Positions 1-38,878 of a stretch of DNA of 38,878 nucleotides are shown in pieces. Each line of letters opens with the position of its first letter. Position 1 is the stretch's first letter. The notes beneath the pieces are model-generated. The model was not told the origin of the DNA and ran no database searches. It was given only the letters and a program-made list of their open reading frames with translations. The stretch is from Alienimonas chondri (GTDB taxonomy: Bacteria > Planctomycetota > Planctomycetia > Planctomycetales > Planctomycetaceae): the NCBI RefSeq assembly GCF_013036045.1, contig NZ_WTPX01000032.1, positions 1 through 38,878 of the forward strand. The letters are read 5' to 3'. The position numbers and the translations under genes are program-made.

Positions 1-25
1 GAACCGGGGCGGGTGTGCGGGGAGT

Positions 26-2050
26 TTACACAGCGGCCGCCGCGGAAACGCCATCGTGACGCCGCCGCCCCCGCTCTGACAAGGCGGCCGCCCTCCCCCG
101 CGCCGAACGAGCGGTTCGCAACGCCTGCACCGTGAAGATCACGGGGTACAGTCGTTCGTGATACCACAGCTTGGCGAAATAGAAGCCGATCGGGCTGGGC
201 GACGTCCATTCGCCCGACTCCACCTTCTCTAGTAACCACCGCACCCCCGCCCAAGGTTCCGGTCGTTCCGGGACGAGGCGGAGCAGAATCTCCGCTGCGA
301 GCGCCGTTTCCTCGACGGTCGACGGGCAATCCTTCGCCCCGCCCCACCCGCCGTCGGCGTTTTGGACCGACAGCAGAAAGTCGATGCCCTTCCCGCAGTG
401 CACCCCGTCGGCGGCGAGTTCCCGATCCACGTCCGCGAACGCCGCCAGCACCCGAGCGGTGCCGTAGACGGGGTTGATGTCGTCCGGGGCGTGCTGATTG
501 CCGAACCAGAGAGGGAGCCAGGAGCCGTCAGGGCGTTGCTGTTTGCGGAGGTAGGCGAAGCCGACATCACGAAATCGTGATTGCCCCCTGTGCCAGCCGA
601 TTCCGCAGTTATGCCACCGATTCTCAGGGCGGAACTGGCCATACGCGGCGGCAACCGCTTCATAGGGTGTGCCAACGACAGCACGCAACGCGTGAGCCGT
701 GAGGTCCGGTGCGCTGCGGTCGAACGGCAGCGTGCCCCACCCGCGGCAGAATGTCGGCACGCCGCCGTCGCGGTTCTGAAGGTTGAGCAACCAACCGATT
801 CCCTCTCTGAGCGCCTCCGCTTCGCCGTCGCCGTCAGGCGGCGCGCTTCCAGAGCGACTCGCGCCGCCTGACGGCGACGGCGAAGCGGGGGACGCCGAGA
901 GCGAGTGCAACGCCAGCACCGCCCCCGGCGTGTCGTCCGCGTCGGGCACGCCGCCGGGGAGGTCGGTCCACGCCCAGCCGCCGGGGGCGGCTCGCGTGTA
1001 GGGGTGCACTTCGCGGTACTGCTGACCGAGCAGCCAATCGCGGATCGGCGGGCGGGCCTCCTCCGGCAGGTCGTCGCCGAGGGCGTTCACGGCGAGCGTC
1101 GTCACCCAGGTGGCGAGGTTCGTATCGATCGGCCAACTGCCGTCCTCGCGGACGTTGCCGGTGAGGAATTCGACGCACTTTTTCGCCACCGGGTGATCGG
1201 CCCGGCCGGCGGCGGAGAGACTCATCAGCACGAAGCCGGTCAGCGGGGCCGCTTCGAGGAATCCGCCGTTGGACGGTTGGATCGATTCGAGCCGGTTCAT
1301 CACCCGCGCAACCGCAAGCGATCGCAGTCCCCGCAGGAGCGGATTGCGGCTGGGCTTCTTCACATGGCGAAGCTGGCCGATCGCGATCAGGGCCGGGAGG
1401 GCGTAGCTGACGACCGGCAGGCGGATCGAGGCGTAGAACCGCGGGGAGAGCGCCGCCAGTTCGAAGGGCAGCGCCGTCACCTTGCTCCACGGCACCAGCC
1501 CGGCGAGGGCGCTGTGGGTCAGGATCGGTACGCTGAAGGTCTTGTCCTTGCCGTACCGCTTGACCACCGCGTCGAACCCGCCAGCGGCGTCGAACCAGCG
1601 CCGGGCGTCGGCGACGACTTCGTCCCGCTTCGCCCGGTTCTCCGTGGGAACGTTCCAGACCGACAGCGTCGCCATCGCGAGGGCCGTCGTGGAGACGTTC
1701 GTCTTCGATTCGACCGTGTCCCCCCACCCGCCGTCGGCGTTGCGATGGGCGAGCAACCAGACGCAGGCGGAATCAATGTGAGCCCGAAGCGCAAGCGAGG
1801 GGATCGACGTCGCCCTTGGTTCCGCGTCCGCCATGCTGTCGGAGGTCGCGCCCCTCGCTTGCGCTTCGGGCTCACGGGCGAGCGAATACTGATGCAGGGC
1901 CATCGCCGCGACGGCGGTCGACAGAGCGCTGGTGGAGAGTTCGCCCTCCCAATGCCCCGCGTCGACGCGTTCGCTCAGCAGGTGGGCGACCGTCGCGTCC
2001 GTCGCGGCGTCGAGGCGTTGCGGGTCGATGCTGTCCGTCGCCCCGCTCAC
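26..2050 (-). CDS. Squalene-hopene-cyclase-like class II terpene cyclase
   Basis: Probable class II triterpene cyclase that protonates and cyclises a squalene-like substrate at the membrane. The 674 residues fit the family length of about 630-720. The acid motif DADD is at residues 370-373, and QW-type repeats such as NADGGWG (104-110) recur up to a C-terminal QNADGGWGG. The C-terminal block around FAKLWYHERLYP corresponds to the FPKVFYLKYHLYRHYFP-like end of SHC. The start is GTG at 2050; this GTG overlaps the TGA of the upstream ferredoxin-like gene by four bases (GTGA), so the two are probably translationally coupled. Two palindromic repeats are translated in frame (about residues 59-91 and 388-412), both in presumed inter-helix loops. 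Cyclase fold is well supported; product (hopene or another terpenoid) is inferred. Confidence 0.85.
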   Translation of the reverse strand: MSGATDSIDPQRLDAATDATVAHLLSERVDAGHWEGELSTSALSTAVAAMALHQYSLAREPEAQARGATSDSMADAEPRATSIPSLALRAHIDSACVWLLAHRNADGGWGDTVESKTNVSTTALAMATLSVWNVPTENRAKRDEVVADARRWFDAAGGFDAVVKRYGKDKTFSVPILTHSALAGLVPWSKVTALPFELAALSPRFYASIRLPVVSYALPALIAIGQLRHVKKPSRNPLLRGLRSLAVARVMNRLESIQPSNGGFLEAAPLTGFVLMSLSAAGRADHPVAKKCVEFLTGNVREDGSWPIDTNLATWVTTLAVNALGDDLPEEARPPIRDWLLGQQYREVHPYTRAAPGGWAWTDLPGGVPDADDTPGAVLALHSLSASPASPSPSGGASRSGSAPPDGDGEAEALREGIGWLLNLQNRDGGVPTFCRGWGTLPFDRSAPDLTAHALRAVVGTPYEAVAAAYGQFRPENRWHNCGIGWHRGQSRFRDVGFAYLRKQQRPDGSWLPLWFGNQHAPDDINPVYGTARVLAAFADVDRELAADGVHCGKGIDFLLSVQNADGGWGGAKDCPSTVEETALAAEILLRLVPERPEPWAGVRWLLEKVESGEWTSPSPIGFYFAKLWYHERLYPVIFTVQALRTARSARGRAAALSERGRRRHDGVSAAAAV
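817..888. repeat. Palindromic repeat family A, copy 1 (inside the cyclase gene)
   Basis: Perfect 29-bp inverted repeat, arms 817-845 and 860-888, with a 14-base loop at 846-859. Each arm contains CTTCGCCGTCGCCG or its complement. It lies inside the terpene cyclase reading frame and encodes a Ser/Pro/Gly/Asp-rich insert 15 residues after the DADD motif without breaking the frame. It is homologous to the copy at 5449-5524: the arms differ only in the TC/GG dinucleotide and outer bases, and the loops share 9 of 14 bases. Confidence 0.9.
1778..1875. repeat. Palindromic repeat family C (inside the cyclase gene)
   Basis: Perfect 25-bp inverted repeat, arms 1778-1802 and 1851-1875, with a 48-base centre. 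The arm core is AGCCCGAAGCGCAAGCGAGG. It lies in frame in the terpene cyclase, adding an Ala/Arg/Glu-rich stretch at residues 59-91 ahead of the first QW-type repeat. No second copy of this family was seen in the window. Confidence 0.9.
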
Positions 2051-3027
2051 AGGGCCAGCGCGTCCAAACCGTCGAGCATCGCGTCGAGGTCGTCCTTCAC
2101 GCGGTTCTCGAGGCCCTGCATGCCGACCGAGTCGCGGCCGTCCCGCAGCAGATGCACGTCCCGCTCGGCGGCGGCCTGCTTGAGCGGGTCGGCATCCGCG
2201 GCGCCGAACAGTTTAGAGAGGTCGATCTTAAAGTCGCCGGCGCCCTCGCCGTCCGCCCCGGCGATCGCGGGCGTTTTGTGGCCGGGGAACACGATCGCGT
2301 TTGCCGGGCAGACCCGACTGCACGCGGGACAGCCCTTCTTGCAGCTGTCCTGCTGTTCGACCAGTACGTCCCCGTCCCCATCGACGCCGTAGACGCCGAA
2401 CAGGCAGAAGTCGACGCACTCCATGCAGTTCGTGCAGCGGTCGTAGTCGATGACCGGATACCACCGGCGGGTCGTGGGTTCCTCAAACGTCGTCGGCGAG
2501 CGGGGGGCGTCCGCCCCCTGAGGCTCTGATGTGGCGATCGAACTCGAACGCTCAGGGGGCTGACGTCCCCCGCTCGCCGGTCCCAGGCTCAACCCCACCG
2601 TCGGCACGCTGCGTTCCTTGGCGATCCGCCGGATCTCCGTCAGGTACTCCTGCGGGTCGTCGCTGTCCCGCAGATCGAGGCAGTACAGCGAGCGGCCGGG
2701 GGCGTCAGGGCGAGAACCCGGCGTGGCTTCCTCCTCTTCAAAGCCGTGCAGCAGCGAGACACCGAACCGGCCGCGGACGTCCTGCCGATCGAGCGTCCAG
2801 AATGCTGCCCGCGGGAACAGCCAGCTCAGCACGATCGCATCGCCGGGCACGCCGCGGAGGTACAGCAGGCCGGGATGATCGGCGGCCATGTCCACGAGAT
2901 GCGGGACCAGAGAGAGATCAATCTCCGGGTCCATCAGCAGTTCGGCGGCGAGGGCCTCCTCCAACGCCTGCTTCGCCGGGTTCTTTCCCTGCGACTGCGA
3001 CAGCACGACGGTGAGTTTGCCGGCCAT
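2047..3027 (-). CDS. 4Fe-4S ferredoxin-domain protein of unknown role
   Basis: A 326-residue protein with an unrecognised N-terminal domain (about 1-147), a linker, and a C-terminal ferredoxin-like domain. The cluster ligands are C198, C201, C204 and C208 (CTNCMECVDFC) and C229, C233, C236 and C240 (CKKGCPACSRVCP), enough for two 4Fe-4S clusters, so electron transfer is likely. The ATG at 3027 was chosen because the frame upstream reads through a non-coding palindrome. The stop overlaps the cyclase GTG by four bases. A palindromic repeat is translated in the linker at residues 150-178. The physical link to a terpene cyclase and a GcvH-like gene suggests a redox step in the same pathway, but no function can be assigned from sequence. 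Confidence 0.85.
   Translation of the reverse strand: MAGKLTVVLSQSQGKNPAKQALEEALAAELLMDPEIDLSLVPHLVDMAADHPGLLYLRGVPGDAIVLSWLFPRAAFWTLDRQDVRGRFGVSLLHGFEEEEATPGSRPDAPGRSLYCLDLRDSDDPQEYLTEIRRIAKERSVPTVGLSLGPASGGRQPPERSSSIATSEPQGADAPRSPTTFEEPTTRRWYPVIDYDRCTNCMECVDFCLFGVYGVDGDGDVLVEQQDSCKKGCPACSRVCPANAIVFPGHKTPAIAGADGEGAGDFKIDLSKLFGAADADPLKQAAAERDVHLLRDGRDSVGMQGLENRVKDDLDAMLDGLDALAL
2494..2579. repeat. Palindromic repeat family B, copy 1 (inside the ferredoxin-like gene)
   Basis: Inverted repeat with 29-base arms at 2494-2522 and 2551-2579, matching at 27 of 29 positions, and a 28-base loop. The arm begins CGGCGAGCGGGGG and ends CCCCCTGAG. It is translated in frame as residues 150-178 of the ferredoxin-like protein, between the N-terminal domain and the cluster-binding domain. 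A second copy lies at 6926-7037 between genes. Confidence 0.88.
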
Positions 3028-3080
3028 GGAGGCTCGCGGAGGGTGTGGGGGGATTGGGGCGGCGATAGGTTCGGGCAAAT

Positions 3081-3163
3081 TCCAAGACCAAGAGATCAAG
3101 AACCAAAGATCGAGGTCGTTGCGATCAGCGGAGCGTTTTGGTTGTTGATCTCTTGGTCTTGGA
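3081..3163. repeat. Palindromic repeat family D (intergenic)
   Basis: Inverted repeat with 27-base arms at 3081-3107 and 3137-3163, matching at 26 of 27 positions. The arm begins TCCAAGACCAAGAGATCAA. It is clearly richer in A and T than its surroundings, which suggests a separate origin. It fills most of the 145-base gap between the gcvH-like gene and the ferredoxin-like gene and would form a long hairpin in a shared transcript, perhaps acting as an attenuator or processing site. Confidence 0.85.
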
Positions 3164-3172
3164 GCTTCCCCC

Positions 3173-3712
3173 TCACGTGTTCGCCTGACCCTTGATGATC
3201 CGCTGGGTCGTCTCCCAGACGCCGCCGAGGTGGTCGACGTATGCGGCGGCGTCCAGCAGCGGGGCGGCGGTGGCGAACTCGTAGAGCCAGCCGCCGCCGT
3301 CCTCCGCATCATACCCGGCCGCGTTGATGACCGAAGGGTCCGCCAGCGGCGCCGGGTTCAACGTGACGATCGTGCCGGCCGCCGGGGGGTGCATCGAGGA
3401 GAGCGCCTTGGCGCTTTCGATCTCCCCGATCGACGCCCCGGCGTCGACGGTTTGCCCTTCGTCGACGTTCCAATCGAGGAAGTACACGTCCTGCAGCAAT
3501 CGGCGTGAATAGGCCGTGAAGCCGACGCGGTAGATCGGTTCGCCGCCCTCCTGCCGATCGGTCGTCAGCAGCCACAGATGATTGCGGCAGTAGGCGCGGT
3601 CGGTCGGGAACTTGGCGAGGAACTCGCCCATGCGGAAGGTGGGCAGTTCCTCCCCGACAGACGGGTCCTCTGGGGACGCGTTCTCAGCAAGCGGAGCGGC
3701 GTCGGCGGACAA
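3173..3712 (-). CDS. GcvH-like lipoyl-carrier protein
   Basis: Glycine-cleavage H-protein-like lipoyl domain. The lipoylation motif is GEIESAKALSSM with the acceptor lysine at about residue 102 of the long form, and YRVGFTAYSRRLL matches the H-protein core. The longest form uses a TTG at 3712 (179 residues). An internal ATG at 3631 would give 152 residues, nearer the usual 125-135, so the start is uncertain. No gcvT, gcvP or lipoate ligase gene is adjacent. Instead the gene precedes the ferredoxin-like gene and the terpene cyclase on the same strand. It may serve glycine cleavage in trans or be a dedicated carrier in this cluster; the sequence cannot decide. Confidence 0.82.
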   Translation of the reverse strand: MSADAAPLAENASPEDPSVGEELPTFRMGEFLAKFPTDRAYCRNHLWLLTTDRQEGGEPIYRVGFTAYSRRLLQDVYFLDWNVDEGQTVDAGASIGEIESAKALSSMHPPAAGTIVTLNPAPLADPSVINAAGYDAEDGGGWLYEFATAAPLLDAAAYVDHLGGVWETTQRIIKGQANT

Positions 3713-3781
3713 ACGGCGTGAACCGAACGGGGGCGGGACGGATCAGTAAAGACCCGCCCCCCGCACGCCGCAACCGCCCGC

Positions 3782-4099
3782 ATGGCTCGGAAGTCTCGGA
3801 ACCGAATGCCGGATTGGTTCATTCAGCAGGACCGCTCCCCGCCCCGCTGCGAGCTGTGCCGGCACGAGTACGCCCGGCCCAAGCTCACGAAACACCACCT
3901 CGTCCCAAAGTCCCGCGGGGGGAGAGAGACCGTGCTGCTCTGCAAGCCGTGTCACAACACCGTGCACGCCACCTTCACGGAGAAGGAACTGGAACGCGAC
4001 TACCCCACGATCGAGGCGTTGAGCGACGCGGAGGAACTCCAGGGCTGGATCCGCTGGATTCGCAAACGCAAACCGGGCAAGAAGATCCGGGTGCGGTAA
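3782..4099 (+). CDS. Small HNH-type nuclease-like protein
   Basis: A 105-residue protein with a zinc-binding HNH-like core: C23 and C26 (CELC), the paired histidines H38-H39 (TKHHLVPKSRGG), C54 and C57-H58 (CKPCH) and a final H62. This is the layout of small stand-alone HNH proteins that are widespread in bacteria, and nuclease activity is inferred from the fold only. It is the only plus-strand gene in this part of the window. It faces serS with a shared hairpin at its stop codon. The start is ATG with no clear Shine-Dalgarno sequence. No restriction, phage or intron partner is nearby. Confidence 0.75.
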   Translation: MARKSRNRMPDWFIQQDRSPPRCELCRHEYARPKLTKHHLVPKSRGGRETVLLCKPCHNTVHATFTEKELERDYPTIEALSDAEELQGWIRWIRKRKPGKKIRVR

Positions 4100-4128
4100 C
4101 GCCGAGGCCCCGCGGAGCCTCGGCGTTA
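4097..4128. terminator. Bidirectional terminator hairpin between HNH gene and serS
   Basis: Perfect 12-bp stem, arms 4097-4108 and 4117-4128, with an 8-base loop. The left arm includes the TAA of the HNH gene. It lies in the 33-base gap between two convergent genes, as expected for a shared terminator, although no long T tract follows. Confidence 0.65.
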
Positions 4129-4132
4129 GGGA

Positions 4133-5434
4133 TTACCCGATCGAATCGAAGCCGCAGTAGGGCTGCAACACCTCGGGGATGCCGATCGATCCGTCTTCGC
4201 GCTGGTTGTTTTCCAGGAGGGCGATCAAGGCCCGGCTGACGGCGATCGCGGTGCCGTTGAGGGTGTGCACGAGGTCGGTGCCCTTCGCCGGTTTGCCCTC
4301 CTCGTCGGTCCGTTTGACCCGCACGTCGAGGCGGCGGGCTTGGTAGTCGGTGCAGTCGGAGCAGCTCGTCACCTCGCCCCATGATCCCTTCTGTCCTGAT
4401 CCGTTGTCTCGGCCGGGCATCCAGGCTTCGAGGTCGAACTTGCGGTACGCCGGGCCGCCGAGGTCGCCGGCGGCGATGTCCAGCACCCGATAGGGGATGC
4501 CGAGGCCGGTGAAGATCTCCTCTTCCAACGCCAGGATCTCGCCGTGCATGCGGCCGCTGGCGCCGAGATCGGCGGCGGTGAAGGCGAACAGTTCGACCTT
4601 CGTGAACTGATGCACGCGGTACAGCCCGCGGGTCGCCTTGCCGTAGGCGCCCGCCTCGGTGCGATAGCAGTGCGAGACGCCGGCGAGCTTCAGCGGCAGT
4701 TCGTTCGGCTCGAACGTCGTGCCGGCCCGCATGCCGCCGAGGGTGATCTCCGCGGTGGCGATCAGCGACAGATCCGTGCCCTCGACGCTGTAGATCTGCG
4801 TTTCCTCGCCCCGCGGGTTGAAGCCGGTGCCGCGCAGCACCTCCTCGCGGGCCAAGTCCGGCGTGGTGTGCGGGATGAAGCCGGCGGCGGTCGCTTTCTC
4901 GATCGCATAGCGGACCAGCGCCAGCTCCAGCAGGACCGCTTCCCGGGCGAGGAAGTAGAACCCGGCGCCGGTCGTTTTGGCGGCGCTGGCGAAGTCGACC
5001 AAGCCGTGCTTCTCGCACAGTTCCACATGGTCGAGCGGCTCAAACTCGAAGTTCGGCTTCTCGCCCTCCTCCCGCAGCATACGGCCGTCGTGCTCGCCGC
5101 CGTCGGGGGCGTCGGGGTGCGTGAGGTTGGGAATGAGAGCCTGAATCTCCCGCAGTTCTTCCTCGACCGCGGTTAGCTCCTCCGCGGCGGCGGCGACCTC
5201 TTTCTTTAGTTCGCCCGTGCGGGCGATGAGGGTCTGCCGTTCCTCCGGCGACGCCTTGGGGATGCCGGCGCCGGTCTCTTTCTGCTCGTGCTTGAGCGTT
5301 TCGGTCCGCTGGATCAGCTCGGACCGTTTGTCTCGCAGAAGCAGGAGACGCGGCAGGTCGACGTCCACGCCGCGGCGCCGGTTGTTGGCGACGACGGCGT
5401 CCGCGTTCTCGGCGATCAGATTGAGGTCCAGCAT
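4133..5434 (-). CDS. serS: Seryl-tRNA synthetase
   Basis: Class IIa seryl-tRNA synthetase, charging tRNA-Ser with serine in the cytoplasm. At 433 residues it is the usual size. The N-terminal MLDLNLIAENADAV block and the coiled-coil tRNA-binding arm (about residues 30-105) are present. Motif 2 reads CYRTEAGAYGKATRGLYR and motif 3 reads TLNGTAIAVSRALIALLENN, followed by GSIGIPEVLQPY. The ATG at 5434 matches the conserved N-terminus; the open frame continues upstream only through a palindromic repeat that abuts the start. It seems to be a single-gene unit ending at the hairpin shared with the HNH gene. Confidence 0.97.
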   Translation of the reverse strand: MLDLNLIAENADAVVANNRRRGVDVDLPRLLLLRDKRSELIQRTETLKHEQKETGAGIPKASPEERQTLIARTGELKKEVAAAAEELTAVEEELREIQALIPNLTHPDAPDGGEHDGRMLREEGEKPNFEFEPLDHVELCEKHGLVDFASAAKTTGAGFYFLAREAVLLELALVRYAIEKATAAGFIPHTTPDLAREEVLRGTGFNPRGEETQIYSVEGTDLSLIATAEITLGGMRAGTTFEPNELPLKLAGVSHCYRTEAGAYGKATRGLYRVHQFTKVELFAFTAADLGASGRMHGEILALEEEIFTGLGIPYRVLDIAAGDLGGPAYRKFDLEAWMPGRDNGSGQKGSWGEVTSCSDCTDYQARRLDVRVKRTDEEGKPAKGTDLVHTLNGTAIAVSRALIALLENNQREDGSIGIPEVLQPYCGFDSIG

Positions 5435-5448
5435 GCGGGAGAATCTAC

Positions 5449-5524
5449 CCCCGCTTCGCCGTCGCCGGTAGGCGGCGCGATCCCAGCGCAACGCGCGCCG
5501 CCTACCGGCGACGGCGAAGCGGGG
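5449..5524. repeat. Palindromic repeat family A, copy 2 (intergenic)
   Basis: Perfect 31-bp inverted repeat, arms 5449-5479 and 5494-5524, with a 14-base loop. It fills nearly the whole gap between the M20 peptidase stop (5529) and the serS start (5434), so it lies in the serS leader. It is the best-preserved copy of the element that also lies inside the cyclase gene. Confidence 0.92.
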
Positions 5525-5528
5525 CGAG

Positions 5529-6920
5529 TCACGCCTCTTGCGCCAGTTCCCACATCAGCCGGGCGCTGGCGAGGGCGCCGCGTTGGAAGGCATCCAGCGA
5601 GAAATGCTCGTCCGGGCTGTGCAGGCCGTCGCTGCTCAGTCCCCAACCGAGCAGCAGCACCGGGCAATTCAAGGTGTTCCCCAAGCTCCGCACGACCGGG
5701 ATCGACCCGCCGCCGCGGATCATCACCGGGGGGGTGCCGAACGCCGCTTCGATCGCCCGCTTCGCCGCTTCGAACGGCGGGGTGTTCGGTTCGAACATCA
5801 CCCCCGGCGTGCCGTGATAGGGCTTCACCGCGACCGTCACGCCCGCCGGGCAATGCCGTTCGATGTGCTGCCGAACCGCGGCGAGAATCACGTCCGGATC
5901 CTGATCGGGCACGAGACGGAACGTCAGCTTCGCGGAGGCCTTCGACGGCACGATCGTCTTCGGCCCCGGGCCCTGATAGCCGGCGGTGATGCCGTTCACG
6001 TCGCAGGTCGGGCGGGCCCAGCGGCGTTCGAGCGTCGTCCAGCCCGCCTCCCCCGTCAGCGCCGGGGAGCCGGTCGCGGCCAGGAAGCCCTGCTCGTCGA
6101 ACGGCAGCGCCGCCCACGCGGCACGCTCCTCGGGCGTGAGATCCCGCACGTCGTCGTAGAACCCGTCGACCGCGACGCGGCCCTCCGCGTCATGCAGCGA
6201 GGCGAGGATCGTCGCTAAAGCGTTCGCCGGATTGCGCACGCTGCCGCCGAACAGGCCGCTGTGCAGGTCGGCCTTCGGGCCGGTGACCGTCACCTCGCAC
6301 GCCGTGATGCCCCGCAGGCCGTAGCAGATCGCCGGGACGCCCTCGGCGAACTGGCTGGTGTCGGAGATCACCGCGGCGTCGCAGGCCAACTCCTCGCGAT
6401 GCGATTCGAGGAAGGCGTCGAGGTGGTCGCTGCCGACCTCTTCCTCGCCCTCGATGACGAACGTCACGTTCACCGGCGGCCCGCCGTGGGTCGCGTGCCA
6501 CGCGGCGACGGCCAGCGGGTGGGTCAGCATCTGTCCTTTGTCGTCCGTCGCTCCGCGGGCGTAGACCTTGCCGTCCCGCACCGTCGGTTCGAAGGGCGGC
6601 GTCGTCCACAGGTCCAGCGGATCCGGCGGCTGCACGTCGTAGTGCCCGTAGACCAGCAGCGTCGGGGCGCCGTCGATTCGCGGGGATTTCGCGAAAATGA
6701 TCGGGTGGCCGGGTTCCTCGGCGGAGCCGGTGTCGATCAGCTCCGCGGTACAGCCGGCGTTGGCGAGGAAGTCGCGGACCCACTCGGCGGCGGCCCGGCA
6801 ATCGCCGCGGTGGTCCGGGTTCGCGCTCACGCTGGGGATGTGGAGCAGCTCGAACAACGCCTCCCGGTTCGCCTCCGCGGACTCGGCGAGGCGGGCGGCG
6901 ACGGGGGCGAAGTCAGGCAT
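5529..6920 (-). CDS. M20-family metallo-dipeptidase
   Basis: Peptidase of the M20 (ArgE/DapE/ACY1/CPG2) family, a cytoplasmic two-zinc dipeptidase. The 463 residues are the normal size. Metal and catalytic residues are visible: GHYDVQP with H93 and D95, the bridging aspartate D126 in ARGATDDKGQ, the Glu pair E160-E161 in EGEEEVGS, and a C-terminal LHSPDEHF histidine. The dimerisation (lid) domain is the middle third, including LHSGLFGGSV. The sequence resembles the broad dipeptidase subgroup more than DapE or ArgE. The start is ATG at 6920. It is upstream of serS on the same strand, separated by a palindrome. Family is certain; substrate is unknown. Confidence 0.93.
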   Translation of the reverse strand: MPDFAPVAARLAESAEANREALFELLHIPSVSANPDHRGDCRAAAEWVRDFLANAGCTAELIDTGSAEEPGHPIIFAKSPRIDGAPTLLVYGHYDVQPPDPLDLWTTPPFEPTVRDGKVYARGATDDKGQMLTHPLAVAAWHATHGGPPVNVTFVIEGEEEVGSDHLDAFLESHREELACDAAVISDTSQFAEGVPAICYGLRGITACEVTVTGPKADLHSGLFGGSVRNPANALATILASLHDAEGRVAVDGFYDDVRDLTPEERAAWAALPFDEQGFLAATGSPALTGEAGWTTLERRWARPTCDVNGITAGYQGPGPKTIVPSKASAKLTFRLVPDQDPDVILAAVRQHIERHCPAGVTVAVKPYHGTPGVMFEPNTPPFEAAKRAIEAAFGTPPVMIRGGGSIPVVRSLGNTLNCPVLLLGWGLSSDGLHSPDEHFSLDAFQRGALASARLMWELAQEA

Positions 6921-6925
6921 GGCAC

Positions 6926-7037
6926 AGGCGAGCGGGGGGCGTCAGCCCCCTGAGCTTCCCGATTGCCCCAACGCATGCAACGACGGGGCGTGCGACGACC
7001 AGGGGAAACACAGCGGGCTGACGCCCGCCGCTCGCCT
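6926..7037. repeat. Palindromic repeat family B, copy 2 (intergenic)
   Basis: Imperfect inverted repeat, arms about 6926-6954 and 7011-7037, with a 56-base centre. The arms carry GGCGAGCGG and GGCGTCAGCCC as in the copy inside the ferredoxin-like gene. It fills the gap between the FHA gene stop and the M20 peptidase start. Confidence 0.82.
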
Positions 7038-7046
7038 CGCCTCGCT

Positions 7047-7508
7047 TCAAATCGGCACCACGTCCGACGAACTATCCGTACCGATGTCCCTCACGGTCGT
7101 CACGTCGTCGTGATCGCCGTTGGTGGGCGCCGGGTCGGCAACCGGCGGACCGGGCGGGGCGATGGAGATCACGCCGCTCTGCGAGGGATCCTGAAAGACC
7201 GTCACCCGTTCGAGCTTGTACCCCACGTCGCCGACCCGCAGCACGTCGCCGGGGGAAAGCGGCGCCTCGCGGGTCACCTTGCGATCGTTCACCCAGGTGC
7301 CGTTCAGACTGCCCAGATCCCGCACCCGCACGCGGCCGCTGGCCTCCGCGACGCAGCAGTGACGACGGCTGACCTTGGCGCTCCCCTTGGGCGACACGTC
7401 GCAGTCCGGGTGACGGCCGAAGAACAGCACCGGCCGATCGAGCGGCACGGAGCGATTCACGGGACGGCCCCCGTCGGCGGGCGGCAGCGGATTGAAGACG
7501 AGACGCAC
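7047..7508 (-). CDS. FHA-domain protein
   Basis: Forkhead-associated domain, which binds phosphothreonine peptides, usually downstream of Ser/Thr kinases. The core has G31-R32 (FFGRHPDCDV), S47-R48-R49-H50 (KVSRRHC) and N69-G70 (GSLNGTWVND). A short C-terminal tail rich in Asp, Pro and Ser follows. The start is chosen as GTG at 7508, giving 153 residues beginning MRLVFNPL just ahead of the domain. The frame stays open for another 170 codons upstream, overlapping the next gene, so a longer N-terminus is possible but unsupported. No kinase or phosphatase gene is adjacent. Confidence 0.78.
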   Translation of the reverse strand: MRLVFNPLPPADGGRPVNRSVPLDRPVLFFGRHPDCDVSPKGSAKVSRRHCCVAEASGRVRVRDLGSLNGTWVNDRKVTREAPLSPGDVLRVGDVGYKLERVTVFQDPSQSGVISIAPPGPPVADPAPTNGDHDDVTTVRDIGTDSSSDVVPI

Positions 7509-7720
7509 GGGCGAACGCGGGCCGGACGGAGGACGGGAGATTCTAGCACGCCCGACGACGATCGGTCCGCATTCCTCAATGCCTAAAGCCTGAATGTTCG
7601 CAAGAACGTCTGCCGGTTTGACGGTCGCTTGCGGTTTCGCGGGCGCTCCGGCTCTCCCGTGCGCCGCAAAGCCGCAAGCGATGCACAGAGCCGGCAGATC
7701 CGCCGCGAGCTGATCGAGGC

Positions 7721-8101
7721 TCAGGAACCCGCCTCGTCCAAGGCGTCGATCTTCGCGGCGAGGATGAAATCGTTGTCGGTCAGCCCGCCCGCGGCGTGGG
7801 TCGTCAGCACGACCGTTGCGTGGCGGTACCCGGTCAGGTGCAGGTCCGGGTGATGTCCTTCCGCCTCCGCGAGGTCCCCGACCTGATTGAAGAAGGCAAG
7901 TCCCTTGGCGAACGTCCCGACGTTCCACTGCCGGCAGATCGCGGCGCCGTCGTCGGTCGTGTCCCACTCGTCCAGCAGCTCGATTCGTTCCGCGACGGCC
8001 TGCTCGGACAACGTCGGCACGCCGCCCTCGCACGGCACGCAGCGGCCTCCACGAAGCGATTCGACCGTAGGGGACTGCATCGGAGACGAAGTGTCGGACA
8101 T
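7721..8101 (-). CDS. Pterin-4a-carbinolamine dehydratase (PCD/DCoH)
   Basis: A 126-residue PCD/DCoH protein that dehydrates 4a-hydroxytetrahydropterin, usually recycling the cofactor of aromatic amino acid hydroxylases. The N-terminal RCVPCEGGVPTLS block is typical of the family, and the active-site EGHHPDLHLTGYRHATV and C-terminal GLTDNDFILAAKID are intact. The ATG at 8101 gives the normal length. It lies head-to-head with the DUF1549 gene, sharing a 177-base divergent region. No phenylalanine hydroxylase is visible in the window, so its partner is elsewhere or the protein has the broader role seen in many bacteria. Confidence 0.93.
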   Translation of the reverse strand: MSDTSSPMQSPTVESLRGGRCVPCEGGVPTLSEQAVAERIELLDEWDTTDDGAAICRQWNVGTFAKGLAFFNQVGDLAEAEGHHPDLHLTGYRHATVVLTTHAAGGLTDNDFILAAKIDALDEAGS

Positions 8102-8278
8102 GGGGAAAACCCGGGGGACGGGGAGTTTGCGGGGCGAATTCTGCGAATTGGCCCGGTTTCCGACGAACCTACCGTGATCGCACCGGGTAAGTCTGTCGTT
8201 CCAGGAAGCGTTCTTCAGCGTCTTCCGGGACAAAACTCTCGTCGCTTTCATCGTTCGCCGCTTCCAACCGCCCCGCTC

Positions 8279-9964
8279 ATGACGCTTCGACCGCTCGCCG
8301 CAGCGCTCACGTTCGCGCTCGCTCCGCTGTTGTCGGTTTCGACGGCGGCCTCCGCCGCGGAGACCGGCGGCGAGGGCGTTCGCACCGGCGGAGATGCGGC
8401 GATCATCGCGGAGATCGACCGCCTCATCGCCCGCGGCTGGGAGGAGAACGGCGTCGAGCCGTCCCCCGTCGCCAGCGATTCGGAATGGCTCCGCCGCGTC
8501 TGGCTGGATCTCGGCGGTCACATCCCCGACGCCGAGGCCGTGCTGGAGTTCGACCGCAACCAATCCGAATCGAAGCGGGCGGAGCTTATCGAAGCGTTGC
8601 TGAACTCGCCGGACTACGTTCGCCACTTCAGCACCGTCTGGACGAACCTCGCCATCGGCCAGGGGCAGGTCGAGAACACCAGCCGTCTGGGGATGCGGCG
8701 GTTCTTTCGGAATGCCTTCGCCCGCAACGTTCCCTGGAGCGAGGTCGTCTTTGAACTGATCACCGCCGAGGGGCACTTCGAGGAGAACGGCGCCACGAAC
8801 TTCCTGCTCGCCCAGATGGTCGACAACGACGAAGGCGTGCAGGCGACCGCCAAGGCGACCCGCCTGCTGTTGGGCATGCAGGTGCAGTGCACCCAGTGCC
8901 ACAACCACCCGTTCAACGACTGGAAACAGGATCAGTTCTGGCAGTTCAACAGCATCCTGAAGAGTGCCCGCCGGATCGATCATGAAGAGTTCAACGAGCA
9001 GACCGGCCAGCAGGACTTCGTCTACGCAGAGTTGGTCCGCCGCCCGCTCGACGGCCCGGTGTTCTTCGAGAAGCGCTCCGGTCTGATGCAGGTCGCCTTC
9101 CCCGCCGCCTTCGGCGAAGTGTTCGGCGAGGGGATGGACACCGACCGCCGGACCGCGTTCGCGACCGCCCTCACCGGGCTGGAGCCGGACGACGAAGGCT
9201 TCCCGATGGCCAGCGAATCGGCCGAGGCCGTGACCGATCAGGTCGCCCGGGCCTTCGTGAATCGCACCTGGGGCCACTTCCACGGCTACGGCTTCACCCG
9301 GCCCGTGGACGACATGGGTCCGCACAACGCCCCCAGCCACCCGGAACTGCTGGACTACGTCACCGAACAGTTCATCACCCACGGCTACGACGTCCGCCGG
9401 TTGATCACCTGGATCACCCGTTCGCAGGCCTACCAGTTGACCAGCAAAGAGACGCGGGAGAACGAAGTGGACGACCCCGCCGCCGGCGAGGTGCCGCTGT
9501 TCAGCCACATGGCCGTGAAGCGGATGACCGCCGAACAACTGTACGACTCCCTGCTGATCGCCACCGAAGCCCAGAAAGCCGGCAACTCCGACTGGGAATC
9601 GATCGAGGCTCAGAAGCGGGTCTGGCTCGGCCAGTTCATCACGGAGTTCGGCACCGACGACCTGACGGAGTCGACCACCTTCAACGGCTCGATCCCGCAG
9701 GCCTTGATGATGATGAACGGCGAACTGACCTCCAAAGCGATCTCCGCCGACGCCGGCAGCTACCTCAACCGCGTGCTGGGTTCGACGACCAATCCGGAGG
9801 AAGCCGTCACCCGACTGTTCCTCGCCTCGCTGGGCCGCAAGCCCAGCGGCAAGGAGAAGTCCGCCGCCGCGGCGCTCATCCGCGCCAGCGAGAAACCGAT
9901 CTACGGCTACCAGGATCTGTTCTGGGCGCTGTTGAACAGCAATGAATTCGTCTTCGTGAAGTAG
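8279..9964 (+). CDS. Exported DUF1549/DUF1553 protein
   Basis: Planctomycete-type DUF1549-DUF1553 protein (561 residues) with an N-terminal signal peptide (MTLRPLAAALTFALAPLLSV, residues 1-20, cleavage probably after SAA near 27). The DUF1549 half covers about residues 40-230 and holds a heme-like CTQCHNHP motif at 204-211; DUF1553 covers about 250-560. This is a short form lacking the separate cytochrome and LamG domains of many relatives. The ATG at 8279 fits the signal peptide, without a clear Shine-Dalgarno. The next gene is DUF1501, its usual partner. The function of the family is not established; periplasmic redox or polysaccharide-related roles have been proposed. It is a paralogue of the C-terminal part of the protein at 11983-13974. 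Confidence 0.92.
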   Translation: MTLRPLAAALTFALAPLLSVSTAASAAETGGEGVRTGGDAAIIAEIDRLIARGWEENGVEPSPVASDSEWLRRVWLDLGGHIPDAEAVLEFDRNQSESKRAELIEALLNSPDYVRHFSTVWTNLAIGQGQVENTSRLGMRRFFRNAFARNVPWSEVVFELITAEGHFEENGATNFLLAQMVDNDEGVQATAKATRLLLGMQVQCTQCHNHPFNDWKQDQFWQFNSILKSARRIDHEEFNEQTGQQDFVYAELVRRPLDGPVFFEKRSGLMQVAFPAAFGEVFGEGMDTDRRTAFATALTGLEPDDEGFPMASESAEAVTDQVARAFVNRTWGHFHGYGFTRPVDDMGPHNAPSHPELLDYVTEQFITHGYDVRRLITWITRSQAYQLTSKETRENEVDDPAAGEVPLFSHMAVKRMTAEQLYDSLLIATEAQKAGNSDWESIEAQKRVWLGQFITEFGTDDLTESTTFNGSIPQALMMMNGELTSKAISADAGSYLNRVLGSTTNPEEAVTRLFLASLGRKPSGKEKSAAAALIRASEKPIYGYQDLFWALLNSNEFVFVK

Positions 9965-9981
9965 TGGAAGGGGCAAGGAGG

Positions 9982-10061
9982 GAGGCGTAAGGCGTAAGCG
10001 CCGTCTCCCATCCGCCCGATCGCCTGTCGCTTACGCCGCTCACTCTTACGCCTTACGCCTC
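9982..10061. repeat. Palindromic repeat family E between DUF1549 and DUF1501 genes
   Basis: Perfect 17-bp inverted repeat, arms 9982-9998 and 10045-10061, built on tandem GGCGTAA/TTACGCC units, with an extra CTTACGCC inside the 46-base centre. It occupies most of the gap between two co-directional genes and ends about 20 bases before the DUF1501 ATG. It may modulate the ratio of the two products. Confidence 0.8.
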
Positions 10062-10083
10062 ACCCCTTTCGCCTTTCCGTCTC

Positions 10084-11349
10084 ATGTTCGCCACCGACCA
10101 GACGTCCCGCCGCCACTTCATGCGGCACATGGCCGCCGGCGCCGCGACGCTCCCCGCGTTGCAGTTCCTCTCCCACCTCGAAGCGAACGCCCAGGAAGTC
10201 CGGCGTCGCGGCAAGGCGGTGATCCTGGTCTGGCTGGGCGGCGGCGCCCCCACGATCGACATGTGGGACCTCAAGCCCGGCACGAACACCGGCGGCGAGT
10301 TCAAGCCCATCGACACCAAGGGCGACTTGCAGATCTCGGAGCATCTGCCCAAAACCGCGATGATGATGGACGAATTGTCCGTCGTCCGCGCCATGAGCAG
10401 CATCGAGGCCGACCACATGCGGGGTCGGTACTTCATGAAGACCGGCTACCGCCCGGAAGTCACCGCGACCCACCCGGACTTCGGCTCGGTCGTCTCCTAC
10501 GAACTGGGCACGCAGCGGCCGGAACTGGAGATCCCCGCGTTCATCTCCATCGGCGGCGGCGGCGGGCAGAGCGGCTACCTCGGCATGGCGCACGCCCCCT
10601 TCGAGGTCAGCTCCAACGGCCGCATCAAGAACGCCTCCCTGGATCGCTGGACCAACCCGCAGCGCCTCCAGAACCGGCTGGAGATGCTGGGCGTCCTCGA
10701 GCAGAACTTCATCAAGAGCGGTCGCGGCGACGCCCCCAAGGCGCACGCCGACGTCTACGACAAGGCCGTCAGCCTGATGACCTCCTCGCAGATGGACGCC
10801 TTCAAGGTCGAGCAGGAAGATCAGGCCACCCGCGACGCCTACGGCACCGCGCAGCTCGGCCGGAGCCTGCTGATGGCCCGTCGTCTGGTCGAGCGGGGCG
10901 TCCCGTTCGTCGAAGTCGGCTACGGCGGCTGGGACCTGCACAACGACGTGTTCAACTCCCTCGCCAACGACAAGCTGCCCACGCTGGACGCCGGCCTGTC
11001 GGCGGTCACCGCGGACCTCAAGCAGCGCGGCATGCTGCAGGACACGGTCGTCGTCTGCATGGGCGAGTTCGGCCGGACCCCGCGGATCAACCAGAACGTC
11101 GGTCGCGACCACTGGGCGCGCAGCTGGTCGGTGCTGATCGGCGGCGGCGGCCTGACCGGCGGCATCGCGGTCGGCAAAACCAGCTCCGACGGCATGCGGG
11201 TCGAAGGCCCGAGCTTCCTGCCGGGCGACCTCTGGGCGACCGTCGCCCAGGCGATCGGCATTCCACTGAACACGGTCCACACTTCGAAGACCGGCCGGCC
11301 GATGAAGCTCGCCAACGGCGGCCGCCCCATCGCCGAACTGATCGGGTAA
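10084..11349 (+). CDS. DUF1501 protein with Tat-type signal
   Basis: A 421-residue DUF1501 protein, a family related to alkaline phosphatase/sulfatase-type folds and nearly always next to DUF1549/DUF1553 genes in planctomycetes. The N-terminus carries a twin-arginine-like motif (SRRHFMRHM, residues 8-16) and a hydrophobic Ala-rich stretch, so Tat export is likely. Family blocks seen include [51 protein letters not shown] and [20 protein letters not shown]. The ATG at 10084 was chosen as the first Met before the signal. It probably forms a functional unit with the DUF1549/DUF1553 protein upstream. The substrate is unknown. Confidence 0.93.
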
Positions 11350-11362
11350 CCCCCTCGACTCG

Positions 11363-11417
11363 CCCCGTTTCGCCGTCGCCGATAGGCGGCGCGTTTCCGC
11401 GACGTTCATCGGCGACG
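11363..11417. repeat. Degenerate palindromic repeat family A, copy 3
   Basis: The left arm of the family A element is well preserved (11363-11393) and its loop also resembles copies 1 and 2. The right arm is damaged: only a 10-base match (11408-11417, pairing with 11374-11383) remains. It sits in the 82-base gap upstream of the sigma factor gene. Confidence 0.72.
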
Positions 11418-11431
11418 CTGCGAGTTGATCC

Positions 11432-11986
11432 ATGCCCGAACCCGACGAGCAATTCCTCCGCGACTTCACCGCGTCCCAGCGGCGGCTGTTCCTGACCATT
11501 CTGAGCCAGGTGGGCCGCCCGGCGGACGCGGAGGAGATCCTCCAGAACGCGAACCTCGCGATCTGGCGGAAGGCGGACACGTTCGAGCCGGGGACGAACT
11601 TCAATGCGTGGAGCGCCACCGTGGCGACCTACGAAGTCTTGAAGTGGCGAGAGAAGCGCGGTCGCGATCGGCTGCGGTTCTCCGATGAATTCGTCGCCGC
11701 GGTCGCCCGCGAAGCGGAGGCGGACCCCGGTCTGTGGGAAGAACGTCGTCGCGTGCTCGAACGCTGCGTCGAGAAACTGCCGCGGAAAGACCGCGATCTG
11801 CTGACCCGCCGCTACACCCCCGGCTCCGACGGCAGCGAGGTTCAGGGCAAGGAGGTCGCGGAGATGCTCGGGCGACCGGTCAACGCGGTTTACCAATCAC
11901 TGGGCCGGATTAAAAAGACTCTGGCGGAATGCGTCCGCCGCGAACTGACTCAACTCGGCGCCCCGACGACGGGGATCGCAACGTGA
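11432..11986 (+). CDS. ECF RNA polymerase sigma factor (Rhodopirellula/Verrucomicrobium type)
   Basis: A 184-residue sigma-70 family factor with only regions 2 and 4. Region 2 covers about residues 10-80 (RPADAEEILQNANLAIWRKA, then FNAWSATVATYEVLKWREK). Region 4 covers about 105-170 (RCVEKLPRKDRDLLTRRY, then EVAEMLGRPVNAVYQSLGRI as the helix-turn-helix). The wording matches the planctomycete/verrucomicrobial ECF group. The ATG at 11432 is the first start after a degenerate palindrome. The stop overlaps the GTG of the next gene (GTGA), so sigma and its presumed membrane regulator are translationally coupled. The target promoter is not identifiable here; the flanking DUF1549/DUF1501 genes are candidate targets. 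Confidence 0.93.
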   Translation: MPEPDEQFLRDFTASQRRLFLTILSQVGRPADAEEILQNANLAIWRKADTFEPGTNFNAWSATVATYEVLKWREKRGRDRLRFSDEFVAAVAREAEADPGLWEERRRVLERCVEKLPRKDRDLLTRRYTPGSDGSEVQGKEVAEMLGRPVNAVYQSLGRIKKTLAECVRRELTQLGAPTTGIAT

Positions 11987-13974
11987 ACGCTCCCCCGCCC
12001 GCCGCCATCCCGTCGGATCTTGCCGACGCCCTGCATGCGTTGCAGGAGGACCGCCTCGACGCGGCCGGTTTGGCGACGCTCGAGCGTCGGGTGCTGGGCG
12101 ACCCCGCCGCGATGCGGGCGTATCTGGATCTGACGGCAGTCCACGGGGCATTGGCGTATGACGCGGGGACGCTCTCCTCGTCGGCGCTTCCCGCGTTGAC
12201 GCTGGCGAAAGAGCCGGCGGCGCCGAACGCGAACCGTTGGCGGTTGCCGCTTGCCCTGGCGGCCTCGCTGGCGTTGCTATGCGGCCTGACGTTCGTCCTC
12301 CGCCCGGGCGGCGTCCCCGAACCGGCGGACTTGGCGGCCACGGGCCAGGGTCCGACCGTCGATGGAGTCGAACCTCGTCCCTCCCCGGTCGAACCGGCGA
12401 CGCCGGTCACCCCGCCGTCACGGCCGACACGGGAGTTCTTCCCGGAGGTCGCCGCCGTCCCCCCGGCGCCTTCGACGCCGGCCGACGGCCAAGCGGACGA
12501 CCGGACGATCGCCGCGGTCGTTCCTCGCGGCGAATTGGTCGCGCAGATCGACGCCGCGCTCGCCCGGGGCTGGTCCGAAGCGGAAGTCGAACCGTCCCCC
12601 GAAGCGGAGCCGGGCGAGTGGCTGCGGCGGGCGTGGCTCGATTTCGCCGGCCACGCACCGACGCCGTCGGACGTCGATCGATTTCTCGCGGACGAGCGTC
12701 CCGATCGCCGCGAGCGGGAACTGGATCGTTTGCTGAGCGGGGACGCGTTCGCGTCTCATCTCGCCGAACGCTGGACGACGGCTCTCGTCGGCCGCGCCCC
12801 GCGTGAGGGCGTGGACCGATCCGGGCTGCGGGATCATCTGACCGATCAGTTCGCCCGGAACGTCGGCTGGGACTTCGTCGCCGCGGATCTGATCGCCGCG
12901 ACGGGCGACGTGAAGCAGGCGCCCGCGGCGAATTTCCTCGTCGCCCATGTGAACAATCAGGCGGTTCCGGCGACGGCGGTCACGTCGCGGGTGCTGCTCG
13001 GCACTCAGGTGCAGTGCATGCAGTGCCACGACCACCCGCAAAACGGCGGGACGGAGTGGTCGCAGGAGCGGTTCTGGGAGTTGAACGCCTTCTTCAAGGG
13101 CACGGACGTCGTGCGGCGTCCCGCCTCCGAGGGCGGCCGGGTGGCCGCCTTGGAAGCGAGCGCCGAGGGCGGGCCGACGTTCTTCGAAGATCGTCGCGGG
13201 GTGATGAAAGCGACCTTCCCGAAGTTCGCGGGCGAAACGATCGAAGCGGCGGACGGACGCCGCGAGAAGCTCGCCGAGTTGCTGCTGTCCGACGACCGGC
13301 GGCTCCCCGCGAAGTCCTTCGTGAACCGGGCGTGGGCGCACCTGTTCGGCGCGGGGTTGGTGAATCCGGTGGACGACCTTGGCCCCCACAATCCGGCGTC
13401 GCACCCCGCGGTGCTCGACGCGTTGACCGATCGCTTCGTCGCCACCGGCTACGACGTGCGGGATCTGTACGCGACCCTCGCCGCGACCCGGCTGTACCGG
13501 CTCAGCGGGGCGGCGACCGATGGAAACGCCTTCGACACGCCGATCGCCGGGAAGATCCCGTTGTTCACGCGGTGCTATCCGAAGCCGTTGACGGTGGAGC
13601 AGACCTTCGATTCGCTCGCCGCGGTCTCCGGCCGCCCGATCGACCCGGCGGCCCGGGATGAGTGGGTCGCCGGCTTCGTCCGCCGGCAGGCGAACGACGA
13701 GAACTCCGAGGATCTCGCCCCCGTCACCGATATCCCCCGGGCGTTGGCGTTGATGAACGGAGAGGCGATGGAGGACGCCCTCGCCGTGGCTTCCAGCGGA
13801 TCGTCCCGCTGGGCCGAGCCGGAGGATCTGGACGACGTGTTTCTCGCGGCGCTTTCCCGCCCCCCGACCGCCTGGGAGCGCCGCCGACTGGCCCCGCTGG
13901 TGCGGACTGAGAGCGGTCTGCAGGATCTGCGTTGGGCCTTGCTGAATAGCGGCGAGTTCGCCACCGTCCCCTGA
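11983..13974 (+). CDS. Anti-sigma-like membrane protein fused to DUF1549/DUF1553
   Basis: A 663-residue single-pass membrane protein. Residues 1-85 form a cytoplasmic segment (DALHALQEDRLDAAGLATLE, then GDPAAMRAYLDL) like the N-terminus of proteins encoded next to planctomycete ECF factors. No zinc-type HxxxCxxC anti-sigma motif is present. A transmembrane helix lies at about 87-106, then a Pro-rich linker to about 175. The remainder is a periplasmic DUF1549 (about 183-370, with CMQCHDHP at 345-352) and DUF1553 (about 400-663). The GTG start at 11983 overlaps the sigma stop. The C-terminal body is clearly paralogous to the protein at 8279-9964: both have an ARGW...VEPSP...EWLRR...WLD block. 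I infer that it is the sigma factor's cognate regulator carrying its own periplasmic sensor or enzyme. Confidence 0.88.
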   Translation: MNAPPPAAIPSDLADALHALQEDRLDAAGLATLERRVLGDPAAMRAYLDLTAVHGALAYDAGTLSSSALPALTLAKEPAAPNANRWRLPLALAASLALLCGLTFVLRPGGVPEPADLAATGQGPTVDGVEPRPSPVEPATPVTPPSRPTREFFPEVAAVPPAPSTPADGQADDRTIAAVVPRGELVAQIDAALARGWSEAEVEPSPEAEPGEWLRRAWLDFAGHAPTPSDVDRFLADERPDRRERELDRLLSGDAFASHLAERWTTALVGRAPREGVDRSGLRDHLTDQFARNVGWDFVAADLIAATGDVKQAPAANFLVAHVNNQAVPATAVTSRVLLGTQVQCMQCHDHPQNGGTEWSQERFWELNAFFKGTDVVRRPASEGGRVAALEASAEGGPTFFEDRRGVMKATFPKFAGETIEAADGRREKLAELLLSDDRRLPAKSFVNRAWAHLFGAGLVNPVDDLGPHNPASHPAVLDALTDRFVATGYDVRDLYATLAATRLYRLSGAATDGNAFDTPIAGKIPLFTRCYPKPLTVEQTFDSLAAVSGRPIDPAARDEWVAGFVRRQANDENSEDLAPVTDIPRALALMNGEAMEDALAVASSGSSRWAEPEDLDDVFLAALSRPPTAWERRRLAPLVRTESGLQDLRWALLNSGEFATVP

Positions 13975-14178
13975 TCGGCCACGGCCGCCGACGGCGCGAT
14001 CGACGGGCCTCGGAGTCCAGCGGCACGCCCCGCGAGAAGGCGACGCCGGAGCGGCGTGAGTCGATGTTTCACCGATTGGAGGGATGGGGTACAGTTCGCC
14101 CCCACTGCCCCAATCGGCGCAACCGCTCCAGCCGGTAAGTCTACTGGCTCGCCTTGTTTCCTCCGTCGCCGCTCCGCG

Positions 14179-15483
14179 ATGCCGTCCCCCGTATTACGCG
14201 TCGACGGACTGGGGAAACGGTACGACTTGGGGCTGACGCACGCCGGGAGCCTGGCCGCCGTCGCCAGCCGTTGGACACGGCGTCTGCGCGGGCTTCCCCC
14301 GGAAGAAGGGTCCGTGCTCACGGGAACCCACGCGGCTGACGACCAGTCGAGTTCATTCTGGGCACTGAAAGACGTTTCGTTCGAGGTGGGAGCCGGCGAG
14401 GTGGTCGGCATTATCGGCCGCAACGGGGCGGGCAAGAGCACCCTGCTGAAGATCCTCAGCCGCGTCACGGCGCCCACGACCGGCTCGGTGGAGATCGACG
14501 GCCGCGTCGGCAGCTTGCTGGAGGTCGGGACCGGATTTCATCCGGAGCTGACCGGCCGTGAAAACGTTTATATGAACGCCACGTTGCTCGGGATGAGCAA
14601 ACGTGAAGTTGACGCGAAGCTGGACGAGATCGTCGATTTTAGCGGCGTCGAGAGATTCCTCGACACGCCGGTCAAACGCTACAGCAGCGGCATGAAAGTG
14701 CGGTTGGGGTTCGCGGTCGCCGCGCATTTGGAGCCGGAGCTATTAATCATCGACGAAGTGCTTGCCGTCGGCGATGCGGAATTTCAAAGCCGGTGCCTGG
14801 GCCGGATGAAAACCGTTGCGGGCGAGGGTCGCACGGTGCTGTTCGTCAGCCACAACATGGCGGCCATTAGAACGCTCTGTCCCAGAAGTCTATGGATGGA
14901 GCAGGGACTGCTGCGCGCCTCCGGCGAGACTGCCGCCCTGATCACAGAATATATCGCACAAGATGCGGAGGTTCTCACCGCGGAGAGAGCGTTCGAGATC
15001 AACGAAGAAAAGGACGTACAATTGCTGTCCGCGGAGGCGGTCGCCCCGTCGGGGGAAAAGTCGGCGGGGCTGTTTGAATGTGACGACCCCCTCGCCGTGC
15101 GCCTGACTTTGTTGGTTCGTAGACCGGTTCCAAGGATGTACGGCTACTTGGAGTTCGTCAGCGATCGAGCCGGGACGGTTCTCGTCTCCGACAGCCACGA
15201 CTGTCCCCCGAATCCCCTCGACGGACTCGCGCCCGGCGTCCACGTGGTCGACCTGAACGTCCCGCCCCGCACCTTGGGCGTGGGGGAGTATTCGGTCTAT
15301 TTCAACCTCGCCAGTCCGGCTGCCGACGGATTCGACGTGGATTCGCCCGGCAATCTCATCCGAGTCCGGCTCACGGACCCGGCCACCAGGAGGGGCGACC
15401 GTCGCGGCGGTTGCCTCAGCACGCTCGTTAATTGGTCGGTCGCCCCCTCTCCGGCAACCGTCGCCCCCCCCATCTCAGCTTGA
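14179..15483 (+). CDS. ABC transporter ATPase for surface polysaccharide export (Wzt-like)
   Basis: A 434-residue ATP-binding subunit of the Wzm/Wzt type that powers export of lipid-linked O-antigen or teichoic-acid-like chains. Walker A GRNGAGKST is at 80-88, the signature YSSGM at 168-172, Walker B LLIIDE at 188-193 and the H-loop SHN at 224-226. A C-terminal beta-rich domain (about 260-420) resembles the Wzt carbohydrate-binding domain. ATG at 14179 fits the family N-terminus (VLRVDGLGKRYDLG). The stop overlaps the pseB ATG (TGATG). The membrane partner Wzm is not in the window. Context suggests export of a polymer bearing a pseudaminic-type sugar. Confidence 0.92.
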   Translation: MPSPVLRVDGLGKRYDLGLTHAGSLAAVASRWTRRLRGLPPEEGSVLTGTHAADDQSSSFWALKDVSFEVGAGEVVGIIGRNGAGKSTLLKILSRVTAPTTGSVEIDGRVGSLLEVGTGFHPELTGRENVYMNATLLGMSKREVDAKLDEIVDFSGVERFLDTPVKRYSSGMKVRLGFAVAAHLEPELLIIDEVLAVGDAEFQSRCLGRMKTVAGEGRTVLFVSHNMAAIRTLCPRSLWMEQGLLRASGETAALITEYIAQDAEVLTAERAFEINEEKDVQLLSAEAVAPSGEKSAGLFECDDPLAVRLTLLVRRPVPRMYGYLEFVSDRAGTVLVSDSHDCPPNPLDGLAPGVHVVDLNVPPRTLGVGEYSVYFNLASPAADGFDVDSPGNLIRVRLTDPATRRGDRRGGCLSTLVNWSVAPSPATVAPPISA

Positions 15484-16517
15484 TGCCCAACTCAGCCAAT
15501 TCCGTTTCGACCGCTGCTCCGTCCGACGAGAAACTCTCTTGGGACGGGGCGAACATCCTGGTCACCGGGGGGACGGGTTCGTTCGGCAAGCAGTTCGTTC
15601 GCACCGTGCTGGATCGCTACCGGCCGAAGAAGCTGATCATCTTCAGCCGTGACGAACTGAAGCAGTTCGAGATGGCCCAGGTCTTTCGGCCGGAGGAGCA
15701 CCCCGCCCTGCGATACTTTATCGGCGACGTGCGCGATCGCGAACGGCTGTATCGCGCCTTCGACGACGTCGACATCGTCGTTCACGCCGCCGCGATGAAG
15801 CAGGTGCCCACGGCGGAATATAACCCGATCGAGGCGATCCGTACGAACGTCGACGGCGCCGCCAACATTATCGACGCCGCCATCGACCGCGGCGTCAAAC
15901 GGGTCATCGCCCTGTCCACGGACAAGGCCGTCAACCCGGTCAACTTATACGGCGCCACCAAGCTGTGCAGCGACAAATTATTCGTCGCAGGCAACCACTA
16001 TGCCGGGCCGAAACGCACGCGGTTCAGCCTCGTTCGCTACGGTAACGTCGTCGGCAGTCGCGGGAGCGTCATCCCGCTCTTTAAGCGACTGCGGGAGACC
16101 GGCCGCCTGCCGATCACCGACGATCGGATGACCCGATTCTGGATCACGCTGGAACAAGGCGTCGACCTGGTTCTGAACGCCCTGCAACGGATGGGCGGCG
16201 GAGAAATCTATGTTCCCAAGATCCCCAGCATGACCGTCGTGGACCTCGCCAAAGCGATCGGTCCGGACTGCGAGCTGGACGTGATCGGCGTGCGGCCCGG
16301 CGAGAAGCTGCATGAGGTGATGATCACCGAGGACGACGCCCGCAATACCCTCGAATACGACGACCACTACACGATTCTTCCCGAATCTCTCCGCCAGAGC
16401 CGCGGCGAGTCCGAAACCGGCGGGAAGCCCTGTGCGGATGATTTCCGCTACAGCAGCGAGACGAACGACCGTTGGCTGACCGCCGAGCAGTTGCGGGAGA
16501 TCGTCGATGCGGCCTGA
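15483..16517 (+). CDS. pseB: UDP-N-acetylglucosamine 4,6-dehydratase (inverting), PseB
   Basis: First enzyme of the pseudaminic acid pathway, converting UDP-GlcNAc to UDP-2-acetamido-2,6-dideoxy-beta-L-arabino-hexos-4-ulose. The 344 residues form a short-chain dehydrogenase with NADP-binding GGTGSFG at 29-35 and the catalytic D147, K148 and Y156 in STDKAVNPVNLYGATK. The AAAMKQVPTAEYNPIEAI block is characteristic of PseB. The start is ATG at 15483, sharing one base with the TGA of the Wzt gene. The stop lies inside the pseC start region (11-base overlap). Part of a tightly packed pseBC-F-G set. Confidence 0.95.
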   Translation: MPNSANSVSTAAPSDEKLSWDGANILVTGGTGSFGKQFVRTVLDRYRPKKLIIFSRDELKQFEMAQVFRPEEHPALRYFIGDVRDRERLYRAFDDVDIVVHAAAMKQVPTAEYNPIEAIRTNVDGAANIIDAAIDRGVKRVIALSTDKAVNPVNLYGATKLCSDKLFVAGNHYAGPKRTRFSLVRYGNVVGSRGSVIPLFKRLRETGRLPITDDRMTRFWITLEQGVDLVLNALQRMGGGEIYVPKIPSMTVVDLAKAIGPDCELDVIGVRPGEKLHEVMITEDDARNTLEYDDHYTILPESLRQSRGESETGGKPCADDFRYSSETNDRWLTAEQLREIVDAA

Positions 16518-17778
16518 TCCGCAGACCTCCCCGCGGCCCGAGTCGTCCCCCCTGCCCTACGGCCGTCAGTCCGTGGACGAGGCGGACGTCGCGGCGGTGG
16601 TGGAATGCCTGCGCGCCGATCGGCTCACGCAGGGACCGCAGGTCGAACGATTCGAGGCGGCGTTGTGCGAAGCCAGCGGGGCGAAGCACGCCGTCGCCGT
16701 CGCCAGCGGCACCGCGGCGCTGCACCTGGCCAGTCTCGCGACGGGGGTGAAGCCGGGCGACGTCGGCGTGACGTCCGCGATCACCTTCGTGGCCAGCGCC
16801 AACTGCATCGCCTACTGCGGCGGGACGCCTCACTTCGCGGACGTCGATCCGCGGACCGGCCTCATCGACGTCGCTTCGCTGTCCGAGGCGGTCGATCGGC
16901 TCGCCGCGAGCGGAACGCCGCCCAAGGCGCTGGTCCCCGTGGACTTCGCCGGCCAGCCCGCGGACCTGCCCGGCGTGCGAGCCGTCGCGGAGCGCGTCGG
17001 CGCCGCGGTGATCGCGGACGGCGCCCATTCGCTCGGCGCCGCCTATCGACTGCCTGACGGAACCCTCCGCCGCGCGGGCGAGGGAGCGCTGGCGGATGCG
17101 ACCTGCTTCAGCTTTCACCCCGTCAAACCGGTCACCACCGGCGAGGGCGGCGCGGTCGTGACGAATGACGAAGGCCTCGCCGAAGCCGTCCGCGAACTGC
17201 GGACGCACGGCATCCACCGCGACGCGGCTCGCCTCACCCGGCCTGACGAGGGGCCGTGGTACTATGAGCAAGCCGGCCTCGGCTATCACTACCGCGTGAC
17301 CGATTTGCAGTGCGCGTTGGGTCGATCGCAGCTTCGGAAATTGGACGCGTTTCTGACCCGCCGCAACGCGGTCGCGGAGCAGTACCGCACCGCCTTGGAG
17401 GGGGCGCCGTTCCTCGGTCGCCTCGAACCGCTGACGGTGCGAACCGAGACGGTCCGGCACGGCTATCACCTGTTCGTCGTGCGCCTCATCCCGCGAGACG
17501 GGGAAACGGAAGAGGCCGTCGCCGACCGTCGGCGGGGGCTGTTCGAAGCGCTGCATCGCCGCGGCGTCCTCGTGCAGGTGCATTACATCCCCGTGCCGAT
17601 GCAGCCGTTCTACGGCGGGGACGTCTCCGCGTTTCCGGGGGCGAGAGCCTACTACGCCGGCTGCGTGAGCCTGCCGATCTTCCCCGGCCTCGGCGACGGG
17701 GAGGTGCGTCGAGTGATCGACGTATTGTCCGAATGCTTGGATGAAGACGCCGCCGCCGATTCCGCGGAGAGCCGATGA
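16507..17778 (+). CDS. pseC: UDP-4-keto sugar aminotransferase, PseC
   Basis: PLP-dependent DegT/DnrJ/EryC1/StrS aminotransferase that adds the C4 amino group to the PseB product, giving UDP-4-amino-4,6-dideoxy-beta-L-AltNAc. It has 423 residues. The PLP lysine is K207 in FHPVKPVTTGEGG, the pyridine-binding aspartate D171 is in DGAHSLGA, and SGTAALHLA binds the phosphate. The C-terminal block VHYIPVPMQPFY is typical of PseC. ATG at 16507 overlaps the pseB end by 11 bases, and the stop overlaps the next ATG (ATGA). Confidence 0.95.
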   Translation: MRPDPQTSPRPESSPLPYGRQSVDEADVAAVVECLRADRLTQGPQVERFEAALCEASGAKHAVAVASGTAALHLASLATGVKPGDVGVTSAITFVASANCIAYCGGTPHFADVDPRTGLIDVASLSEAVDRLAASGTPPKALVPVDFAGQPADLPGVRAVAERVGAAVIADGAHSLGAAYRLPDGTLRRAGEGALADATCFSFHPVKPVTTGEGGAVVTNDEGLAEAVRELRTHGIHRDAARLTRPDEGPWYYEQAGLGYHYRVTDLQCALGRSQLRKLDAFLTRRNAVAEQYRTALEGAPFLGRLEPLTVRTETVRHGYHLFVVRLIPRDGETEEAVADRRRGLFEALHRRGVLVQVHYIPVPMQPFYGGDVSAFPGARAYYAGCVSLPIFPGLGDGEVRRVIDVLSECLDEDAAADSAESR

Positions 17779-18554
17779 GCACGGACCGCCCCAAGGTCGT
17801 CGCGATCATTCAGGCGCGCCTGTCCAGCACGCGTTTGCCCGGCAAGGTGCTGAAGGAGCTCGCCGGCGAACCGATGCTACATTGGGTCGTTGAGCGGGTC
17901 CGAGCTGCGCATCACGCCGGCCGGCCGATTATCGACGAAACGATCGTGGCGACCTCCGACGACGCTTCCGACGACGCCCTCGCCCAATGGTGCGATCAGC
18001 GGGGCGTTCGCTGCGAACGCGGTTCGCTGCAAGACGTGCTCGCCCGCTACCACGGGGCCGCTGCTGCGGCCGACGCCGACGTCGTCGTCCGGATTACCAG
18101 TGACTGCCCGCTGGTCGACCCCGGCGTGACGGGCGAGGTCGTCGCGGCGTATCTGTCCGCGGACCCGCCCGTCGCGTACGCCTCGAACATCGTCCCGACT
18201 CGCAGCTACCCGCGGGGGCTGGATACGGAGGTCTTCTCGATGGCGTCTCTGGAGATCGCCCATCAGGAAGACGACGATCCCGCGAAACGGGAGCATGTCA
18301 CGCAATTTCTCTGCCGACAGCCGGAGCGGTTCCCGCGCACCTGCGTCGTTGGTTCGGAGGACCACTCCGCCCACCGCTGGACGGTCGATACGCCTGAGGA
18401 TTTTGAACTCATCCAGCGGATCTACACGCATTTCGCCGCCGCGGACGGCGCCGGGCCGAGGGACTTCGACTGGCGGGACGTGCTCGCCCTGCTGGCCGAT
18501 CACCCCGAATGGTCGGCGCTGAACCGGCACATCGAGCAGAAGAAGGTGGCATGA
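17775..18554 (+). CDS. Nucleotidyltransferase activating the nonulosonic acid (PseF/SpsF-like)
   Basis: A 259-residue cytidylyltransferase-fold protein. The N-terminus AIIQARLSSTRLPGKVL is the nucleotide-binding signature of SpsF-type enzymes. VVRITSDCPLVDP holds the metal-binding aspartates and RWTVDTPEDFELI is the C-terminal core motif. By its position it should make CMP-activated pseudaminic-type acid from CTP, but it is closer to SpsF than to classical PseF (IPARGGSKR type), so pseF is not assigned outright. ATG overlaps the pseC stop by four bases, and the stop overlaps the pseG ATG by four bases. Confidence 0.88.
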   Translation: MSTDRPKVVAIIQARLSSTRLPGKVLKELAGEPMLHWVVERVRAAHHAGRPIIDETIVATSDDASDDALAQWCDQRGVRCERGSLQDVLARYHGAAAAADADVVVRITSDCPLVDPGVTGEVVAAYLSADPPVAYASNIVPTRSYPRGLDTEVFSMASLEIAHQEDDDPAKREHVTQFLCRQPERFPRTCVVGSEDHSAHRWTVDTPEDFELIQRIYTHFAAADGAGPRDFDWRDVLALLADHPEWSALNRHIEQKKVA

Positions 18555-19642
18555 CGGAGGGCGCCCCGACCGCCGCCGTCCCCCGATCCGGAGACCAGCT
18601 GGGCCGGCTGACGCTCCGCGCCGACGCCACCGCGCGTTCGGGGACCGGTCATGTGATGCGATGCCTGGCGATCGCGGAGGCGTGGCAATCCGCGGGCGGA
18701 ACGGCGACGTTCGTCGCGGCGGAGATCGGCGACGGCTTGGCGACATTGGTACGCGACCGCGGATTCGAGGTGGAACGGATCGCCGCTCCCCCGGGGTCCC
18801 CGGCCGACGCCGACCTCTCCGCCGGCCACGCCGCGAGTGCCGCCGGCTGGCTGGCGCTCGACGGCTATCACTTCGACGCCGCCTATAAACGCCGGGTGGG
18901 GCGGGCCGTCCCGCTGCTGCTGATCGACGACTTCGCCGCCGACGGCTACGAGGCGGCCCGGCTCGTGCTGAACCAAACGCTACACGCCACCCCCGAGGCC
19001 TATCCAGACGCTCCGCCCGAATCGCTCCTGTTAGGCCCGACGTACACAGTTCTACGGAAGGAGTTCCGGTCGTTCCTCGATCATGTCCCCCCAGGGTCGG
19101 GGCCTGTCGTGCGTCTGTTGGTGACTCTCGGCGGCTCCGACCCAGACAACGCCGCCGGCGCGGTTCTGTGCGCGCTACTGCAACTCGCCAGAATTACCAC
19201 GCTTCCCGCGGTGACGCTTATCATCGGAGCGATGAGTCCGCATGCCGACCTCGTGCGATCGAAAGCAGCCGAGTTGACTGCATCGACCGGGGGGCTCACC
19301 GTCACGGTAAAGACCGCGGTCGCGGATATGGCCGCCGAGATCGCGGCCGCAGATCTCGCAGTGACGGCGGGCGGGCTAACGTTGCAGGAGCTGGCATTTC
19401 TAGGCGTCCCGGCGGTGGTGATTCGCACCGCAGAAAATCAGGCCAAGGGCGTGGCGGCGGCGGAGCGAAGCGGATTCGTCGTCGACCTCGGCCGGTTCCC
19501 GGGCCTGACGGTAGACGACTTGGCCGCTGGGTTGCACGAACTGATCGCCGACCCGGATCGACGAAAAGCAATGAGCGAAGCTGGCCGAAGAGTTGTGGAC
19601 GGCCATGGCGCGGGCCGTTTGGTTGCGGCCCTCCGCCCCTAG
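18551..19642 (+). CDS. pseG: UDP-sugar hydrolase of the pseudaminic acid pathway, PseG
   Basis: A 363-residue GT-B-fold hydrolase that removes UDP from the doubly N-acylated altrose intermediate. The N-terminal RADATARSGTGHVMRCLAIA is diagnostic, with H34 as the likely catalytic base; GGSDPDN and the C-terminal AADLAVTAGGLTLQELAFLGVP form the UDP site. No acetyltransferase (PseH) domain is fused to it. ATG at 18551 overlaps the previous stop. The plus-strand run is interrupted after this gene by a minus-strand formyltransferase gene. Confidence 0.92.
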   Translation: MTEGAPTAAVPRSGDQLGRLTLRADATARSGTGHVMRCLAIAEAWQSAGGTATFVAAEIGDGLATLVRDRGFEVERIAAPPGSPADADLSAGHAASAAGWLALDGYHFDAAYKRRVGRAVPLLLIDDFAADGYEAARLVLNQTLHATPEAYPDAPPESLLLGPTYTVLRKEFRSFLDHVPPGSGPVVRLLVTLGGSDPDNAAGAVLCALLQLARITTLPAVTLIIGAMSPHADLVRSKAAELTASTGGLTVTVKTAVADMAAEIAAADLAVTAGGLTLQELAFLGVPAVVIRTAENQAKGVAAAERSGFVVDLGRFPGLTVDDLAAGLHELIADPDRRKAMSEAGRRVVDGHGAGRLVAALRP

Positions 19643-19791
19643 CCCGCCGGTCAAATGGTCGATCCGGCGCCTCCCGGGAGTTCGCCTGCCGAGAGGCATT
19701 GACGGATTTCGCGAGGTTCAAACCGGAACGGTTCAGCCGGCATGGCGCCTCAATGTCCGGAATGCGCTTTAAAGTTCGCGAAAGCTTCCTG

Positions 19792-20409
19792 TCAGTTGCG
19801 TCGATCGACTCCATACGCTTCGAGTACGGACACAGGAGTGTCCCAGCCTTGCGTCAACAAGTAGTCGAGCCTTCGACGGTCCACGGTGCGGTGATAGGAC
19901 CCGCCGCTCGGTTGTCGCCTCCGCGACGCCGTCCCCCGGCGAACGGCATGCCAGTTCTCTTTAAAAAGTTCCATCAGCGTGCGCTGCAGTTTTCCATAGG
20001 AACTGGAGAGCGTTTCACGCTCGGAATCGAAGTGCAGCTCCCTCTGCGCGATGATGTCCCCCGTATCCAGCCCCTCGTCCATATAATGCAGGGTGACGCC
20101 CTTCGGCGTCCCGTCGACGAAACTCCAGAAGTTCGAGTCTGCGCCGCGATTCCAGGGCAGCAGCGAAGCGTGAAGATTCACCGCTCGACTCGGAAACTCC
20201 TCCAATACTTCACGTCGAACGATATGGCGATAGCGATAGCTCACGAGAAAATCAAAGCGACCTTCGACGACGTCGCTTTTTGAAATCCGCTGCTCGGTTT
20301 GAACGACTCGTGCTCCCTCCTCCCTTAGCCAAGGAATCAAAGGACAGTCGCTGAGTCCCGCGAATAGTACCGAAGCCCCAATAGCACGAGATGGATCGGC
20401 CGTATTCAT
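19792..20409 (-). CDS. Sugar N-formyltransferase-like protein
   Basis: A 205-residue formyltransferase of the methionyl-tRNA/GAR/sugar formyltransferase fold, using N10-formyl-tetrahydrofolate. The catalytic triad is visible: N78 and H80 in AVNLHASLLPWNRG and D115 in DEGLDTGDII. It lacks a C-terminal tRNA-binding OB domain, so it is not Fmt. It lies antisense between pseG and pseI, and its surroundings are visibly less GC-rich than neighbouring genes, which suggests separate acquisition. Since no pseH gene is present, the likeliest role is formylating the C4 amino group of the PseC product to give a 7-formamido pseudaminic-type acid. That role is an inference; the fold is firm. Confidence 0.85.
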   Translation of the reverse strand: MNTADPSRAIGASVLFAGLSDCPLIPWLREEGARVVQTEQRISKSDVVEGRFDFLVSYRYRHIVRREVLEEFPSRAVNLHASLLPWNRGADSNFWSFVDGTPKGVTLHYMDEGLDTGDIIAQRELHFDSERETLSSSYGKLQRTLMELFKENWHAVRRGTASRRRQPSGGSYHRTVDRRRLDYLLTQGWDTPVSVLEAYGVDRRN

Positions 20410-20530
20410 TGCGTGTAGTCGGTCAGACGGTGCACGTGTTCGACTCCCAGCCCCAGACGTGCTCTAATGCCGCCTGGACGACCGAGGGAACGACTCGGCA
20501 CAGGGTAACCAAAGCCATACCAGACATGAC

Positions 20531-21649
20531 ATGCCTGCGTCGACGGATCTGAAAATGGAGACGGCCTCGAGACCAGTTGAGAAGTTCGAAATCGCCGGCC
20601 GCTCGGTCGGTCCGGGCCGGCCGGCGTACCTCATCGCGGAGATGTCCGCGAACCACGGGGGGCGGTACGAGGACGCCGTCGCAATTATTCATGCGGCGAA
20701 GGAGAGCGGCGCGGATGCGATCAAACTCCAGACCTACACCGCAGACACGATCACGCTGGACGTGGACGCTCCGGAGTTCCTAGCCGCCGGAGCGTTGTGG
20801 CGGGGCCGGAAGCTGCACTCTTTGTATCAGGAAGCATATACGCCCTGGGATTGGCAGCCGAAGCTGGCGGAAGTCGCGGCGGAGGTCGGAATCGATTGGT
20901 TCTCCAGCCCGTTCGATCCGACGGCGGTCGATTTCCTGGAGGAGATCGACTGCCCTGTTTATAAAATTGCCTCGTTTGAACTGGTCGATCTGCCGCTGAT
21001 TCGGAAAGCCGCGGCGACCGGGAAGCCGTTGATCATGTCGACGGGCATGGCCTCGCTGTCCGAGATCGACGCGGCCGTCGACGCGGCTCGGTCAGCCGGG
21101 GCGGCGGGCGCGGCGCTGTTGAAGTGCACCAGCGCCTATCCCGCTTCGCCGGCGGAGGCGAACCTCCGCACGATCCCGCACCTCGCGGCGGCGTTCGGGG
21201 TCCCGGCAGGGCTCAGCGATCATACGCTGGGGACCGCGGTGCCGGTGGCGGCGGTCGCCTTGGGGGCCACGGTGATCGAAAAACACTTCACCCTTTCCCG
21301 GGACACCCCCGGCCCGGACAGCGCCTTCAGCTTGGAACCAGCGGAGTTTCGGCAAATGGTCGATGCCGTCCGGGTGGCCGAAGCGGCGCTGGGAACGGTT
21401 CGCTACGGCGTCACGGACGACTCGAAGGCGAGCCGGCGAATGCGGCGATCGCTGTATGTGACGAAGGACGTCCGTCGAGGCGAACGGTTCACTGCCGAGA
21501 ACGTCCGCTCCGTGCGACCCGGATTCGGACTGCCCCCGGAGTCCTTCGACGAGGCGGCGCTGCGCGTCGCCGCGACGGACGTGACCGCGGGGACGCCGCT
21601 CTCCTGGTCCCTGCTGGGCGCACGGGCCGATGCAACGGAAGGGACATGA
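20531..21649 (+). CDS. pseI: Pseudaminic-type nonulosonic acid synthase (NeuB family, PseI)
   Basis: A 372-residue synthase condensing phosphoenolpyruvate with the free 2,4-diacylamino-hexose to make the nine-carbon acid. The TIM-barrel motifs AEMSANHGG (36-44), KLQTYTAD (65-72), SSPFDPTAVDFL, KIASFELVD, LSDHT and EKHFTLSRDTPGPDS (metal and substrate contacts) are all intact. A C-terminal SAF (antifreeze-like) domain covers about 300-370. The ATG at 20531 is the first Met of the frame and is about 30 residues before the barrel; the ATG coding for M9 is an alternative. The stop overlaps the next ATG by four bases. PseI is favoured over NeuB or LegI by the pse neighbours. Confidence 0.93.
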   Translation: MPASTDLKMETASRPVEKFEIAGRSVGPGRPAYLIAEMSANHGGRYEDAVAIIHAAKESGADAIKLQTYTADTITLDVDAPEFLAAGALWRGRKLHSLYQEAYTPWDWQPKLAEVAAEVGIDWFSSPFDPTAVDFLEEIDCPVYKIASFELVDLPLIRKAAATGKPLIMSTGMASLSEIDAAVDAARSAGAAGAALLKCTSAYPASPAEANLRTIPHLAAAFGVPAGLSDHTLGTAVPVAAVALGATVIEKHFTLSRDTPGPDSAFSLEPAEFRQMVDAVRVAEAALGTVRYGVTDDSKASRRMRRSLYVTKDVRRGERFTAENVRSVRPGFGLPPESFDEAALRVAATDVTAGTPLSWSLLGARADATEGT

Positions 21650-22737
21650 ACGTCGACGCCGACGCCGCCCCAATCGTCCCGATGGACGGTGCCGTGCATG
21701 CCACGCTCGACGGCTTCCTTTTAGAAAACCTGGATCGGATTTGCGCCGATCGTCCGTTGATCACCGACGCCTTGCATCAGCCGAATGATTTTTACGGACA
21801 GGCACCGACGCTCCGACGCTACGCCTCCCTCCCGGAGACCCCCCTGCCAATCGCATTGGAGCACGGCCTTCGATTCGACCAAGGAGCCTGGGAGAACGAT
21901 CTCGAAGCGCCCCTGGCGGTGTTGGGGGTAGCCTCCGAGACTCGCGCCGCCACAGTTCGGCGTCTTCTGCCCCCCAAGAGTCGAAAACGTGTGGAGGCGA
22001 TTGGATTCGGGTCGCTTTACGCCGCGGCGTTGGTGCGAGAGACGCTCGGCCCGGACCCGGCTCCCGCCGATCGCACCGGGGGCACTTTGGCGTTCCCCTC
22101 CCACTCGACGCATCACATCCGCGCTGTCCTCCCGGCAGAGCGGCTCGCAGAGGGATGGGCCAGCCTGCCGGCAGCGCTGCAACCGGTGGTGGTTTGCCTC
22201 TACTGGAAGGACGTCTTGCATGGGCAGGCGGCCCCCTACCGGGCGGCGGGGCTGCCGGTGGTCAGCGTCGGTCACATGTTCTCGCCGGAGTTCCTGCTTC
22301 GACTCCATGCGCTCTGCCGGCACTTCCGGTTCGCGACGGCGAACGGGATCGGCACCCACCTCTTCGCAGCGTCGGGAGCTGGATGCCGCTTTTTTTTCAC
22401 CCCGAAGGTGCCGGAACGGTATAGCGCCCCCGCGGAACGCCTCTCTGACATGGGCAGCGCCGACAGGACGCACGATGTGGCCCGGGCGCTGTTCGGAGAG
22501 CGACCGCCGATCGGCCCGGACGCCGACGCGGGCCGTGACGCCGAACGGGCGGCGTTCGTCGGCGGGTATCTCGGCAAGTCCTCCTTCCGCACCCCGGAGG
22601 AGTTCCGCGACTTGGTCCGGCATGCCGAGCGACGCCGACGCTATCACGCGGCTTGCACGGCGACCTTTGGTTGGCCCCGTCGCCTGACCCGCGCGGCGAA
22701 GCGTTTCGCCGCGCGTCTGGGTCCAGTCCGAGGATGA
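21646..22737 (+). CDS. Uncharacterised protein, candidate nonulosonate transferase
   Basis: A 363-residue protein I cannot assign to a named family with certainty. The block from CLYWKDVLHG through VVSVGHMF, then LLRLHALCRHF, to TANGIGTHLFAASG resembles a pattern seen in uncharacterised proteins of surface-polysaccharide clusters (roughly GH..D..FL.RL, then SN..GTH..Y). That pattern looks like the nucleotide-sugar side of a GT-B fold. The start ATG at 21646 overlaps the pseI stop (ATGA), so it is co-translated with the synthase. A transferase that attaches the activated acid is the most economical role. The C-terminus is Arg-rich and basic. Confidence 0.7.
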   Translation: MNVDADAAPIVPMDGAVHATLDGFLLENLDRICADRPLITDALHQPNDFYGQAPTLRRYASLPETPLPIALEHGLRFDQGAWENDLEAPLAVLGVASETRAATVRRLLPPKSRKRVEAIGFGSLYAAALVRETLGPDPAPADRTGGTLAFPSHSTHHIRAVLPAERLAEGWASLPAALQPVVVCLYWKDVLHGQAAPYRAAGLPVVSVGHMFSPEFLLRLHALCRHFRFATANGIGTHLFAASGAGCRFFFTPKVPERYSAPAERLSDMGSADRTHDVARALFGERPPIGPDADAGRDAERAAFVGGYLGKSSFRTPEEFRDLVRHAERRRRYHAACTATFGWPRRLTRAAKRFAARLGPVRG

Positions 22738-22785
22738 AATCCCCCTGAGAGAGTCCGTCCTGCAGGTCGCACGCGGCGGGGACGC

Positions 22786-24084
22786 TCAGTCCGGCTCACC
22801 GTCGCCGGGGACCGAGGATCGATCGTCGCCGACGGGGAAGGCGGAGAGGGGGACCGTGACGCTGACGACCGTGCCGCGGCCGGGGGCGGTGGTCACGTCG
22901 ACGGAGCCGTCGACATCGGCGAATCGCTCGGTGAGGCCGAACAGCCCGAGGCCGGTGGCCTGATTGCGGCGTTCCAGCATGTCGCCCGCTTCAAACCCCT
23001 CGCCTTCGTCCCGCACGGTCAGGCGGAGGCGGTCGGGGCCAGGGCTGTCGAGGTGAATCTCGGCCGTCTTCACGCGGGCGTACTTCACCACGTTCAGCAG
23101 CAGTTCACGGGCGGCTTCGAACATCAGCACCCGGACGTCCTGGGCGGGCGAACCGCAGCGCTCTTCGTCGGCGCGAATCTCGACGGTGAGGTCGTGCTTC
23201 TCCTCGTAGAAGTCGGCCAACCAATGGAGCGACGCCGGCAGACCGATCTCGTGGAGCATCTGCGGGGGGGAAAGCTCCGAAGTCAGCGAGCGGGTGGCCG
23301 TAAGGGCGCCGTCGATCAACCCGGTCAGCCGGTCCAAGATCTCGCCGACGTCTTGGTTCGCGGCCCCGCCGGCTTCCCGCGTCATCTCCCGGGCGATGTG
23401 CGCCTGCATGGTCGCGGCGACGAGTTCCTGCTGAAGGTTGTCGTGCAGGTGCCGGGCGAGTCGACGCCGCTCCGCCTGCTCCGCCTCGACGACCCGCGCG
23501 TGCAGGCGGCGGAGACGGTCGGAGCGTTGCTCCGCCTCCCGCGTCCGGGCCGCCAGTTGCTCGTTCAAGCGGTGGAGCTGGGCTGCCGCCGCGTGCTGCT
23601 CCGTCAGGTCGATCAGAGCGGTTTGATACGAGAACGTCCCCCCGTCCAGCGCCAGACCGATCAGCCGCACCGGCACCTCCCGGCCGTCGCGGGTGTGCAA
23701 GGTCACCTCTCCCTCGACGGCTTCCGTGTGGTTCCGGCAGCGCCGGAGAAAGCCGTGGAAAGCGGGGTGATCCTGCTCCCGAACGTGGTGGATAAACGGC
23801 AGGCCGGGCATCGCCGATCGACGGACGCCCAACAACCGCTCCGCGGCTTCGTTCAGGCAGCGAACGATTCCCTGCGGGGTGAGTTTGACCATCGCCACCG
23901 GGGCCAAATCATAGAGATCCTCATATTCCGAGAGGGCCCGCTCCAACGTCTCCCGGAGGTCGCAGTTCTCGCTCTCCAGCGTGCGCAGCTGCTCGGTCCG
24001 CAGGGCTAACTCGTCCGCGAGGGCGTTCTCTCCCGCAAACTCGGCGGCGCTGTACGGGCGGGTCGAGGATTGCAGCACGGGCAT
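22786..24084 (-). CDS. PAS-domain sensor histidine kinase (HisKA_3 type)
   Basis: A 432-residue cytoplasmic kinase. An N-terminal coiled coil (about 20-50) precedes a PAS domain (about 55-165, ending in LIDLTEQ). A second coiled coil leads to the phosphoacceptor block ERRRLARHLHDNLQQELVAA, where the histidine of HLHDN is the HisKA_3 phosphosite. HATPase_c follows, with ELLLNVVKYA (N box), DEGEGF (G1) and GLGLFGLTERF (G2). No membrane segment is seen. The ATG at 24084 was preferred over a TTG at 24183 because the extra 33 residues look non-coding. It follows the CheB-CheR gene after 129 bases. No response regulator is adjacent. Confidence 0.9.
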   Translation of the reverse strand: MPVLQSSTRPYSAAEFAGENALADELALRTEQLRTLESENCDLRETLERALSEYEDLYDLAPVAMVKLTPQGIVRCLNEAAERLLGVRRSAMPGLPFIHHVREQDHPAFHGFLRRCRNHTEAVEGEVTLHTRDGREVPVRLIGLALDGGTFSYQTALIDLTEQHAAAAQLHRLNEQLAARTREAEQRSDRLRRLHARVVEAEQAERRRLARHLHDNLQQELVAATMQAHIAREMTREAGGAANQDVGEILDRLTGLIDGALTATRSLTSELSPPQMLHEIGLPASLHWLADFYEEKHDLTVEIRADEERCGSPAQDVRVLMFEAARELLLNVVKYARVKTAEIHLDSPGPDRLRLTVRDEGEGFEAGDMLERRNQATGLGLFGLTERFADVDGSVDVTTAPGRGTVVSVTVPLSAFPVGDDRSSVPGDGEPD

Positions 24085-24213
24085 CGCGGGCAGCGTTCGG
24101 CCGGAGTCGGGACGCCCTTGGGAATGCGGGCGAAAAGGCAGGTGCGACGATCCGTCGCGCGTCTCCGGTGTAGCGTGCCGCAACCGGGAACGAAAGGGGG
24201 TGGATGCCGAGAT

Positions 24214-27159
24214 CTACGCCTCGTCGTCCTTCGCCTCGGCGGCAGGCGTCGGGGCGTCGGACGGCGGGGTCGCGTCGGTGACGGCCAGCAGAATCAGGGG
24301 CTCGCGATGGCCGTCCCCGTCCAACCGGCGGGCGGTGAGCCGCATCGTCCGGCGACCGACGCCGTCGAATTCGCGGGAGAGTTCGTAGTCGTCGAACTCG
24401 GCGTTCTCGGGCAGAATGTCTTCCAGCAGCGTCCGCAGCGTGGGGACGTTCCACTGACCGTCGCCGAGTTCGTAGATGTGACGGCCGGCGGTCTCCTCGG
24501 CGGTCATGTCGAACGCCTGCCGGAAGGCCCGGTTCACCCGTTTGACGACCAGCTTCTCGTCCAGCACGACCAACGGTTGATCCGTGGTGTCGAGAATGGC
24601 CTCGGCGAAGTCGCGGGCGGCGGCGAGTTCCCGTTCGCGGGACCGCAGGGTCTCCACGTCGAGCAGGCTCAGCACCGCCCCGTCGACTCGCCGGTCGTCG
24701 TCCTGATACGCCCGAACCCGCAACACGTAGGTGTGGCCTTCGCGGTCGGTCACGTCGCGTTCCACCGGCTCCAACGTGTCGAGCACGCCGCGGATCAGAC
24801 CCTCCAGATCCGGACAGTCGATCTTGGGTTTGATCTGACCGATGGACCGGCCCACGTCCCCGGGGATCAGGTTCAGCAAATCCCCGGCCAGCGGGGTGAA
24901 CCGGCGGACGGCGAGATCGGCGCCGACCACCACGATCGCCAACTGCACGTTCGCCAGCAGGCTCGTGAGGTCCGTGTTCAGCCGGGAGAGTTCCCCGTTC
25001 CGTTCGTGCAGCTCGTCGTTGACGGTGTTGAGTTCCTCGTTGGTGCTTTGCAGCTCCTCCTTGGCGGTATCCAGTTCCTCGTTGGTGCTTTGCAACTCTT
25101 CGTTGCTGGAGAGCACCTCCTCGTTCGCGCTCTGCAACTCGTCGTTCGACGTCTCCAAATCACAGATGATCGACTGGAGATACTCCTGGTTGGCGAGCAG
25201 CTCCCGTTGAAGCTGCTCCAAGGCCTCGCCGCCTCCGTCGGCGTCCTGCACGGTCGCGGCATCGGGGGGCGAGGGTGCGGGCGGCGCATCGCGTCGTTCC
25301 CGAAACAGCACGAGGAGATGCCGCTTCTCCTGAGAGCCGAGCGGAATGACCTCCAGATCCACGGTGAGGGTGTGGGAGTCGAACCGCACCCGCAGCCCCT
25401 CGCGGCGCGTCGGGCGATCCTGCTCCCGGGCCTCCCGCGTCGCCCCGCGGAGCGCGTGCAGCAGCCCCTCGCGAGCCATCTTGAGCAGGTTCAGGTTCGG
25501 CTCGCCGGTCGCCGGCTCCAGAAAATGGCCGGTCCGACCGCGGAACTGGACGATGTTCAGATCCTCGTTCACCACCACCCCCGGGGGGGCGTATTTCTTG
25601 ATGAGGGCTTTGTCCGCCAGCGACTGGACGCTTTCTTCGACCGCCCCCCGCCGCCGCAGTTCGCCCCCGGAATCGCGCGGCAGTCCGCCGCGGACGGGGA
25701 AATCGATCTCCGGCCGCATCGCCCGGGGCTTCTTCGTGAAGATCCGGTGCTTCTTATCCATCACGCCGAACAGGTCGCCGCGGGCTCCGACGCTCTCCGC
25801 GGAGCCGAGCATCAGGAAGCCGTCCGGCTTCAGGGCGTAGTGGAACACCCCCAGCAACCGGGACTGCAACGGCGGGCCGAGGTAGATCAGCACGTTGCGG
25901 CAGAGCACGAGATCCAGCCGGGAGAACGGCGGATCGCGGGTCAGATCCTGCCGCGCGAACACGCACACCTCCCGCACGCTGGAGCGGATCTTGTACCCCC
26001 CGTCGACGGCCTTGAAGAACTTCTCCAGCCGGCCCGGGGAGACCTCCGCTTCGATCCCCCGGCCGTAATGCCCGGCGCGGGCCTGTGCGACGGCCGTTTC
26101 GCTCACGTCGGTGCCGAAGATCTGAATCGGCGTGGTCCGACTGCCGTCCCCGAGGAACTCCAGCAGGGCGATGGCCACGGAGTACGCCTCTTCCCCCGTC
26201 GAACACCCCGCGATCCAGACGCGGAACGGGTCGTCCTTGCCGCGGCGCTCTTTGATCGCGGGGAACACGTCCCGCACGAGCGTTTCGAATGACTCCGGAT
26301 CGCGGAAGAACCGGGTGACGTGAATCAACAGATCCCGGGCGAGATAAACGACTTCTTCCGGGCGTTCCTCCAGGCGGCTGACGTAGTCGGCGACCGTGTC
26401 GCAGCGATGCATTAGCATGCGTCGCTGGAGGCGACGGCGGATCGTGGCCCGTTTGTAGTGGGAATAGTCGACCCCGCCGGCCTTGCGGAGCAGTTCGAAG
26501 ATGCGCTCCAACTCGCCGTCGGCGACGGGGAGGCTCTTCTTCCCCGGCAGCAGCGGGGCATGGCCGTCGGCCCCGTCGCCCAGCTTGCCCAACGCCGCAG
26601 CCAGATCCGGGGGGGACAGCACCATGTGGACGGCGCCCCGGCGGATCACCCCCTCGGTCAGCCCCGTGTGTTCGCAGGAGTCGGGAGACTGCACCAGGAT
26701 CAACCCGCCGGCGGTGTCGACCGCCTCGGCGCCGCCCGGCCCGTCGCCGTCGGCGCCGCTGAGGAAGACGGCAACGGACCGTTCGCCGCGGCTCTCCGCC
26801 AGCGACCGCATGAACACGTCGATCGTCGCCAGCGGACACTCCCGGGCCGGCCGCTTGTGCGTCCGCAGCACGTCGCCTTCCAGCGTCACGTGGCTGTCCG
26901 GCGGGTTCGTGTAGACCGTATGCGGCTCGATTTGCAGGCCGTCGGCGGCCTGCAGCACGGACATATCCGTCACCCGGGCCAGCACTGCCGGCAAGCTGCT
27001 GGCGTGGTCCGCGACCATGTGGACGAGGAACACGAACGCCGGCTTCGGACCGTCCGGCAGGTTCTGAAGCACCTCCAGAAACGCCTCCAGCCCGCCGGCG
27101 CTCGCCCCCACCCCGATCACGGGGACGCCGCCCTCTTTGGGGGCGTGCTGGGCTGACAT
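24214..27159 (-). CDS. Fused CheB-CheR-PAS signalling protein
   Basis: A 981-residue fusion. The CheB methylesterase domain (about 10-190) has Ser20 (GASAGG), His47 (LVHM) and Asp139 (SGADGDG) as the catalytic set and no receiver domain. The CheR methyltransferase domain (about 215-480) has the SAM-binding VWIAGCSTGEEAYSVAI. A long Glu/Leu/Asn-rich coiled coil with repeated ELQSTNEEL units (about 650-720) follows, then two PAS domains (about 730-840 and 860-960). Such fusions are common outside flagellar chemotaxis and act as soluble signalling hubs. It is co-directional with the PAS histidine kinase downstream. ATG at 27159 begins the CheB domain; a GTG at 27207 is possible. Confidence 0.93.
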   Translation of the reverse strand: MSAQHAPKEGGVPVIGVGASAGGLEAFLEVLQNLPDGPKPAFVFLVHMVADHASSLPAVLARVTDMSVLQAADGLQIEPHTVYTNPPDSHVTLEGDVLRTHKRPARECPLATIDVFMRSLAESRGERSVAVFLSGADGDGPGGAEAVDTAGGLILVQSPDSCEHTGLTEGVIRRGAVHMVLSPPDLAAALGKLGDGADGHAPLLPGKKSLPVADGELERIFELLRKAGGVDYSHYKRATIRRRLQRRMLMHRCDTVADYVSRLEERPEEVVYLARDLLIHVTRFFRDPESFETLVRDVFPAIKERRGKDDPFRVWIAGCSTGEEAYSVAIALLEFLGDGSRTTPIQIFGTDVSETAVAQARAGHYGRGIEAEVSPGRLEKFFKAVDGGYKIRSSVREVCVFARQDLTRDPPFSRLDLVLCRNVLIYLGPPLQSRLLGVFHYALKPDGFLMLGSAESVGARGDLFGVMDKKHRIFTKKPRAMRPEIDFPVRGGLPRDSGGELRRRGAVEESVQSLADKALIKKYAPPGVVVNEDLNIVQFRGRTGHFLEPATGEPNLNLLKMAREGLLHALRGATREAREQDRPTRREGLRVRFDSHTLTVDLEVIPLGSQEKRHLLVLFRERRDAPPAPSPPDAATVQDADGGGEALEQLQRELLANQEYLQSIICDLETSNDELQSANEEVLSSNEELQSTNEELDTAKEELQSTNEELNTVNDELHERNGELSRLNTDLTSLLANVQLAIVVVGADLAVRRFTPLAGDLLNLIPGDVGRSIGQIKPKIDCPDLEGLIRGVLDTLEPVERDVTDREGHTYVLRVRAYQDDDRRVDGAVLSLLDVETLRSRERELAAARDFAEAILDTTDQPLVVLDEKLVVKRVNRAFRQAFDMTAEETAGRHIYELGDGQWNVPTLRTLLEDILPENAEFDDYELSREFDGVGRRTMRLTARRLDGDGHREPLILLAVTDATPPSDAPTPAAEAKDDEA

Positions 27160-27317
27160 TAGGATTTTAGGGCCGGTTGAGATCTGTGGATGAACCCGAA
27201 GATTCACGTCGTGGATGCTTACGCTACGCCGTCAGGGTGTCAATCGACATCGCTGCCCGGGGCGGGTCAGTTTGAGCAACGCGCGCTCGGCGCATCAGCC
27301 TTGAAACAGTGGGCGCA

Positions 27318-27348
27318 GCGTCCCGGACGCTTCAAGCGTCCGGGACGC
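27318..27348. repeat. Near-perfect palindrome between CheB-CheR and antiporter genes
   Basis: A 31-base palindrome with 15-base arms (27318-27332 and 27334-27348) around one central base; the arm is GCGTCCCGGACGCTT. It lies in the 283-base gap between two minus-strand genes. With no T tract on either side, it looks more like a dispersed repeat than an intrinsic terminator. Confidence 0.75.
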
Positions 27349-27442
27349 ATGAAGAGCCTGCGAACGGCCCTCGCCGCGGGAGCCTGCGGCGTTCTCGAAG
27401 ACGCCCCACCCTTCGCGTCGTGAACGCTCATCGCCGGAACGC

Positions 27443-28558
27443 TTATGCGGGCGAATCGGCTCCGAAGTAGAGGAGAACCAAGCCGACCGCATAGGCGGCG
27501 AGCACGCCCGCCGAATCGACGCCGAGATTCAACACGGTCCGGTTCCGGCGCTCCAGCAAGCCCCACAGATAGATCGCCGTCAGCACGACGGACAAGCCGG
27601 CCGTCATCAGGGCGGCGTTATCCACCGCGTCCACGATCGGCCCGGCGGTATAAGTGAGATCGCTGGGGAGCAGCAGGGCGATCTCCAACGTGTTCGTGCC
27701 GAAGATATTCGCGATCGCCATCGTATAATTCCCCGCACGGACGGCGCCGGCCGTCGTGCTGATTTCAGGCAGCGACGTGGTCAGCGCCACGAGCGTCGCC
27801 CCGACGAACCCGCCGCTCAGGCCGGTTTGCGCGGACAGGGCGTCGGAGGCGGAGGCTACGACCCAGCCGCCTACCAACACCAATGCCGCCGCGAGCGAAA
27901 ACTGCAGCCCGGCCGAGAACAACGGCGGTTCGGCGCCCTCTCCGGCCGAATCGCGTTCGGTCGAATCGCGTTCGGTCGAACCGCGTTCGGCCGAACCGTT
28001 CGCGGACGTCGCGGGGGGCGAGTCGGACTCGTCGTCGGGCAGCGAGCTTGGCGTCCAGACGTCGCGTTTGGCGTAGCGGTTCATAAAATAGAGGGACGCG
28101 ACGTATAAACCGCCCAATAAAAACGGCCAGGCGCCGACATGCCCCAGCACGGCCACGTCGCCGATCGCGACGGCGACAATGGACACGCCGACCTGCAGAA
28201 TTAATAGCACGCCCCCCAACAGCAGGGTCGAATCGGGGGAGAAGTAGGTCAGGGCGCCTTTGACCAACCAGAAGTCGATAATCGCCAGCACCGCCAACTG
28301 CATCGCCACGCCGCCGAACAGGTTGTTGACCGCCAACGAGGCGTTGCCCAGCATCCCGGCGGAGACCGTGGTGGCGATCTCCGGCAGCGAGGTCGCCACG
28401 CCTAACAGCAACGCCCCGGCCAGCGCCTCGGACATCCCCGTCGCGGCGCCGATCCGATCGGCGTTTCGAGCCAGCCTCCCGCCGGCGAGCCAGACGACGA
28501 CGCCCGCCCCCGCCAGCAGCAAGGCGTTGCCCCACAGGGGGAATTGCGTGAAGTCCAT
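27443..28558 (-). CDS. CaCA-family sodium/calcium antiporter-like protein
   Basis: A 371-residue inner-membrane cation exchanger of the Ca2+/cation antiporter superfamily. It has about ten hydrophobic segments in two inverted halves. The first alpha repeat has GVATSLPEIATTVSA (E60) and the second VALTTSLPEISTTAGAV (E265), so both ion-coordinating glutamates are present. The cytosolic loop between halves (about 165-215) is hydrophilic and includes a 15-bp tandem repeat. ATG at 28558 matches the first helix; an upstream open frame is antisense noise. It is divergent from a paralogue at 28759, sharing a 200-base promoter region. Ion specificity (Na/Ca or K-dependent) is unknown. Confidence 0.9.
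   Translation of the reverse strand: MDFTQFPLWGNALLLAGAGVVVWLAGGRLARNADRIGAATGMSEALAGALLLGVATSLPEIATTVSAGMLGNASLAVNNLFGGVAMQLAVLAIIDFWLVKGALTYFSPDSTLLLGGVLLILQVGVSIVAVAIGDVAVLGHVGAWPFLLGGLYVASLYFMNRYAKRDVWTPSSLPDDESDSPPATSANGSAERGSTERDSTERDSAGEGAEPPLFSAGLQFSLAAALVLVGGWVVASASDALSAQTGLSGGFVGATLVALTTSLPEISTTAGAVRAGNYTMAIANIFGTNTLEIALLLPSDLTYTAGPIVDAVDNAALMTAGLSVVLTAIYLWGLLERRNRTVLNLGVDSAGVLAAYAVGLVLLYFGADSPA
27942..28001. repeat. Tandem 15-bp repeat in the antiporter loop
   Basis: Four consecutive 15-base units (27942-27956, 27957-27971, 27972-27986, 27987-28001) resembling TCGGTCGAATCGCGT. The middle two differ at one base. On the minus strand they encode repeated (S/G)TERD-type residues in the hydrophilic loop of the antiporter. 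Because the unit is a multiple of three, copy number can change without a frameshift. Confidence 0.88.
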
Positions 28559-28758
28559 CGGTTGAGCGCCTGCTCGGGGGGGCGTCCCGGAGCGACATGC
28601 GGGGCCGGGACGATTGCGTCGGCCGATGATTCTGCCGACCGTCCATGGCCCGCCACAGGGGCGGCTCCGCACCGGGCCGTGGGGCGATCGACCGTCCGCT
28701 TCTCCTGGCGGGTTCCCCTTGCACGGCTGATACAAATCCCGATCGTCCCGAAAGGCCG

Positions 28759-29796
28759 ATGCTCAACTTCGACCTCCCGCTGCCCGCCAACCTGGGGCTG
28801 TTCGCGGCGGCGGCGGCGGTGATCGGATTCGCCGGCGTGCGGGCCTCCAAATATGCGGACCGCATCGCCGATCGCACCGGGTTGGGCGAGGCGCTCACCG
28901 GGACGTTCCTGTTGGGGTTCCTGACGGCCCTGCCGGGGCTGACGGCCTCCGTGGTCGCGGCGCTGAACGGCCGGCCGACGTTGGCGATCGCCAATGCGAT
29001 GGGCGGCATCGCGGCCCAAACGGCGGCCCTCGCCGTCGCCGACTTCGCTTATCGCAAGGCCAACCTGGAGCACGCGGCCGCCAGCCTCCCGAACATGATG
29101 CAGGCCGCCATGCTCTCGCTGCTGCTGACCTTGGTGTTGCTCGGCCTGACGGGGCCGGACGTGACCGTCGCCAATATTCACCCCGTCACCCTGCTGAGCT
29201 TCGCCGCCGCGGTCGGCGCCTTCCTGCTGGTGGTGCGCATCCGCCGCCATCCCATGTGGAAGCCGCGGCAGACCGAGGAAACCGTGCAGGATGAGCCGGA
29301 ACCCGAGTACGAAGAGGCCAGCCTGCGGGGGTTGATCGTCAAGCTGGTCTTGACGGCAGGACTCACGGGGGCCTGCGGGGCCGTGGTCGCCGAGGCCGCG
29401 GGGAGCCTGGTGGAGCAAACCGGCGTCTCCGAGGCGGTCGTCGGGGGACTGCTGTTAGCCCTGGCGACCTCGCTGCCGGAACTGGTCACCAGCGTCGCCG
29501 CCGTCCGTCGGGGCGCCGTGACGCTGGCCGTCAGCGACATCGTCGGCGGGAACTTCTTCGACGTGTTGTTCGTCGCCGCCGCCGATCTCGCGTTCCTGCA
29601 GGGGTCGATCTACCACGGCGCCGGCGTCGGTCCGCGGGAAGCCTTCATGACGGGGTTGGCGATCCTGCTGAACCTCATCCTCCTGGCCGGGATGATCGCT
29701 CGGCAACGAGAAGGGCCGGCGAACATCGGCTTGGAAAGCGCCGCGATGCTGCTCTGTTACGGCGGCGGCTTCCTGACGCTCGCCCTCTGGATGTAA
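28759..29796 (+). CDS. CaCA-family antiporter paralogue with altered first repeat
   Basis: A 345-residue membrane protein paralogous to the divergent antiporter. The second alpha repeat is normal (LALATSLPELVTSVAAV, E241), but the first reads GFLTALPGLTASVVAAL, with Gly60 where the partner has Glu60. The acidic GN-containing helix is also changed. The cytosolic loop (about 165-190) is Glu-rich. The ATG at 28759 has the best Shine-Dalgarno of the window (GAAAGG about 8 bases upstream). Loss of a coordinating glutamate suggests altered stoichiometry or a heteromer with the neighbour; a non-transporting role is possible. Confidence 0.85.
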   Translation: MLNFDLPLPANLGLFAAAAAVIGFAGVRASKYADRIADRTGLGEALTGTFLLGFLTALPGLTASVVAALNGRPTLAIANAMGGIAAQTAALAVADFAYRKANLEHAAASLPNMMQAAMLSLLLTLVLLGLTGPDVTVANIHPVTLLSFAAAVGAFLLVVRIRRHPMWKPRQTEETVQDEPEPEYEEASLRGLIVKLVLTAGLTGACGAVVAEAAGSLVEQTGVSEAVVGGLLLALATSLPELVTSVAAVRRGAVTLAVSDIVGGNFFDVLFVAAADLAFLQGSIYHGAGVGPREAFMTGLAILLNLILLAGMIARQREGPANIGLESAAMLLCYGGGFLTLALWM

Positions 29797-29811
29797 CCGC
29801 AGCCGGCCGCA

Positions 29812-30951
29812 TCACTCGTCCGACGACGTGTCGGGCGACCCGTCGGGCGACTCCGCGGCGTAGTAGGCGGCCACGTCAGCCATCTGCTCCTCCGAGAGAT
29901 TTTCGGCGACTTCGTGCATGAGGTTCGCCCGGGGGGAGCCGTCACGGGCGCCGCGGGCGAAGAGTTCCAACTGAGTGCGGAGATACTCCTCCGGCTGCCC
30001 GGCCAACAGTGGATAGGCCTCGTTTTCGATCGCCTCGCCCGGCCCGTGACAGTCGACGCAGGAGGGCACCTTTCGCCGGGGCGCCCCGTCCCGTGCGATG
30101 CGTTCCCCGCGGGCGACGGCCTCCGGGGACAGAGCCTCGGGATCGGTTAGGAGGCCGCGGGGCGTTTGGGCCGTGAAGTACGCGGCGAGAGCGTCGATTT
30201 CCTCGGCGGTCAGTTCGGCGGCGATCGGTTCCATGATCCCGCTGGTTCGTCCGCCGGAGACGTACGCCCGCAGCGCCTCGGCGAGATAAACCTCGTGCTG
30301 TCCGGCGAGCCGCGGAAACGCTCCGACCCCGCGACTATTGCCGTCGGCGCCATGACAGCGAACGCACGTTTGCACGTGCGCCCGCACGACGCCGGCCGCC
30401 TCCAATGCGGCGCGCCCCTGCCCCGGCGCCGCGTCGCCCCAGACGAGAGTGCCGTATTCCTCTTCCGAGAGGCTCGGGTAACGCTTCAGAAAGGCGACCA
30501 TCGCCCAGACTTCGTCATCGCGGTCCTCCGCCGGCCAGGCGGGCATCCCGGCGAGTTTAATGCCGTGTTTGACGATCACGAACAACTCCTCCGGCTCCCA
30601 TTGATCGAGCGTCTCCGGCAGATAGGGCGGTTGCGGGAGCATCGCCTGAGCGACCCGCGGATGGGGCGTGGTCGGGTTGCCGTGGCAGGGATAGCAGCCG
30701 GTTTGATAGTGCCCCGCCCCGCGGAGGATCTCCCGCGGATCGTCGAGCGTGTCCGGGACGGTGACGTCCAGGCTGTCGGTCGAGACCGACCGGGCCATGG
30801 AGAAGCTGAGGAACCAGCGAGTGATCGCCCAATGCCCGCTGCTGGCTCGCACCGGGACGATCCCCGACACGACCAGCAGGCCCCCGAGCAGGGCCAGCCC
30901 CGCGGCCGTGATCCCGAGCGGCTTCAGGAAGCGTTTGAGGGATTCGGACAT
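29812..30951 (-). CDS. Membrane-anchored triheme c-type cytochrome
   Basis: A 379-residue protein with an N-terminal membrane anchor (about 12-32) and three heme-attachment sites: CYPCH at 86-90, CVRCH at 196-200 and CVDCH at 298-302. The second and third units (GADGNSRGVGAFPRLAGQ and GPGEAIENEAYPLLAGQP) are alike, pointing to internal duplication of a class I cytochrome. It lies 82 bases after ctaG in the oxidase operon, so it probably feeds electrons to the CuA/heme c subunit. Start ATG at 30951. Confidence 0.92.
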   Translation of the reverse strand: MSESLKRFLKPLGITAAGLALLGGLLVVSGIVPVRASSGHWAITRWFLSFSMARSVSTDSLDVTVPDTLDDPREILRGAGHYQTGCYPCHGNPTTPHPRVAQAMLPQPPYLPETLDQWEPEELFVIVKHGIKLAGMPAWPAEDRDDEVWAMVAFLKRYPSLSEEEYGTLVWGDAAPGQGRAALEAAGVVRAHVQTCVRCHGADGNSRGVGAFPRLAGQHEVYLAEALRAYVSGGRTSGIMEPIAAELTAEEIDALAAYFTAQTPRGLLTDPEALSPEAVARGERIARDGAPRRKVPSCVDCHGPGEAIENEAYPLLAGQPEEYLRTQLELFARGARDGSPRANLMHEVAENLSEEQMADVAAYYAAESPDGSPDTSSDE

Positions 30952-31033
30952 GGCGAAGGTCGGCGGAGCAAATGGGGGTCGCGGGCAGGAGCGGATGAAG
31001 ACGGGCCGGCGGGTGATTGAACGGACCGGCGGG

Positions 31034-31699
31034 CTAACCGTCCGGCTCCGGCGGGGTTTTGAGCAGGTCGGCCGACAGCGCCAGACCGCCCGTGAGGTAA
31101 GCGGCCCCGCCGATCACCAACATGACCGCTCCCCCGAGGTGTTGATCCTGCAACGCCGTCAGGCGCCCCCAGCCGAACAGGACGAATCCGTCGTGATGGG
31201 GATAAACCGCTCGCGGGGCGAGAGCCAGCAGCGCCCCCAGCAACGTCATGTGCATGGAGGTGAGCAGCAACCCGATCACCCCGGCGGCGCTCCGCCCCCG
31301 ATCGCGCACGCCGCGATCGGTTCGTCCGCCGAACGCCGACAGCCAGACCCACAGCCCCGACAGCAGGAACGTCCCCTGTTCGGCGACGAGGCCCCAAGTC
31401 GCGGTCCGGGCGAGGTGATGCGGCGCCGGAGCGTGCCACGCCCACACGATCAGCAGTTCCGCCACCGACGCCGGGATCACGGCGAACAGCCACGGCGCCG
31501 CAGGCGCCGGGTCCAGCCGCGTGCCGGCGACGCCCAGCGCGAGCAACGGCGCGGCGATCGCGACGTTCAACATATGCATCGCCATGTGGGCCGTGAACGC
31601 CCCTTCCGCGGCCCGCGGGAGCGGCCCGATCCAGGCCACGCCGAGGGCGCACAGCCCCCCGGCGATCAGCAGCGGAGATCGGATCGCGGAGGCGTTCAA
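31034..31699 (-). CDS. ctaG: Cytochrome c oxidase assembly factor CtaG (caa3 type)
   Basis: A 221-residue polytopic membrane protein of the caa3-CtaG family, about six to seven helices, needed for maturation (copper insertion) of caa3-type oxidase. TAHMAMHMLNVAIAAPLLALG (about 36-56) and LLLTSMHMTLLGALLAL carry the conserved His/Met positions. The start is TTG at 31699, overlapping the TGA of the upstream gene (TTGA); the alternative long frame upstream overlaps that gene almost completely and was rejected. Confidence 0.87.
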   Translation of the reverse strand: MNASAIRSPLLIAGGLCALGVAWIGPLPRAAEGAFTAHMAMHMLNVAIAAPLLALGVAGTRLDPAPAAPWLFAVIPASVAELLIVWAWHAPAPHHLARTATWGLVAEQGTFLLSGLWVWLSAFGGRTDRGVRDRGRSAAGVIGLLLTSMHMTLLGALLALAPRAVYPHHDGFVLFGWGRLTALQDQHLGGAVMLVIGGAAYLTGGLALSADLLKTPPEPDG

Positions 31700-32130
31700 T
31701 CGCAGACCCCCGCCAACACGAACACCGCGGCCGTGAACAGCGTCGCGACCGCCGACAGCCCGGACAGCAGCGCCGTGGCGAAGCCGAGGAACCGGTGCCG
31801 GTCGATCGGCGCGTCGAAATCGTGCGGCGTCGTCCCCGCCCCGATCTGATGTCGCCGCCACCCGCCCCAGCCCGTCCAAGCGATCGCCGCGAGGGCCGCC
31901 GCCGTCATCACCGCGACGTAAATCTGCAGCCTGCCGAGCGTCCCGAACTTCGCACACCAGATCGCCGCCGGGATATAACAAGCCAATAGATGTAGTGCCC
32001 ACACCGTCGGGGAGAATGCCAGCAGCCAGAGCAGCCCCGCCCGCTCCGGTAGCTCAGGCGAAGCGTCGCCCTCCGGCGAATCGGGCCGCGGCGGGTCGGG
32101 TCGCGGCGGATCGTGACGGGCGTCATTCAT
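31696..32130 (-). CDS. Small membrane protein of the oxidase operon
   Basis: A 144-residue protein with a Pro/Asp/Arg-rich N-terminal tail (about 1-32) and three or four hydrophobic segments, including FSPTVWALHLLACYIPAAIW, an Ala-rich helix and a C-terminal helix ending at GVCD. I do not recognise a named family. Its location between the fused subunit I/III gene and ctaG, with four-base overlaps at both ends (ATGA and TTGA), points to an accessory or assembly subunit similar in position to subunit IV. The His/Cys-bearing first helix could be metal-related. Confidence 0.8.
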   Translation of the reverse strand: MNDARHDPPRPDPPRPDSPEGDASPELPERAGLLWLLAFSPTVWALHLLACYIPAAIWCAKFGTLGRLQIYVAVMTAAALAAIAWTGWGGWRRHQIGAGTTPHDFDAPIDRHRFLGFATALLSGLSAVATLFTAAVFVLAGVCD

Positions 32131-34793
32131 GGCAGCGTTCCTGCCAAAAGTGGGAAACCGGCCAGCGTCGCCGTCGTAATGGCGACCGTCAGGGCGAGGA
32201 AGTGCCAATACAGCGTGACGTTGCACAGGTCGGCGTCATATCGGGCCGTCATACGACCGGCCAGCCGCCGAGCGACGCAGTAAAGTTGCATAATCACGCC
32301 CGTGAGAACGTGCAGGACGGTCCAGCCGGCGAGAACCCAGACGATCGCGGGGTAGACGTGCTCCGTGGGATCCAATCCCGCCCGCCAAGGCGCCGCCGTC
32401 AGCGCCGCGGCCCCGCCGAGGGCGAGCGACACGGCCGCCCCCGCAGCAATATAAAAGGCCGCCGCCCGGTCCTGTCGATTCCAGCGTCGGGCGAGGAGCG
32501 TCGCTCCCCAAGCGGCGATCGACGCTCCGCCGCCGATCAACAGCAGCAGACGATCCGGATCGGCGAGGCCCGCGGGGGGGAACTCGGGGTGCACGGTCCA
32601 ATAAAAGAGATAGCCGAACACCAGCGAGATAAACGCCGTCATATCGCCGATCATCGTGATCGTCATCGCCCACCAACCGACCGCCTGCGGACCGGACAGA
32701 TAAATCGGCAGCGTCAGACCCAAGCCCACGTCCTTCGACTCTTTTTCCGGAATCCGAGCGGCGCCGGTCCACAGCCAAACCAGAATCGTGCCCAGTCCCA
32801 GCAGCCCGCTGCCGCCGGCCCACCACCACCAGTGATAAGTTGCGAAGATAAACAGCCCGCCGGTGAACAGAGCCGCCAGCGCCGGCAGGAACGACGGCCC
32901 GGGGACGCGGAGGCATTGTTGCGGTTGAGCGTCGATGACGGAGGTCACCAGCGTTTCCCGCAGTTCTTCTTTCGCATCCGGCACATAAAACCGCCCTTCG
33001 TCGACGTCGCGGACGAAGTTCGGCTGATCCCAGAGCGGGTAGCGGCTGTCGATCTCGGGGATCGAACGCACTCCCCAGGGCCGATCCGGGATCTCCGCCA
33101 GCCATTCCAGCGTGCCGGCGTTCCACAGGTTCCGCGGGACGGTCGGCTCTTTGCCCTTGGGCCGCAGCACGTCCCAAACGAACACCAGAAAGCCGGCCGC
33201 CAGCAAAAATGCGCCGCAGGAGGAGATCAGGTTCAGCGTGTCCACCCCCAACCCCGCGGGATAGGTATAAACCCGGCGCGGCATGCCCCGCAGCCCGCTC
33301 CAGTGCATCGGCAGGAACGTGACGTTGAACCCGATCAGGAGCAGCCAGAAGGCGATTCGACCCAGCCGTTCCGAGAGTCGTTTGCCGCCGCTCGCCAGCG
33401 GATAAAAATAATAGAACCCGCCGACGATCGGGAAGATCGTCCCGCCGACCAACACATAATGCAGGTGTCCGACGACGAAATAGGTGTCGTGCGCCTGAAA
33501 GTCAAAAGGGGCGACCGCGACCATCACCCCCGTCAATCCGCCGGCCACGAACGTCACCAGGCTGGCCAGGATAAACAGCATCGCCGCCGACCGGCCCGCC
33601 GCTTTGCCGACTAACAGAGTGGCCAGGAAACAAAAGAGCTGCACCCCGGTCGGAATCGCGACCGCCATCGAGGCCGCGGAGAAAATCCCGATCGACACCC
33701 CCGGCAAGCCAATCGTGAACATGTGGTGCACCCACAGGCCGAAGCTGAGGAACCCCGTCCCCACCGCGGCCAGCACCACCCAGCTGTAACCGACGATCGG
33801 CGTGCGGGCGAACGTCGGCACGATCATCGCCATCAACGCCACCGACGGCAGAAACACGATATAAACTTCCGGGTGACCGAAGATCCAAAACAGGTGTTGC
33901 CATAAGACAGGATCCCCGCCGCGGGCCGGATCGAAGAACGGCCAATCGAACGCCCGTTCCATCTCTAACAAGATATCCCCCGCGATCAGCGGCGGAAATG
34001 CGAACAAAATCATCGCCCCCACCACTAGAATGTACCAGCTGTAAAGCGGCATCAGATTCACCCGCATCCCCGGCGGCCGGCACTTCAACGCTCCCACGAT
34101 CAACTCCACCGCCGCGGCGATCGAGGCGATCTCGATGAACGACAGCCCCAGCAGCCAGATGTCCGCCCCGACGCCCGGTTGATAGTCCGTCGTCATCGGC
34201 GGATACATAAACCATCCGCCCTTGGGCGCGGCGTCGAAGAAAATCGACCCGCACACGAACGTCCCGCCGATCAGATAACACCAGAACCCGAACGCCGACA
34301 GCCGTGGAAACGGAAGGTCGCGGGCCCCCAGCATCTGGGGCAAGATCAAAATCGAGAACGCTTCGAAAATCGGCACGGCGAACAGAAACATCATCACCGA
34401 GCCGTGCAGGGTGAAGACTTGGTTATATCGATCCGCCGAGAGGAAATCGTTCTCCGGAAAGGCCAGCTGTACGCGCATCAACAGCGCCAACACGCCGCCG
34501 AACAGAAAGAAAGCGAACGCCGCGAGCGTGTACCACAGCCCGACTTCGGAGTTATTCACCGCGGACCAATACCGCCACCCCTTCGGCGTTCGCCAAGCGT
34601 TCATCAAACGCCGTTCCTGCCCTTCCCGAACCTCCTTCGGCGGCGCCTCCGGCAAGGGATCGACGTCGCCAGGACGCTCGCGTTCGGGCCGCACGCGGTG
34701 CCGCTCCGGCAAGCCGCCGGCTTCGCGGTTCGGATCGCCGTCGCGTTCCTCCGGGATCGGGCCGGGTCCGTGGCTGTCGGGTCCGTCGCTCAC
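32127..34793 (-). CDS. ctaD: Cytochrome c oxidase subunit I-III fusion (caa3 type)
   Basis: An 888-residue fusion of subunit I (about 65-600) and subunit III (about 690-888). The redox ligands are intact: H130 and H445 for low-spin heme, H443 for the high-spin heme, CuB ligands H307, H356 and H357, and the cross-linkable Y311 in HPEVY. A charged N-terminal extension of about 60 residues precedes MNAWRTPKGWRYW; an internal start there is possible. The GTG start at 34793 overlaps the ctaC stop (GTGA). The subunit III part has a GDMTAFISLVFGYLFYW helix and about five to seven membrane helices. Terminal oxidase reducing O2 to water, pumping protons. Confidence 0.95.
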   Translation of the reverse strand: MSDGPDSHGPGPIPEERDGDPNREAGGLPERHRVRPERERPGDVDPLPEAPPKEVREGQERRLMNAWRTPKGWRYWSAVNNSEVGLWYTLAAFAFFLFGGVLALLMRVQLAFPENDFLSADRYNQVFTLHGSVMMFLFAVPIFEAFSILILPQMLGARDLPFPRLSAFGFWCYLIGGTFVCGSIFFDAAPKGGWFMYPPMTTDYQPGVGADIWLLGLSFIEIASIAAAVELIVGALKCRPPGMRVNLMPLYSWYILVVGAMILFAFPPLIAGDILLEMERAFDWPFFDPARGGDPVLWQHLFWIFGHPEVYIVFLPSVALMAMIVPTFARTPIVGYSWVVLAAVGTGFLSFGLWVHHMFTIGLPGVSIGIFSAASMAVAIPTGVQLFCFLATLLVGKAAGRSAAMLFILASLVTFVAGGLTGVMVAVAPFDFQAHDTYFVVGHLHYVLVGGTIFPIVGGFYYFYPLASGGKRLSERLGRIAFWLLLIGFNVTFLPMHWSGLRGMPRRVYTYPAGLGVDTLNLISSCGAFLLAAGFLVFVWDVLRPKGKEPTVPRNLWNAGTLEWLAEIPDRPWGVRSIPEIDSRYPLWDQPNFVRDVDEGRFYVPDAKEELRETLVTSVIDAQPQQCLRVPGPSFLPALAALFTGGLFIFATYHWWWWAGGSGLLGLGTILVWLWTGAARIPEKESKDVGLGLTLPIYLSGPQAVGWWAMTITMIGDMTAFISLVFGYLFYWTVHPEFPPAGLADPDRLLLLIGGGASIAAWGATLLARRWNRQDRAAAFYIAAGAAVSLALGGAAALTAAPWRAGLDPTEHVYPAIVWVLAGWTVLHVLTGVIMQLYCVARRLAGRMTARYDADLCNVTLYWHFLALTVAITTATLAGFPLLAGTLP

Positions 34794-35815
34794 TTCAGGC
34801 CTTTCAGGTAGACCGCAATCGCTCGCAGTTCCTCTTCGGAAAGATGATCGAAGGCGGGCATGTCCACGTCCGGCTTCAATTCGTCGACGTCCCGGATCCA
34901 ACGCCTCAGGGCCTCCACGTCGTTGGGCAACATGCCCGCGCCGATCGTGCGGCGGCCGCCGAGATGGGTGAGGTCCGGCCCGACGCCGCCGTCCGCGGCG
35001 GTCCCGCGAACCGCATGACAGGCTCCGCAGCCGGATTGAAGAAACAACCGGGCGCCGGCCGCGCCCAACTCCGTCTCCGGCTCCACGGCGGGCGCCCGCT
35101 GGGCGGCGAGCCAGGCGTCGAACTCCTGCCGCGGCAGCGTTTGCACGTCGAAGTTCATCAGCGCGTGCGACGCCCCGCAGTACTCGGCGCAGGCGCCCCG
35201 AAACGTCCCCGCGCGATCGGCCGTCAGCGCCAGCCGGTTCTCCCGGCCCGGGATCATGTCCATCTTCCCCCCGAGCGCGGGGATCCAGAAGGAGTGAATC
35301 ACGTCGTCGCTGCGGAGCAGGAACTGCACCGGTTCGTCGACCGGCAGGCGGATCTCGTTTGCGGTCTCCACGGGTCCGTCCGGCGTGAGATAACGGACCC
35401 GCCACCACCAACGAACGCCGTCGACCTCGACCGTCAGACTGCCCGGCGGGGCGTCGCGGACCAGCGGAGGGATCAACTGCAATCCATAGATCAGCAGCAC
35501 GGTGAGGATGACGGTCGGCGCCACGACCCCGCCGCCGATGACCCACCACCGCGTCGCCGTTGGTTCGTGCTGCGGCCGCTCGATGACGATGGCGTACAGG
35601 GCCAGCCCCGCCACGGCCAGCCAGATCAGAACGCCGCCGCCCAGCATCCACCAGAACAGCGAGAGCACCCCCGCCGCCGCGGGACCGGCCGGATCGAGCG
35701 CCGACTGCGTCCCACGGCAACCGATCATCCCGACTGCCGACAGCAGTCCGACGGCCCCCGCCATAGCGCCGAGCCGCGTCGCCGGGGGACGCACCTGTCC
35801 GGGTCGGTCGGTCAT
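34790..35815 (-). CDS. ctaC: Cytochrome c oxidase subunit II with fused cytochrome c domain
   Basis: A 341-residue caa3-type subunit II. A lipobox-like VGMIGC with C33 suggests a lipid anchor; two membrane helices follow (about 48-75 and 90-118). The cupredoxin domain holds the CuA ligands H174, C209, E211, C213, H217 and M220 in CAEYCGASHALM. A C-terminal cytochrome c domain has CGACH at 263-267 and a probable axial Met319 (VDMPAF). ATG at 35815 is first of the operon, and 240 bases of divergent region separate it from dedA. It heads a co-translated set: ctaC, ctaD fusion, small membrane protein, ctaG. Confidence 0.96.
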   Translation of the reverse strand: MTDRPGQVRPPATRLGAMAGAVGLLSAVGMIGCRGTQSALDPAGPAAAGVLSLFWWMLGGGVLIWLAVAGLALYAIVIERPQHEPTATRWWVIGGGVVAPTVILTVLLIYGLQLIPPLVRDAPPGSLTVEVDGVRWWWRVRYLTPDGPVETANEIRLPVDEPVQFLLRSDDVIHSFWIPALGGKMDMIPGRENRLALTADRAGTFRGACAEYCGASHALMNFDVQTLPRQEFDAWLAAQRAPAVEPETELGAAGARLFLQSGCGACHAVRGTAADGGVGPDLTHLGGRRTIGAGMLPNDVEALRRWIRDVDELKPDVDMPAFDHLSEEELRAIAVYLKGLK

Positions 35816-36055
35816 GGGAAGACGATCGGCGGAGGAGGAACGATCGGCGGAGTCGAGACCGCGGGCGTGGGCGCCTGGACCGTCCGTCAGTGTCGCGGTC
35901 GCGTCAACTGGCGGGGGCGTTTGACTGGGAATCAAGGCTTTTCCCCACCGCACGGCGGGGGCGCCGCCCTCGACGGGCTGAAAGCGCAGCGGCAGGCTGG
36001 TGAGCCGTATCGGGGCAGTATCGCGTCTATCGAGCCCCCCCTTCATCCCCCGTCG

Positions 36056-36706
36056 ATGCGGCCCCCCCAGCGACGCGGAGCGTTCTTGGAAAACTTCATC
36101 ACCGACACGCTCCGGTCGTGGGGCTATCTGGGCGCCGCTGCGTTGATGTTCCTGGAGAACGTTTTTCCACCGATCCCTTCGGAGGTGGTGATGCCCGGCG
36201 CCGGAGCGGCGGCGAAATCGGGCGAACATTCGCTGGCCGTCATGATTCTCGCCGGCTCCGTCGGCTCGATCCTCGGGCAGTTGGCGTGGTACGGCGTCGC
36301 TCGGCGCGTCGGCACAGAGCGGTTCCGCCGCTGGATCGAGCAACACGGACACTGGTTGGGAACCTCGCCGGACGAGGTCGAGCGAGCCGACCGCTGGTTC
36401 GATCGCTACGGCCTGTGGGCCGTGACGATCGGGCGCCTCGTTCCGGGCGTGCGGACGTTGATCAGCGTGCCCGCCGGTCTGTCCGAGATGGGGCTGACGA
36501 AGTTCCTGATCGGCACGTCCATCGGCACGACGATTTGGACCGCCCTGCTGGCCGGCGTCGGCTACTGGCTCGCCGGTCAACAGGACTCGATCACGAGCGT
36601 GCTCAACTACATCGGCATGGCGGTCGTCGGCACCTTGCTGGCGGCGTTCCTATGGCGCGTCGTCAGTCGTCATCGGCAACTCAAACAGGAACAAGCCAGC
36701 CGCTGA
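36056..36706 (+). CDS. DedA-family membrane protein
   Basis: A 216-residue DedA/SNARE-associated (VTT) protein, a family thought to move or flip lipid carriers in the inner membrane. The LENVFPPIPSEVV block (33-45) and the GRLVPGVRTLISVPAG block with R127, P130 and R133 are the two conserved reentrant motifs. About five hydrophobic segments, ending with a short basic tail. ATG at 36056 was chosen as the first Met before the amphipathic start. Divergently arranged with ctaC. Confidence 0.93.
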   Translation: MRPPQRRGAFLENFITDTLRSWGYLGAAALMFLENVFPPIPSEVVMPGAGAAAKSGEHSLAVMILAGSVGSILGQLAWYGVARRVGTERFRRWIEQHGHWLGTSPDEVERADRWFDRYGLWAVTIGRLVPGVRTLISVPAGLSEMGLTKFLIGTSIGTTIWTALLAGVGYWLAGQQDSITSVLNYIGMAVVGTLLAAFLWRVVSRHRQLKQEQASR

Positions 36707-36802
36707 CTCGTCCCCCCCTCCGAACCGGGCGGACGGGGCGCTTCGCTTCTGCGAATTGCCCGACTCCTGCCGCACCGAGATACGGCCGGTCGATTAACGA
36801 AG

Positions 36803-36820
36803 CGAGCTTGCTCGAGTTTT
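36803..36820 (+). terminator. Weak candidate terminator downstream of dedA
   Basis: Five-base stem CGAGC (36803-36807) pairing with GCTCG (36810-36814) and only two loop bases, then AGTTTTT. The T tract favours termination of a plus-strand transcript, but the stem is short and the loop tight. Confidence 0.35.
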
Positions 36821-36987
36821 TCACGGGGTGGTGAAGAGATCCCCCTCCAGCACGCCCTGTCTGCCGATGTCGTGCGGCTAGGCAGTGCGGACGAACACGG
36901 AGGAGCTATCCCGTCGGCAGGAGAGCGAGGCGATCGACGGGCTGAAGGAGCGGACTGGCGGCTGAATTTCCCGCAATTGAATAAATT

Positions 36988-37015
36988 CCGCCCCGTCCGG
37001 GACCGGACGGGGCGG
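36988..37015. terminator. Strong hairpin downstream of the DsrE gene
   Basis: Perfect 13-bp stem, CCGCCCCGTCCGG (36988-37000) with its complement at 37003-37015, and two loop bases. On the plus strand it is followed by GATCATTCTTTTT. On the minus strand it lies 66 bases beyond the DsrE stop and is followed by an AT-rich run (GAATTTATT). Probably an intrinsic terminator serving both directions. Confidence 0.65.
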
Positions 37016-37081
37016 GATCATTCTTTTTGGCGCCGGACGCAACGGACCGCATCGGCGGCGCCGACGCTGGTTCGGTTCAGG

Positions 37082-37663
37082 TCAGTGAAACCCGATGACG
37101 GCGTATCCGTCGGCCTGCAGACCGATGTTGACCGTCGCGGCGGACACGGCCACCGTGACCACGTCGGCGACCTCGGTCGTCGCGATGCCGAGGTGCGACA
37201 GATTCTGGCCGCAGACGTAGATCTCCACGCCGGCCTTCTTGAGCTGCCGCAGCAGGTCGAGGTGCGGGTTCTCCACCACGCCCTTGTCCCTCATATACGG
37301 CTTCGCCCGGGCGGCGGTCGCCTCGTCGGACAGGGCCGCCGTGACCGCCGGGCCGTGCAGGACGATCGCCATCTTCATGCCCTGCTCGGGACCGACGCCG
37401 GCGTGGGCGTATTGGTTGAGAATGAGGGCGGCCCGATCGAGACCCTTCAGCACGCTGCCGGACGTCTGGTCGGAAGTGATGTCGATGAGCGCCTTGGCAT
37501 TCCTGCGGGGCTGCAGGGCGGCGTCCGGCAGCGGGACGATCCCGCCGTGCCCTTCAATGACCGGGTGGAGGTAGGTTGGGTTGGCGGTGGGATCGTCGGT
37601 TGGAGCCGGTCCCGCGGCTGGGGCGGCGGCGAGAGCGACGGTGAGCAGGGCGGCGGAGAGCAT
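37082..37663 (-). CDS. Exported DsrE-family protein
   Basis: A 193-residue protein with a short signal peptide (MLSAALLTVALAAAPAAG) and a DsrE/DsrF-like domain. A single conserved-position cysteine, C151 in VEIYVCGQNLSHLGI, matches the sulfur-handling cysteine position of the family, and MKMAIVLHGPAVTAALSD is the core strand-helix. The mature protein would be periplasmic. It lies 72 bases after a membrane thioredoxin, in line with a second DsrE-like gene, so the three are probably one transcript ending at the hairpin at 36988-37015. Whether it carries sulfur or another thiol ligand is not known. Confidence 0.85.
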   Translation of the reverse strand: MLSAALLTVALAAAPAAGPAPTDDPTANPTYLHPVIEGHGGIVPLPDAALQPRRNAKALIDITSDQTSGSVLKGLDRAALILNQYAHAGVGPEQGMKMAIVLHGPAVTAALSDEATAARAKPYMRDKGVVENPHLDLLRQLKKAGVEIYVCGQNLSHLGIATTEVADVVTVAVSAATVNIGLQADGYAVIGFH

Positions 37664-37735
37664 GGCGTACGGCTTGGTTGGAGGTTTGGGACCGCCGCCG
37701 AATGCAGCGGCGAACGGGGGGAAGCGATCGGGGAA

Positions 37736-38335
37736 TCAGCGGCCGGCGTCGGTCGCCGCAGCTCGGTGTTCGTTGAGAAATTCGAGCAGCCCCGCGGCGT
37801 CGACGAAGCCGGTGCGGGCGATTTCCTCGCCCTCGGCGTCCAGCAACAGCAGCGTCGGCAAATAGGCCACGTCATACGTCTCCGAGGCGGCGCGGGCGGC
37901 GGCGCCGGCGACGTTCTGTTTAACGGGGATCACGCCCTCGGCGAGGGCTTCCCGCACGGCCGGGTCCGGCCAGGTCTTCTCGTCCATCAGCTGACACGGC
38001 GGGCACCAGGCGGCCGCGAAATCCACCAGCACGGGCTCGCCGGAGCGGGCCGATTCCGCCAATGCCGCGGACAGGTCGGTCCGCCACGGCACCCGCGAGG
38101 GGGGCGCTGAGGCGGCGGAGTCGTAATCCGCTGAATCGATCGACGGCGCCGCGGGGGCCGTGACGCCCTGCTCGACTGCGGCAGCAGGCGACTGGGACGC
38201 GGACGAACTCGCCGACAGGGGATCGGACCAGCCGACGAACGCCGCGGCGGCGATCGCGGCGACGCCGAGCAACGCCACGGCGGCCCCGAGGCAGGGTCGG
38301 CAGCACGCGGAGGAGGGAGAACAGGCGGCGGACAT
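37736..38335 (-). CDS. Membrane-anchored thioredoxin-fold protein
   Basis: A 199-residue protein with an N-terminal Cys-rich segment (C5, C11, C12, C15), a transmembrane anchor (about 16-36), an Ala/Ser/Pro-rich linker and a thioredoxin fold (about 82-190) facing the periplasm. The active site is WCPPC at 110-114 and the cis-proline region reads VAYLPTLLLL. It resembles the DsbD C-terminal or thiol:disulfide interchange type. ATG at 38335. The gene sits between two exported DsrE-like genes on the same strand (gaps of 47 and 72 bases), so it may reduce their cysteines or those of c-type cytochromes. Confidence 0.88.
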   Translation of the reverse strand: MSAACSPSSACCRPCLGAAVALLGVAAIAAAAFVGWSDPLSASSSASQSPAAAVEQGVTAPAAPSIDSADYDSAASAPPSRVPWRTDLSAALAESARSGEPVLVDFAAAWCPPCQLMDEKTWPDPAVREALAEGVIPVKQNVAGAAARAASETYDVAYLPTLLLLDAEGEEIARTGFVDAAGLLEFLNEHRAAATDAGR

Positions 38336-38382
38336 GGGAGGGCTTTCAGAAGGCGGGATCAGGACGAACGAAAGAGGCGGGA

Positions 38383-38878
38383 TCAAAAGCGGATGTAGGC
38401 GTAGCCTTGGTGCTGCAGGTCGATCAGCCGGGCGTACGCGGCTTGGGCGAGCTGCACGTCCGGGTGGATTTCGTTCTTCGCCCACCCCTCCCGCTGACGG
38501 CGGGCGTTGCACAACTCGACGGTGACGCCCTGCTCCGTGAGCTTCGAGATCAACGCCGTGTTTGGATTGGCGTCGCCCTCGAACCCGTATTTCCGCCACG
38601 CCTCGTCCGTTAGCAGATGGGCCGCGGCCTTGCCGTGATAGACGGCACGGATATCGAGTCGTTCGGCCGGCACGCCCTGCTTTGCGTAATAGTCGCGGAG
38701 CTTGCCGAGGTATAGCAGGCCCTTGCCGACCCCGTCCTTCCACTCGTCGTCGCTAATTTGATAGACGACTTTGATCGGACCGTCGTATTGCAGTCCGATG
38801 ACCGGGCGGCCGTCGTCGCCGGCTTCGGCCAGGGCGGCGGGCGAGGCTGGGGCCGGCGACAGCAGGGCGGCGAGGGCC
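38383..38878 (-). CDS. Exported DsrE-family protein, 5' end beyond the window
   Basis: The reading frame continues to the right edge, so the start and most of the signal peptide are outside. The visible 164 residues begin in an Ala/Leu-rich signal-like stretch, then a mature domain VIGLQYDGPIKVVYQISDD. ELCNARRQ carries a cysteine at the same place as C151 of the other DsrE-like protein, and the C-terminus ends GYAYIRF. The similarity to the protein at 37082-37663 (both ending in a GYA.I.F pattern) marks them as distant paralogues. Confidence 0.8.
   Translation of the reverse strand, partial: ALAALLSPAPASPAALAEAGDDGRPVIGLQYDGPIKVVYQISDDEWKDGVGKGLLYLGKLRDYYAKQGVPAERLDIRAVYHGKAAAHLLTDEAWRKYGFEGDANPNTALISKLTEQGVTVELCNARRQREGWAKNEIHPDVQLAQAAYARLIDLQHQGYAYIRF

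Follow-up and report, generated by a model that had tools for sequence, protein, structure and literature searches.

An ECF sigma factor gene of Alienimonas chondri overlaps the gene for a putative membrane anti-sigma factor that carries a duplicate of a neighbouring DUF1549/DUF1553 protein

Why would a bacterium attach the body of a DUF1549/DUF1553 protein to a membrane helix and encode the product directly behind an ECF sigma factor? This question is raised by a locus in the window, i.e. the whole stretch of 38,878 nucleotides of Alienimonas chondri DNA analysed here (contig NZ_WTPX01000032.1, positions 1 to 38,878), in which genes for a soluble DUF1549/DUF1553 protein, a DUF1501 protein, the sigma factor and the fusion protein follow each other (Table 1). 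The sigma factor contains sigma-70 regions 2 and 4 (PF04542 and PF08281, both above cut-off). The soluble protein carries the CxxCH motif as CTQCHNHP, and ATG 8279 was chosen as its start, the hydrophobic N terminus coming after this codon; on the DUF1501 protein, the Tat model gave a weak score below cut-off (13.5 versus 16.7 bits).

Table 1. Features of the sigma factor locus, in coordinates of the window
Feature	Position	Strand	Details
ECF-type promoter-like element GACGAACCT-N12-CCGGGTAAG	8162..8191	+	87 bases upstream of soluble gene
Soluble, exported DUF1549/DUF1553 protein	8279..9964	+	561 aa; PSCyt2 147.7 bits, PSD1 116.9 bits
DUF1501 protein, RR (Tat-like) N terminus	10084..11349	+	PF07394, 328.5 bits
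ECF sigma factor, TIGR02989 (Rhodopirellula/Verrucomicrobium type)	11432..11986	+	184 aa; 147.9 bits, cut-off 124.55
Fusion gene	11983..13974	+	663 aa product
Cytoplasmic anti-sigma-like domain, residues 1-63	11983..12171	+	predicted helices 11-21, 27-39, 41-63
Membrane helix, about residues 88-106	12244..12300	+	hydropathy and AlphaFold2
Proline-rich linker, predicted disordered	12301..12525	+	pLDDT <50 for residues 107-175
Membrane copy of DUF1549/DUF1553 body, residues 182-663	12526..13971	+	profiles, AlphaFold2, trees
CMQCHDHP motif, residues 345-352	13015..13038	+	CxxCH

The sigma factor gene and the fusion gene share the bases GTGA, as originally predicted: the fusion starts at GTG 11983 and the sigma factor gene stops at TGA 11984-11986. 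A longer fusion of 681 aa starting at ATG 11929 is also open. An overlap of four bases is seen again in 40 of the 66 loci of the same family, and also in 7 of the 13 that make up a second type described below (from 12 genomes, G054 being counted twice); fusion starts in relatives were chosen by closeness to the sigma factor stop, and this recurrence therefore does no more than favour GTG 11983.

The fusion protein had been expected to have a cytoplasmic N terminus, a single membrane helix and an exported DUF1549/DUF1553 region with a CMQCHDHP motif, and the profile and structure analyses bear this out. The hydropathy of the protein peaks in a 19-residue window starting at residue 88 (2.29), and AlphaFold2 places a helix at residues 90-105 and predicts a folded exported body. 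Both domains of the body score far above cut-off, i.e. PSCyt2/DUF1549 at residues 188-375 (123.1 bits, cut-off 29.8) and PSD1/DUF1553 from residue 426 (104 bits, cut-off 28.5). A Foldseek search with the full-length structure, which says little about the body as this was not folded alone, returned 0 matches at E ≤0.001, and the single match found by sequence had an E value of 0.37.

Of the 36 other family genomes, 29 have the sigma factor gene and the fusion gene side by side, most commonly in the order soluble DUF1549/DUF1553 gene, DUF1501 gene, sigma factor gene, fusion gene, and the DUF1501 gene lies directly upstream of the sigma factor gene in 62 of 66 family loci. An arrangement that recurs this often is more than chance, and the two genes are linked in relatives rather than unlinked. 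Terminator-like hairpins are present in many relatives. The soluble gene just upstream had been named as the closest relative of the fusion; it is indeed a paralogue, with 40% identity and the second-best match within the genome, but the closest relatives overall are the same fusions of other genomes (78% identity in the same genus). The outer part of the fusion thus duplicates the soluble protein encoded next to DUF1501.

RsiW and MucA are known inhibitors with one membrane helix each, and in class I anti-sigma domains a three-helix N-terminal bundle binds sigma region 4 while a fourth helix binds sigma region 2. In a VIA comparison with 645 chains, the best three matches of the N-terminal domain were RsiW (5wuq, Z 6.7, 2.4 Å over 57 residues) and MucA (8z6g, Z 5.8; 6in7, Z 5.5), Z values below 8 between small helical bundles being possibly the reflection of a common arrangement. 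Foldseek gave 5wuq_D a probability of 0.96, but at rank 11 with E 3.3. The anti-sigma models of Pfam and NCBIfam did not match the N terminus. Compared with RsiW and MucA, the fusion shares the helical cytoplasmic domain and the single membrane helix and differs in its exported part, which is a DUF1549/DUF1553 body, and in its fourth helix, which is not recognisable (residues 62-88 have pLDDT <50). A profile built from 28 of the 66 family loci matches the domain on the cassette strand in all 66. The resemblance to RsiW and MucA is consistent with the anti-sigma-like cytoplasmic domain of the original prediction.

A model of the sigma factor and the N-terminal domain points in the same direction. 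In this read-through model, an artificial single chain from another genome that is available as scores without coordinates or PAE and whose tether can favour packing, the domain is placed on the sigma factor with confidence (pLDDT 85.8, pTM 0.82). The sigma part deviates from SigW held by RsiW (5wur_A) by 4.9 Å over 106 residues versus 24.7 Å over 144 residues from RNAP-bound sigma H, and is on this measure nearer to SigW in the RsiW complex; ranking by Z instead puts sigma H bound to RNAP at the top (13.6), ahead of SigW in its complex with RsiW (10.2). A further caveat is that the alignment of 5wuq_B on the model extends into the N-terminal domain. Alignment A1 covered 27 of the 30 fusions known at that stage, and A4 comprised five of the six loci in frame together with 31 of the 66 rows for the sigma factor, the anti-sigma part being covered by five rows only; A2 and A3 were dropped because anti-sigma-only rows aligned against the sigma factor. 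Altogether, the N-terminal domain is predicted to contact the sigma factor, and its placement in the tethered model, at the level of the whole domain, is consistent with the expected contact by residues 1-85.

Each of the other three TIGR02989 sigma factors above cut-off in this genome is followed by a FecR or FecR-LamG protein, in agreement with the partners presumed to be usual, except that none of the three is of the WD type. These loci resemble the one studied here in the type of sigma factor, in the sigma-regulator order and in having a DUF1549/DUF1553 gene on the same contig, and the profile of the N-terminal domain weakly matches two of the three regulators (28.5 and 23.1 bits, at an E limit of 10). 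They differ in that their DUF1549/DUF1553 gene is separate and longer, whereas in the fusion the DUF1549/DUF1553 body would itself be the sensor. Since the N termini of some FecR proteins activate their sigma factor, the weak similarity could mean that the domain is a FecR-like co-activator, a fragment of which the sigma factor needs for activity. We consider this improbable: the structural resemblance is to the inhibitors RsiW and MucA, and the FecR domain PF04773, present in the three counterparts, was not detected in the fusion at an E limit of 0.1.

The element upstream of the soluble gene follows the consensus CGAAC-N17-GGTA. Of 53 loci, 52 supplied an upstream region, and from these the matrix itself was derived. 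In 40 of the 52, the matrix score before the soluble gene exceeded the 99th percentile of shuffles, and it failed to do so in 12 that have the sigma factor. None of the 52 loci had the element upstream of the sigma factor gene, and among 18 cases from other families none scored. The word pair CGAA-N18-GGTA occurred in 17 of the 52 upstream regions versus at most five for any pair in five shuffled sets. A held-out test gave 107 of 156, which is not an independent rate, related genomes being in both halves. The element also precedes the soluble gene in two of eight family loci classed as lacking the sigma factor gene, and in only one of three loci whose sigma factor gene is on a different contig or on one that is cut. 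The genome contains three exact matches to the pattern GACGAACN{16,18}GGTAA and none to the reversed control. From the element before the soluble gene, the sigma factor probably drives transcription of the DUF1549-DUF1501 pair. The gene for a VWA-domain membrane protein is a probable second target, with the matrix above the 99th percentile in 10 of 28 loci; the 28 come from 170 family genomes, and the motif-found sites of this genome and its sister were left out of the count. Other exact sites (on contig C41 of this genome, and at 2.14 and 5.11 Mb in the sister) were rejected as targets, no matching gene lying behind them in both species.

In other planctomycete families, the same kind of DUF1549/DUF1553 body follows a different ECF sigma factor and is joined to an N terminus without detectable similarity. 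A class-wide search of 297 genomes returned only family members among the matches listed; this second type came from 40 genomes of other families, from which long-looking cases were fetched, a sampling that yields no rate. In a tree of 69 of 181 bodies, in which membrane copies are represented by 20 of the 64 from the family and 7 of the 10 of the second type, the family membrane and soluble copies fall on one side of a branch (support 99/98) and the second type elsewhere (100/99). L208 and L214, which are decayed or divergent, were not in the tree, nor were the bodies of L144/L209, L212, L128 and L148, too short or decayed to be included. An AU test rejected the alternative of one ancient fusion that exchanged its sigma factor later (p 0.0009). 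This result, together with the different sigma factor and N terminus of the second type, suggests that a duplicate of the apparently regulated protein became a sigma factor sensor, apparently twice, a pattern that gene conversion between copies could mimic.

That the duplicated body is, apparently twice independently, that of the neighbour of DUF1501, and that DUF1501 so regularly precedes the sigma factor, would fit a special case of sensing in which DUF1501 binds the membrane copy and sigma factor activity is set by unpartnered or missing DUF1501, so that stoichiometry and not a substrate would be sensed. However, the pair adjoins only 6 of the 13 second-type loci (5 of 12 genomes), and we regard this case as rather unlikely.

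Of 64 family membrane copies, 63 keep the CxxCH motif amid varying neighbours, and the motif also persists in the decayed second-type copies. A c-type heme or metal site, through which the regulator would sense redox state or metal, is a second special case of sensing suggested by this retention; against it, the motif is lost in L166 and sequence comparison gave no solved structure related to the body, and we think it unlikely.

The retained motif and the predicted folding of the body would also suit a membrane-anchored enzyme subunit that is another target of the sigma factor and whose cytoplasmic N terminus has no anti-sigma role. A precedent comes from Rhodopirellula baltica, where Wecker 2009, citing Studholme, describes the PSD1 and PSC2 protein RB10051 as regulated by the ECF factor RB10049, which is induced by heat, cold and salt (PMC2754498). 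There, as here, an ECF sigma factor gene is linked with such a protein, but the two are described as regulator and target and not as sigma and anti-sigma factor; that they belong to the second type would be no more than a guess. For the fusion, the enzyme reading has little probability: the N-terminal domain is present at every family locus, its best matches are RsiW and MucA with weak matches to two FecR-type regulators, the promoter element precedes the soluble gene and in none of the 52 loci the sigma factor gene, and 29 of the 105 columns that are constant in the soluble copy differ in at least one-fifth of the membrane copies.

A membrane anti-sigma factor with a duplicated sensor would have a parallel in RsgI6 of Clostridium thermocellum. 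This anti-sigma-I factor carries a GH10 module 57% identical to Xyn10D, and its sigma factor recognises its own promoter as well as those of genes for enzymes of this type (PMC4711584). RsgI6 is likewise a transmembrane anti-sigma factor whose exported sensor is a weakened enzyme copy, but it combines a sigma-I factor without region 4, RsgI_N and a glycoside hydrolase sensor (PMC4711584), whereas the fusion would combine an ECF sigma factor with region 4, a helical domain resembling an anti-sigma domain and DUF1549/DUF1553. At E 0.1, Pfam gave the fusion no match to the RsgI N-terminal domain. By analogy, the fusion would work like RsgI6, yet it is no member of the RsgI family.

We infer a circuit that, taken as a whole, is the best and a probable explanation of the locus, comprising a membrane anti-sigma factor with a duplicated sensor, signal-dependent release, and a sigma factor that reads the soluble operon and the VWA gene. 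The N-terminal helical domain would hold the sigma factor at the membrane, and the exported sensor would be the body duplicated from the soluble protein encoded beside DUF1501. The signal would most likely be a ligand or partner common to the soluble copy; a ligand shared with that copy and sensing of the state of the DUF1549-DUF1501 pair are equally possible. On the signal, the sigma factor would be freed, probably through stepwise proteolysis, and would transcribe the soluble operon from the CGAAC-N17-GGTA promoter as well as the gene for the VWA-domain protein, and partial read-through of the terminator-like hairpins may raise the levels of sigma factor and regulator. Only tentatively do we extend this to both types, i.e. 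that a duplicate of the DUF1501 partner independently became, on two occasions, a sensor of the occupancy by, or ligand of, the DUF1549-DUF1501 machine, with the membrane copy acting as a decoy in the control of the machine's own supply.

To our knowledge, the PSCyt2 proteins, encoded by 27 genes in this genome, are a numerous family with no known function. The dedicated sigma factor, the sensor derived from such a protein itself, the promoter element and the probable VWA target would provide a defined genetic circuit for PSCyt2 function, and the activator of the sigma factor, once found, would be a lead to what the DUF1549-DUF1501 machine acts on. If the two independent origins are true, they would be a clean case of the conversion of an enzyme into a sensor. 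The arrangement appears to be wider than one locus, with many planctomycetes apparently keeping a sigma factor membrane-bound through a protein whose exported part duplicates a seeming target of that sigma factor.

The window carries an ECF sigma gene that overlaps the gene for a 663-residue fusion protein, which combines a cytoplasmic N-terminal anti-sigma-like domain, a membrane helix and an exported DUF1549/DUF1553 body. The overlap claimed in the original prediction was borne out by the coordinates, and the membrane helix, both domains and the CMQCHDHP motif that it had assigned to the fusion were all located. The fusion N-terminus matched no anti-sigma family of Pfam or NCBIfam. Further downstream, 14056-21649 includes an ABC transporter ATPase (Pfam) and genes that we take to resemble those for nonulosonic acid synthesis of the pseudaminic/legionaminic type; a 997-residue protein is encoded at 24214-27207 (-), and its start presumably resembles CheB, possibly a CheB/CheR hybrid.

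Positions of the sigma-fusion gene pair, of parts of the fusion and of candidate targets (L227 and L228 are loci outside the window)
Feature	Position	Strand	Remark
Promoter-like element	8162-8191		Upstream of the soluble gene
ECF sigma gene	11432-11986	+	TIGR02989, 147.9 bits vs cut-off 124.55
Fusion gene	GTG 11983 to 13974	+	Overlaps the sigma gene
Membrane helix in fusion	near residues 88-106		Hydropathy and AlphaFold2
PSCyt2/DUF1549 in fusion	residues 188-375		Pfam
CMQCHDHP in fusion	residues 345-352
PSD1/DUF1553 in fusion	from residue 426		Pfam
VWA gene	L227, 1931-3952	-	Promoter-like site 3986-4014; counterpart in L228

The genome of A. chondri (5.3 Mb, 355 contigs) gave 27 PSCyt2 matches and four TIGR02989 sigma factors above the cut-off, including that of the window. 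At the other three loci (L046, L047 and L048), the sigma gene is followed by a gene for a FecR or FecR plus LamG protein, with a DUF1549/DUF1553 gene on the same contig each time and DUF1501 in two, and a profile of the fusion N-terminus weakly matched two of the three FecR-type proteins (28.5 and 23.1 bits; limit E 10). Thus, in the window a DUF1549/DUF1553 body stands in place of a FecR/LamG sensor.

Among 36 other genomes of the same planctomycete family (G001-G036), the fusion gene directly follows the sigma gene in 29, including two fusions cut by contig ends (L128 and L148) and one (L108, 5914-8229, in G009) interrupted by an in-frame TAG that falls after the anti-sigma part and before the body. 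In G017 a contig edge falls within the sigma gene, and in the stretches examined from G008, G016, G018, G020, G023 and G032 (6/36) the pair was not found. Forty further stretches, 36 with the pair, three (L167-L169) without and one of just 100 bases, were chosen nearly all for carrying the fusion and give no rate. DUF1501 lies directly 5' of the sigma gene in 62 of 66 family loci, and the gene for an exported soluble copy of the body (8279-9964 in the window) lies ahead of DUF1501 in 53; of the remaining loci, some end at a contig edge and others have no soluble gene in the stretch examined. Sigma and fusion genes overlap by exactly 4 bases in 40/66 family loci and lie at most 8 bases apart in 63/79 loci of both types (for the second type, see below), with fusion starts chosen by nearness to the sigma stop.

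A branch with support 99/98, in a tree built from 69 of the 181 sequences, has the family's membrane copies on the same side as its soluble copies. Over 51 paired loci, mean identity was 0.474 among membrane copies vs 0.605 among soluble copies, and it was lower for the membrane copies in 1266/1275 pairs, which are not independent; the membrane copies are evolving apart faster than the soluble copies. In the soluble copy, 105 columns are constant at the 98% level or above; 49 of these are also constant (95%) among membrane copies, and at 29 of them a fifth or more of the membrane rows differ. CxxCH is kept in 63/64 family membrane copies, the sole loss being in an 817-residue fusion (L166, 4751-7201), and CTQCH[ND]HP, invariant in the soluble copy (53/53), is looser in the membrane copy. 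Residue 322 is glutamine in all 53 soluble copies and histidine in 60/64 membrane copies, a histidine also found in 18/41 other DUF1549 rows. Judged from these sequences, the membrane copy looks like a protein still kept folded and put to a different task.

A second type of locus was found 13 times in 12 genomes of other families (groups f5, f19 and f20; twice in G054). Its ECF sigma factor scores 72-85 bits against TIGR02989, below the cut-off, in the four scanned, and its protein has an N-terminus, in which the family domain profile gives no match at E 10 at any of the 13 loci, followed by a hydrophobic segment and a DUF1549/DUF1553 body. Seven of these membrane copies cluster with soluble copies of other families (support 100/99). 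A single origin of the membrane copies was rejected: constraining them to one group lowers the log-likelihood by 78 units (p-AU 0.0009). Four of these genomes (L208, L209, L212 and L214), from another planctomycete family, have a decayed or divergent body (41 to 383 bits), with CxxCH retained and the following HP altered to DSE, DPE, DAK or DSP.

An AlphaFold2 model of the fusion, from an alignment with 26 relatives (pLDDT 77.8), has N-terminal helices at 11-21, 27-39 and 41-63 and low confidence from there to the membrane helix. The best three VIA matches of 645 chains were RsiW 5wuq (Z 6.7, 2.4 A over 57 residues), MucA 8z6g (Z 5.8) and MucA 6in7 (Z 5.5); Foldseek gave 5wuq_D a probability of 0.96, but at rank 11 with E 3.3. 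The Z values are weak alone, and the weight of this predicted likeness lies in the top three of 645 all being ECF anti-sigma domains. At L109, sigma and fusion genes share a frame with one stop between them; reading this stop as glycine gave an artificial 276-residue chain, which was modelled together with 31 sigma rows and four further rows of this kind (pLDDT 85.8, pTM 0.82). Since, by our own estimate, pTM would hardly rise above about 0.65 had the sigma part alone (about 174 residues) been placed, the tethered model places the anti-sigma domain on the sigma factor with confidence, as read from model-level scores. By rmsd, the arrangement of regions 2 and 4 is nearest to SigW held by RsiW (5wur_A, 4.9 A over 106; 5wuq_B, 5.4 A over 115, the aligned range extending into the anti-sigma domain) and is worse against SigK-RskA (10 A), RpoE-RseA or AlgU-MucA (17 A) and RNAP-bound sigma H (24.7 A over 144). 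The Z score rests on local fit, and by this measure sigma H chains come first (13.6 vs 10.2 for SigW-RsiW).

Within 350 bases 5' of the soluble gene, CGAA-N18-GGTA occurs at 17/52 loci; across five shuffled sets no pair exceeded 5. Upstream of the soluble gene, the derived matrix, aCGAACaT - 12 or 13 - nnnGGTAa, scores above the 99th percentile of shuffles at 40/52 loci, and upstream of the sigma gene it does so at 0/52; held-out halves, with related genomes present in both, gave 107/156. Matches numbered 0/18 in other families, 0/6 with the second-type sigma, 2/8 among family loci that were classed as lacking sigma (L167, one of the eight, ends at a contig edge) and 1/3 where the sigma gene sits on another or a cut contig. 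Terminator-like hairpins lie between DUF1501 and sigma at 31/51 loci, to which the window does not belong; ten shuffles gave 5 to 16.

The exact pattern GACGAACN{16,18}GGTAA occurs three times in the A. chondri genome, four times in that of the sister species and never in the control. One site precedes the gene for the same VWA-domain membrane protein in both species. The matrix, trained solely on soluble-gene upstream regions, exceeds the 99th percentile upstream of the VWA gene at 12/30 loci (28 genomes), or 10/28 once the two loci through which the gene was noticed are set aside. Scores in the sigma-less genomes G018, G023 and G032 were 3.3, 3.1 and 2.9, and several sigma-bearing genomes score equally low. 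The VWA-domain protein is probably a second target of this sigma factor. In the sister species, a further exact match (L230, 3231-3258) lies 35 bases before a gene (3294-4925, +) that we take to resemble a sulfatase; no counterpart of this site was found in the A. chondri genome.

In the literature searched, with the main ECF classification paper outside its coverage, no description of a DUF1549/DUF1553 anti-sigma sensor was found. Wecker 2009, citing Studholme, names a Rhodopirellula ECF factor as the presumed regulator of a PSD1/PSC2 protein and reports that heat, cold and salt induce the factor (PMC2754498), and He 2017 calls PSCyt gene function wholly unknown in their Verrucomicrobia genomes (PMC5615132). 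Class I anti-sigma factors are understood here as in PMC7406223. A working parallel for an enzyme-like copy acting as anti-sigma sensor is described in PMC4711584: in RsgI6 of Clostridium thermocellum, the sensor is a GH10 copy of very low activity that resembles the enzyme whose promoter is read by the cognate sigma factor.

In total, we consider an autoregulatory switch with the duplicated body as sensor the simplest account and fairly likely to be correct, our confidence being slightly reduced because fewer VWA loci count as independent and because of the ranking by Z. The anti-sigma factor would sit at the membrane with its exported duplicate as sensor. By analogy with RsgI6, we favour as signal a ligand common to the membrane and soluble copies; it may instead be DUF1501, the partner, or a redox or metal state. 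Upon this signal the sigma factor would be freed, inhibition, signal and proteolysis being steps that we infer, and the promoter would then fire the soluble DUF1549/DUF1553-DUF1501 pair and the VWA-domain protein.
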